This document shows positions 1-43,944 of a DNA stretch of 43,944 nt, piece after piece. Position 1 is the first letter of the stretch. The number at the start of each line of letters is the position of its first letter. A program made the translations under genes and the position numbers. Source of the stretch: Alphaproteobacteria bacterium (GTDB taxonomy: Bacteria > Pseudomonadota > Alphaproteobacteria > Caulobacterales > Aquidulcibacteraceae). The notes under the pieces are model-generated. The model was not told the DNA's origin and ran no database searches. It was given only the letters and a program-made list of their open reading frames with translations. The stretch spans positions 1 through 43,944 of the forward strand of contig JAPLOL010000006.1 of the NCBI GenBank assembly GCA_026400735.1. Reading direction: 5' to 3'.

Positions 1-1
1 G

Positions 2-43
2 ATCATCGCGGGCGTCGTGTCCTCACGCCTTGAGAGCATCTAA
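2..43 (+). CDS. C-terminal tail of an unidentified upstream gene (partial)
   Basis: Frame 2 of the window is open from the left edge for 13 codons and then stops at TAA (41-43), ending in residues IIAGVVSSRLESI. The tail is followed by a strong hairpin at 68-97, as expected at the end of a gene. It is far too short to identify, and a chance open stretch cannot be excluded. Confidence 0.3.
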   Translation: MIAGVVSSRLESI

Positions 44-67
44 ACGTCTGCACTGTTGACGCTTAAG

Positions 68-97
68 CATCCCTGCGCGCATGTGCGTGCAGGGATG
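68..97 (+). promoter_or_regulatory. Hairpin upstream of, and covering, the ribosome binding site of the FAD oxidase gene
   Basis: Bases 68-80 pair with 85-97: a 13-bp stem with one G-T wobble and a 4-base ATGT loop. The right arm contains AGGGA, the only plausible Shine-Dalgarno sequence for the ATG at 106. The hairpin could be a terminator for the gene ending at 43, although no T-run follows it, or a structure that hides the ribosome binding site. The pairing is directly visible; the function is inferred. Confidence 0.5.
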
Positions 98-105
98 TTG
101 CGTTG

Positions 106-1380
106 ATGCAGTGGAAGAATTGGTCAGGCAGCGTTAGCGCCACGCCGCAGCAGATTGCGCGGCCGAAGACCGAAACCGAACTGGCCGGGCTGGTGGCGCA
201 AGCACGCAAGGTGCGCGTCGTCGGCGCCGGCCATTCCTTTATGCCGCTCTGTGAAACCGACGGCACGCTACTCGCGCTCGATGCGCTTGAGGGCGAGATT
301 AGTTTCAACGCCGACAAGTCACGCGTCTGGGCGCCTGCCGGCTGGAGCTTGGCAAAGCTCACGGATGTCCTCTGGAAAGAGGGCGTCTCGATGATCAACC
401 AAGGCGACGTGAACCCGCAGGCGTTGGCTGGTGCGATCGGCACCGGCACGCATGGTACGGGTGCGGAGCTGGGTTCGATTTCAACGGCGGCGCGGGGCTT
501 TCGGCTGATGATGCCGGATGGGTCGATCGTTACGTGCAGCGAAACGGAGCGGGCAGATCTCTTTCAAGCAGCGCGGCTTTCACTTGGTCTGGTTGGTGTT
601 GCGACGCAGATCGAGATCGATGTGCTGCCGGCCTATCATCTCGAAGAGAAGGTCGAGACTTACACGCTTGAGGATGTTGAGGCACGCTGGGATGAACTCG
701 CGGCGAAGAACCGGCACGTTGAGTTCTTCGTGTTTCCGTACGGAAAGTACGTCGTTCTCAAAACGCTGAATCCGGCGCCTGCGGAAGGGCCGCTGAAGCA
801 CATGAATGACATCGACGATCGCGCCTTTCGCATGGTCTGCGATATTTGTTCTGTCGCGCCGTGGCTGACGCGGCGCTTGCAGCCGGTGATCGTCGGCGCG
901 GGTGTGCGCCAGCGGCGTGTGGGGCCGGCGTATCAAATCTTCCCGTCGGATCGCACGGTTCGGTTCGAGGAAATGGAATACGAGCTGCCGCGTGCGAACG
1001 GGTGGGCCGCACTAAAGGAAGCGATTGCGTGGATCCAAAAGCGCAAGCTGCCGGTGACGTTTCCCTTTGAGTTTCGCCTCACCGCTGCTGATGACATTTG
1101 GCTTTCGCCGTTCAACGCGACGCCCGGTGCTTCGATCTCCATGCACCAATATGCAAAGATGCCGTGGCGCGATCTATTCGCGCAGGCTGAGCCGATCTTT
1201 CGCGCGCACGGCGGGCGCCCACACTGGGCCAAGCGGCACACCCTGACTGCGCGCGACGTGGATGCGCTTTATCCAGACGCGGCCAAGTTCAAAGCCGTGC
1301 GCAATAGCGTCGATCCCGGCGCAAAGTTCGCGAATGCGCATCTGATGGACGTGTTTGCTATCGAGGAAGAACCAGCGTGA
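106..1380 (+). CDS. FAD-linked oxidase, D-arabinono-1,4-lactone oxidase / alditol oxidase family
   Basis: Flavoprotein of 424 aa. The N-terminal half is a PCMH-type FAD-binding domain: GAGHSF near residue 40 carries the histidine that in this family usually binds FAD covalently, and GTGTHGTG near residue 110 is the second nucleotide-binding signature. The C-terminal half matches the ALO domain and ends in a DPGAKFAN segment typical of sugar-lactone and alditol oxidases. Such enzymes oxidise an aldonolactone or polyol with O2 as acceptor; the substrate cannot be read from sequence. No signal peptide or membrane segment is visible, so it is probably cytosolic. ATG 106 is preferred over TTG 103 because of its spacing to AGGGA at 91-95. 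The stop overlaps the next start (GTGA), so the two genes are probably co-translated. Confidence 0.85.
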   Translation: MQWKNWSGSVSATPQQIARPKTETELAGLVAQARKVRVVGAGHSFMPLCETDGTLLALDALEGEISFNADKSRVWAPAGWSLAKLTDVLWKEGVSMINQGDVNPQALAGAIGTGTHGTGAELGSISTAARGFRLMMPDGSIVTCSETERADLFQAARLSLGLVGVATQIEIDVLPAYHLEEKVETYTLEDVEARWDELAAKNRHVEFFVFPYGKYVVLKTLNPAPAEGPLKHMNDIDDRAFRMVCDICSVAPWLTRRLQPVIVGAGVRQRRVGPAYQIFPSDRTVRFEEMEYELPRANGWAALKEAIAWIQKRKLPVTFPFEFRLTAADDIWLSPFNATPGASISMHQYAKMPWRDLFAQAEPIFRAHGGRPHWAKRHTLTARDVDALYPDAAKFKAVRNSVDPGAKFANAHLMDVFAIEEEPA

Positions 1381-2513
1381 GCGATATCGATCTACACAAG
1401 CACTTGATCGGCCAGCAAGGCTCGCGCCTCGCGCTCAATACACCCGTGCTGGTGATCGATCGCGACACGCTTCAGCGCAACATCGAAGCAATGGCCAAAT
1501 TCGCGCGCGAGAAAGGCATGGCGCTGCGCCCGCACGCGAAGACCCACAAGAGCGCCGACATCGCCAAGCTCCAGCTATCGGCGGGCGCCGTTGGCGTCTG
1601 CTGCGCGAAACTTGGTGAAGCGGAAGCGCTCGCCGAAGGCGGCGTGCAGAACATCCTGATCACGTCGCCGGTGGTCACACCGCAGGCGATCGCGCGTCTG
1701 ATTACGCTCAATGGCAAGATCAACCAACTGCGCGCGGTTGCTGACAATCCGGACAATGTCGATGCCCTCGCTGCCGCCGCGAAGGCAGCCGGAAAAGCGC
1801 TCGATGTGCTGGTGGACATAGATCCCGGCATCCGCCGCACCGGTGTCCCATCGGCTGAAGCGGCGGTGTCGTTGGCGCAACGCATCGCGGCGGCCGAAAC
1901 GCTACGCTTTGCAGGCGTGCAGTATTATTGCGGCGCGCAACAGCATATCGAGTCTTACGCCGATCGCCGCGCGGCCATTGCCGATCGCACTGAATATTTG
2001 CGCGGCGTCATCGAGGCGCTATCGCGCGCCGGCTACGCGCCAGAAGTCGTCACCGGCGGCGGCACCGGCACGCATCGTATCGACGCCGAGCTTGGTGTGC
2101 TCACTGAGCTGCAAGCAGGTTCGTATGTGTTTATGGACAAGCAATACAACGATTGCGACATCGACGGCGAAGGGCGCGCTGTGTTTGAAACTTCGCTGTT
2201 CGTGGACGCGCATGTGATCTCGGCCAACTCCGCTTCGATGGCGACGATCGATGCCGGCTTCAAAGCGCTTTCAACCGATGGCGGCTTGCCTGTCGTGATG
2301 GATGGCGCGCCCGCGGGCGCGATGTTCGTGTTTATGGGCGATGAGCACGGCGCGTTGATCGCGCCGGATCACGCATTCCGCATTGGCGATCACGTGAGTC
2401 TCGCGGTGCCGCATTGCGACCCCACAGTGAACCTCTACGAGGCATACCACGTCGTGCGCGATGGCGCATTGATCGATATATGGCCGGTGAGCGCGCGCGG
2501 CCGCTCGCGCTGA
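1377..2513 (+). CDS. DSD1-family PLP enzyme (D-threonine aldolase / D-serine dehydratase-like)
   Basis: A 378-aa fold-type III PLP enzyme with an alanine-racemase-like N-terminal barrel. RPHAKTHKS near residue 45 contains the Schiff-base lysine, and GGGTGTH near residue 225 is the phosphate-binding region. The C-terminal VPHCDP motif supplies the His/Cys pair that binds the divalent metal in D-threonine aldolase and eukaryotic-type D-serine dehydratase. The expected reaction is retro-aldol cleavage of D-3-hydroxy amino acids (glycine plus aldehyde) or dehydration of D-serine; the two cannot be told apart here. The GTG start overlaps the upstream stop by 4 bases, so it forms an operon with the FAD oxidase. 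Its stop codon directly abuts the stop codon of the convergent RND pump gene. Confidence 0.85.
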   Translation: MSDIDLHKHLIGQQGSRLALNTPVLVIDRDTLQRNIEAMAKFAREKGMALRPHAKTHKSADIAKLQLSAGAVGVCCAKLGEAEALAEGGVQNILITSPVVTPQAIARLITLNGKINQLRAVADNPDNVDALAAAAKAAGKALDVLVDIDPGIRRTGVPSAEAAVSLAQRIAAAETLRFAGVQYYCGAQQHIESYADRRAAIADRTEYLRGVIEALSRAGYAPEVVTGGGTGTHRIDAELGVLTELQAGSYVFMDKQYNDCDIDGEGRAVFETSLFVDAHVISANSASMATIDAGFKALSTDGGLPVVMDGAPAGAMFVFMGDEHGALIAPDHAFRIGDHVSLAVPHCDPTVNLYEAYHVVRDGALIDIWPVSARGRSR

Positions 2514-5500
2514 TTATTCAGCGGGCGTCCGCGCCGTCACTTCGTCGGTATGCGATGTCGGCTTCGGTAGAAAGCCCTGTACCCAGCGCTCAAGCCGATC
2601 GATCAGCACGAACATCGCAGGCACAAACACAAGCGACAATAGTGTCGAGAGCATCAGGCCGCCGATAACAGCCGCACCCATGCCTTGACGCAACGTGCCG
2701 TCAACGCCCCAGCCCGCGGCCGCTGGGATCATCCCGCCCGACATTGCAAACGTCGTCATGATGATTGGGCGTGCGCGCTTCATGCCGGCTTCCATCAACG
2801 CCGCGTTGCGGCTCATGCCGGCGTGCATGCGCTCAACCGCGAAGTCGACCAGGAGGATCGAGTTCTTGGTCACTAGTCCCATCAGCATGAGCAAGCCGAT
2901 GAAAGCGAAGAGAGAGAGCGGTTGATTTGCGATGATGAGGCCGAGGAACGCGCCGCCGAGCGAAAGCGGCAGGGCGGTCATGATCGTGATCGGCTGGAAG
3001 AAGTCGCGGAACAGCAGCACCAGCACGATATAAATAAGGATGATCCCCCACAGCATCGCGCTGCCGAAGCTCGCGGTCATTTCCGCGAAGTCTTCGGTTT
3101 GGCCGCCAGCCGCGAGGCGCGCGCCGGGGCCGCCTTTGGCTTCTTCAAGACCGAACACCTCTTGCTGGGCCACGCTGAGCTGCGTGCCGGGGCGTACGTT
3201 GGCGCCGACCGTCACCGCGCGCTCACGGTCGCGGCGTTCGATTGTGGCTTCGCCGAGTGAGAACTGCACGTCCGCCACTGCGTCGATACGGACGGGCGAG
3301 CCCAGCGATGATTGCACCGGCAGTGAGCGCAAAGCGTCGAGGTCGCTGCGCTGGTCAGGGCGAAGCGTGACCCGGATCGGGATTTGGCGGTCCGCGAGAT
3401 CGAACTTCGGCAGGTTCTGTTCGGCGTCGCCGCTCGTCGCGATCCGAATGGCCGAGGCGAGGGAAGCAGACGTCACGCCGAGGCGCGCCATGTCTTCCTG
3501 ACGCGGACGCACCTGAATTTCGGGACGCCGCAGCGCGGATGTGGAGCGCACGTCCGCGAGTGAGTCGAGATTGCCCATCGCGACGGCGAGCCGGTCCGCG
3601 GCCGCGTTCACGGCAGCCGGATCGGAGCCGACGAACTGCACGGTGATGTCAGAGCCGGACGAGCCGCCTTGGTCCTGCACAAACGCGGCGCGATAGTTTG
3701 GAAACTCCGAAAGGATCGGTCGCATCTCTTGCTGGATTGCGTACGCCGAGCGATTGCGTTCATCGCGTTGCGTGAGCTGGATGTACATATTTGCGTCCGG
3801 CGCGGAGCCGTCGGCGCCGTTCATTGATGTGAATACGCCGATGACTTCCGGATTTTCGCGAATTCGCGCGCTCATTCGCTGCAGCACGCGGTCAGCCTCA
3901 ATCACTGGCGTGCCTGGCGGGATTTCCACGCGCGCTTGGATCATGCCGTTGTCAAAGCGCGGGATAACGACCGATGGCACGGTGCTGGCCAGCATGATCG
4001 ATGCGACAAACACAGCAACGCCGATGCCAACTGTCTTCCATGGGCTGCGGATCGCCCAGCTTAGAGCGTCGTGGTACGCGTCGGTGAACACGCCGGGCTT
4101 GGCCTCAGCTTCGTGGCCTTCGTTCTTCAAGAAGAACGCCGCCATCATCGGCGTAATCAGGCGTGCAACCACGAGCGAGAAGAACGCCGCGAGAGCAACG
4201 GTAAGTCCGAACTCCTTGAAGAAGACGCCCATCCCGCCTTCCATGAAGCTGACGGGCAAGAACACAGCGATGATCGAGCCGGTCGTGGCGACGACGGCGA
4301 GACCGATTTCGTCCGCCGCTTCAAGCGCCGCCGCATAGGCGCTTTTTCCCATGCGCATGTGCCGGATGATGTTCTCGATTTCGACGATGGCGTCATCGAC
4401 AAGGACGCCGGTAACGAGCGCCAGCGCGATCAAGGTCACCATGTTGAGGGTGAAGCCGAGAAGTTCGATGCCGGCGAAGGTTGGGAAGATCGAAAGCGGG
4501 ATGGCGGCAGCGGCGATGAGCGTCGCGCGCCAGTCGCGGAGGATCAGGAATACGACCAAGCACGCAAGCAGGGCGCCTTCGATCAGCGCTTCAATCGAAC
4601 TCTCGTGCATGCCGCGGATGAATTGGACGGTCGACGCGATCTCGGTGATGTGGATCTGCGGGCGAGCTTCTTCGATCTGACGGATCCGCGCGTCCATGCG
4701 GTCGAACACTTGCACCTCAGAAGCGCCGCGCGAGCGCTGCACCATGAAGCCCACGACCGGCTGGCCGTTGTAGCGCGAGATCGAGTTCAGATCGCTGGAG
4801 CTATCGGTGACGGTGCCCAGGTCGGCAAGGCGCACCGTTTCACCGTTGGCCGCCGTGACGCGGAGGTTTTCGAGCTCTTGAACCGATTGCGCGCCGCCGA
4901 GCGTGCGGATCGATTGCGCTTGGCCTGCGACCTGAGCTTGGCCGCCTGGAAGGTCGGCGTTTATCGAACGCAATTGCGCACTCACGCGGTCGGCGGAGAC
5001 GCCGTATGCGAGCATGCGCGCGGGATCGAGCTCAACGCGGATTTCACGGCTAACCCCGCCCAGGCGCGTGACGGCGCTAACGCCCGACACGGCGAGCAAT
5101 TCGCGCTGCAGGTCGTTGTCGATGAACCAGGAAATATCCTGAGGCGTCATGCCTTCGCCTTCGACGGCGTAATAGCCAATCGGCTGGCTAGCAGCATCGA
5201 TGCGTTGGACGACAGGTTCAGTGATGTCGGCTGGAAGGTCGGCACGAATACGTTGGATCGCGTCGCGCGCGTCATCGACAGCGCGGCCGAGATCGCCGTC
5301 GCTCTCCATCTCGACCATCGTTTGCGAAACGCCCGGCGAGATCGTCGACGTGATCCGTTTCACGCCTTCAACAGATGTCAGCGCAGCTTCAATGCGCTGC
5401 GTGATCTGTGTTTCCATCTCCGCAGGCGCGGCGCCGGGTTGTGCGACGACGACGGTGAAGCCGCCGAAGTCAACGTTCGGCAGCTGGTTGATCGGCAGGC

Positions 5501-5597
5501 GTCCGTAGGCGGTCCAGCCGGCGAACAACAATGCAAGAATGAGAAGGATCGGCGGGATCGGATTGCGGATCGCGCCGGCTGAAATATTCCATGCCAT
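2514..5597 (-). CDS. RND efflux pump, inner-membrane permease (HAE1/AcrB-like)
   Basis: A 1027-aa proton-driven drug exporter of the RND superfamily. It shows the AcrB layout: a TM helix near the N-terminus, a large periplasmic loop, a block of TM helices (about 335-560), a second periplasmic loop and a C-terminal TM block (about 860-1010). TM4 carries GVLVDDAIVEIENI, in which the two adjacent aspartates form the proton relay. The substrate range cannot be predicted. It is the last gene of a minus-strand operon: 6 bases separate it from the adaptor, and a TetR regulator lies upstream. The outer-membrane partner is encoded divergently at 7770. A long open frame on the opposite strand is only its shadow. 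Confidence 0.93.
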   Translation of the reverse strand: MAWNISAGAIRNPIPPILLILALLFAGWTAYGRLPINQLPNVDFGGFTVVVAQPGAAPAEMETQITQRIEAALTSVEGVKRITSTISPGVSQTMVEMESDGDLGRAVDDARDAIQRIRADLPADITEPVVQRIDAASQPIGYYAVEGEGMTPQDISWFIDNDLQRELLAVSGVSAVTRLGGVSREIRVELDPARMLAYGVSADRVSAQLRSINADLPGGQAQVAGQAQSIRTLGGAQSVQELENLRVTAANGETVRLADLGTVTDSSSDLNSISRYNGQPVVGFMVQRSRGASEVQVFDRMDARIRQIEEARPQIHITEIASTVQFIRGMHESSIEALIEGALLACLVVFLILRDWRATLIAAAAIPLSIFPTFAGIELLGFTLNMVTLIALALVTGVLVDDAIVEIENIIRHMRMGKSAYAAALEAADEIGLAVVATTGSIIAVFLPVSFMEGGMGVFFKEFGLTVALAAFFSLVVARLITPMMAAFFLKNEGHEAEAKPGVFTDAYHDALSWAIRSPWKTVGIGVAVFVASIMLASTVPSVVIPRFDNGMIQARVEIPPGTPVIEADRVLQRMSARIRENPEVIGVFTSMNGADGSAPDANMYIQLTQRDERNRSAYAIQQEMRPILSEFPNYRAAFVQDQGGSSGSDITVQFVGSDPAAVNAAADRLAVAMGNLDSLADVRSTSALRRPEIQVRPRQEDMARLGVTSASLASAIRIATSGDAEQNLPKFDLADRQIPIRVTLRPDQRSDLDALRSLPVQSSLGSPVRIDAVADVQFSLGEATIERRDRERAVTVGANVRPGTQLSVAQQEVFGLEEAKGGPGARLAAGGQTEDFAEMTASFGSAMLWGIILIYIVLVLLFRDFFQPITIMTALPLSLGGAFLGLIIANQPLSLFAFIGLLMLMGLVTKNSILLVDFAVERMHAGMSRNAALMEAGMKRARPIIMTTFAMSGGMIPAAAGWGVDGTLRQGMGAAVIGGLMLSTLLSLVFVPAMFVLIDRLERWVQGFLPKPTSHTDEVTARTPAE

Positions 5598-5603
5598 GAG
5601 CGA

Positions 5604-6983
5604 CTAGCCTTCTCGTCCGCGAATGCCTTCGGAAGGCGCGTTCTGTGTGGCCGCAGGCTGTTGAGGCGCGGGCGCTCGTGTCTGCAGGATTCGAACCGTT
5701 TCGCCTTCCTGCAGGAACGCTGCGCCGGAGCCGACGATGCGCTGCCCGATCTGCAGGCCGGAGACGACTTCAACGTTGTCGCCGTCGCGTCCGCCAAGCT
5801 GCACGTTCTGACGGTTGACCGGATAGGTTGGCTCGGGCGCGACTTCTTCAGCGCCGCGTTGACGACGGTTGTTGCGCTCGTCGGCCGTGACGGGCGCCGC
5901 GTTCGGCGAAACGACGTAGACATAAGCTTGACCGCTCTCGTAGAGCACCGAACTCTGCGGCACGGCGATCACGTCACGTGGCGGCAGATTGGCCTGACCG
6001 CGCAGATACATGCCGGCGCGTACGCGCGAGCCTGACGGCAGCGAAAACAATGCTTCACCCGTACGCGTGCGGCTGTCGATCGATGCGGGCGGGCGGCGAA
6101 GCGAGCCTTCCACGGTCGAGCCGTCGACAAGCGAGAACGTTGCGCGTTGGCCGTTCTGCAATGCGAGCGCGTCGGCTTCAGCAACTTGCGCTGAAACTTC
6201 AAGGCGATTGTCCGCCGCGATCCGGAACAGCACCTGGCCCTCGACGGCCGCGCCAAGCTGGGCGTTGCGATCGATCACGAGGCCCGATGCCGGCGCGCGA
6301 ACGTAGCCGCCGCCTAGGCGTGCATTCACTTCCGCAAGCTGCGCGCGCGAGGCGGCCAAGCGCGCGTCTGCTGCAACGGCCGCTGCATGGCGCTGCTCGA
6401 TTGCTTCAGTGGAAAGGGCGCCAGAGTCACGGATCGATTCAGCGCGCTCGTATTCGCCGCGCGCACGGACAGCTGAGGATTCCGCTTCAGCTACGTTCGC
6501 CTGCGCTGCGCGGGTTTGCGCATTGGCCAGCGCGTTGTCGAGGCGCGCCATTGCCTGGCCTTGACGCACGAAGTCGCCTTCGTCGACGAGGATCTGCAGG
6601 ATACGCACACCGCTTGCTTGCGCCGTCACTTGAATGTCGCGCACCGGGCGCGCTTCGCCGTTCAGCGAAACTTCCGTTTGAAACGTGTGTGTCGCCACCG
6701 GTATGACGCTGATTGCTTGCGCCGTTGAAGGCGGCGCTTGGATGTTGTCGTCGCCGCCGATGCGGCTGGTGACGAACAACACGGCGATCACGGCGGCGAT
6801 TGCGCCGCCGGTCATCCACAAAATCTTGGTGCGGCGCTTGCCTTCATCCGGTGCGTCCGTCGCGCGGTCCCACACGCGCTTGCCGGCGTCGCGCGCTGTG
6901 CGAAGCGCTTTGCCGCTCGCGTCCTTCGCGCGCTTGAAAAGGCCCTCGGGGCGTTCGAGCTGGGGGAGGTCTGGCTTGTTCAT
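5604..6983 (-). CDS. RND efflux periplasmic adaptor subunit (membrane fusion protein)
   Basis: A 459-aa adaptor linking the RND permease to the outer-membrane channel. A cytoplasmic N-terminal stretch of about 50 residues precedes a single TM anchor (about 53-70, GGAIAAVIAVLFV). Next come the lipoyl/biotinyl half-motif (VDEGDFVRQGQAMARLD), an alpha-helical hairpin rich in Ala/Arg/Glu (about 145-215), the second lipoyl half (YVRAPASGLV) and a beta-barrel. The cytoplasmic extension is longer than in AcrA, which is a lipoprotein; here the anchor is a TM helix. The ATG overlaps the tetR stop by 4 bases, indicating translational coupling. The tail after about residue 370 is Pro/Gln/Ala rich. Confidence 0.92.
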   Translation of the reverse strand: MNKPDLPQLERPEGLFKRAKDASGKALRTARDAGKRVWDRATDAPDEGKRRTKILWMTGGAIAAVIAVLFVTSRIGGDDNIQAPPSTAQAISVIPVATHTFQTEVSLNGEARPVRDIQVTAQASGVRILQILVDEGDFVRQGQAMARLDNALANAQTRAAQANVAEAESSAVRARGEYERAESIRDSGALSTEAIEQRHAAAVAADARLAASRAQLAEVNARLGGGYVRAPASGLVIDRNAQLGAAVEGQVLFRIAADNRLEVSAQVAEADALALQNGQRATFSLVDGSTVEGSLRRPPASIDSRTRTGEALFSLPSGSRVRAGMYLRGQANLPPRDVIAVPQSSVLYESGQAYVYVVSPNAAPVTADERNNRRQRGAEEVAPEPTYPVNRQNVQLGGRDGDNVEVVSGLQIGQRIVGSGAAFLQEGETVRILQTRAPAPQQPAATQNAPSEGIRGREG

Positions 6984-7639
6984 GGGCGTGGCTCAAGATA
7001 GCGCTCGGCGAGCGCACGGAATTGACTGATGGCCTCATCGGCATCGGTTTCGCGGCAAAACGCGCGCCTGAGACCTATGCCTTCCAAGGCTCCAAACAAG
7101 GTGTTGGTGGCGATTTCGGGGTCGAGTGTTGCGTCGATCTCACCGCGCGTTTGCGCGTGTCTGAACGCCTGCATGAAGATTTGGACACTTGATTGATCGG
7201 TGCAGCGCAGCGACGCCGACACAGCATCGTCACGAATGGCCTCCGAGAGGATGTCTGCAATGAGAGCGCCGTCGCCGTCCGCAAACTTGTCGAAGAAGCC
7301 ACGGGCCGAAAGGCATATCGCCTCGATGAAGCCATGCTGGTCGGCGGCGCGTTTGAACGCCTCATCGTTCTCGCCGCGCTTATCCTCGGCGATGGCGCCA
7401 ATGATGTCGGCCTTGCTGGAGAAGTAGCGGTAGAGGGCGCCAGCGCTGATGCCGGCCTCGGCGCAGATCTCGGCCATCGTCGCCTGGTGGAAGCCCCGAC
7501 GGCGGAAGCAGGCGATGGCCGCGTCCATAATCTGACGCCGCCGGCGCTCGGCCAGTTCGGGATCGGCTAGACGGGCCAAAAAGGGGTCCCCAGATCGTTG
7601 GTTGCCGGAAACGGCTTGCGCCGCGTTGCTGCGACGCAT
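6980..7639 (-). CDS. TetR/AcrR-family repressor of the RND efflux operon
   Basis: A 219-aa one-component regulator. The N-terminal helix-turn-helix (about residues 35-80) reads RRQIMDAAIACFRRRGF then ATMAEICAEAGISAGALYRYFSSK, the classic TetR signature. The C-terminal ligand domain resembles the TetR_C_6 type (BetI/AcrR-like). It is first in the operon with the adaptor and pump and overlaps the adaptor by 4 bases. A perfect 6+6 inverted repeat (7644-7657) sits 4 bases before its start codon, which strongly suggests autoregulation and control of the divergent outer-membrane factor gene. Ligand unknown. Confidence 0.9.
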   Translation of the reverse strand: MRRSNAAQAVSGNQRSGDPFLARLADPELAERRRRQIMDAAIACFRRRGFHQATMAEICAEAGISAGALYRYFSSKADIIGAIAEDKRGENDEAFKRAADQHGFIEAICLSARGFFDKFADGDGALIADILSEAIRDDAVSASLRCTDQSSVQIFMQAFRHAQTRGEIDATLDPEIATNTLFGALEGIGLRRAFCRETDADEAISQFRALAERYLEPRP

Positions 7640-7643
7640 ATAA

Positions 7644-7657
7644 AACGAATGTTCGTT
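7644..7657. promoter_or_regulatory. Probable TetR operator between efflux operon and outer-membrane factor gene
   Basis: AACGAA-TG-TTCGTT is an inverted repeat with perfect 6-base arms and a 2-base centre. It lies in the roughly 130-bp divergent gap between tetR (start 7639) and the outer-membrane factor (start 7770). Its position and symmetry suit a TetR-family dimer that would control both directions. I could not place convincing -35/-10 boxes. Confidence 0.6.
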
Positions 7658-7769
7658 CTTTAAATGTTAAGCCTGGACGGCGTCAAGCTGAAAACCCAAA
7701 TGGCTCGCGCGGACTGAGTATCTCAGGCCACGCTTTCCAGACGCCTAAGTGCTTGAGGAGCAATCGGGA

Positions 7770-9209
7770 ATGACTGCAGTCGGAAACCTCATCCGGGGTG
7801 TTGCGCTGGCTGGCGCGCTGACCTCGGCCGCCGGCTGCGTGACCATGCCCAGCGAGCGCGCCGAAGCGCCGCCGCTGCCGTCGGTGTGGCGCGACGCCCC
7901 TCAGGGCGCGGAACTGCCGGTCACCGACTGGTGGCAAGGTTTCAACGATCCGGCTCTGAACCAATTGGTCACCGAGGCGCTATCGGAGGGACCGAGCGTT
8001 CAACTGGCCGTTTCGCGCGTCCGCGAAGCGCGCGCTCTCTCATACTCAACCATCGCGCAATTCCTGCCCCAGCTCACCGCGACGGGCAGTGGCCAGTACC
8101 AGCGCTTCGTCGAGGGACCAGTGCCGGTTGGCGTCGATCGTGAATCGATGAGCGGATCGTACGGCGCGCAAGTCTCATGGGAATTGCCGCTGTTTTCGAT
8201 TGGCGCGACCAGCGTAGGCGCGCGCGCCAATTCTCAAAGCGCCTTGGCTGATTTGCGCGGTGCGCGTGTGACGCTCGCGGCTGATGTCGCGCAGGCCTAC
8301 GTCGATCTGCGCGCCGCTCAAGCAAGCCGCGCAGCGCTGCAGCGCTCAGTAGAAACATCAGACGAACTGGCGCGCATCTTGGCGACAAGCGCGGGCGCCG
8401 GGATTGCTTCGGAAGCGGACGCGGCGGATGCGCGTCGTCTCGCTGAGAGCACGCGTACGCGTCTTCCTGGTTTGATCATTGAAGAGCGGCGCGCTGAAAA
8501 CGTGCTTGCAGTGCTGCGCGGGCGCGCCCCTGGCACGGAAGATGCGCAAACGCTAACCGCTTTGAACGCAGAAAATGCGCCGGTGCCGCATCTTGAGCTG
8601 ACTTCAGCCCCAGCCGCGCCCGCGGATCTGCTTCGTTTGCGGCCAGACGTAGCGCGCGCTGAAGCGCAGACTCTCATCGCCGCTGCACAGCTCGGCGCCG
8701 CGCGCGCTGACCTTTTGCCGCGCATCAATCTTACTGGCGCGATCAACGTGACCGATGCATTGATCGGCAACCCTAGTGGCGCTGGTCTCACGCTGGCGAC
8801 GGGCACGCCGCTGATTTCGATGCCGTTGTTCGACTGGGGTCAGCGCTTCGCTGTCTCCCGTCAGCGCGACGCGCAGTTTGATCAATCGTTGATCCAGTAT
8901 CGCCAAACGGTGACGCAAGCGATTGCTGAAGGATCCAATGCGCTGGTCGCGCTCGATCAAGGCCGTCTGCGCTTGAATTCTGCGCGTGCTGCGGAAGACG
9001 CCGCCACCACCGCTACACGTGGCTCTCGTGCCGCGTATGAGGCTGGCATCCAGAGCTTGGCTGATCGCTTGCGTTCGGAACAACAGCTCATCGATGCGAG
9101 CCTCACGCGCATCACGGCCGAGCAACAAGCTGCCGCCGCCGCAATCGCCACGTACCGCGCGTTCGGCGGTGGGCCGGCGGTTGCGCCTGAAGTCGTTCGC
9201 CGCCGCTAG
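7770..9209 (+). CDS. Efflux outer-membrane factor lipoprotein (NodT/OprM family)
   Basis: A 479-aa TolC-like channel subunit. The start is set at ATG 7770 because GAGGAG lies about 10 bases upstream; a GTG at 7749 would place extra residues before the signal peptide. The N-terminus is a lipoprotein signal (about 22 residues, SAAGC lipobox, Cys23). Two internally homologous OEP domains follow (about 60-250 and 270-460), with coiled-coil helices rich in Ala/Arg/Gln and the RPDVARAEAQ motif characteristic of the family. It would complete the tripartite pump encoded divergently. A putative operator in the shared promoter region suggests common control. Confidence 0.92.
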   Translation: MTAVGNLIRGVALAGALTSAAGCVTMPSERAEAPPLPSVWRDAPQGAELPVTDWWQGFNDPALNQLVTEALSEGPSVQLAVSRVREARALSYSTIAQFLPQLTATGSGQYQRFVEGPVPVGVDRESMSGSYGAQVSWELPLFSIGATSVGARANSQSALADLRGARVTLAADVAQAYVDLRAAQASRAALQRSVETSDELARILATSAGAGIASEADAADARRLAESTRTRLPGLIIEERRAENVLAVLRGRAPGTEDAQTLTALNAENAPVPHLELTSAPAAPADLLRLRPDVARAEAQTLIAAAQLGAARADLLPRINLTGAINVTDALIGNPSGAGLTLATGTPLISMPLFDWGQRFAVSRQRDAQFDQSLIQYRQTVTQAIAEGSNALVALDQGRLRLNSARAAEDAATTATRGSRAAYEAGIQSLADRLRSEQQLIDASLTRITAEQQAAAAAIATYRAFGGGPAVAPEVVRRR

Positions 9210-9306
9210 CCGATCATTCCACGTCATTCGTCGCACGCGTCCGCGAAAAGGCTGGACACGTGCGCGTGCGTGCGCTGCCTAGGCCGACAGGTCAGGGGAG
9301 CGGGAA

Positions 9307-12114
9307 ATGAAGCGAGCGCTTGCGGGTGCGTTGATGTTTGCGATGGCCTTGAGCGCCTGCGCAACGTCGAGTTCGACCACCGGCGGCCAGGACCAGCCTG
9401 CTTCGGTGGCACAGCTGCTTGAAGGCGTCGAGATCCCGTATGAGCGCTTCACGCTCGATAATGGGCTAACGGTCCTGGTGCACGAAGATCGCAAGGCGCC
9501 GATCGTCGCGATCGCCGCCTGGTACAATATCGGCTCTAAGGATGAGCCGCAGGGGCAGGCGGGTTTCGCGCACCTGTTCGAACACATCATGTTGTTCAAC
9601 GGCACCGAGCACATTCCAAATTTGATCGAACCGCTGCGCGAAATGGGCGCCACCAATTGGAATGGCACCACCTGGTTCGATCGCACCAACTATTTTCAAA
9701 CCGTGCCGACCCCGGCCCTAGATCGCGGCCTCTACATTGAGAGCGAACGCATGGGCTATTTGCTCGGCGCGCTGACGCAAGAGCGCCTCGATGCGCAGCG
9801 CGGCATTGTTCAGAACGAAAAGCGCCAAGGCGACAACCAGCCGTACGGCATGACGTTCTATCGCACGCTTGAACGCCTCTTCCCCGAAGGTCACCCGTAT
9901 CGCCACTCCACGATTGGCTCGATGGCCGACCTCGATGACGCATCGCTCGAAGAAGTGCGTCAGTGGTTCCGCGACAATTACGGACCGAACAACGCTGTGA
10001 TCGTCCTCGCAGGCGACATCAACGTTGCCGAGGCGCGCCCGTTGATGCAGCGCTATTTCGGGCAAATCCCACGCGGACGCGCCAACGTTCCGGCACAGGC
10101 CGACATTCCGACGCTGCCGGCGCGCATCGACGATACGATGCATGACCGCGTGTCAAATACGCGCCTCTATCGCACCTGGGTCGTGCCCGGCTTGGCGGAT
10201 GACGACACGCTCGAACTTGATGTCGCGGCGCAGGTGCTGGGCGGCCTGAATAGCTCGCGGCTCGATCGCATTCTGGTGCGTGATGAGCAGAGCGCTGTGT
10301 CTGTAAGTTCGAGCGTGCTGCCATTCCAGCGCCTGAGTTTTTTCTTCGTTACCGTGGACGTGAAGCCCGGTGTTGATCCCGCCGCTGTCTCGGCGCGGCT
10401 TGATCAGATCGTTGGCGATTTTGTCACGACAGGTCCAACGGAAGATGAAATCCAACGCGTTGCGACGCAGCAAGTGTTCGGCAGCGTGCTCGCGATCGAG
10501 CAAGTTGGCGGCTTCGGCGGCAAAACGGTTGCCCTTGCTAACAGCACTGTGATTGCCGGCGATCCGGATTTCTACGAACGCAATCTCCGCGCTTACGGCG
10601 AAGTGACGCCGGCGGCGGTACGCGAAGTCATGGGTCGTTGGCTCACGCGCCCGACCTACGCGCTCCGCGTCGATCCAGGCGTCCGCGAGCCCTATCAAGA
10701 GGCGAGCGCCACCAATCGCCCGGCGCCCGACAACCGTCCGCCAACGGCGCAAGCGCGCGATCCCATGCCGGATATCGGCACAATCGCGGATCTTGATTTT
10801 CCGGACGTGCAACGCGCGCACCTGAGTAACGGCATTGAGGTTGTCTACGCGCATCGAGCCGCCGTGCCGATTACCTATGTGGCGTTCGATTTTGACGCCG
10901 GCGTCGCCGCCGACCCGCAAGGTGGGTTCGGTACACAGCGGCTCATGCTCTCGTCGTTGACGTCGGGCGCTGGTAATCGCGACGCGATGCAAATCGCTGA
11001 GCAGCAAGAGCGTCTTGGCGCGACGATTGGCGCCAACGGAACACTCGATCGCTCTTCACTCACGCTGACGACGATGAGCGCCAATCTTGGTCTGTCGCTC
11101 GATTTGTTTGCCGATGTGGTGCTGCGCCCCACGTTTGCGGAAACGGAAGTGACGCGAGAGCGCAATCAGCAACTCGCCGCCATCGCGGCGGAAGGGACCC
11201 AGCCGAACGGTTTGGCGCAGCGTACGTTCCCGGCGCTCGTGTTTGGCCCGAACCATCCATATGGACGCCCGTCTTCAGGCCTCGGCAGCGAAGCTTCGCT
11301 CTCGCCCTTGACGCGTGAAAATCTGATCGCGTTTCATCAAACCTGGATCCGCCCTGAAACGGCGCGTGTTTTTGTGGTGTCGGATCGTCCATTGAATGAG
11401 ATAACGCGCGCGCTCGACGCCCGTTTCGGGGCTTGGCGTGGCGCCGCTGTGCCGGTCGGCCACAAGAACTTCGATACACCGATCCCAACGCCGCGTCCGC
11501 GTATCGTGATCGTTGATCGTCCGCAGTCGCCGCAATCGGTAATCTACGCCGGCGCTGTGCTGCCCATCCGAGGCTCTGACGATACCTTGACGCTCAACGC
11601 GGCCAACGAAGTGCTGGGCAGCAACTTCCTTTCGCGCATCAACACAGAAATCCGTGAGCGTCGCGGCTGGTCCTACGGCCTAAGTGGCAATGTCAGCCTG
11701 CGCGAAAATCAGGTGCCGTACATTATCAACGCGCCAGTGCAGGCGGACCGTACGGGCGATTCGATCCGTGTGCTGATCGAGCAGATCAATGCGTTCAATT
11801 CGTCGAATGGCGTCTCGGATTCTGAGCATGTGCGCACTGTGAATGGCAACATACGGCAGCTGCCAGGTTCATTTGAGACCGCGGGCGCAGTGCTTGGTGC
11901 GCTGCGGTCGAACCAGCTCTACCACCGCCCAGACAATTACTGGGAAAGTGTTGCGTCTCGCTATCGCGCCATGAGCGCTGCACAAATGGACGCTGCTGCA
12001 CGCTCCGTCATCGATCCGACGCGCTTTATTTGGGTCGTCGTGGGGGATGCATCCGTCGTTCGGCCACAGCTCAGCGGCCTAGGGCTGGACATTGAGGTGA
12101 TCCCAGCGTCGTGA
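9307..12114 (+). CDS. M16-family zinc metallopeptidase, lipoprotein
   Basis: A 935-aa insulinase/pitrilysin-type protease with two tandem M16 units in one chain. The first unit has the inverted zinc motif HLFEH (His89, Glu92, His93) and a downstream glutamate near 171 (QNEKR) as third ligand. The second unit (about 510-935) lacks HxxEH and is the usual inactive half, containing the R/Y segment RGWSYGLSG. A lipoprotein signal peptide (lipobox ALSAC, Cys18) places it in the envelope, probably periplasm-facing, where it may degrade peptides. GGGAG precedes the ATG with good spacing. It follows the outer-membrane factor gene by about 97 bases and ends 1 base from the convergent pilus operon. Confidence 0.92.
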   Translation: MKRALAGALMFAMALSACATSSSTTGGQDQPASVAQLLEGVEIPYERFTLDNGLTVLVHEDRKAPIVAIAAWYNIGSKDEPQGQAGFAHLFEHIMLFNGTEHIPNLIEPLREMGATNWNGTTWFDRTNYFQTVPTPALDRGLYIESERMGYLLGALTQERLDAQRGIVQNEKRQGDNQPYGMTFYRTLERLFPEGHPYRHSTIGSMADLDDASLEEVRQWFRDNYGPNNAVIVLAGDINVAEARPLMQRYFGQIPRGRANVPAQADIPTLPARIDDTMHDRVSNTRLYRTWVVPGLADDDTLELDVAAQVLGGLNSSRLDRILVRDEQSAVSVSSSVLPFQRLSFFFVTVDVKPGVDPAAVSARLDQIVGDFVTTGPTEDEIQRVATQQVFGSVLAIEQVGGFGGKTVALANSTVIAGDPDFYERNLRAYGEVTPAAVREVMGRWLTRPTYALRVDPGVREPYQEASATNRPAPDNRPPTAQARDPMPDIGTIADLDFPDVQRAHLSNGIEVVYAHRAAVPITYVAFDFDAGVAADPQGGFGTQRLMLSSLTSGAGNRDAMQIAEQQERLGATIGANGTLDRSSLTLTTMSANLGLSLDLFADVVLRPTFAETEVTRERNQQLAAIAAEGTQPNGLAQRTFPALVFGPNHPYGRPSSGLGSEASLSPLTRENLIAFHQTWIRPETARVFVVSDRPLNEITRALDARFGAWRGAAVPVGHKNFDTPIPTPRPRIVIVDRPQSPQSVIYAGAVLPIRGSDDTLTLNAANEVLGSNFLSRINTEIRERRGWSYGLSGNVSLRENQVPYIINAPVQADRTGDSIRVLIEQINAFNSSNGVSDSEHVRTVNGNIRQLPGSFETAGAVLGALRSNQLYHRPDNYWESVASRYRAMSAAQMDAAARSVIDPTRFIWVVVGDASVVRPQLSGLGLDIEVIPAS

Positions 12115-12115
12115 T

Positions 12116-12607
12116 CTACCAGTCGATGCGTATGGTCACGGTGTCGGTGTAAGTGCCGGGCTTTGTTGCGATGGTCGGGGAGACGACAGCATAGACTGAA
12201 CGATTCACGGACCAGTGTCCGATGGCAAGCAGGCCACCGCTCACAACGACCGTCGTGCCTGTCGTTCCGTTACCCCAAATGATGCCGCCTTGGCTCGTTG
12301 TATAGAGATTGTAACCAAGCAGATCACCTGCGGCGGAACGCATCTGGCGAGAGCTGATCGTGCCGTACAATCCGCTTTGAATGCGAACGGTCATAGTCGG
12401 AAAGAGTTCGGCCACGCCGGTGCAATCGACCGTCACGTCGCCCTGCGCCGACTGAGCGCCATTCAAAGGATTGATGTTGTCGAAGTGGATTGCCGTCGCG
12501 TTGACGTCGCAAGAGCATCCACCGAGCGAACAGATTAGCGCGTTCGCCGGTGGCGCAGCAAACCACGCGATGCAGAGTACAAAACAAGAGAGCAAGAGGC
12601 GGATCAT
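12116..12607 (-). CDS. Spore-coat U (SCPU) domain protein, probable pilus tip subunit
   Basis: A 163-aa secreted protein with an N-terminal signal peptide (MIRLLLSCFVLCIAWFAAPP, cut near ANA). One SCPU domain covers the rest, with paired cysteines (CSLGGCSC) and the closing TYTDTVTIRIDW strand typical of archaic chaperone-usher subunits (CsuA/B/E family). ATG 12607 is chosen because it gives an ATGA overlap with the usher stop; an in-frame ATG at 12622 is less likely. It is the last gene of the operon, the position where archaic pilus loci carry the tip adhesin. Assignment as tip rather than a second pilin is an inference from order. Confidence 0.8.
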   Translation of the reverse strand: MIRLLLSCFVLCIAWFAAPPANALICSLGGCSCDVNATAIHFDNINPLNGAQSAQGDVTVDCTGVAELFPTMTVRIQSGLYGTISSRQMRSAAGDLLGYNLYTTSQGGIIWGNGTTGTTVVVSGGLLAIGHWSVNRSVYAVVSPTIATKPGTYTDTVTIRIDW

Positions 12608-14829
12608 GATAGTGCCGCGCATTGCAACGTGAGGCCCGCTTCGGCGTCCGCTTCGTTAGCATGTGCGCTGCAGGCGCCATTGTTCAATTGAAGCTCGTCG
12701 CCATCCTGCGCGCCTTGCAACACGATGCGACCTTCACTGCCGATCGGAAAGCGTTCGCCATCCCGATTGCGCACAAGCACGCTGCCGCGTGGCGGCGCCT
12801 CGCCGTTGGCGAAGACGACGCGCGTCTCGATGATCCGTTCGCGTGCATCGTTGAATCGGATCATGACGCTGGCGCCTTCAGATGGCACGACCGTGCGCGC
12901 AGGTGATTGCGGCGCCCGATCGAGCGGAAGGTCATCGGGGCTGATGCTGATCGTATTGCTATCGTAGGGGAGCAGATTGGTGACGAGGCGGCGGCCATTA
13001 TTGCCGGTTTCGCCCGCGTCGACCTGATTGCGAGCGACGGACACATCGGAGGCGCCTGCATCGACAAGGGCGAAGGCGCCATCGATGCGTCTACCCGCGA
13101 AGCCTGTGTTGTCGATCCAGCCAACGCTGCCGCCATGGCGAAGCCGCAGGCCGCCGGTATCGTCGACCACCGCCGCTTCCGCCATCGTGTCGCCCAATGC
13201 GTTGCGCGACATCACGGCCGCTTCGGCGCGTTCGACGCTTCCAAGAGAGGCGCGCGCACGCCAACCAAGGTGCTCAGCATCAACCGCGCGCTGGGCGCTG
13301 GCGCGGTAGGAGACGCCGCGATCGTCTCTGTCCACGCTTACGTGGGCAGAGACATCATCTGCGAGCGTGAAACTCAAGCTGACGCCGGCGATGAGTTCGC
13401 GATCTTCACGTTCAATCTGGGCAAGACGAAACGAGAGCGCGCCGTCGGCGAAGTCCGGGGTGTAGGAAAGCGTGTAGGTGCGTGCGCGGGGCTCGTCATC
13501 GAGCCTGACTTCCGCCGCGGTCAGTGACACTGCGCCCAGGTTTCCCATATCGAGACCAGCATTGCCCGCAAGCCCTTGCCGAAATGTATCGTTTTCGCGT
13601 CCAAGGGCGGTGAATGCGCCTTGGCGTTGCTCGAACTGCGCGCCGATCGAGAGTGCGCGTCCATCGTAGTACCATGCGGCGGAAGTGTAGCCGCCTGCGT
13701 CGTTGGCCGCTTGGGAGACGGAGGCCTGCCCCAACGTCGTGCTCGACACGCTGATGCCCGCCTGCGCCGTCGTTTGCTGCTCTGTCGCTTCGATTGCGCC
13801 TTCAACGGTTATGGAGTTGCTGACACCATAGCGATAGCGGCCAGCGATGAACGTGTCGCCATAGTCGGCGTCTTTGCGGCCGAACTGAAGGCGCTCCGCG
13901 CCGGCCGCAAACGACCAATCGCTTAGCCCCGGCCGAAGCATGGTTGTGCTGACAAAGAATGGTCGGCTGACTATTTGCTGGCGGCCCAGCACGTCGGTAA
14001 TCACGAGTTGAGTCTCGCCTGCGCCCGAGACGATGGGTGCGTTGTCGATCACGAACGGGCCAGCTGCAACGCGTGACTGCGCACGCAGCACGCCATCGAC
14101 GTAGAGTTCTACAGTGGATGCTGATTGCGCGTCTCCTGAGATTGCAGGCGTCGGGTAGGTGATCATAGAGGGCGTCAGTCCGAAATAGCGTCCGATCTGA
14201 ATGCCGCCGAAGCGTACCGGCGCGCCGTTTGCGCCGATGTGAATCGAATCGCCAAAGCGCGCGCGTAGGCCGTCGCGCGCGCGATCCACGGTCCAAGTTG
14301 TGTCGAGGCGCGTGATGCGCGTCTCGTGCTGGGTCCTTTGGCCGATCCATGTGCTCTGGACCAGGCCGAAGCGCCCAAACGCCGCCGCTTCCGCAATGCC
14401 GGAAACGCCAACGCCATCGCGATCAATCCACTGCGCTTCAACTTCATAGTTGAGGTAGCCGCCCGACGTTGACGCATCCACTTGCGAAGTGGTCACCTGA
14501 CGGCCCAGATCGATGCGCTGTTGTTGGTAGCAGGCCATCGTGCATGAGATCACGATTGCACCTTCGTCGGCTTTTTCTTCGTAGCTGAGGCCCGCGACGC
14601 TTGTGAGCGGAACGTGTTCGCCGTCAACCGGTGCGACTACGCCCAACTCGCTCAAGGAGCCTGGAGCTACCTCGATGCCGCGATCGGTGCGCCACGCGAA
14701 AGCGTCGAGAGAGACGCCGCGCGCAGGTAGGCGTAATTGTACAACGAACGGCGCGGCATCTTGAGCGGCTGCGTTCGAGGCCAGCGCGAAGCTAGCGCAC
14801 AGAAGCGTGCTGATCCGTCGGGCCGACAT
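12604..14829 (-). CDS. Outer-membrane fimbrial usher (archaic/Csu type)
   Basis: A 741-aa usher that threads pilus subunits through the outer membrane. A signal peptide (about 22 residues, ending NAAAQ) is followed by the usher N-terminal chaperone-binding domain. The 24-stranded barrel region with a plug (about 130-600) comes next and includes VELYVDGVLRAQSRVAAGPF and TQLVITDVLGRQ, hallmarks of the family. The C-terminal domains contain GASVMIRFNDARER. The length suits archaic CsuD-type ushers, which are shorter than FimD. The gene overlaps the chaperone gene by 38 bases and the tip gene by 4, indicating tight co-translation. Confidence 0.9.
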   Translation of the reverse strand: MSARRISTLLCASFALASNAAAQDAAPFVVQLRLPARGVSLDAFAWRTDRGIEVAPGSLSELGVVAPVDGEHVPLTSVAGLSYEEKADEGAIVISCTMACYQQQRIDLGRQVTTSQVDASTSGGYLNYEVEAQWIDRDGVGVSGIAEAAAFGRFGLVQSTWIGQRTQHETRITRLDTTWTVDRARDGLRARFGDSIHIGANGAPVRFGGIQIGRYFGLTPSMITYPTPAISGDAQSASTVELYVDGVLRAQSRVAAGPFVIDNAPIVSGAGETQLVITDVLGRQQIVSRPFFVSTTMLRPGLSDWSFAAGAERLQFGRKDADYGDTFIAGRYRYGVSNSITVEGAIEATEQQTTAQAGISVSSTTLGQASVSQAANDAGGYTSAAWYYDGRALSIGAQFEQRQGAFTALGRENDTFRQGLAGNAGLDMGNLGAVSLTAAEVRLDDEPRARTYTLSYTPDFADGALSFRLAQIEREDRELIAGVSLSFTLADDVSAHVSVDRDDRGVSYRASAQRAVDAEHLGWRARASLGSVERAEAAVMSRNALGDTMAEAAVVDDTGGLRLRHGGSVGWIDNTGFAGRRIDGAFALVDAGASDVSVARNQVDAGETGNNGRRLVTNLLPYDSNTISISPDDLPLDRAPQSPARTVVPSEGASVMIRFNDARERIIETRVVFANGEAPPRGSVLVRNRDGERFPIGSEGRIVLQGAQDGDELQLNNGACSAHANEADAEAGLTLQCAALS

Positions 14830-15484
14830 GGATCGTGCGCTCGCTGTGTTGGCCGGTGGCGGTTGTTGCGATGAGCTGCAAAGCGCTTGCGTCGGCGGGA
14901 ATCTCGACGTCGGCGGATGCGCCCGCCAGAAGATAGCGGGGCGAGGGCACCCGTTGTTGAGCGTCTTGCATCAGGCTGATCTGAGCGAAGCTTGTGCCTG
15001 TGTTCGTCAAGATCAGGCGGCCGTTCTCGGCGCGTGTGGTGACGTTGGCTTGCGCACCGCGGGGCGTAATGAACACCGGCAGCGACATTTCCAGTGTGAA
15101 GCCGAGCGCTATGCCGCTCTGTTCTTGACTGGGCAGTTCACGCAGCAAAATGCGATAAGCGCGCTCACCGCCGCTGCTGGCGCCGCGAACGCCCAAGCGC
15201 ACGATTTGGTCGCCGTTTGCTGCGACTTCGAATACGCCTGGCGCGACGATAAGTTCGGTCGTCGGAATTAGCTGATCTTGCCCGTTCACTTGCGACCAGG
15301 CGTAGGCTTCAACTTCAAACGCTACCGGTCGTGAGCGGCCATTGCGAAGCCTTATGGAGTCGATCGTGTGCTCTGGGCTTAAGTTCACCATCACTGGGGC
15401 CACTTGGATGCCACCCGTCTGCGCGCCCGCGACACTCGGCGCCGCGACAAGCGCAGCGGCGATGAGGAGGGCGCGCCAAGTCAC
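14792..15484 (-). CDS. Periplasmic fimbrial chaperone (PapD-like, archaic/Csu type)
   Basis: A 230-aa periplasmic chaperone. The signal peptide ends near SVAGAQ, followed by an N-terminal immunoglobulin-like domain starting GIQVAPVMVNLSPEH. The segment VFEVAANGDQIVRLGV resembles the G1 donor-strand region, and a second Ig-like domain follows. It would fold the SCPU pilins by donor-strand complementation and deliver them to the usher. GTG 15484 gives a GTGA overlap with the pilin stop; a second GTG three bases earlier is possible. Confidence 0.88.
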   Translation of the reverse strand: MTWRALLIAAALVAAPSVAGAQTGGIQVAPVMVNLSPEHTIDSIRLRNGRSRPVAFEVEAYAWSQVNGQDQLIPTTELIVAPGVFEVAANGDQIVRLGVRGASSGGERAYRILLRELPSQEQSGIALGFTLEMSLPVFITPRGAQANVTTRAENGRLILTNTGTSFAQISLMQDAQQRVPSPRYLLAGASADVEIPADASALQLIATTATGQHSERTIHVGPTDQHASVR

Positions 15485-15972
15485 CACGACACAGTCACCA
15501 CGATATTGTCAGTGTACGCTCCGGCCGGCGCAGTTTGTTGCATCGGCACACGACCGTAGAGGTGAAGCGTGTTGGCCGTCCCGTTGCCTGTGCCGGAGAG
15601 GCGATCGACGCCGGTGTTACCCCAAAGCACGGAGCGCTGCGTGTCTTGGTATAGAACGTAGTTCAGTGTCTGCGAGCCGCCAGATTTGGTCATGCGGCGC
15701 GTCGCCATCGTGGCGCCCGAGCCGTCGCCTAGGCTCATGCCGATGTAGTAGGGCGTGCCGTTCGTGCACGTGACACTCAACGTCGTTTCGGCATCGAGCG
15801 GCGATGCGACGACTGGGTCGTAATTGCCGAACGCAAGGTCGTCGGCAATGATATCGCATGACGCAAGCACCGTGGCGCGCACTTCAAATGTGTCCGTGTC
15901 ACTTCCGGCCGCATGCGCTGCGCACGGTGCAAGCGCCGCTGCGAGAAAGAGAGGAATGAAACTACGCGACAT
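15481..15972 (-). CDS. SCPU-domain major pilin (CsuA/B-like)
   Basis: A 163-aa secreted pilin with a signal peptide (MSRSFIPLFLAAALAPCAAHA) and a single SCPU domain. Visible family traits are TFEVRATVLASCDI, a second cysteine in SVTCTNGTPY, and the final YTDNIVVTVSW strand. ATG 15972 is preferred over the in-frame GTG codons at 15978 and 15975; the Shine-Dalgarno is poor. As first gene of the operon it is the likely main shaft subunit. A and B pilin paralogues seen in Csu loci are absent. Confidence 0.85.
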   Translation of the reverse strand: MSRSFIPLFLAAALAPCAAHAAGSDTDTFEVRATVLASCDIIADDLAFGNYDPVVASPLDAETTLSVTCTNGTPYYIGMSLGDGSGATMATRRMTKSGGSQTLNYVLYQDTQRSVLWGNTGVDRLSGTGNGTANTLHLYGRVPMQQTAPAGAYTDNIVVTVSW

Positions 15973-16104
15973 CACCACACCATGTTTGTTTTGTTATCCG
16001 GCTTATGCGGTAATCCCGGCTAAGGACCGCTTAAGTCTAACTTCTGCTTCAAGCGCTAAGCCCCCAGGCTGAGAGCGGCCTATGTCTTTGGTGCTAGGCG
16101 CGAA

Positions 16105-16190
16105 GTGAACGGCGCACGCTGCGGCGGAGATCGTCTTTGCACTCGACATCACGCCACCAATGCAGCGCCGCCGCAGCGCACGCCGTTCAC
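16105..16190. repeat. 23-bp near-perfect inverted repeat at the 3' end of the TadG-like gene
   Basis: Bases 16105-16127 are complementary to 16168-16190 at 21 of 23 positions; the two mismatches are adjacent, at 16115-16116. The loop is 40 bases. The right arm is the end of the TadG-like coding sequence (residues VNGVRCGG) and the left arm lies past its stop codon. The left arm read on the plus strand spells VNGARCGG, so it looks like a flipped copy of the coding segment. The mRNA would form a very stable stem across the stop codon; no T-run follows, so a terminator role is uncertain. Confidence 0.8.
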
Positions 16191-16454
16191 CCGGACGTCG
16201 GCCTCTCCCAGGCGCACACCAAGGAGATCCGACAACCCATTGACCAAAGTATCGAGCGGTCCGGCGACGGTCGTAAGTACGCCGCGGACCGCTGAAGTAA
16301 GCGCCGACGTGCTGAGGCCGAGCCCGGCCGCGCGCACAGTCAGCTTTGTTTGTCCGAGCAAAGTGGACACCGTCGCGCGCACGGCATCTCGTGTGTGCAC
16401 GGACTTCACAGTGCCGCGCTCGATTTCGGTGCTATTAAACCGCACCGTACTCCA
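16149..16454 (-). pseudogene. C-terminal part of the TadG-family protein, separated by a one-base frameshift
   Basis: This frame encodes about 100 residues beginning near STVRFNSTEIERGTVKSV and ending LGEADVRVNGVRCGGAALVA. That is the usual C-terminal end of TadG-like proteins in Alphaproteobacteria. It lies in a different frame from the 463-aa upstream part. Joining VGVSNG to STVRF by restoring one base near 16451-16454 would give a continuous protein of about 549 aa. It has no plausible ribosome binding site of its own. It is either a real disruption, a sequencing/assembly error or, less likely, programmed frameshifting. Confidence 0.8.
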
Positions 16455-17797
16455 TTGCTGACGCCGACGTCGACGCGAGCTTCGCCCTCAACGCGGGCTA
16501 GGCCAACGCGCACCAGTTGCGCCGGTGCGGGTGAGATGTTGGAGCGGAAATTGTTGAGCCGCGCGGTATCGACTTCGCCAAGCATGAGCGATCCGATCCC
16601 CGGTGAAACGCCGAGGCTCACTGAGCGATTGTTGCTGCCGCCCCAGCCGCAATTGATGTCCTCAAGCCGCGCCTGACCCGAAGCCAACTCGATCAGAACA
16701 GGAACTCGCACGTTGCCGAGCGAACCCGCGCCAGCATTGGTCTCAACGTAGAGGCGCGTCTGCGCCGTGCGGATGACGATTTCATCGTCGTTGGTGACCG
16801 TGAGCCAAGGCGAGTTATTCGGCCGTTCGCCGATGGCGAGCCAAACTTTTGTTGATGCAAGCCCGGGCACGCCGGCGCCCAGATCAAGTTGCACTTGGCG
16901 ACTGCCATTGGCGACTTGGAGGATTGCCGTCGCCAAATCCATAGCGCCGACCTGAATGCCAGTGTCGGCGCTATGGGTAGCGTGATCTTGCGCACCGTAG
17001 GGTCCGAGATCGAGCACATTGCTTAAGCCGCGCAATGGGCCGCTTCTCTCTGAAGCGCGCGCCATGGCGCGGAGTGCGCGCTCCGCGCGTTCGTCTGTTT
17101 CCGCTACAACATCGGCCAGTGCTTCGAGCGCCACGGGCGCGCTTGCGTTCGCATCGAGTGTTTCGTCGTAGCTCGCTGCCTCTAGATCGAGCCGCGTGCG
17201 CAAAGCGTCCACATAATCCAGAACGTTGACGTTGGCGCGCAGCAGCGAGTTGTAGTCCATCACCGAGAGGTTGACGCTACTGCCGGTCAATCCACTCAGG
17301 ACTTGGTTGGCCACACCGCCCTGCAAAGAGAGAAGCCGCGTACCGATTTGAAAGCTGGCGAGCTGTGTTTCCGCAGCCGTCGCTTCGCGGCGAATGGTCA
17401 TGCGGCCATCGGGTATGAATAAGCGGCCAAAGAAAAGCGGTGCGTTGGTTGTAAGCTCCACGCGCACGGCGTTGCCGCCGGCGGGGAGTGGACGGAAGCG
17501 CTCAGCCGGCCGAACGGAACGATCCGGCGCGTAGGTTCCGCGCAAGATACGCAGTTGCGTACCCTGCGGCCACCGGTTGGCGGCGACGGTGGCGGCGGCG
17601 AGCGCTTCCGCCTGCGCCGGGTTCTGCATGGCGGCGAGGGCGGCCAAGTCGGCGCTCCCCTGTAGCCGCCGAGATTCCAAGTAGACGCTGCCGAGATCGA
17701 TGGCGAAACCGGCAAATCCCATCAGCAAGACGAAGCTCATGCCGGTGAGTACGGAAACGCCACCTGCCTCAGCATGGAAGAACGCTCTCACACGCAT
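16406..17797 (-). CDS. TadG-family pilus assembly protein (truncated by frameshift)
   Basis: A 463-aa protein whose N-terminal hydrophobic helix (VLTGMSFVLLMGFAGFAIDLG, about 15-36) resembles the pilin-like/TadE segment. SRRLQGSADLAALAA follows, the signature of Flp/Tad pilus proteins TadG and relatives. The remainder is a large exported domain. The coding frame loses homology after VGVSNG and runs into a stop at 16406, while the expected C-terminus continues in another frame at 16149-16454. The start overlaps the TadE stop in a TGATG junction. It probably belongs to the Tad (tight adherence) pilus machinery; other tad genes are not in this window. Confidence 0.8.
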   Translation of the reverse strand: MRVRAFFHAEAGGVSVLTGMSFVLLMGFAGFAIDLGSVYLESRRLQGSADLAALAAMQNPAQAEALAAATVAANRWPQGTQLRILRGTYAPDRSVRPAERFRPLPAGGNAVRVELTTNAPLFFGRLFIPDGRMTIRREATAAETQLASFQIGTRLLSLQGGVANQVLSGLTGSSVNLSVMDYNSLLRANVNVLDYVDALRTRLDLEAASYDETLDANASAPVALEALADVVAETDERAERALRAMARASERSGPLRGLSNVLDLGPYGAQDHATHSADTGIQVGAMDLATAILQVANGSRQVQLDLGAGVPGLASTKVWLAIGERPNNSPWLTVTNDDEIVIRTAQTRLYVETNAGAGSLGNVRVPVLIELASGQARLEDINCGWGGSNNRSVSLGVSPGIGSLMLGEVDTARLNNFRSNISPAPAQLVRVGLARVEGEARVDVGVSNGVRCGLIAPKSSAAL

Positions 17798-18267
17798 CAG
17801 AAGCCTCCGACGCGGATGCTCGCGCGGCGCGAGATCGAGTGGGGCGGAGCTGGGATAAGCGATTGGAATGCCCAGTACACGTCGTCGCTGGCGTCGTAGG
17901 TGACTGCTACGGATACCGTTTGCCCGTTGCGAGTGAGAGTGATCTGCGAGAGCTCGCCGCGCATGAAATCCTGATTGGCAATGCCCGCTTGCACTGCGTC
18001 ACGCGCAAGAGAGAGACGCTCTTCGTCGTCGAGGCCGGCGATGGAGGCGCGCGCAGCATCATTGGTGAGCTGCTGAACCGTGTGCGCGGTCAGGAAATAG
18101 CCGCCGTAAGTGAAAATCCCCATCAGCATCAGCAGCAAGACAGGTCCGACAATCGCGAACTCCACTGCGGCATTTCCCGCCCGATCGAGGCGGCGCACAC
18201 GCGGCGCGTAAAACTCCGGCAAGCGGAACGCTCTGAATCTGCGTGACAACTTCAGCGCGAAACCCAT
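17797..18267 (-). CDS. TadE-family pilus assembly protein
   Basis: A 156-aa pseudopilin-like protein. Residues 28-58 read RAGNAAVEFAIVGPVLLLMLMGIFTYGGYF, the TadE signature: Glu at position 5 of a processed hydrophobic helix, with a basic N-terminal leader. The rest is a small extracytoplasmic domain with a QLTNDAARASIAGL helix. GGGGAG precedes the ATG. It shares one base with the TadG-like gene downstream, so the two form an operon, divergent from the Phd-PAS gene. Family members form minor pilins of Flp pili. Confidence 0.88.
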   Translation of the reverse strand: MGFALKLSRRFRAFRLPEFYAPRVRRLDRAGNAAVEFAIVGPVLLLMLMGIFTYGGYFLTAHTVQQLTNDAARASIAGLDDEERLSLARDAVQAGIANQDFMRGELSQITLTRNGQTVSVAVTYDASDDVYWAFQSLIPAPPHSISRRASIRVGGF

Positions 18268-18333
18268 CGCCGTTCGCTCCCCATTCGAGGCGACGAGAAT
18301 GAACTAGAACGGTTGGGATATGACGCAGTCGAA

Positions 18334-18474
18334 TTCTACGAACACTTCGAAAAACACGCATTTGACGCGATCAAGAATTGCTCTGTTGTGCGAAACTGCA
18401 CTGGAGAATGTAGCCCCGAATACTCCCCTGTAAGTTGTGGGAAGCAATTCGTGATGTCACACTTATTCGTAGAA
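18334..18474. repeat. Pair of 9-bp inverted repeats upstream of the Phd-PAS gene
   Basis: TTCTACGAA at 18334-18342 is the exact reverse complement of TTCGTAGAA at 18466-18474. Both lie in the somewhat AT-richer 225-bp gap between divergent tadE and the Phd-PAS gene; the second copy ends 18 bases before the ATG at 18493. Because the downstream protein has a Phd-like domain, which in antitoxins binds inverted repeats in its own promoter, these could be operator half-sites. A 9-base match could also be chance. I see no clear sigma-70 promoter in this gap. Confidence 0.35.
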
Positions 18475-18492
18475 GTTGAGTCGGAGGCAAGC

Positions 18493-19395
18493 ATGCCCAA
18501 TCGCGTCAGCGTGTCGTCCGCAGAATTCATTCGCAACATTGGCTACTGGCAGAATAAAGCGCTGCGGCAACCAATCTCGATCACACACCACGGTCGAGAG
18601 CGATTGATCTTGGCCGCACCGGATGCGTTCGAGGCGAGTGCAAGTACGGACGACGTAGCGAAGGGTCTAGCTAAGCTACGCTCTGACGTCGCGGCAGTGC
18701 AGGAGAACCTCGGCGACGGCTACCTCAGTTTTGATGCGCAGTTGGTTGTTCGCCATAGCAACTCAGTTGCCGAGGCTTTTGTCGGCATGTCGCGCGAGGA
18801 TTTGTACGGCACATCTATCATTAACGCGCTGCCTCAACCTTTTGCTTCAATCCTGTCCGACCGCGTACAGCGCGTCATGCGTACGCGTCAGTCCGAGCAT
18901 TTTGAAATCGGCGCTCCTGACGGGCGCTACCTTTTGGTAACCGTGTTTCCAGTTTCTGTCGGCGCCGCCGCGCTTATGCGCAATATCACTGAGCAGCATG
19001 TGCTCCAGCAGCGCTTGGAGGATGGCGAAGCGCTCCAGCAAGCCGTGCGCCTCCACTCGCGTGCAGCGGCGATCAAGTTAGATGCTCGCGCCAGGGTGGA
19101 AACGATCGACGACACCTTCACTGCCTGGACCGGCTTTGTCTCGAGCGACCTTGCTGGCCACCGCGTGATCGATCTCGTCGCGGCAAGCCAACGCCGCGAG
19201 GCCGCGGAAGTCATCGAGCGCGTTCTTCGCGACGGACTGGGCCGTACCGTCAACGTCACGCTTTTGAGCAAACGCGGCGAAGAGATTGAGGGCGCCTTGG
19301 CGCTGGCGCCTATCCTGACTGATCTTACGGCACACGGCGCCTGCGCCTTGTTCGTCCCGTTCGCCAACCTCGGTTCAACGCAACGCGCAGCGTAG
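18493..19395 (+). CDS. PAS-domain protein with an N-terminal Phd/YefM antitoxin-like domain
   Basis: A 300-aa protein. Residues 1-45 (VSVSSAEFIRNIGYWQNKAL, then ITHHGRERLILAAPDAFEA) look like the Phd/YefM/RHH antitoxin fold: a beta-alpha start, a central helix and an IT-HG-RE--L strand pair. A short coiled linker leads to PAS-like domain 1 (about 75-190; GYLSFDAQLVVRHSNSVAEAF, AALMRNITE) and PAS-like domain 2 (about 200-300). There is no kinase, GGDEF or other output domain, so the Phd-like part may be the DNA-binding output. Start ATG 18493 follows GGAGG at ideal distance; an in-frame extension to 18313 exists but lacks support. No toxin gene is adjacent. Divergent from tadEG. Function not known. 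Confidence 0.75.
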   Translation: MPNRVSVSSAEFIRNIGYWQNKALRQPISITHHGRERLILAAPDAFEASASTDDVAKGLAKLRSDVAAVQENLGDGYLSFDAQLVVRHSNSVAEAFVGMSREDLYGTSIINALPQPFASILSDRVQRVMRTRQSEHFEIGAPDGRYLLVTVFPVSVGAAALMRNITEQHVLQQRLEDGEALQQAVRLHSRAAAIKLDARARVETIDDTFTAWTGFVSSDLAGHRVIDLVAASQRREAAEVIERVLRDGLGRTVNVTLLSKRGEEIEGALALAPILTDLTAHGACALFVPFANLGSTQRAA

Positions 19396-19456
19396 CTGGC
19401 CGGGATTAGGCTAGCGTCTGCCGCTGCTTCGCCTGTATCGTGCGGGCGAGGGATGC

Positions 19457-20059
19457 ATGGCGCGCACGCAAGCGGCTGATTATGATGAGCGAAAGTTAGC
19501 GATCGTCGAACAGGCGGCCGCACTTTTTGCCGCGCGCGGCTTCAACGGAGCGTCGGTGTCCGACATCGCCGAACGCTGCAAAACGTCGAAGAGCCTGATC
19601 TATCACTATTACGAGTCGAAAGAGGACATCCTCTACGACGTCATGATCAGCCACGTGCGCGCGCTGGAGTCCGCCGCCGCAGACGCGCTCGCCGGCAGCG
19701 GCGGTCCTGAGCAAAAGCTCCGCGACCTGACGCAGCTCTTCATGGCGCTCTATGTCGGCGCCGCCGATCGGCACAAAGTGCTGCTCAACGACCTCGACTA
19801 CGTGCCCAAAGCCCGCCGCGCCGAAATCGTGGAAGTGCAGCGCGGGCTGATCGAAAGCGTCCGCAAGCTCCTGGTTGAGATCGAGCCGTCGCTGAAGAAG
19901 CAAACCGGCACCAGTTTGACCGCCGCCATGCTCTTCTTCGGCACAATCAACTGGACCCACACTTGGTACGACCCCAAAGGCGCAATCACTCACGATGCGC
20001 TCGCCAACATGGCCGTGGATCTAACGCTTGGCGGCATCGCGCGCGCCGCCGAAGGCTAA
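19457..20059 (+). CDS. TetR/AcrR-family regulator, probable PaaR-type repressor of phenylacetate catabolism
   Basis: A 200-aa regulator. The HTH spans about residues 10-60: ALFAARGFNGASVSDIAERC then SKSLIYHYYESKEDILYDV. The C-terminal ligand domain contains HKVLLNDLDYVP and a TINWTHTWYDPKG segment near the end, reminiscent of TetR_C_17-type regulators of acyl-CoA metabolism. It borders the paa genes: its stop overlaps by 4 bases the convergent methyltransferase gene that trails paaE. This neighbourhood and the TetR-like palindrome before paaA suggest it represses paa genes until phenylacetyl-CoA appears; that link is inference. No operator is evident before its own start. Confidence 0.82.
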   Translation: MARTQAADYDERKLAIVEQAAALFAARGFNGASVSDIAERCKTSKSLIYHYYESKEDILYDVMISHVRALESAAADALAGSGGPEQKLRDLTQLFMALYVGAADRHKVLLNDLDYVPKARRAEIVEVQRGLIESVRKLLVEIEPSLKKQTGTSLTAAMLFFGTINWTHTWYDPKGAITHDALANMAVDLTLGGIARAAEG

Positions 20060-20775
20060 AGCGGCTTCCGCCACTCCATTACTACGAACCACGGTACGCG
20101 ACGATAGCGCTCTGCCTTTGGTTCCGGTGCGCCAGCGATCGGTGCGGGCTCATCAAAGAAGCGCAGCTCAAGCCCATGCCGCAAGAACTCGCGCATGTAA
20201 GTGCTGAGCGGCCGATGGTGATTGACGATGCGAATGCCGCGCCACGCGGTCCAGAAGCCGCGTTCATCAAGATAGTGATCGACCGGATAATGCTTCAGCT
20301 CGCCTCCGAACCCGCGCACCCAACCCGTCTCCGCGCCCGCCGTGTTGAAGCTGTTGCAATTGGCGATCAGCAGCGTGCCGCTTGGTTTCAGTACACGCGC
20401 CATCTCCGCGATCGGCGCGCTGATCTCTGGCATGTCGAGCAAGCTGAGATAACTGACGACCAGATCAAAGCTCGCATCCTCCGCGGGAAGCGCATCGCCT
20501 GGTGCTTCGATGTAAACGCCGCTCGGATCGAGCTCACGCGCGCGTTCAAGCAGTGCGCGCGTTGGATCAGCGCCTGTGCATGAAACACCTTCGGCGCTCA
20601 GCATCCGGCAAAACCGGCCTTCACCGCAGCCGACATCGAGCATCGTCTTCGGCTTTGCCGCCAACGCACGCGGCAGCATCACGGGATCAAGCACATAGCG
20701 GCGGCCGAAATCGCCGTGCTCACCCATGTCCGCGATCCAAGCGGCCGCGGACTCGTTCCAACCATTTTCAGACAT
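20056..20775 (-). CDS. Class I SAM-dependent methyltransferase
   Basis: A 239-aa Rossmann-fold methyltransferase (Methyltransf_11/25 type). Motif I is TMLDVGCGEGRFCRML (about 43-58), an acidic residue ends strand 2 (CTGADP), and DLVVSYLSLLDMPE followed by MARVLKPSGTLLIAN is the motif II/III region. The substrate is unknown. It follows paaE by only 3 bases on the same strand, so it is probably transcribed with paaABCDE, although methyltransferases are not part of the standard pathway. No signal peptide; presumed cytosolic. Confidence 0.82.
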   Translation of the reverse strand: MSENGWNESAAAWIADMGEHGDFGRRYVLDPVMLPRALAAKPKTMLDVGCGEGRFCRMLSAEGVSCTGADPTRALLERARELDPSGVYIEAPGDALPAEDASFDLVVSYLSLLDMPEISAPIAEMARVLKPSGTLLIANCNSFNTAGAETGWVRGFGGELKHYPVDHYLDERGFWTAWRGIRIVNHHRPLSTYMREFLRHGLELRFFDEPAPIAGAPEPKAERYRRVPWFVVMEWRKPL

Positions 20776-20778
20776 GAC

Positions 20779-21858
20779 TTAGACGTCGTAGGTCAGCGCC
20801 ACGCCTTCGGTAAGAGGTGTTGCTTGGCAGGTTAGCACGTAGCCGTCGGCGATCTCCTGCTCGGAGAGGCCGTAATTCACCTTCATGCTCACTTCGCCCG
20901 CCGTCACCTTGGCGCGGCACGTCGCGCAAACGCCGCCTTTGCACGCGAACGGCGCGGGCAGGCCCGCAGCGCGGACGTTGTCCAAGATCGAATGGTTCTT
21001 CGGATCGAACGCGACTTGCATGCGCCGGCCATTGAGCGTGACGCTCATCTTCAGGCCTGCGGCTTTCTCTTCCAGCGCGCGGGCCGCGGCGGCTTGGGCT
21101 GCGGAGAGCGGTCCGGTGGTAAAGCGCTCGATCAGGATACGCTGCTTTTCGACGTTCTTAGCAAGCAGCGCCTCTTCTGCCGCATCCATCATCGGGCCGG
21201 GACCGCAAATGAAGAAGGTGTCGACGTTTTCAGGCTTTACGAGTGAGGAGAGCAGCGTCTCGACTTTTGTGCGATCGAGGCGGCCGTTGAAGAGTTCGAT
21301 CTCTTCTTCTTCGTCTTCGAGGAAATGATAAACGCTGAGCCGATCGATGTAGCGATCCTTCAGCCCCGCAATCTCTTCCAGGAACATCACGCCCATAGAA
21401 TTGCGGTTGCCGTAGAAGAGCTTGAACCGTGAGTGCGGCTCCATCGCCAGCGCCGTCTTCATCAGCGACAGGATCGGCGTAATCCCCGACCCCCCCGCGA
21501 ACGCCACATATTCGCGCCGCGCCTCCGGATCGAAGCTCCAGCAAAACGAACCGTGCGGCGCCATCACCTCAAGCTCGTCGCCGGCCTTTAGCTCATCGTT
21601 CACCCAGCTCGAAAACGCGCCGCCCGCAATCTTCTTGACGCCAATCTTCAGCACGCCTTCGCTCGGCGAAACACACACGGAATAATTGCGCCGCATCTCT
21701 TCGCCGCCAAACTCACGGCGAAAGGTGAGGTGTTGGCCAGCTTTGAACGCAAACACCTCACGCAACGCATGGGGTAGCTCAAAGCGCACCGACACCGCAT
21801 CCGGCGTCTCGCGCTTCACTTCGGCCACGCGCAGTTTGTGAAAATCGATGCTCGCCAT
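20779..21858 (-). CDS. paaE: 1,2-phenylacetyl-CoA epoxidase reductase subunit PaaE
   Basis: A 359-aa NADPH-dependent reductase that feeds electrons to the PaaABC epoxidase. An N-terminal FAD-binding ferredoxin-reductase domain (RREFGGEEMRRNYSVC) is followed by the NAD(P)-binding domain (FAGGSGITPILSLM; FICGPGPMMDAAE). A C-terminal plant-type [2Fe-2S] domain has cysteines in FACKGGVCATC and VLTCQA. ATG 21858 is chosen because it forms TGATG with the paaD stop; an ATG three codons upstream is possible. The length fits E. coli PaaE (356 aa). Confidence 0.95.
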   Translation of the reverse strand: MASIDFHKLRVAEVKRETPDAVSVRFELPHALREVFAFKAGQHLTFRREFGGEEMRRNYSVCVSPSEGVLKIGVKKIAGGAFSSWVNDELKAGDELEVMAPHGSFCWSFDPEARREYVAFAGGSGITPILSLMKTALAMEPHSRFKLFYGNRNSMGVMFLEEIAGLKDRYIDRLSVYHFLEDEEEEIELFNGRLDRTKVETLLSSLVKPENVDTFFICGPGPMMDAAEEALLAKNVEKQRILIERFTTGPLSAAQAAAARALEEKAAGLKMSVTLNGRRMQVAFDPKNHSILDNVRAAGLPAPFACKGGVCATCRAKVTAGEVSMKVNYGLSEQEIADGYVLTCQATPLTEGVALTYDV

Positions 21859-22343
21859 CAGTGACACTTAAACCGGTCAAACGGCTCCGCGCACGCCTTG
21901 CAGCGCCACAGCGCCTTGCACGGCGTGGAGCCAAAACGCGAAAGCTCTTCAGTGTCGCTTGAGCCACACTGCGGGCATTCGGCGGCGGTCTGGTTCTTCA
22001 GCGAAGCCGTCGCTGCGCCCTTCGGCGGCGGCGCAATCCCGTAAGCGCGCAAATCTTCACGGCCTTTATCGCTGATCCAGTCGGTGGACCAAGGCGGCGA
22101 GAGCGTCGTTTCGATCGCGACGTTCGCAAATCCGTTCGCATCCAGCGCCTCGCGGATCGATTGCTCGATCGCGATCGTCGCCGGGCAGCCAGTGTACGTC
22201 GGCGTGATCGTCACCGTATCCGCCGCGATCTCGCGCACGATCCCCAGATCAACGACCGACACCGCCGGAATTTCTGGATCAGGCACGCGCGCGAGAATAG
22301 CGCGGATGCGGTCAGTATCGGAGATCGCGCTCACCGCGCTCAC
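21858..22343 (-). CDS. paaD: Phenylacetyl-CoA epoxidase assembly protein PaaD
   Basis: A 161-aa protein. The N-terminal MIP18/DUF59 domain carries VPDPEIPAVSVVDLGIVRE and TYTGCPA, with the conserved cysteine. The C-terminal zinc-ribbon-like part has paired cysteines (CPQCGSSDT; WRCKAC). PaaD is required for phenylacetyl-CoA epoxidase activity and is thought to act in Fe or Fe-S maturation. GTG 22343 gives a GTGA overlap with the paaC stop; another GTG lies three bases upstream. Confidence 0.94.
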   Translation of the reverse strand: MSAVSAISDTDRIRAILARVPDPEIPAVSVVDLGIVREIAADTVTITPTYTGCPATIAIEQSIREALDANGFANVAIETTLSPPWSTDWISDKGREDLRAYGIAPPPKGAATASLKNQTAAECPQCGSSDTEELSRFGSTPCKALWRCKACAEPFDRFKCH

Positions 22344-23089
22344 CACGTCGCGCCCGGATAGGCGCGCTGGAGGAATTGCATGTCGCTCAGCAGATGGCCG
22401 AGATGTTCGGAGTGACGGCCGATGCGCCCGCCGGTCGTTGCGCGGCGCGGAGCAGGGCGCACCAACGTCGCTTCGGCCAACGTCGCATCAATCCGCGCAT
22501 CCCAAGCCGCGCGCAGCGCCGCCTTGTCAACGCCAACGCCAGCCTTGATCGCAGCGGCATCGACCTCATCCATCACGAAGAGCTCGTCAGCGAAGCGCCA
22601 CATCCAATCGAGCCCCGCGATCATGCGCGCTTTGCTCTCGTCGGTGCCGTCACCTAGGCGGATCACCCAATCGCTTGCGAGCGTGGCGTGGTAGGAGGTT
22701 TCCTTCACCGCCTTTGCTGCGATCGCGGCAATCGTCGCATTCTTCGAGGCAGTCAGCGCAGTAAACAGCAGCTCTTGGTAGTGCGAGAACAGAACTTGCC
22801 GCGCGATCGTCTGCGCGAAGTCGCCATTCGGCTGCTCGACCAGCAGGCAATTCGTGAAATCCATCACGTCGCGACGAAAGGCGAGCACATCGCCGTCGCG
22901 ACCTTTGCCTTCAAGCTCGCCAGCCAAGTTCAAAAAATGCGTCGCTTGCCCAACTTGATCTAGCGCCACGTTCGCCAGCGAGAGATCAACCTCAAGCGCC
23001 GGCGCATGCCCGCACCATTCACTCAGCCGCTGACCAAGAATGAGCGAGTCATCGCCCAAGCGCAGCGCATATGTGGCGATCGCATCCAT
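22340..23089 (-). CDS. paaC: Phenylacetyl-CoA epoxidase structural subunit PaaC
   Basis: A 249-aa ferritin-like subunit that partners PaaA. Family features are YALRLGDDSLILGQRLSEWCGHAP at the N-terminus, DQVGQATHFLNLAG, and KAVKETSYHATLASDWVIRLGDG in the middle. In E. coli PaaC keeps the four-helix fold but has lost the diiron site and scaffolds the catalytic subunit. It shares one base with paaB (TAATG) and four with paaD, in the conserved order paaABCDE. Confidence 0.95.
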   Translation of the reverse strand: MDAIATYALRLGDDSLILGQRLSEWCGHAPALEVDLSLANVALDQVGQATHFLNLAGELEGKGRDGDVLAFRRDVMDFTNCLLVEQPNGDFAQTIARQVLFSHYQELLFTALTASKNATIAAIAAKAVKETSYHATLASDWVIRLGDGTDESKARMIAGLDWMWRFADELFVMDEVDAAAIKAGVGVDKAALRAAWDARIDATLAEATLVRPAPRRATTGGRIGRHSEHLGHLLSDMQFLQRAYPGATW

Positions 23090-23382
23090 TAGATGTGCGT
23101 GATGCCGTCTGGAATTTTGTAAAACGTCGGGTGGCGATAGACTTTGTCTTCCGCCGGCTCGAACAACGCGCCCGCATCGCCCGGATCAGACGCCACGATC
23201 TGCGCCGAAGGCAGCACCCAGAGGCTGATGCCCTCCATGCGCCGCGTGTATGTATCGCGCGCGTGCTCAAGCGCCATCTTCGCGTCAACCGCGTGCACGC
23301 TTCCAACGTGGCGATGCGAAAGCCCGCCCTTGCCGCGCACGAACACTTCCCACAGCGGCCATTCCTTGCTCGCGTCGCTCAT
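23089..23382 (-). CDS. paaB: Phenylacetyl-CoA epoxidase subunit PaaB
   Basis: A 97-aa small subunit of the multicomponent monooxygenase. It matches PaaB in size and in WPLWEVFVRGKGGLSHRHVGSV, ALEHARDTYTRR and GISLWVLPSAQI. PaaB bridges PaaAC heterodimers in the E. coli complex. ATG 23382 is supported by the start of homology; a much longer in-frame extension upstream overlaps paaA and is spurious. The start lies 4 bases after the paaA stop. Confidence 0.95.
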   Translation of the reverse strand: MSDASKEWPLWEVFVRGKGGLSHRHVGSVHAVDAKMALEHARDTYTRRMEGISLWVLPSAQIVASDPGDAGALFEPAEDKVYRHPTFYKIPDGITHI

Positions 23383-23386
23383 CGTT

Positions 23387-24376
23387 TCACTCCGCCGCCA
23401 GCTTCGCTGCCGCACGCTTCTCAGCATGCACGCGCGCCGCTTCGCGCACCCAGGCGCCTTCGTCCCAAGCCTTATTGCGGGCCTGCAAGCGTTCCTTCGC
23501 AACCGGCCCTTCGCCGCGCACAACCGCCGCGAACTCTTCCCAATCGACTTCGCCGAAATCGTAAGCGCCGCGCTCTTCGTTCCACTTCAGCTTATCGTCC
23601 GGCACGGTAAGGCCGATCGCTTCAGCCTGCGGCACGCTAATATCGACGAACTTCTGACGCAGATCATCGTTGGTATCGCGCTTAATACGCCAACGCATGC
23701 TCTGCGCCGTGTTCGGCGACTTATCGTCCGGCGGGCCGAACATCATCAGCGACGGCCACCACCAGCGGTTCAGCGCATCTTGCGCCATGCGCTTCTGTTC
23801 GGGCGTGCCGGCGGCGAGATGCATCATGATCTCGTAGCCCTGGCGCTGGTGGAAGCTCTCTTCCTTGCAAATGCGCACCATCGCGCGCGCGTAGGGGCCA
23901 TACGATGTGCGCTGCAGCGGCACCTGGTTCATGATCGCCGCGCCATCGACAAGCCAGCCGATCGCGCCGATGTCCGCCCATGTCAGCGTCGGGTAGTTGA
24001 AAATCGTCGAGTACTTGGCTTTGCCGCTAAGCAGCGCTTCAGTCATCTCATCGCGCGACGTGCCGAGCGTCTCCGCCGCCGCATAGAGATAAAGCCCGTG
24101 GCCGCCTTCATCCTGCACCTTCGCCAGCAGGATCGCCTTACGGCGCAAGTTCGGCGCGCGCGAAATCCAATTGCCTTCCGGCAGCATGCCGACGATCTCG
24201 CTGTGCGCGTGTTGCGACATCTGCCGCACCAGCGTCTTGCGATACGCCTCAGGCATCCAATCCTTCGGCTCGATAAATTCATCGTTGGCGACGCGCGCTT
24301 CGAACGCGGCGATCAGCGCAGGATCTTCGGCGACGGTTTCAGCCTTCGTCTTGCCGGTCATGTCAGTCGTGTACAC
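23387..24376 (-). CDS. paaA: Phenylacetyl-CoA epoxidase catalytic subunit PaaA
   Basis: A 329-aa diiron oxygenase subunit forming 1,2-epoxyphenylacetyl-CoA from phenylacetyl-CoA and O2. Ferritin-like metal-binding motifs are visible: [20 protein letters not shown] and [16 protein letters not shown] (ExxH). The sequence is strongly family-like along its whole length ([20 protein letters not shown] near residue 40). The GTG start gives the familiar MYT N-terminus, with AAGGTG upstream; ATG at 24361 is an alternative. First gene of the minus-strand paaABCDE operon. Its promoter overlaps a TetR-type palindrome. Confidence 0.96.
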
Positions 24377-24399
24377 GGGCGCACCTTTGGAACTTGTCT

Positions 24400-24428
24400 A
24401 CCATAGCATTCGCCGACCGATCGGTCAA
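24400..24428 (-). promoter_or_regulatory. Predicted sigma-70-type promoter of paaABCDE
   Basis: On the minus strand TTGACC (24428-24423) and TATGGT (24405-24400) are separated by exactly 17 bases, a good match to -35/-10 boxes. Transcription would start about 17 bases before the paaA GTG. The -35 box overlaps the palindrome at 24415-24426. Confidence 0.6.
24415..24426. promoter_or_regulatory. Perfect 12-bp palindrome, probable TetR (PaaR) operator of paaA
   Basis: GACCGATCGGTC is a perfect palindrome lying in the predicted paaA promoter, overlapping its -35 box and the paaI stop codon. TetR repressors of phenylacetate genes bind ACCG/CGGT-type inverted repeats, so this is the best candidate site for the TetR regulator encoded at 19457. 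The flanking string AATTGACCGA recurs upstream of paaG at 24863. Confidence 0.65.
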
Positions 24429-24850
24429 TTAATCACCGGACCGCCAATTGTCCGCGAAAGCCCCGTAAATTCAGCGATCACCGCGCCAGCCGCTGTTTTG
24501 ACGCTCACCTGATAGACGCCGCTGCGGCCCGAACGCGAAACCTCGCGCGCCTCTGCGATCAAAACGTCTCCGGCCTGCGCCGGCGCGAGGAACGAAATGC
24601 TGGCGTGCTGCGCGACGGTGTTTTCGTTGCGCGAGTTGCACGCGTACGCGAACGCCGTATCGGCCAACGCGAAGATCATCCCACCATGCGCGCTGCGATG
24701 ACCGTTTAACATGTCGTCGCGCAATGTCATGCGCACCAGCGCGTAGCCTTCGCGCGTGTCATCGATCGAGACGCCCCACGCGGGTCCCGTGCCTTCGCGT
24801 TGCAACAGCGTGTCGGCCACTTGGCGCGCGAGTTTGTCCGCTTCGTTCAT
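24425..24850 (-). CDS. paaI: Hotdog-fold thioesterase PaaI
   Basis: A 141-aa acyl-CoA thioesterase of the PaaI type. The hotdog motif LNGHRSAHGGMIFALADTAF (about 50-69) holds the conserved HGG and catalytic Asp. QHASISFLAPAQAGDVL is the following strand pair. In other bacteria PaaI hydrolyses hydroxyphenylacetyl-CoA and related esters, rescuing CoA when the pathway stalls. ATG 24850 fits the family start; upstream in-frame residues overlap the divergent promoter. It ends 48 bases before paaA on the same strand and is divergent from paaG. Confidence 0.92.
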   Translation of the reverse strand: MNEADKLARQVADTLLQREGTGPAWGVSIDDTREGYALVRMTLRDDMLNGHRSAHGGMIFALADTAFAYACNSRNENTVAQHASISFLAPAQAGDVLIAEAREVSRSGRSGVYQVSVKTAAGAVIAEFTGLSRTIGGPVIN

Positions 24851-24862
24851 GCATCTCTCGTG

Positions 24863-24893
24863 AATTGACCGACCATGCGTTCTATCATACGCC
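24863..24893 (+). promoter_or_regulatory. Possible promoter of paaG with a PaaR half-site
   Basis: TTGACC at 24865-24870 is followed after 17 bases by TACGCC (24888-24893), a weak -10. The context AATTGACCGAYC repeats the left half of the paaA operator in the same relation to a -35 box. The right half is poorly conserved (GCGTTC). It lies in the 68-bp gap between divergent paaI and paaG. Confidence 0.4.
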
Positions 24894-24918
24894 ACGCCAA
24901 CCCGCGAGGAGGCGATCG

Positions 24919-25707
24919 ATGGACTACGAGACCATTCAGCTAGAGATCGCAAACGGCGCCGCGCGCCTGACGCTCAATCGTCCCGATCGCTTGAACAGCT
25001 TCACAGTGCAAATGCACGACGAAGTCTCGCGCGGCCTCGAAGCAGTAGCGAAGAGCGACGCGCGTGTGCTCGTCCTCACCGGCGCTGGCCGCGGCTTTTG
25101 CGCAGGGCAGGACTTGTCCGATCGTGCCGTCGCGCCAGGCGGAGATGGCGTCGATCTCGGTGAGTCACTTGAGAAGCGCTACAATCCGCTGATCCGGCGC
25201 CTGGCGTCGCTCGAAATGCCAGTGATCTGCGCGGTGAACGGCGTCGCTGCTGGCGCCGGCGCCAATATCGCGCTCGCCTGCGATATCGTCATCGCCGCCA
25301 AGAGCGCGAAATTCATTCAAAGCTTCGCCAATATCGGCCTCGTGCCCGATAGCGGCGGCACCTGGACGTTGCCGCGCCTTGCCGGCCAAGCGCGCGCCAT
25401 GGGCCTCACGCTCACCGGCGAGCCGCTGACCGCCGAACGCGCCGAAGCCTGGGGCATGATCTGGAAGTGCGTTGACGACGATAAGCTGCGCGAAGAAACC
25501 GACGCGCTCGCCGCGAAGTTCGCGTCTGCGCCGACCAAAGGTCTCGCCACCACCAAGAAGCTCCTCCGCGAAGGCGCAACGCGCACGCTGACCGAGCAGC
25601 TCGATGTCGAACGCGACGCACAACGCATGCTCGGCCGCACCAGCGATTACAAAGAGGGCGTCGGCGCTTTCATGGAAAAGCGTCAGCCGAAGTTCACCGG
25701 AAACTAA
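24919..25707 (+). CDS. paaG: 2-(1,2-epoxy-1,2-dihydrophenyl)acetyl-CoA isomerase PaaG
   Basis: A 262-aa crotonase-fold enzyme. RGFCAGQDLSDR and AGAGANIALACD form the CoA/oxyanion region, and GLVPDSGGTWTLPRLAG contains the aspartate used by PaaG. It isomerises ring-epoxyphenylacetyl-CoA to the oxepin form, the step before PaaZ. ATG 24919 is preceded by AGGAGG with good spacing; longer in-frame starts upstream run through the divergent promoter. paaZ follows after 3 bases, so they are one operon. Confidence 0.94.
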   Translation: MDYETIQLEIANGAARLTLNRPDRLNSFTVQMHDEVSRGLEAVAKSDARVLVLTGAGRGFCAGQDLSDRAVAPGGDGVDLGESLEKRYNPLIRRLASLEMPVICAVNGVAAGAGANIALACDIVIAAKSAKFIQSFANIGLVPDSGGTWTLPRLAGQARAMGLTLTGEPLTAERAEAWGMIWKCVDDDKLREETDALAAKFASAPTKGLATTKKLLREGATRTLTEQLDVERDAQRMLGRTSDYKEGVGAFMEKRQPKFTGN

Positions 25708-25710
25708 GTC

Positions 25711-27729
25711 ATGAAACCGATCACGCTGCAGAACTACGCCGAAGGCAAATGGGTCGCCGGCGCCGGTGGGCTTGCCGAACTGCGCTCCGCCATCGACGGC
25801 GAAGTCGTCTCGCTCACCTCATCGCAAGGCCTCGACTTCGCGGCGATGCTGAAGCACGCGCGCGAAGAGGGCGGCCCAACATTGCGCGCGCTCACCTTCC
25901 ACCAACGCGCACTGATGCTGAAAGCGCTCGCCGACGCGCTAACCGCCAAGAAAGAAGCGCTATACGAACTCAGCTACAACACCGGCGCCACCAAAGCCGA
26001 CAGCTGGATCGACATCGATGGCGGCATCGGCACCTTCGCGGTCTATCAAGGCAAGGGCCGCCGCGAGCTCCCGAACGAGCGCATCCTGATCGACGGCAAC
26101 ATCGAAGCGCTCTCGCGCAACGGCACGTTCCAAGGTCTTCACGTCTTCACTTCACTTCAAGGCGTCGCCGTCCACATCAACGCCTTCAACTTCCCCGTCT
26201 GGGGTATGCTCGAAAAGCTGGCGCCGACCTTCCTCGCCGGCGTCCCCGCGATCGTGAAGCCAGCGAGCGCGACGAGCTATCTTACCGAAGCCGCCGTCCG
26301 CGTGATGCTCGAAGCCAACGTGCTGCCGAAGGGCGCGTTGCAGCTCATCGTCGGCTCAACCGGCGATCTCTTCGAGCACCTGACAACTCAAGACGTCGTC
26401 TCCTTCACCGGCTCCGCAGCCACGGCGAGCAAGCTCAAAGCGCATCCCGTGATCGTTCGCGAAAGCGTGCGGTTTGTGGCTGAGCAAGATTCGCTCAACG
26501 CTTCCGTCCTCGGTCCGGATGCGAAGGCGGACTCACCCGAATTCGATCTCTTCATCAAAGAGGTCGCCAAGGAAATGACGGTGAAGGCGGGCCAAAAGTG
26601 CACCGCCATCCGCCGCGCCATGGTGCCCGCGGCGCTGCTCGATGCCGCGCAAGACGCGTTGAAGGCGCGCTTGGAAAAAACTGTCGTCGGCGATCCGCGC
26701 GATGAAGCCACACGCATGGGCGCGCTCGTCAGCGCCAGCCAGCGCAACGATGTGCGCGACAAGATCAAAGAGATCAGCGCCGATGCAAAGATCGTCTACG
26801 GCGATCCAAACGCATCCCCATTCAACGAGAAGGGCGCTTTCCTATCGCCAGTTCTGCTTCGTTGTGAAAATCCGTGGCAAGCGCGCGCCGTGCACGATGT
26901 CGAAGCCTTTGGTCCCGTCTCAACTTTGATGCCGTACAAGGACGCCGCCGACGCCATTGCGCTCGCCAATCGCGGCAAAGGCTCGCTCGTCATGAGCGCC
27001 TTCACTTACGACACCGATTTCGCGCGCGAGCTCGTGCTTGGCTCCGGTTCATTCCACGGCCGCATCGCCTTTATCGATCGAGATAGCGCAAAAGAATCCA
27101 CCGGCCACGGTTCGCCGATGCCGCAGATGATTCATGGCGGCCCCGGTCGCGCCGGCGGCGGCGAAGAGATGGGCGGCATTCGCGGCGTCACGCACTACAT
27201 GCAACGCACCGCGCTGCAGGGCCATCCGCGTACGCTCGCCGCAATCGTGAAGCGCTACATCGCCGGCATGCCGACGGAGAACGCAGAACAGCATCCGTTC
27301 CGTCGCAAATTCCACGATCTGCCGATTGGCTATCAGCTCAAAACCAAAGCGCGCGAAATCACGCTCGACGACATCGAGCACTTCGCACACTTCACCGGCG
27401 ATACGTTTTACGCGCACATGGACGAAGAAGCCGCGAAAGCGAACCCGCTCTTCGGCGGCCGCGTCGCGCACGGCTATTTAATCCTAGCGTTCGCGGCCGG
27501 TCTCTTCGTCGATCCCGATCCAGGCCCGGTGCTCGCGAACTACGGCCTCGACAATCTGCGCTTCGTCAAACCCGTGAAGCCGGGCGACACAGTGCAAGTC
27601 GCGCTGACCGTCAAAGACAAAACCTTGCGCAAGCCCGATCAAGGCGAAGTGCGTTGGGATGTCGTTATCACCAATCGCGACGGCGAAACCGTCGCCGCGT
27701 ACGATCTGCTGACGATGAACGCGGCCTAA
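25711..27729 (+). CDS. paaZ: Bifunctional oxepin-CoA hydrolase / 3-oxo-5,6-dehydrosuberyl-CoA semialdehyde dehydrogenase PaaZ
   Basis: A 672-aa fusion. The N-terminal aldehyde dehydrogenase domain (about 1-515) carries glutamate in FVAEQDSLN and the nucleophilic cysteine in KAGQKCTAIRR. The C-terminal MaoC-type (R)-hydratase domain (about 530-672) has FTGDTFYAHMD, the Asp/His catalytic pair, and GGRVAHGYLI. It opens the oxepin ring and oxidises the aldehyde to 3-oxo-5,6-dehydrosuberyl-CoA, which enters beta-oxidation. The full bifunctional length is present. The stop overlaps by 4 bases the convergent aminotransferase gene. PaaH, PaaJ and PaaK, needed in the classic pathway, are not in the window. 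Confidence 0.96.
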   Translation: MKPITLQNYAEGKWVAGAGGLAELRSAIDGEVVSLTSSQGLDFAAMLKHAREEGGPTLRALTFHQRALMLKALADALTAKKEALYELSYNTGATKADSWIDIDGGIGTFAVYQGKGRRELPNERILIDGNIEALSRNGTFQGLHVFTSLQGVAVHINAFNFPVWGMLEKLAPTFLAGVPAIVKPASATSYLTEAAVRVMLEANVLPKGALQLIVGSTGDLFEHLTTQDVVSFTGSAATASKLKAHPVIVRESVRFVAEQDSLNASVLGPDAKADSPEFDLFIKEVAKEMTVKAGQKCTAIRRAMVPAALLDAAQDALKARLEKTVVGDPRDEATRMGALVSASQRNDVRDKIKEISADAKIVYGDPNASPFNEKGAFLSPVLLRCENPWQARAVHDVEAFGPVSTLMPYKDAADAIALANRGKGSLVMSAFTYDTDFARELVLGSGSFHGRIAFIDRDSAKESTGHGSPMPQMIHGGPGRAGGGEEMGGIRGVTHYMQRTALQGHPRTLAAIVKRYIAGMPTENAEQHPFRRKFHDLPIGYQLKTKAREITLDDIEHFAHFTGDTFYAHMDEEAAKANPLFGGRVAHGYLILAFAAGLFVDPDPGPVLANYGLDNLRFVKPVKPGDTVQVALTVKDKTLRKPDQGEVRWDVVITNRDGETVAAYDLLTMNAA

Positions 27730-28886
27730 GCGACAGCCTTCAATGCTTCCACAAAGCGCGGAATGTCCGTCTCACGCAGGCCGGCGACGTTAATCCGTGC
27801 CGAGTCCGTCATGTAAATCCCGTGCTGCTCACGCAGCGCCGTGACTTGCGCGTCGTTCAACGGCAACGTCGAGAACATGCCCTTCTGATCCGCGATCAGA
27901 TGCATCGGCAGCGAATTGACGCGCGAGGCGGCCAATTGCTGACGCGTGCGCTGAATGTGCGAGCGGATCTGATCCAGCTCCGCGCGCCATGAAGTGCGCA
28001 GTGCTTCGTCGCTCAACACTTCGCGTACAATCGCCGCGCCATGATCCGGCGGCATCGAATAATTTGCGCGCGCGATAGCCGCGAGATTGCTCATCACCGC
28101 CGGCCGCGCCTTCTCCGCCGCTTTTGCAAACAGCGCGCCAACTCGCTCACGATAAATGCCAAATGACTTCGCTTCCGAAACCGCGATCACCGCCTCTGGC
28201 ACGCGCTCCAGCAATACGCGCGCACCGGCGACGTCCTCATCAATGCCATCACCAAAGCCTTGATAGGCGAGATCGACGAACGCGATGATGCCGCGCGCGT
28301 TCAACGCATCGGCAATCTCTTTCCACTGCTCAATCGAAAAATCCGCGCCCAGCGGATTGTGGCAGCACGCTTGAATGATAATGCCATCGCCGCGCTCGGC
28401 TTTCGCGAAGCCAGCAATCAGCGCGTCCATATCGATGCGCTGCTCAGCAATATTGAAGAACGGCACATCAATGGGCTCAAGCCGCGCCGCACGTACGATC
28501 GACGGGTGGTTCGGCCAGCAGGGCGCAGGTAGCAGCACGCGCTTGGCGCCGCTCTCGCGCAGCAGATCGCAACCTAAACGCAAAGCTCCGGTGCCGCCGA
28601 CAGCCTGGATCGAAACAAACTCACGCGACATCTCGCCAAATGCGAGCCGGCCTACCAGCTTCAAAAAATCCACATCGCCTTGCTGGCCAACATACGTCTT
28701 CGTCTTTTGGCTCGCGAGCAGCAGCGCTTCGGCATCCTTTACCGCCCGCATCACCGGCGTGTTGCCGGTCGCGTCTTTGTAGACGCCGACACCCAAATCG
28801 ATCTTGTCCGTCCGCGGATCCTCGCGAAACATCTTGATGATCTTCAGGAGCGGATCCGGCGCTTTCGGCGCGAGCGTTTCAATCAT
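27726..28886 (-). CDS. Aromatic amino acid / aspartate aminotransferase (class I, subgroup I-alpha)
   Basis: A 386-aa fold-type I PLP aminotransferase of the AspC/TyrB group. The landmark residues are present: Trp in APCWPNHPSI, Asp/Tyr in FVDLAYQGFGDG, PLP lysine in SEAKSFGIYRERVG, ARANYSMPPDHGAA, and carboxylate-binding arginine in SARINVAGL. The enzyme would interconvert phenylalanine, tyrosine or aspartate with their 2-oxo acids. It follows E2 by 9 bases on the same strand with GAGGCAG before ATG. Being in an operon with a 2-oxoacid dehydrogenase and facing paaZ suggests aromatic amino acid catabolism; aspartate specificity cannot be excluded. Confidence 0.88.
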   Translation of the reverse strand: MIETLAPKAPDPLLKIIKMFREDPRTDKIDLGVGVYKDATGNTPVMRAVKDAEALLLASQKTKTYVGQQGDVDFLKLVGRLAFGEMSREFVSIQAVGGTGALRLGCDLLRESGAKRVLLPAPCWPNHPSIVRAARLEPIDVPFFNIAEQRIDMDALIAGFAKAERGDGIIIQACCHNPLGADFSIEQWKEIADALNARGIIAFVDLAYQGFGDGIDEDVAGARVLLERVPEAVIAVSEAKSFGIYRERVGALFAKAAEKARPAVMSNLAAIARANYSMPPDHGAAIVREVLSDEALRTSWRAELDQIRSHIQRTRQQLAASRVNSLPMHLIADQKGMFSTLPLNDAQVTALREQHGIYMTDSARINVAGLRETDIPRFVEALKAVA

Positions 28887-28895
28887 TGGTCTGCC

Positions 28896-30098
28896 TCAAT
28901 CTTCCAGCGGCCAGGTTTCAAGCACTTCAACGAAGCGCGTGAGCCATGCATTGGTTTGGTGTCCATCGAGCACGCGGTGGTCGATGGTGAGCGAAACGTA
29001 AGCCATCGGCTTGATCACCATCGCGTCGGCGCCGCCGATCGAGCGCACAACGACACGCTTCTCCAGCTTGCCGACGCCAAGGATCGCCGATTGCGGTTGG
29101 TTGATGATGATCGGCGTCGCAACGAGCGAGCCCGAAACGCCGTGGTTCGAAATCGTGAACGTGCCGCCTTGCACGTCCGCTGGCTTCAATTGGTTCTTGC
29201 GCGCGCGCTCGGTGACATCACCAAGCTGTGCTGCAGTTTCCTTCAGCGTCAGCGCCTGCGCGCGCTTGATCACCGGGACGATCAGGCCCTTGTCCCCAAG
29301 CGCCACGCCCATGCCGATATTGGCGTCCTCGAACACTTCGAGAAAATCGTCGTGCCAACGCGCATTAACGTTCGGCGACTCCTTCATCGCCTCTGCCGCG
29401 GCGCGAATAATGTAAGCGGAGTAGGTGAGTGGTGCGCCAGCTTTGGCGTACGCGTCCTTGTGCTTGTTACGGTGCGCCAAAATGGCGGAGAAATCCGCCT
29501 CAAACACCGCAGTCACATGCGGCGCAACAGCGACGGAGCGTGACATGTGCTCAGCGATCGATTTGCGCATCGCATCGTGCGGAATCTTGCCGCCTTTGAC
29601 CGGCGCAGCGGGCGCTTTCGCGACAGCCTTCGCGGGCCCGCGAGCGACATGATCCTGCACATCCTTGTGCGTGATGCGCCCATCGCGTCCGGTGCCAGCA
29701 ACCGTCGCTGCATCGAGGCGATGATCCGAGAGCAACCGCTTCACCAGCGGTGAAAGGCGCATCTCTCGCCCATCGTCGTTTCGCGCGGCCACGTTGGCAG
29801 CCCGCACGCTCGGCGTTTGCATGTTCGTCGACGCCGTTTGTGCCTGCGCCGCTACAACACCAAGCGTTAGCACCCCAAGCGTGGCCCCCGGCGCAGCTTC
29901 GTCGCCCTCATTCAGTGCAATCGATGCCAGCACACCGTCGCCCGGAGACGGCACTTCAACTGCAACCTTATCCGTCTCAAGCTCAACAATCGGCTCATCG
30001 CGCTTCACCGCGTCGCCGACCTTCTTCAGCCACGCCCGCACAACCGACTTCGAGCCCTCTTGCTCCAGCGGCATCACGATGTTCGTCGTGTCGGCCAT
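28896..30098 (-). CDS. E2 dihydrolipoyl acyltransferase of a 2-oxoacid dehydrogenase complex
   Basis: A 400-aa E2 subunit with the standard order. A lipoyl domain comes first (about 1-80; lipoyl-lysine K44 in LETDKVAVEV), then an Ala-rich linker. The peripheral subunit (E3)-binding domain follows (RLSPLVKRLLSDHRLDAATV), and last the catalytic domain ending SLTIDHRVLDGHQTNAWL with the active-site His/Asp. One lipoyl domain and the fused E1 upstream fit branched-chain-type complexes better than pyruvate or 2-oxoglutarate complexes. ATG 30098 makes TGATG with the E1 stop; an upstream in-frame extension is unlikely. An E3 gene is not nearby, so E3 is probably shared from elsewhere. Confidence 0.9.
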   Translation of the reverse strand: MADTTNIVMPLEQEGSKSVVRAWLKKVGDAVKRDEPIVELETDKVAVEVPSPGDGVLASIALNEGDEAAPGATLGVLTLGVVAAQAQTASTNMQTPSVRAANVAARNDDGREMRLSPLVKRLLSDHRLDAATVAGTGRDGRITHKDVQDHVARGPAKAVAKAPAAPVKGGKIPHDAMRKSIAEHMSRSVAVAPHVTAVFEADFSAILAHRNKHKDAYAKAGAPLTYSAYIIRAAAEAMKESPNVNARWHDDFLEVFEDANIGMGVALGDKGLIVPVIKRAQALTLKETAAQLGDVTERARKNQLKPADVQGGTFTISNHGVSGSLVATPIIINQPQSAILGVGKLEKRVVVRSIGGADAMVIKPMAYVSLTIDHRVLDGHQTNAWLTRFVEVLETWPLED

Positions 30099-32176
30099 CA
30101 GAAGCCCACCAACTCTTGCATTTTCGCCGCTATGCGCTCGACCGACGGCAGCGCCCATTCCATTAAGTCGGGATGGTGCGGCGATGGGATGTCCGGCATC
30201 GTCATGCGCGCGACAGGCGCGTCAAGATCAAGGAACGCTTGATCCGCGACGACAGCCGCGATCTCGGCGCCAAAGCCGCCGGTGCCGATATCTTCGTGCA
30301 CGATAAAGCAGCGATGCGTGCGCTTCACGGAAGCCAGCACCGCTTCGCTGTCCCACGGCGCGAGGGTGCGGAGGTCGAGAATGTCCGCGCTGACGTCAGC
30401 TTTCTCAGCCGCTGCCTCGCAACGCTCCACCATTGCACCCCATGCGACGACGGTGATGTCGCTGCCTTCACGCACGCGCTTAGCAACACCAAACGGCAAC
30501 GCGAAATCATCGCCGGGATAGGGGCGCCGCGCGCTCGCTGCATCGAGCATGTTGCGGTGCTCAAGAAACATGACCGGATCGTTGCCGCGCAAGGCTGTGC
30601 GCAACAACCCAACCGCATCTTCGGCGTTCGACGGACACGCAACGCGCCAGCCCGGCGAGTGTACGAACTGCACTTCATTCGTCTGCGAGTGCCAGGGGTC
30701 GCCGCATTTGAAGAAACCAACCGGCATGCGAACCACCATCGGTGCGGCAAAGCGATTGGCTGTTCGCCAACGCATCGTTCCGCAATCGTTGATCTGCTCG
30801 CACGCGGGATCGGCGTATTTGCGGAATTGAATCTCTGGCACCGGCATCAGTCCCGCGATCGCCATGCCGACAGCGCGCCCGATAATGCCTTCTTCCGAAA
30901 GCGAAGTGTCGAACACACGCCCGACGCCATACTTCTCTTGCAAACCAAGCGTCACACCGTGGACGCCACCCTTCGGGCCGACGTCTTCGCCAAACACCAA
31001 CACGCGCGGGTTCACCGCCAGCTCATTATCGAGCACGCGACGGATCGCGGTGATCATGTTGATGCGCGCGCCCTCCGGCTTCGGCTCATCGCTCACGCGC
31101 GGCGCCGTGTAGCCGGCGTTCAGCATGCCGCCTTCGTCCTGCACAGCGCCATCTTCGCTGAACACAAAGCGCGTCACTTGCGACGGCTCGCTTACAGGCC
31201 GCTGATCGGCGATCTGCACTGCGCGTCGCACATTCTCTTCTGCCTTCACCTCAGCCGCATCCCAATCCTTCTCACTCATCAGCGAGGGAACGACATGCGC
31301 CTTCAGCTTCGGCAGCGGATCGCGAGACCACTCCGCGTCGACGACGTCCTTAGACTTGTAAGCCTGCGTGTCCTGAAATGAGTGCCCCTGCAGGCGCGGC
31401 ACAACTAGATGCACGAGGGCAGGGCCGTTGCCGCCGCGCACATGCGTCACCGCATCCGCAATCAACTCCGACGCTTCCCCTGGATCGGTCCCATCACCGT
31501 CGCAAATCTTCAGCCCGGAGAAGCTCGCCAGATTCTTCGCGATGTTCTGACCCGGCGTTTGCAACCACCCTGGCGTCGAAATGCCATAGCCATTGTCTTC
31601 GATGTAAAACAACATCGGCAGCTTCAGCGTCGTCGCCATAGTCAGCGCCGACCAGAAGCCGTTGGTCGCCACCGAGGCGTCGCCGCCAAGCACAACGCTG
31701 ATCGCGCCGTCGAAGCTGCGATCGCCGAGAACGTTCTTCGCGTACTCGATCGCCTGCGCGTAACCGGCGGTCGGTGTGTACTGCGCGCCGACACCGCCGC
31801 ACATCGGGAGCGCCGATGCGCCGTTGCTGTTCGGGTAGTTGAACACGACGCCAATATCGCGCCCGTCGCTGTAGCCACCAGCGCGGCCCATCGCGGAGCC
31901 AAGCGCATCTTCAAGCGCGACGCCGAGCGAAAGCAGTATCGGCCGCGAGCGGTAGTAGCCGCACATCGCGTCCTTCGGGTGCGTGAGGTGCAAGCCGAGC
32001 AGCACTTGCGCCATGTCGTGGCCGCGCGCGCTGAATTGGTAGAAAATCTTCTTCCCCGGAACGAGCTCGCGCTCCTCAATCGCGTCCATCGCGCGCGAGG
32101 TCTGCACGTATTCGACGACGCGCTTCCAATCGGTTTGAGATGCGGATTTAGGGGCGGGCTTCGGCTTGGCGCTCAT
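30098..32176 (-). CDS. Fused E1 alpha-beta thiamine-diphosphate 2-oxoacid dehydrogenase
   Basis: A 692-aa single-chain E1. The alpha half (about 1-350) has the ThDP motif beginning GGDASVATNGFW and ending IEDNGYGIS. The beta half (about 365-692) has VFGEDVGPKGGVHG, FDTSLSEEGIIGRAVGMA and PEIQFRKYADPACEQI. The layout matches branched-chain 2-oxoacid dehydrogenase E1 in which both chains are joined. It decarboxylates a 2-oxo acid and acylates the lipoyl group of E2. ATG 32176 is the family-like start, with a weak Shine-Dalgarno; in-frame codons upstream are not supported. First of the operon with E2 and aminotransferase, and divergent from an Lrp regulator. Its substrate may be phenylpyruvate or a branched-chain oxo acid. 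Confidence 0.9.
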   Translation of the reverse strand: MSAKPKPAPKSASQTDWKRVVEYVQTSRAMDAIEERELVPGKKIFYQFSARGHDMAQVLLGLHLTHPKDAMCGYYRSRPILLSLGVALEDALGSAMGRAGGYSDGRDIGVVFNYPNSNGASALPMCGGVGAQYTPTAGYAQAIEYAKNVLGDRSFDGAISVVLGGDASVATNGFWSALTMATTLKLPMLFYIEDNGYGISTPGWLQTPGQNIAKNLASFSGLKICDGDGTDPGEASELIADAVTHVRGGNGPALVHLVVPRLQGHSFQDTQAYKSKDVVDAEWSRDPLPKLKAHVVPSLMSEKDWDAAEVKAEENVRRAVQIADQRPVSEPSQVTRFVFSEDGAVQDEGGMLNAGYTAPRVSDEPKPEGARINMITAIRRVLDNELAVNPRVLVFGEDVGPKGGVHGVTLGLQEKYGVGRVFDTSLSEEGIIGRAVGMAIAGLMPVPEIQFRKYADPACEQINDCGTMRWRTANRFAAPMVVRMPVGFFKCGDPWHSQTNEVQFVHSPGWRVACPSNAEDAVGLLRTALRGNDPVMFLEHRNMLDAASARRPYPGDDFALPFGVAKRVREGSDITVVAWGAMVERCEAAAEKADVSADILDLRTLAPWDSEAVLASVKRTHRCFIVHEDIGTGGFGAEIAAVVADQAFLDLDAPVARMTMPDIPSPHHPDLMEWALPSVERIAAKMQELVGF

Positions 32177-32181
32177 GGACT

Positions 32182-32220
32182 GGAAATTTACGGCAAATTC
32201 CGCGCAAATACCGTGCAATC
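32182..32220. promoter_or_regulatory. Candidate Lrp-type regulatory region: 11-bp phased repeats and imperfect palindrome
   Basis: Three copies of a GCAAAT-like motif start at 32193, 32204 and 32215, exactly 11 bases apart (GCAAATTCC, GCAAATACC, GCAATCTGCC). They overlap an imperfect 20-bp palindrome at 32182-32201 (GGAA-TT outer arms). All lie in the 120-bp gap between E1 and the divergent Lrp gene. Helically phased sites next to an Lrp/AsnC gene are typical of its autoregulated targets. Binding is inferred, not shown. Confidence 0.4.
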
Positions 32221-32296
32221 TGCCCGACGATGTGCCACAAGATGCACAAAACATGCGGGACAGAGCAATTTATCGCATGAAACGTGAGTTTTTCGG

Positions 32297-32752
32297 ATGG
32301 ATGATGCGGATAAACGGCTTTTAGTTGCGATTCAGCGCGATGCCGCCGTCTCGCAAACCGAACTCGCTGACCACGCGGGCGTATCCGCCAGCCAAGTCTC
32401 ACGCCGGCTCGCGAAGTTGAAGGAGGAGGGGGTGCTGCGCGGCATTGTCGGTGTGCTCGATCCCAAGCTTGCCGGCCTCACGTGCTCCGCGATCATCCGC
32501 GTGCGTTTGCGCGATCACGCGGCTGCAAACGTGAAAGCCTTCCGCGATCTCGTGGAGCGCATGAACGAAGTGACGCTATGCGTGATGACGACAGGCGAAA
32601 CGGACTACCTCATCAAAGTCGTGGCGCGCGACCTGCCGCATTTCCAAGAAATTGTGCAATCGAAACTGTTGCGCTGCGCTGCCATTGCGCACATGGAAAG
32701 TTCGATCATCCTTGAGCACCTCAAGGACACAACGGCGTTGCCGATCGACTAG
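32297..32752 (+). CDS. Lrp/AsnC-family transcriptional regulator (BkdR-like position)
   Basis: A 151-aa feast/famine regulator. The N-terminal HTH is MDDADKRLLVAIQRDA then SQTELADHAGVSASQVSRRL. The C-terminal RAM domain (about 65-145) includes VTLCVMTTGETDYLIKVVARD, the effector-binding sheet. Lrp proteins sense amino acids. Its divergent placement before the E1-E2-aminotransferase operon mirrors bkdR, which activates branched-chain oxoacid dehydrogenase genes. The start at 32297 gives the canonical Lrp N-terminus; the ribosome binding site is weak. The stop overlaps the convergent EAL gene by 4 bases. Confidence 0.9.
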   Translation: MDDADKRLLVAIQRDAAVSQTELADHAGVSASQVSRRLAKLKEEGVLRGIVGVLDPKLAGLTCSAIIRVRLRDHAAANVKAFRDLVERMNEVTLCVMTTGETDYLIKVVARDLPHFQEIVQSKLLRCAAIAHMESSIILEHLKDTTALPID

Positions 32753-35103
32753 GCTTGCTTTGGCGTCTGCGGCGCAGGCGCGAGCTGCGGCGAAGCGCCG
32801 AGCGCTGTCTGCTTATAAAATTGCAGCCGCCGATCATCGCTCAAAAGCGCAATCAGCTCCTCAAGCGAAGCCGGGCGCGAGATCAGATAGCCCTGCGCCA
32901 GATCGCAATTCATGCTCGCGAGCAGCGCGAAGGCCGCTGGCGTTTCGACGCCTTCGGCCGTGACGTTCATGCCGAGGCCATGTGCCAAATCGATTGTTGA
33001 ACGCACCAGCAGGGCGTCGCGCTGACTGGAGGTGACGCTTTGCACGAACAGCTTATCGATCTTCAACTCGTGCGCAGGCAGTTGTTTCAAATACGCCAGC
33101 GACGAAAGGCCCGAGCCGTAATCATCGATAGCGACATGCACTCCGCTTGAAGCGAACAGCTCGATATTCTCAAGCGCGGCAACCGGATTGTCGATGACCG
33201 CCGTTTCGGTGATCTCGAAGCAGATTTGATGCGGCGCTTGCCGGGCTAGGGCAGCCGCGCGCTTGGCGAAGTCTGTGTCGCTCAAGAGGCGCGCGGAGAT
33301 GTTGACTGCAAGCTTGATCGTGTGCCCAGCTTCTTTCAGCGCCTTTTGATCCACGATCGCACGCTCGAGCACCCATTCCGTCAGCGCGCGAATGTGACCC
33401 GTCTCTTCTGCCATCGGCACGAACAGATCAGGCGCGATGTTGCCGCGTGTCGGATGGCGCCAGCGCACAAGGCTTTCAGCGCTATCGATGCGCCCTGTGC
33501 GATAATTGTACTTGGGCTGGTGCGCTAAATAGATGGCGCCGCTCTCCAGCGCACGACGCATTTCGCCCATCAGCGAAAGATTGCGCGCCGGATCGCCGTA
33601 CGCCGCTTCGTCATACATGCCGGCTTTCTGGCCGCGTTGACGCGTTTGATCGAGTGCTATCGACGCGCGCTCGATCATCGCAGACGACGTCTCCTCTTTT
33701 CCGCCCGGCTGAGCAATGCCGATGGTGACGTGCACATCGACTATCTGTTCGCCGAGCGAGACCGATTGCTCAAGATTGGCGATCAGTGCATGCGCGCGCT
33801 TCAGTGCGTCCGCCTCACTCGTGGCAATGAATGCGACGCCCAGCACATCGCTTGAAAGCCTCGCCATTGGCGCGTTTGGAGCCAGATGAGCCAGGCGACC
33901 GCCTAGCTGGCGCACCAGTTCGCCAGCCAAAGTATAGCCAATCGCTCCGCGCACGTGAGCGAAGCGATCGACGCCGATGGCAGCCAAATACAAGCGCTCC
34001 GGTCGCGCCGCGGCGTTCAGCTTGCGCTCCAAAGCGACGCGGTTTGGCAGCCGTGTCTCGCCGTCATGAAACGCGAGCTGTGTGATGCGGCGCTCACGTT
34101 CGCGAATTGCGGCGGTCATGGCGTTGAAGCTTTCCGCTAATCGGGAAAGCTCGTCCTTCGTCCCAACGACCACCGTTTCGTAGACTCCTTCCCGCAACTT
34201 TCGCGCCGCCGCTTCAAGCGTCGACAACGGCTGCGTGATTCCTCGCGCCAAGAACCAAGTGCCCGCCATCAACAGGACAACGCCCGCCAAGCCAATGGCG
34301 ATCAGCGTGTTGAAAAGTGCCCCGTAAGGCGAAAGCCCGTTTGAAAGTGAATGACGCAGCAGCAGCACTGCCTCAGTCCCATCCAAGGACGGTAGGCGGG
34401 TTGCAAGCGCGATGGCATTGCCATCATCGGTGCGAAGGCGGTGGGCGCTTGCATCTTCCACGCGCAGCGATTGATCTACGAACGCGCCGAGCGCGGCGCC
34501 GTCCGGCGTGTCATCACTCCATCCGCGCGCGTTACGGACCAGTACCGATACTTGAATGGGAATAGGCGAAAGCGATCGCAGATCATCCATCTGTTGCGAG
34601 CCGAGACGCGCGCCAGCGATGACCCAGCCGCGGTCGCCGCCAATTTGCGCCACGGCGCCCTGATAGATTTCGCCATCCTCTTGCAAAATGCCAGGCGTTG
34701 GTGCGTTACGCGCGAGCGCGAGCTGCATACCGGGTGAGACGGACGAACTTGCGCCAGTCTCAGTGATCACGAGCCCCTCGCGCGTGACTACAAAGGCAAT
34801 GTCGGCATGCGAGCGACTGCGTAAGTTTGCAAGCTGCGCGCGAATAGCAGCGTCGTTGCGGTCGGAGACGGCCTCGGCAAGACCCGCCGCTTGCGCCGTG
34901 CGCACTGCCGCATCTTCCAAATGTTCAAGGCGGATCGCCCAAGCGTTCGCGAACACTTGCGTCGTATTGGCGAGTTGTTGCTCAGCGAGTTTTTGCGTGT
35001 TGCCGGCAATGACAAAATAGGCGACCGCGCCGATCAATAACAACGCGAGGCTGAACAACCCCGCGTACATGAAGGTCAGCTTGACGCGCAGCCGGCGAAA
35101 CAT
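32749..35103 (-). CDS. Membrane sensor with degenerate GGDEF and EAL domains (probable c-di-GMP phosphodiesterase)
   Basis: A 784-aa receptor. TM1 (about 10-32), an extracytoplasmic sensor region, TM2 (about 265-290), a HAMP linker, then GGDEF (about 345-500) and EAL (about 515-770). The GGDEF signature is replaced by SSDVL in ARLSSDVLGVAF, so cyclase activity is unlikely. The EAL domain keeps ESLVRW (Glu), AVNISARL (Asn), CFEITETA (Glu), DDYGSGLSSL (Asp-Asp), ELKIDKLF (Lys) and VTAEGVET (Glu), a full catalytic set. It probably hydrolyses c-di-GMP in response to an external cue. ATG 35103 is preferred over TTG 35106. Confidence 0.87.
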   Translation of the reverse strand: MFRRLRVKLTFMYAGLFSLALLLIGAVAYFVIAGNTQKLAEQQLANTTQVFANAWAIRLEHLEDAAVRTAQAAGLAEAVSDRNDAAIRAQLANLRSRSHADIAFVVTREGLVITETGASSSVSPGMQLALARNAPTPGILQEDGEIYQGAVAQIGGDRGWVIAGARLGSQQMDDLRSLSPIPIQVSVLVRNARGWSDDTPDGAALGAFVDQSLRVEDASAHRLRTDDGNAIALATRLPSLDGTEAVLLLRHSLSNGLSPYGALFNTLIAIGLAGVVLLMAGTWFLARGITQPLSTLEAAARKLREGVYETVVVGTKDELSRLAESFNAMTAAIRERERRITQLAFHDGETRLPNRVALERKLNAAARPERLYLAAIGVDRFAHVRGAIGYTLAGELVRQLGGRLAHLAPNAPMARLSSDVLGVAFIATSEADALKRAHALIANLEQSVSLGEQIVDVHVTIGIAQPGGKEETSSAMIERASIALDQTRQRGQKAGMYDEAAYGDPARNLSLMGEMRRALESGAIYLAHQPKYNYRTGRIDSAESLVRWRHPTRGNIAPDLFVPMAEETGHIRALTEWVLERAIVDQKALKEAGHTIKLAVNISARLLSDTDFAKRAAALARQAPHQICFEITETAVIDNPVAALENIELFASSGVHVAIDDYGSGLSSLAYLKQLPAHELKIDKLFVQSVTSSQRDALLVRSTIDLAHGLGMNVTAEGVETPAAFALLASMNCDLAQGYLISRPASLEELIALLSDDRRLQFYKQTALGASPQLAPAPQTPKQA

Positions 35104-35166
35104 CAATCGAACCGTCCCAGCGTGCTCATTCGCTAGGTTTAGTAGCGCCAGCAGTTAAAGCCAGCG

Positions 35167-35655
35167 TTAACCGCCGTGACCGTGCGAAGGCGCGCCGCGC
35201 CTATTCACAGGCAAGTTGACGTCCACCGCGCCGGCGGTCTCGAAGACGAGATGAACTGGAATGGTTTGCCCCTCAGCAAATGGCTGCGTCACGCCGAAAA
35301 ACATCAGGTGCATGCCGCCCGGCCCGAGTTGCACATCGTGGCCAGCCGCAATCTCTAAATGCTCAACCGCGCGCATTTGCATCACCGCGCCGTTCATCGT
35401 CATCTCATGAACTTCAACGCGAGCTGCGCGCGGGCTCGTTGCGTTGAGCAAACGATCTGTTGCGCCAGTATGGTTGCTGATGGTGAGATAGCCTGCTGCA
35501 ACATCGACACCCGCCGGCGTTGGCGCGGCCCACGCATCATGCACCGTAAGAGCGGCAGTGGTGTGCATTTCGTGAGCGGAAGATTGGTTCGCCGGCGCGC
35601 CGCACGCAGCGGCAATTGCGACGAAGGCGAGCATGAGCGGCAGCAAGGTTTTCAT
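35167..35655 (-). CDS. PCu(A)C copper chaperone, lipoprotein
   Basis: A 162-aa periplasmic Cu(I) chaperone. The lipoprotein signal has a lipobox at AIAAAC (Cys18). The cupredoxin-like domain contains the H(M)-X10-M-X21-H-X-M copper site: EVHEMTMNGAVMQM followed by GGMHLMFFG. A His-rich tail (SHGHGG) could also bind metal. Such proteins load the CuA/CuB centres of cytochrome oxidase. No oxidase or copper-export gene is nearby. Between it and the entericidin gene upstream is a strong hairpin, so it is probably transcribed separately. Confidence 0.88.
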   Translation of the reverse strand: MKTLLPLMLAFVAIAAACGAPANQSSAHEMHTTAALTVHDAWAAPTPAGVDVAAGYLTISNHTGATDRLLNATSPRAARVEVHEMTMNGAVMQMRAVEHLEIAAGHDVQLGPGGMHLMFFGVTQPFAEGQTIPVHLVFETAGAVDVNLPVNRRGAPSHGHGG

Positions 35656-35712
35656 GTCTCGATCTTATGGCGCCTGCGGGGCCGCGTCATCAGCCGCTTG
35701 ACGCCAATCGCC

Positions 35713-35745
35713 TTCGTCCCGCGCGAAATTCGCGCGCGGGACGAA
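35713..35745 (-). terminator. Strong hairpin, probable terminator of the entericidin gene
   Basis: Bases 35713-35725 pair perfectly with 35733-35745 (13 bp, GC-rich, 7-base loop). It lies 14 bases past the entericidin stop on the minus strand and before the PCu(A)C start. There is no clear U-tract after it, so it may act as a transcript-end stabiliser rather than a classical terminator. Confidence 0.6.
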
Positions 35746-35758
35746 TAGCGCAATCGCG

Positions 35759-35923
35759 TTACGGCGTATTCGGGTTGCCGTCGTTGGTTTCTTGAGCGGT
35801 TTGCTCAACCGCTTGGCCGGCCGCTGTGACGTCTTGGCCAACGCCTTCAACTGTATTGCAGGCCGACACAACAGAAGCACCGAGCAGCGCGAGCGCGATC
35901 AAGGGCGACGTAATCTTACGCAT
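35759..35923 (-). CDS. Entericidin A/B-family small lipoprotein
   Basis: A 54-aa lipoprotein: signal peptide MRKITSPLIALALLGASVVS with lipobox VSAC (Cys22), then CNTVEGVGQDVTAAGQAVEQTAQETN, the classic entericidin core. The upstream GGAG (in ATGGAGTTTTC) suits the ATG. Entericidins are stress-induced envelope lipoproteins, often with bacteriolytic properties. An exact EcfG-type promoter (35976-36000) precedes it, placing it in the general stress regulon. It is short enough to be missed by length-filtered gene calling. Confidence 0.9.
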   Translation of the reverse strand: MRKITSPLIALALLGASVVSACNTVEGVGQDVTAAGQAVEQTAQETNDGNPNTP

Positions 35924-35945
35924 AGAAAACTCCATCTAGTAGCGC

Positions 35946-35966
35946 CGCGCCGCCCCTAGCGGCGCG
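35946..35966 (-). repeat. GC hairpin at the predicted 5' end of the entericidin transcript
   Basis: CGCGCCGC (35946-35953) pairs with GCGGCGCG (35959-35966) around a 5-base loop: a perfect 8-bp stem. The EcfG -10 box (35976-35979) would start transcription at about 35967-35970, so this stem would form the extreme 5' end of the mRNA, where it could protect it from decay. It could alternatively help end phyR transcription. Confidence 0.45.
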
Positions 35967-35975
35967 CGACGGTAA

Positions 35976-36000
35976 AACGCCGCGCGCGCTCTGGTGTTCC
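35976..36000 (-). promoter_or_regulatory. EcfG (sigma-EcfG) promoter of the entericidin gene
   Basis: On the minus strand GGAAC (36000-35996), a 16-base spacer and CGTT (35979-35976) match the alphaproteobacterial GSR promoter consensus exactly. It sits between the phyR stop and the entericidin start. Confidence 0.8.
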
Positions 36001-36010
36001 GCGAAGACGA

Positions 36011-36802
36011 CTAGTTGAGGTTTCCTGTGCTTTCGAAAAACAGCGCTTGGCTGACTGCGGCACGCACCATGTCTGGAGAATACGGCTTCGTGATAAGGAA
36101 AGTCGGCTCTGGACGTTCGCCGGTCAGCAAGCGGGCCGGGAATGCGGTGATGAAGATCACGGGCACGCTGAACGACGCCAGAATTTCTTTCACCGCATCA
36201 ATGCCGGACGAATTGTCTGCGAGTTGAATGTCGGCGAGCACCAAATCGGGTCGCTCGCGCTTAGCCGCAGCGACAGCACCCGAAGCCGTCGTCTCCATGG
36301 CGCACACTTCATGCCCGGCGCCGGTGATGAGGTCGCTGAGATCCATCGCGATCACGGCTTCGTCTTCGATGATGAGCACGCGCGCTTTGGTCTGGGCATC
36401 GAGCTCCTCGATTGCTTCGTCCAACAATGCGTTCACTTCATCGGCGTCACGGCCCAAAATTTCGCTTGTCTCTTGCGGCGTGAAATTCTCGAGCGTGGTG
36501 AGCAGCAGAACTTGACGGGTCAGAGGCGCGAGTTGGCGCAAGCGCTCTTGAGCCTTCCGGACGTTTGCGCTGTCCTCTTCTTCGGCATCGATCTCGATAT
36601 TCGCGCTTTGCCAAATCCGATGGAAAACCTTGTAGAGGCCGGCGCGCGGCTCCAGATCGCTCGGAAATTCCGCTGGATTCGCAACGATCGCCTCTAGGCT
36701 GGCGGCCACAAAGGCGTCACCGCTGGCCTGGGCGCCCGTCAAAGCCCGCGCATAACGGCGCAGCAGCGGCAAATGAGGCGCGATTTCCCTGGCAAGCGAC
36801 AT
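36011..36802 (-). CDS. phyR: General stress response anti-anti-sigma response regulator PhyR
   Basis: A 263-aa protein with the unique PhyR layout. The N-terminal sigma-like domain (about 1-130; REIAPHLPLLRRYARALTG, LAPLTRQVLLLTTLENFTPQETSEIL) mimics EcfG. The C-terminal receiver domain (about 140-260) has acidic pocket EDE (146-148), phospho-acceptor Asp191 in LADIQL, FITAFP and lysine in ITKPYSP. When phosphorylated it sequesters NepR and frees EcfG. ATG 36802 follows AAGGGG; a longer in-frame start is not supported. It is divergent from nepR-ecfG and has its own exact EcfG promoter at 36886-36910. Confidence 0.96.
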   Translation of the reverse strand: MSLAREIAPHLPLLRRYARALTGAQASGDAFVAASLEAIVANPAEFPSDLEPRAGLYKVFHRIWQSANIEIDAEEEDSANVRKAQERLRQLAPLTRQVLLLTTLENFTPQETSEILGRDADEVNALLDEAIEELDAQTKARVLIIEDEAVIAMDLSDLITGAGHEVCAMETTASGAVAAAKRERPDLVLADIQLADNSSGIDAVKEILASFSVPVIFITAFPARLLTGERPEPTFLITKPYSPDMVRAAVSQALFFESTGNLN

Positions 36803-36885
36803 ATATAACCCCTTGTTCGTGCTAGAATTTTTGTCTTCCGCAGCCACGCTGTGCATGTCATTCTCCCATGCGGCGAGACCAAAGA

Positions 36886-36910
36886 AACGCCGGTTGCTGA
36901 AAAAAGTTCC
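36886..36910 (-). promoter_or_regulatory. EcfG promoter of phyR
   Basis: Minus-strand GGAAC (36910-36906), 16-base spacer, CGTT (36889-36886): exact consensus. It gives a 5' leader of roughly 75 bases before phyR. It lies back to back with the nepR promoter, only 8 bases apart. Confidence 0.85.
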
Positions 36911-36918
36911 GGCGCTGC

Positions 36919-36943
36919 GGAACAGGTCAGGGCACACGGCGTT
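36919..36943 (+). promoter_or_regulatory. EcfG promoter of nepR-ecfG
   Basis: Plus-strand GGAAC (36919-36923), 16-base spacer, CGTT (36940-36943): exact consensus. Transcription would begin about 50 bases before nepR, closing a positive autoregulatory loop through EcfG. Confidence 0.85.
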
Positions 36944-36999
36944 GAGACGGACTAGAGATCTGCCGTTGCGGGCAGGTTTGGCCGATGCGGGGCAGGCGC

Positions 37000-37212
37000 A
37001 TGGATGACGGGAAAGACGACGACGATATGGACGCCGTGTTGAACAAAACCCCAGACGACGCCGGCAAGCGCAAAGGAAAAGGCGCTGCCAATAAGAGCCT
37101 GATCACTCGAAACCTCCGCCTGGCTTATGGCGAAGTGACCGGTGAAGGCGTGCCCGACCGCTTCAAAGATCTGTTGGAGCAACTGGGCGAGATCGAGGTC
37201 AAGAAGTCGTGA
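37000..37212 (+). CDS. nepR: Anti-sigma factor NepR
   Basis: A 70-aa anti-sigma factor. After an acidic, disordered N-terminus (DDGKDDDD) comes the conserved core ITRNLRLAYGEVTGEGVPDRFKDLLEQL, the two helices that clamp EcfG or phospho-PhyR. ATG 37000 follows GGGGCAGG; ATG 36985 would add five residues and is possible. The stop overlaps the ecfG GTG start by four bases (GTGA), giving coupled synthesis of sigma and anti-sigma. Confidence 0.93.
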   Translation: MDDGKDDDDMDAVLNKTPDDAGKRKGKGAANKSLITRNLRLAYGEVTGEGVPDRFKDLLEQLGEIEVKKS

Positions 37213-37754
37213 GCAATCTCGCTTCATTCAAAGCCGACCTGATCGAGCTTCTGCCCAGCCTGCGCGCGTTTGCGCGTTCGCTCGCGCACAATCCCGCACT
37301 CGCCGACGACTTGGTGCAAGACACTTTGGTCAAGGCGCTGGCAAACGTGGAACGCTTCGAGCCGGGGACTAACCTCCGCGCTTGGCTGTTCACCATCCTG
37401 CGCAATCATTACTACTCGCAGCTTCGTAAATCGAAACGCGAAGTTGAAGATGCGGACGGCAAGTTCGCTGCGCGCATGGCATCACGTCCTGAGCAAGATG
37501 GCTCCGTCGACCTTGAAGACTTCAAAGTCGCGTTCCAGCAATTGGCTCCGGATCACCGTGAAGTGCTCACGCTCGTCGGCGCCTCGGGCTGTTCATATGA
37601 AGAAGCCGCGCAAATCTGCGGGTGCGCCGTTGGCACTATCAAGAGCCGCGTAAATCGTGCGCGCAAAAAGCTCGCGGATCTGCTGGGATTGGACGAGGAA
37701 GATCAATCAGTCCCTAGCGAAGCCCGCAGGATTGAGGATACAGCGAGCGTGTGA
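37209..37754 (+). CDS. ecfG: ECF sigma factor EcfG (general stress response)
   Basis: A 181-aa ECF sigma factor. Region 2 (about 10-75): RAFARSLAHNPALADDLVQDTLVKAL and NLRAWLFTILRNHYYSQLRK. Region 4 (about 105-160): LAPDHREVLTLVGASGCSYEEAAQICGCAVGTIKSRVNRARKKL. This is the ECF15/EcfG type that directs polymerase to GGAAC-N16/17-CGTT promoters, several of which occur in this window. The GTG start overlaps nepR; its stop overlaps the kinase gene (GTGA). Confidence 0.95.
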   Translation: MSNLASFKADLIELLPSLRAFARSLAHNPALADDLVQDTLVKALANVERFEPGTNLRAWLFTILRNHYYSQLRKSKREVEDADGKFAARMASRPEQDGSVDLEDFKVAFQQLAPDHREVLTLVGASGCSYEEAAQICGCAVGTIKSRVNRARKKLADLLGLDEEDQSVPSEARRIEDTASV

Positions 37755-39469
37755 AAACGCGCGAGGATCGCCCATTTCAAGTCTGGCCGGCGGCCTGGTC
37801 GTTGCGCTCAATGCGAGGGCGCATAGCCTTACTGCTGGGGCTTGCAATGCTTCCTGCGGGCGCAATCGCCATGCAAGTTGGGTTCAATGCCGCTGCGGCG
37901 CGCCAGAGCGCGTACGAAGAGGGGTTGAGCCGCCGGGCTCTGGAATCTATTGCCACCGAGCGGCGTACGATTGACGAGCTCCGCGAAATGCTGCGGGTTC
38001 TGGCGACCACGCCAGCCTTGCAGCAGATCGCGGCAGGCGATTGTCGTGATTGGCTTAGCGAAATCAGCACCCGCTATCCCTACATCGCCTCTATCTCGGT
38101 GAGCACGGACGATGGCGTTCTGCTGTGTAGCGTTCCTGCGGCAGCACCGAATTTGCGGCTTCCTGACTCAGATCTTCGCCGTCGTGCGCGGGCCCGCGAT
38201 GCGTTCACAATGGGCTACACCGAGCACGGAACGCTCTCCGGCATCCCTGTGCTCGGCGCGCTTGAGCCTATTCGCGATGGCAGTCGTCGCGTGGGCTTCG
38301 TCGGCGCGTCGATCCCGACAACACAACTGGCGGCTCTGCTGGAGCGCAGCCGCACGTCGAATAACGCACTTCGCAACGCGCGTGCGGCAATCGTCGACGG
38401 GCGCGGACGTGTGATCGCGGAGTCGACCCCCGCCGAGGGCGCGCCACCCCTTCCGGATTCTCAATTGATCGTCCGGCGTTTCGGCGGCGAACCGGCGTTT
38501 CTGGAAGTGCCAGGCGGGGATGCGGTTGTCGTGCCGCTCTATGGCCCTGACCTCTACGCGGTGATGGCTTGGACGCCGGATCAACCGGTATGGAGCCGTG
38601 TCGGCGCGATTGTTTTCTCTGTCGCGGCGCCGCTTCTAATCTGGTTGCTCGCGATCGGCGCAGGATGGTTTGCTGTCGAAGTCTTTGTCGCGCGGCCGCT
38701 GTCTAGCCTTGAAAGCGCGGCGCGCGGCTTTGCGCGAGGGGAGGATGTTGGAGATCCCCCGGCTCTACTGAGTGCGCCATCCGAGATTCGATCTCTGCGG
38801 CGCACGCTGGCTGCCATGGCGAAGACGCTTCGCGGCCGTGAACTGCGCTTGGTTGAGGCGCTTGCAGAGGAGCGCGCGCTGCTTCGCGAGGTGCACCACC
38901 GCGTGAAGAACAACCTCCAAATGGTCGCGAGCCTTCTAAATATTCAGGCGCGCGCCGCCCGCGACGAGAGCGAAGCGTGGGGTCTGGCTCGCGCCCACGA
39001 CCGGGTGCAGTTGCTTGCCGTAGCGCACCAGCGAATCTATTCGTCAGGCGAGCTGCGTCACGTTCGTGTCGACGATATCGCGGCTGAGGTGGCGCGTCAG
39101 TTGCTGCAATCGCGTGGCCAAGCGGCGAAAGAGATTAATCTAGTGATGGATTTGGGCAGCTCCCGCGCCGGCGTAGACCGCGCCGTCCCGCTCTCATTCC
39201 TGATCGGCGAGGGGATATCTTCGGCGCTCGATGCCCTGTCGGACGCCGGCCCCGTCTCGTTGAACCTCATGCTCCGCCAGGATGAGGATGGCACAACGCG
39301 CTTTGCCATTGACGCGGACATAGACGCAGAGCGCGCCCGAGCGGCTGGCTCGGGCGCGCGTCTTATCGATGCATTTGCGCGCCAACTGGGCGCTACGATC
39401 GGTCGAGATACCGCTCGCCCTTACATGCTCTGGGCAATCGTTCCCCCAGAGCCGAAGGAAGCCGATTAG
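37751..39469 (+). CDS. HisKA_2-family sensor histidine kinase/phosphatase of the general stress response, degenerate ATPase domain
   Basis: A 572-aa membrane sensor. TM1 (about 24-45), a periplasmic Cache-like region (about 46-283), TM2 (about 284-310), HAMP (about 311-365), then the HisKA_2 dimerisation box EVHHRVKNNLQMVASLLN (phospho-His near 383). The following ATP-binding domain is unusual. Where an N-box such as NE..TNA is expected it reads LIGEGISSALDAL, lacking the Mg-binding Asn. No DxGxG motif is visible, and the G-box is reduced to GSGARLIDAF. It may therefore act mainly as a PhyR phosphatase or a partner subunit; GSR loci often encode such PhyP/PhyK relatives. It overlaps ecfG by four bases. 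Confidence 0.85.
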   Translation: MKTREDRPFQVWPAAWSLRSMRGRIALLLGLAMLPAGAIAMQVGFNAAAARQSAYEEGLSRRALESIATERRTIDELREMLRVLATTPALQQIAAGDCRDWLSEISTRYPYIASISVSTDDGVLLCSVPAAAPNLRLPDSDLRRRARARDAFTMGYTEHGTLSGIPVLGALEPIRDGSRRVGFVGASIPTTQLAALLERSRTSNNALRNARAAIVDGRGRVIAESTPAEGAPPLPDSQLIVRRFGGEPAFLEVPGGDAVVVPLYGPDLYAVMAWTPDQPVWSRVGAIVFSVAAPLLIWLLAIGAGWFAVEVFVARPLSSLESAARGFARGEDVGDPPALLSAPSEIRSLRRTLAAMAKTLRGRELRLVEALAEERALLREVHHRVKNNLQMVASLLNIQARAARDESEAWGLARAHDRVQLLAVAHQRIYSSGELRHVRVDDIAAEVARQLLQSRGQAAKEINLVMDLGSSRAGVDRAVPLSFLIGEGISSALDALSDAGPVSLNLMLRQDEDGTTRFAIDADIDAERARAAGSGARLIDAFARQLGATIGRDTARPYMLWAIVPPEPKEAD

Positions 39470-39789
39470 CGGCGCGCGAGCAGCAGGCCGACGATCAAGC
39501 CTGCGCCGAGTGACAGGCCGACAGCCGCGGCGGGGTGCGACCGCACTTGCTCGACCGCGTATTCGGCGCTGCCGTCCGCGCGCGTGCGGAGGTCCTTACC
39601 GAGTGACGTCAGGCGGCTGCCAGCGTGCTTCACTTCATCGCGCGCTGCCTTGTTCGCCGCATCGGCGAGGCGATTCATGTCTTTGCGCAGTTCGACGAAA
39701 TCATCGAGCACGTCGTTCGCACGCGCTTTGAGTGCGCCACGTGCGTGACCATTCTTCTTGCCGCGGACGCTGGTATCCAATTGAGCCAT
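39466..39789 (-). CDS. DUF883 (YqjD/ElaB-like) membrane-anchored protein
   Basis: A 107-aa protein. A charged amphipathic region (about 15-75; DVLDDFVELRKDMNRLADAANKAARDEV) is followed by YAVEQVRSHPAAAVGLSLGAGLIVGLLLARR, a C-terminal TM anchor with the typical RSHPAAAVG entry. E. coli members bind ribosomes at the membrane in stationary phase. ATG 39789 follows GGAGA; a longer in-frame start is unlikely. The stop overlaps the convergent kinase gene by 4 bases. An imperfect EcfG-like promoter (TGTT instead of CGTT) lies upstream. Confidence 0.85.
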   Translation of the reverse strand: MAQLDTSVRGKKNGHARGALKARANDVLDDFVELRKDMNRLADAANKAARDEVKHAGSRLTSLGKDLRTRADGSAEYAVEQVRSHPAAAVGLSLGAGLIVGLLLARR

Positions 39790-39842
39790 GACCATCTCCA
39801 TTAAAGCATTGAAATCGGGCGGCTTCGCCACCGCAGCATGAC

Positions 39843-39867
39843 AACACAAAGTGCGCGCGTGAGTTCC
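39843..39867 (-). promoter_or_regulatory. Imperfect EcfG-like promoter before the DUF883 gene
   Basis: On the minus strand GGAAC (39867-39863) and TGTT (39846-39843) are spaced by 16 bases. The -10 differs from CGTT at one base. It is divergent from, and close to, the exact EcfG promoter at 39878-39903. Weak evidence on its own. Confidence 0.35.
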
Positions 39868-39877
39868 GCCGTGTGCT

Positions 39878-39903
39878 GGAACATCGCAGCGCGCTACGGC
39901 GTT
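39878..39903 (+). promoter_or_regulatory. EcfG promoter of the DUF1328 / PGD protein / sodB operon
   Basis: GGAAC (39878-39882), 17-base spacer, CGTT (39900-39903). Transcription would start near 39911, 24 bases before the TTG start of the DUF1328 gene, which helps rule out longer starts for that gene. Confidence 0.8.
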
Positions 39904-39934
39904 GCGGCCAAGACTGAGATCGGAGACTTACATC

Positions 39935-40108
39935 TTGCTTGGCTGGGCCCTAATTTTCTTCGTGCTTGCAGTAGTGGCGGGCTATCTCGGCTTCTTTGGA
40001 CTTGCCGGTATCGCGGCGACCATGGCCAAAGTTCTGTTCCTCATCTTTCTCGTGTTGCTTGTCGTCAGCTTTATTATGCGCGCCCTGCGCGGCCGGTCGG
40101 TGATGTGA
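39935..40108 (+). CDS. DUF1328 (YtjA-like) small membrane protein, copy 1
   Basis: A 57-aa two-TM protein: LGWALIFFVLAVVAGYLGFFGLAG, then a loop and AKVLFLIFLVLLVVSFIMRALRG. It matches DUF1328 over its whole length. TTG 39935 gives the family start M-L-G-W-A and lies after GGAGA; codons further upstream would fall inside the promoter. Function is unknown. Members are commonly stress-induced in Alphaproteobacteria. A second copy is at 41281. The next gene starts 1 base after its stop. Confidence 0.85.
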   Translation: MLGWALIFFVLAVVAGYLGFFGLAGIAATMAKVLFLIFLVLLVVSFIMRALRGRSVM

Positions 40109-40109
40109 C

Positions 40110-40565
40110 ATGAATCTGGTTCATGTTCTTTTCGGCGCACGGCCGACGCCGCGGCCAAACTCCCTGAGCGAACCGCCATTAGGTGTCCGCATGCGCGAAG
40201 TGCGCGCCAAAGACGCACCGGCAAAGCGCGCATGGCTCGCCGAATCCGATGCCCGCGTCGATACCGAGCATGGTGTTCTACAAGCGCGCGGCGGTAAAGA
40301 TTATGTGCTCGCACATGGCCCTGGTGAGCATAGTGTTATTCGCAAGGACATCTTCGAAGCGATGTACGAGCCGCTCGGCGGTGGCCTTTTTCGCGAGCGC
40401 ACCGACATCATTTTCCGCTACTTCACCTTGAAGCGGCGTGTCGTCGTGCAAACTTTGGAGGGACCCCAACCCGCTATGCCCGGCGACTGGATCATGCAGG
40501 GCGTCAAAGGCGAGTTGTGGCCAGTTTCACCAGAGAAGGCGCGGGAGAAATACGAGCCCGCGTAA
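40110..40565 (+). CDS. Uncharacterised protein with C-terminal PGD-W motif
   Basis: A 151-aa soluble protein that I do not recognise as a named family. The N-terminal ~30 residues are Pro/Arg-rich. A core follows (MREVRAKDAPAKRAWLAE; GKDYVLAHGPGEHSVIRKDIFEAMYEPL; DIIFRYFTLKRRVVVQ). It ends PAMPGDWIMQGVKGELWPVS and then AREKYEPA, a pattern like the small PGDYG-containing proteins in which a PGD-[YW]-hxxGxxGE-xP segment closes a beta barrel. No cysteines, signal peptide or TM segments. It sits between DUF1328 and sodB with gaps of 1 and 12 bases, so it is probably co-expressed from the EcfG promoter. Confidence 0.75.
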   Translation: MNLVHVLFGARPTPRPNSLSEPPLGVRMREVRAKDAPAKRAWLAESDARVDTEHGVLQARGGKDYVLAHGPGEHSVIRKDIFEAMYEPLGGGLFRERTDIIFRYFTLKRRVVVQTLEGPQPAMPGDWIMQGVKGELWPVSPEKAREKYEPA

Positions 40566-40577
40566 GGAGGCTCACCC

Positions 40578-41219
40578 GTGACCGTTCAATTCAAACTTCC
40601 CGAACTTCCATACGATGTCGGCGCGTTGGAGCCGCACATCTCGCGAACAACTATGGAAACCCATCACGGCAAGCACCATGCGGCTTACATCAAGAACATG
40701 AACGCGATTATGGCCGAACGCGCTGATGCTCCGAACACTTTGGAAGAGGTAGTGCTGTTGGCGCAGAAGGAGGGCAACAAGAAGCTCTTCAACAACGCCG
40801 CCCAATCCTGGAATCACGCCTTCTTCTGGGAATCGCTGTCACCCAGCGTGCAAGACGGCCCGAGCGGCGATCTGAAAGCTGCGATCGAAAAGGCGTTCAG
40901 CTCTCTCGATGCTTTCAAAGACGAAGCGAAAACCAAAGGCGTCGGTCACTTCGCATCTGGCTGGCTCTGGCTCGTTGCCGACAAGAGCGGCGCGGTGAAA
41001 CTGATCGACACGCACGACGCAGACACGGCGATCACAGATAGTTCAGTGACACCGCTTTTGGTTTGCGATGTGTGGGAGCACGCGTACTATCTCGATTACA
41101 AGAACGAACGCCCGAAATTCCTTGATGCGTTCGTCTCAAAGCTTGTGAATTGGCGCTTTGCCGAAGCGCAGTACCAAGCAGCACGCACCGGTTCGGGCGC
41201 GTGGCGCTTTCCTGTTTGA
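40578..41219 (+). CDS. sodB: Superoxide dismutase, Fe/Mn family (Fe-type)
   Basis: A 213-aa cytosolic superoxide dismutase. Metal ligands lie in [15 protein letters not shown] (first His), [16 protein letters not shown] (second His) and [17 protein letters not shown] (Asp and His). The AAQSWNH-FF pattern is of the Fe/cambialistic type. GTG 40578 follows a strong AAGGAGG. It lies 12 bases after the PGD-motif gene and has no evident promoter of its own, so it is probably read from the EcfG promoter at 39878, linking superoxide defence to the general stress response. Confidence 0.94.
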
Positions 41220-41222
41220 CGC

Positions 41223-41247
41223 GGAACTCGGAGCCCAACTCGGCGTT
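41223..41247 (+). promoter_or_regulatory. EcfG promoter of the second DUF1328 gene
   Basis: GGAAC (41223-41227), 16-base spacer, CGTT (41244-41247), starting 4 bases after the sodB stop. The DUF1328 start is 34 bases further on. Confidence 0.8.
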
Positions 41248-41280
41248 TTCATTCCAGTTCTAATCTGGAGGACGCGTACC

Positions 41281-41445
41281 ATGCTCAGTTGGGCTCTTAT
41301 CTTCTTCGTTGTGGCGATCATCGCGGCCGTTTTCGGCTTCGGCGGCATCGCGTCAGCCTCGGCTGGCATCGCGCAAATTCTGTTCTTCCTCTTCCTCGTC
41401 CTGTTCGTCGTCTCGCTCATTATGGGCATGGCGCGAAGGGGCTAG
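41281..41445 (+). CDS. DUF1328 small membrane protein, copy 2
   Basis: A 54-aa two-TM protein: [30 protein letters not shown] followed by [22 protein letters not shown]. Clearly homologous to the copy at 39935. ATG 41281 follows GGAGG at good spacing; upstream in-frame residues would cross the promoter. It has its own exact EcfG promoter, so the two copies are separately controlled by the same sigma factor. Function unknown. Confidence 0.88.
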
Positions 41446-41536
41446 CGGGTCGCAGGTCGCTACGTACGGCGGCATTTACTGAGTTCCAGTTTGAGGCCAT
41501 AAGGGCCGCAAATTCCGACCTCAGGAGCACCCGCCG

Positions 41537-43033
<1,497 letters not shown>

Positions 43034-43037
43034 TCAT

Positions 43038-43673
43038 TTGAGCGCGTTGCTCGAACAAGAAGGGCGTGTCTGGCTCAGGCGCGCCCTTTCTGCCGCCAGT
43101 TTGGCAGCGCTCGACGACGCTACGCGCCTAGACAGCAAGCCTGGGGGACGGATTCCATCGCTCGCCGCTAGTGTTGAGCTGGACGCGATTGCGGCGACAT
43201 TGCTCCCCGGCGCACGGCCAGTCCGAGTCATCGCTTTCAACAAAACCGAAGCCAATAACTGGACGCTGCCTTGGCACCAGGACCGCGTCGTCGCGTTGCG
43301 GGAGCGCATCGAAACGCCCGGTTTCTCAAACTGGACCAACAAAGCTGGCATCTGGCACGCTGAGCCACCCATTGAGCTGCTGGAGCGCATGATCTTCGCG
43401 CGTATCCATCTCGATCCAGCGGACACCGAGAACGGCTGCCTCCAACTCGCACTCGGAACGCACGCACGCGGCAAGATCGCCGCCGCAGATGCCGAAGTCA
43501 TGGCCAGTGCCTCGCCGAACGAGGACTGTATTGCCGAACGCGGCGACGTTCTCTTTGCCAAGGCGCTCATCCTTCACCGCTCCTCACCATCGCGCACGAA
43601 CGTCGGACGTCGTGCCCTTCGGATTGATTATTCTGCCGAACCCTTGCCTCCGCCGCTCGAATGGGCGTCATAG
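43038..43673 (+). CDS. Phytanoyl-CoA dioxygenase (PhyH)-like Fe(II)/2-oxoglutarate oxygenase
   Basis: A 211-aa cupin-fold oxygenase. The iron ligands appear as PWHQDRV (H-x-D) and LILHRSSPS (distal His). RRALRIDYS supplies the 2-oxoglutarate-binding Arg, and NGCLQLALGTHARG is the conserved strand before the second ligand. The substrate is unknown. The start is uncertain: TTG 43038 fits the start of homology and follows mmsA by 4 bases, whereas longer starts overlap mmsA. It may form an operon with mmsA. Confidence 0.8.
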   Translation: MSALLEQEGRVWLRRALSAASLAALDDATRLDSKPGGRIPSLAASVELDAIAATLLPGARPVRVIAFNKTEANNWTLPWHQDRVVALRERIETPGFSNWTNKAGIWHAEPPIELLERMIFARIHLDPADTENGCLQLALGTHARGKIAAADAEVMASASPNEDCIAERGDVLFAKALILHRSSPSRTNVGRRALRIDYSAEPLPPPLEWAS

Positions 43674-43698
43674 GCAAACGCAAAGCGGGGGCTTCCAC

Positions 43699-43944
43699 AT
43701 GACCATGTTCGAATACGTCATGGTGCTGGCGTCGATTATTGTTGGCCTCGGCATGACGCACTTGTTGCAAGGCGTGCTCGACATCGTTCAGGAGCGGACG
43801 CGCGCTTATTGGGTGCATCTGGTCTGGGTGGCCTGGGCCTTCATTCAGGCCATCTTCTGGTGGTGGTGGGAATTCAGATACAGCGAAGTGGAAGCGTGGA
43901 CGTTTCCGCTCTTCCTGTTCGTCATTGCCTTCGCGTTTCTCGTC
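43699..43944 (+). CDS. Partial membrane protein of unknown function
   Basis: An 82-codon open frame runs off the window end. It begins MTMFEYVMVLASIIVGLGMTHLL (TM1), then an amphipathic stretch, VHLVWVAWAFIQAIFWWWWEF (TM2, with four consecutive Trp) and WTFPLFLFVIAFAFLV (TM3). A G-rich AAGCGGGGG lies ahead of the ATG. I recognise no named family. It is 25 bases downstream of the PhyH-like gene. Confidence 0.7.
   Translation, partial: MTMFEYVMVLASIIVGLGMTHLLQGVLDIVQERTRAYWVHLVWVAWAFIQAIFWWWWEFRYSEVEAWTFPLFLFVIAFAFLV

What the first reader, a model, noticed from the sequence alone, without database searches (positions are those of the whole stretch)
19457..32752. A possible phenylpyruvate dehydrogenase route feeding phenylacetyl-CoA straight into the Paa pathway
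Aromatic aminotransferase, E2 and fused E1 of a 2-oxoacid dehydrogenase form one operon that meets paaZ tail to tail, next to paaABCDE, paaI and paaG. No phenylacetate-CoA ligase (PaaK) is in the window. Together these could run phenylalanine to phenylpyruvate to phenylacetyl-CoA by oxidative decarboxylation, skipping free phenylacetate, with an Lrp-type amino-acid sensor controlling the first part. Known: the Paa steps, and oxidative decarboxylation of 2-oxo acids by E1-E2-E3. Inference: that this E1 accepts phenylpyruvate. It may simply be the branched-chain complex.
Basis: partly seen in the sequence, partly recalled or inferred. Interest (0 to 1): 0.72.

Follow-up and report, generated by a model that had tools for sequence, protein, structure and literature searches.

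The report
Phenylpyruvate dehydrogenase feeding the Paa pathway
A three-gene operon next to the phenylacetyl-CoA breakdown genes very probably turns phenylalanine, through phenylpyruvate, straight into phenylacetyl-CoA, which would explain how many bacteria run this pathway without the usual phenylacetate-activating enzyme.

Summary
In detail: paaABCDE, paaI, paaG and paaZ lie beside an E1(fused)-E2-aminotransferase operon with a divergent Lrp regulator. The substrate, phenylpyruvate, is inferred but strongly supported. PaaK and indolepyruvate oxidoreductase are absent from the genome at any useful score. A separate E1 pair there matches Pseudomonas putida branched-chain dehydrogenase closely. 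In 200 genomes of the order the fused E1 is in 27, all with PaaA, and in none of 162 without. Of 53 further E1 carriers 52 have PaaA, including 8 of 8 Pseudomonas against 70 of 298 in the family. At four loci E1-E2 and paa epoxidase genes form one same-strand run; at six, E1 is divergent from a homologue of the paa-side TetR. PaaK was not found in 31 of 77 distinct carriers. In two genomes lacking E1 and PaaK, a fused indolepyruvate oxidoreductase with divergent Lrp sits beside paaE. Precedents: a direct route in Phaeobacter, PglB/PglC in Streptomyces. Nothing was assayed. A new variant of a known kind.

The parts
19457..20059 (+). TetR-family regulator at the end of the paa set (PaaR-like by position; that name is recalled)
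   Evidence: Pfam TetR_N and TetR_C_24. Of 27 loci with a homologue, window included, the next gene is a paa gene in 11, the paaE-side methyltransferase in 3, and a divergent E1 in 6
20779..21867 (-). paaE, epoxidase reductase
   Evidence: TIGR02160 425.2 bits, cut-off 420.8
21858..22346 (-). paaD
   Evidence: TIGR02159 188.6 bits, cut-off 108.15
22340..23089 (-). paaC
   Evidence: TIGR02158 291.3 bits, cut-off 133.35
23089..23385 (-). paaB (start inferred inside ORF 23089-23523)
   Evidence: TIGR02157 133.3 bits, residues 55-144 of the long ORF
23387..24361 (-). paaA, catalytic epoxidase subunit (start inferred)
   Evidence: TIGR02156 525 bits, cut-off 280
24414..24427 (+). palindrome TGACCGNNCGGTCA (1 mismatch) upstream of paaA, candidate TetR operator
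   Evidence: within 2 mismatches near the paaA start in 33 of 39 loci against 25 of 516 control regions (pattern chosen after seeing the data); the count over the whole window is not above chance (3 against 2.4 expected)
24425..24850 (-). paaI thioesterase (start inferred)
   Evidence: TIGR02286 143.8 bits, cut-off 118.9
24919..25707 (+). paaG isomerase (start inferred)
   Evidence: TIGR02280 400.1 bits, cut-off 345.15
25711..27729 (+). paaZ
   Evidence: TIGR02278 1021.5 bits, cut-off 562.8
27726..28886 (-). aromatic-type aminotransferase (TyrB/AspC family)
   Evidence: NF006719 447.4 bits, cut-off 377
28896..30098 (-). E2 acyltransferase: lipoyl, E3-binding and catalytic domains
   Evidence: Pfam PF00364, PF02817, PF00198; start inferred, ATG overlapping the E1 stop
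30098..32176 (-). fused E1 alpha-beta of a 2-oxoacid dehydrogenase (longest ORF to 32254)
   Evidence: Pfam PF00676, PF02779, PF02780; alignment of 41 homologues; model mean pLDDT 83.6, pTM 0.88
32297..32752 (+). Lrp/AsnC regulator divergent from E1
   Evidence: NCBIfam Lrp-family matches below cut-off; a divergent Lrp is the gene directly upstream of E1 in 49 of 79 loci

Best explanation
The operon encodes a phenylpyruvate dehydrogenase complex for phenylalanine catabolism. The aminotransferase turns phenylalanine into phenylpyruvate. The fused thiamine-diphosphate E1 decarboxylates phenylpyruvate and passes the phenylacetyl group to the lipoyl arm of E2. E2 moves it to CoA, and the cell's shared E3 re-oxidises the lipoyl group with NAD. 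The phenylacetyl-CoA goes to PaaABCE, PaaG and PaaZ without free phenylacetate and without the ATP cost of PaaK. Lrp probably senses the amino acid and the TetR probably senses phenylacetyl-CoA. Shown here: the genes, their linkage, their co-occurrence with PaaA and the absence of alternatives in this genome. Inferred: substrate, E3, flux and regulation.
For: (1) Own genome lacks PaaK (26.4 bits against 646.3) and IorA or fused IOR. (2) Contig C155 holds an E1 alpha/beta pair that matches P. putida 2-oxoisovalerate dehydrogenase at 551 bits for each subunit behind a Glu/Leu/Phe/Val-type dehydrogenase, and C22 holds PDH; the fused E1 scores only 230 bits to that P. putida beta chain, so it is a third complex. 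(3) In 200 genomes of the order E1 is in 27, all with PaaA, and in 0 of 162 without PaaA; by genus 5 of 5 within 7 PaaA genera of 41, P 2.8e-5. (4) Of 53 further carriers 52 have PaaA; Pseudomonas 8 of 8 against 70 of 298 in the family (Fisher 1.3e-5). (5) At four loci E1-E2 and paa epoxidase genes lie on one strand, 3-31 nt at the junction: L139, L127, L064, L067. (6) An E2 is on E1's strand in 77 of 79 loci; the aminotransferase is adjacent on the same strand in 34 of 79. (7) In 6 loci E1 is divergent from the paa-type TetR, and 6 of 6 have the paaA-type palindrome within 3 mismatches, against 98 of 516 controls (post hoc). (8) PaaK not found in 31 of 77 distinct E1 carriers. (9) In G020 and G174, lacking E1 and PaaK, a fused IOR with divergent Lrp sits next to paaE. 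(10) All 41 aligned E1 sequences keep FRKYA and GDPWHS, which PDH and BCKDH beta chains lack.
Against: No substrate assay and no docking. In 14 of 49 named loci with full flanks no paa gene lies within about 10 kb; 12 of those 14 genomes were searched and all 12 have PaaA elsewhere. One carrier, G543 (an Oleiphilaceae MAG), showed no PaaA. Locus L088 keeps E1-E2-aminotransferase beside a shortened paaE with no paaABCD in view; its genome was not searched. PaaK absence is not clearly commoner in E1 carriers: 19 of 27 against 5 of 11 PaaA genomes without E1. Many carriers also have PaaK (8 of 27, and 39 of 53), so the complex is often not the only entry. The fused IOR is common also in genomes without PaaA, so only its paa-side position counts. 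In the window itself the E1 promoter lacks the palindrome (best site 5 mismatches). On the Paracoccus plasmid two tested neighbours of E1 are lysine-catabolism enzymes. Seven of 41 homologues have Glu for Asp in the TPP motif. Related genomes are not independent samples.
Confidence: 0.8

Rival explanations
1. It is simply the branched-chain 2-oxoacid dehydrogenase, placed beside paa by chance, with Lrp as a BkdR-like regulator.
For: Its best solved relatives are E1 of PDH and branched-chain complexes; an Lrp-type regulator beside a bkd operon is known as BkdR (recalled).
Against: The same genome has an E1 pair that matches P. putida BCKDH at 551 bits per subunit, behind a Glu/Leu/Phe/Val-type dehydrogenase. 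The fused E1 is 43% identical to that beta subunit and its conserved active-site segments differ. A branched-chain enzyme would not be expected to track PaaA.
Confidence: 0.06
2. It is a broad arylpyruvate dehydrogenase (indole-3-pyruvate, 4-hydroxyphenylpyruvate and phenylpyruvate), with phenylacetyl-CoA only one product.
For: Aromatic aminotransferases are usually broad (general knowledge); the PaaI model is named hydroxyphenylacetyl-CoA thioesterase.
Against: The association is with the phenylacetyl-CoA set. No indoleacetate or homogentisate family came up among the 30 window ORFs scanned with NCBIfam; the rest of the genome was not searched for them.
Confidence: 0.25
3. It makes phenylacetyl-CoA mainly as a precursor for a tropone-type or other secondary product rather than for growth.
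For: PglB/PglC in Streptomyces serves phenylglycine synthesis (PMC7089894, passages), and tropones branch from the Paa pathway (PMC7497051, passages).
Against: paaZ matches its model over the full length, so the ring-opened product can be oxidised onward; no biosynthetic cluster was recognised among the 30 window ORFs scanned.
Confidence: 0.05

Closest known systems
PglB/PglC of the L-phenylglycine pathway, Streptomyces pristinaespiralis (PMC7089894 and PMC10685826, passages seen)
   Same: A pyruvate-dehydrogenase-like E1 said to convert phenylpyruvate to phenylacetyl-CoA
   Different: Separate alpha and beta genes; antibiotic precursor synthesis, where paaABCDE is a competing drain; its sequences were not compared here
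Direct phenylalanine to phenylacetyl-CoA route of Phaeobacter inhibens (review PMC7497051, passages seen)
   Same: Skips free phenylacetate, going from phenylpyruvate to phenylacetyl-CoA
   Different: Enzyme recalled as the ferredoxin-type oxidoreductase Ior1, not a homologue of E1; a fused IOR fills the paa-side slot in G020 and G174
Branched-chain 2-oxoacid dehydrogenase (P. putida 1qs0/2bp7, human 1dtw, Thermus 1um9)
   Same: Same E1 fold and E2 domain make-up
   Different: Alpha and beta fused here; different conserved active-site segments; gene context and distribution follow paa; a close BCKDH match lies elsewhere in the genome
Classical Paa pathway with PaaK
   Same: paaABCDE, paaG, paaZ, paaI
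   Different: No PaaK found in this genome; entry proposed from the 2-oxo acid instead of the free acid

Membership tests
2-oxoacid dehydrogenase complex (E1-E2-E3) | E1 with alpha TPP domain and beta transketolase-type domains | tested here: met
   PF00676, PF02779, PF02780. TPP motif: GD in 34 and GE in 7 of 41, Asn 41 of 41; LSEEG segment near-invariant
2-oxoacid dehydrogenase complex (E1-E2-E3) | E2 with lipoyl, E3-binding and acyltransferase domains | tested here: met
   PF00364, PF02817, PF00198; DHRVLDG present in the translation
2-oxoacid dehydrogenase complex (E1-E2-E3) | E3 (lipoamide dehydrogenase) available | not tested
   none came up among the window ORFs scanned; the genome was not searched for it
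Branched-chain 2-oxoacid dehydrogenase | Close sequence match to an assayed bacterial BCKDH E1 | tested here: not met
   fused E1 230 bits to P. putida 2bp7 beta and 37 bits to its alpha; the C155 pair of the same genome scores 551 and 551
Branched-chain 2-oxoacid dehydrogenase | Beta active-site segments as in solved BCKDH (FADY..P, HSQSPE) | tested here: not met
   FRKYA(D/E)PA and GDPWHS(Q/M)T instead, 41 of 41
Phenylpyruvate dehydrogenase (PglB/PglC-like function) | Phenylpyruvate to phenylacetyl-CoA activity | not testable with these tools
   needs an assay
Phenylacetyl-CoA (Paa) pathway | PaaABCDE, PaaG, PaaZ | tested here: met
   all above NCBIfam cut-offs
Phenylacetyl-CoA (Paa) pathway | PaaF, PaaH, PaaJ (later steps) | not tested
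   not identified among the window ORFs scanned; genome not searched
Phenylacetyl-CoA (Paa) pathway | PaaK ligase | tested here: not met
   best 26.4 bits against 646.3 in the own genome
Indolepyruvate/phenylpyruvate ferredoxin oxidoreductase route | IorA or fused IOR gene in the genome | tested here: not met
   best 35.6 bits; no match at E 1e-20 in G000

The most novel reading that the evidence does not exclude
The fused E1 defines an overlooked, widespread enzyme family, phenylpyruvate dehydrogenase. It is the dedicated entry to the Paa pathway, and in a large share of carriers (31 of 77 distinct carriers tested here) it replaces PaaK altogether, so that their paa clusters serve phenylalanine and not free phenylacetate. 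The fused indolepyruvate oxidoreductase is a non-homologous stand-in at the same genomic slot.
Probability: 0.65. Interest if true: 0.7.

Novelty: new variant of a known kind. Interest (0 to 1): 0.62.

Why it matters
It would give a function to an E1-E2 pair that public records call 'pyruvate dehydrogenase' or 'transketolase C-terminal domain-containing protein' with an E2 or succinyltransferase. It would explain Paa clusters that lack PaaK, and predict which bacteria grow on phenylalanine but not on phenylacetate. It would add a lipoate-dependent complex to the ways of entering one of the main aerobic aromatic pathways, at no ATP cost and with an NADH gain. The model symbiont Sinorhizobium meliloti 1021 carries a homologue (68% identical) on pSymB, so a test is within easy reach.

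Tried and rejected
Fused IOR as a marker of PaaA genomes: rejected. The five PaaA genomes lacking E1 and PaaK all have it, but many PaaA-less genomes do too (102 of 200 have some IOR match at E 1e-20); only its paa-side position in G020 and G174 is used. PaaK absence as a statistical partner of E1: 19 of 27 against 5 of 11, no clear difference (not tested formally). A recalled PaaR-type pattern (CNAACGNNCGTTNG) gave no useful signal. The pattern TGACCGNNCGGTCA was then taken from these data, partly from the same E1 promoters it was tested on, so one search is post hoc. Class-wide sample: E1 in 4 of 337 genomes, too few to use alone. GapMind paper PMC9007349 (passages): 'phenylpyruvate' does not occur in its main text. 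SMb20020 (that this is the S. meliloti gene is recalled) occurs in one paper of the library, in a table of expression changes. Two neighbours of E1 on the Paracoccus plasmid are lysine-catabolism enzymes. No paper on this fused E1 appeared in the listings, an open-licence library only.

Rows dropped: the 79-locus counts are 78 of the 80 named loci plus the window; L096 and L136 fell out because the ORF picker chose an overlapping frame, though both encode E1. Duplicates by identical match positions: G558 is G211, G557 is G467, G573 is G179; hence 77 distinct carriers (27 + 53 - 3), 76 with PaaA, 31 without PaaK. Completeness is not told for the 50 genomes reached through named loci.
Full report
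What is there. On the minus strand, E1 (30098-32176, alpha and beta fused), E2 (its ATG overlapping the E1 stop by one base) and an aromatic-type aminotransferase (9 bp further on) form one operon. It ends against paaZ, tail to tail. Beyond lie paaG, paaI, paaABCDE, a methyltransferase gene and a TetR regulator; an Lrp regulator is divergent from E1. The Paa proteins exceed curated cut-offs. The window lies in a 3.58 Mb assembly of 173 contigs, about 93.5% complete. The closest named E1 relatives, 80-96% identical, are mostly MAGs called Hyphomonadaceae or Caulobacterales.

What the rest of the genome says. PaaK: best 26.4 bits against a cut-off of 646.3. IorA: best 35.6 against 650.9 bits, nothing at E 1e-20. 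With E1 as query three E1 alpha/beta systems appear: this one; a pyruvate dehydrogenase whose beta subunit carries a lipoyl domain (contig C22); and a two-gene E1 on contig C155. The C155 pair matches P. putida 2-oxoisovalerate dehydrogenase at 551 bits for each subunit and lies behind a Glu/Leu/Phe/Val-type dehydrogenase. The fused E1 scores 230 bits to the same P. putida beta chain. It is therefore neither the cell's branched-chain candidate nor its pyruvate enzyme. The C155 dehydrogenase might also act on phenylalanine.

Phylogenetic profile. Three searches with the same settings over 200 genomes of the order, all at least 90% complete, gave the fused E1 (E at most 1e-100) in 27, PaaA in 38 (37 over cut-off) and PaaK in 14 at E 1e-80 (13 over cut-off). 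Comparing the lists: all 27 E1 genomes have PaaA, and none of the 162 genomes without PaaA has E1. By genus, the 5 E1 genera lie within the 7 PaaA genera of 41 (hypergeometric P 2.8e-5). The two also vary together inside genera: in the window's own genus 16 genomes have both and one (G167) has neither. Of the 27, 19 lack PaaK, including the single-contig genome G053, so gaps are not the general cause. Of the 11 PaaA genomes without E1, 6 have PaaK (one of them, G149, with PaaA below cut-off only) and 5 have neither.

Wider carriers. A scan of genome contigs found 461 relatives and kept 80: Hyphomonadaceae, Sphingomonadaceae, Pseudomonas, Rhizobium, Shinella, Pseudoroseomonas, Bosea and others. 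Of 53 genomes then searched (50 of these named loci and three from the class sample), 52 have PaaA (51 over cut-off) and 39 have PaaK (29 over cut-off). The eight Pseudomonas carriers all have PaaA, although only 70 of 298 genomes of the family of one of them do (Fisher P 1.3e-5; three of the eight are among the 298, and E1 was not sought in the 298). Removing three duplicates, 77 distinct carriers were tested: 76 have PaaA, and in 31 no PaaK was found. Some of these are incomplete MAGs. On plasmids, 91 records carry E1 and 157 carry PaaA, with Sinorhizobium the commonest in both; in Rhizobium sp. 11515TR the two are about 2 kb apart.

Gene order. In 79 loci (78 named plus the window) an E2 is on E1's strand in 77. 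The aminotransferase is adjacent on the same strand in 34, before E1 in 13 and after E2 in 21. A paa gene is in view in 49 of 79, and in 35 of the 49 named loci with full 10 kb flanks. Of the 14 full-flank loci without one, 12 genomes were searched and all have PaaA elsewhere; L088 and L145 were not searched. The arrangements are not one inherited block. Four loci place E1-E2 and paa epoxidase genes on one strand: L139, Sphingomonas edaphi (paaA, C and E detected, then 3 nt, aminotransferase, E1, E2); L127, Sphingorhabdus soli (paaA, C, D, E, then 18 nt, E1, E2); L064 from G037 (31 nt between paaE and E1); and L067, a second copy in G139 (E1, E2, then 18 nt, paaA, C, D, E). PaaB was not among the queries of that comparison.

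Regulation. Directly upstream of E1 a divergent Lrp is found in 49 of 79 loci, and in 6 a divergent homologue of the paa-side TetR. A palindrome TGACCGNNCGGTCA lies near the paaA start (200 bp before to 60 bp after the ORF start) within two mismatches in 33 of 39 loci, against 25 of 516 control regions. The six TetR-divergent E1 promoters all have it within three mismatches (2 of 6 within two; five share TGACC or CGACC-GTCC-type sites, L109 a different one), against 98 of 516 controls; Lrp-divergent E1 promoters are at background, 8 of 49. The pattern was taken from these data, so this is suggestive only. In the window itself E1 has Lrp and no such site (best 5 mismatches).

A non-homologous stand-in. 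In G020 and G174, which have PaaA but neither E1 nor PaaK, a fused 1165-residue indolepyruvate-oxidoreductase-family protein (PRK13030, 1738 and 1751 bits) with a divergent Lrp, 32% identical to the window's, lies just beyond paaE and one further PaaA/PaaC-like gene. The other three such genomes have a fused IOR on another contig or about 13 kb from paaE. The family is common in PaaA-less genomes too, so only the position is evidence. It fits an enzyme of equivalent function, as in the direct phenylalanine route of Phaeobacter (review PMC7497051, passages; the name Ior1 is recalled).

The E1 itself. In 41 aligned sequences, 56-96% identical to the window's, the TPP motif reads GD in 34 and GE in 7, with its Asn invariant. 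The family differs from PDH and BCKDH in two stretches of the beta half: FRKYA(D/E)PA for FADY..P, and GFFKCGDPWHS(Q/M)T (the first F in 39, FKC in 40, GDPWHS in 41 of 41) for GGG..GG..HSQS. That the His in the second stretch is catalytic rests on its alignment with His146-beta of the human enzyme (named in a title). Small residues in the first stretch and aromatic ones in the second would suit a phenyl side chain, but that is inference; no docking was done. The AlphaFold model (pLDDT 83.6, pTM 0.88) matches PDH and BCKDH beta chains with target TM-scores of 0.87-0.94. Residues 489-498, next to that His, are a low-confidence part of the model.

Judgement. The substrate is not shown, but the pathway context leaves one natural step for a 2-oxoacid dehydrogenase: phenylpyruvate to phenylacetyl-CoA. 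I put this at 0.8. The idea of skipping phenylacetate is not new, and a PDH-like phenylpyruvate dehydrogenase is proposed for phenylglycine synthesis in Streptomyces (PMC7089894 and PMC10685826, passages). New, as far as ten searches of an open-licence library show, is a fused-E1 complex as a widespread catabolic entry to Paa, often in place of PaaK. Against it stand L088 (E1 beside a shortened paaE), G543 (no PaaA found), unlinked loci in Pseudomonas and elsewhere, carriers that keep PaaK, and the absence of any experiment.

Noticed in passing
L043:14177-14923 and L046:5928-6680: A further PaaA/PaaC-like protein of about 250 aa (TIGR02156 about 49 bits, far below cut-off) directly after paaE; weak PaaA matches of similar length appear beside paaA in many genomes of family f5. 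Role unknown.
   Followed up: partly
L088:13333-15347: E1-E2-aminotransferase followed by a shortened paaE (267 aa, profile 1-254 of 352) with no paaABCD, close paaG or paaZ in the 10 kb flank; a deletion or an assembly fault.
   Followed up: partly
G187 C1:632237-634098: E1 split over two reading frames in a single-contig genome of the same genus; sequencing error or a broken gene. Left as found.
   Followed up: no
window 20056-20775: A SAM-dependent methyltransferase of unclear substrate follows paaE after 3 bp; homologues were seen only in loci of close relatives among those fetched.
   Followed up: no
window 12604-14829: Weak match to a fimbrial outer-membrane usher (NF011760, 75.6 bits against 752).
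   Followed up: no
window 36011-39469: PhyR-family response regulator (over cut-off) and a weakly PhyK-like sensor kinase (170 against 750 bits), suggesting the alphaproteobacterial general stress response set.
   Followed up: no
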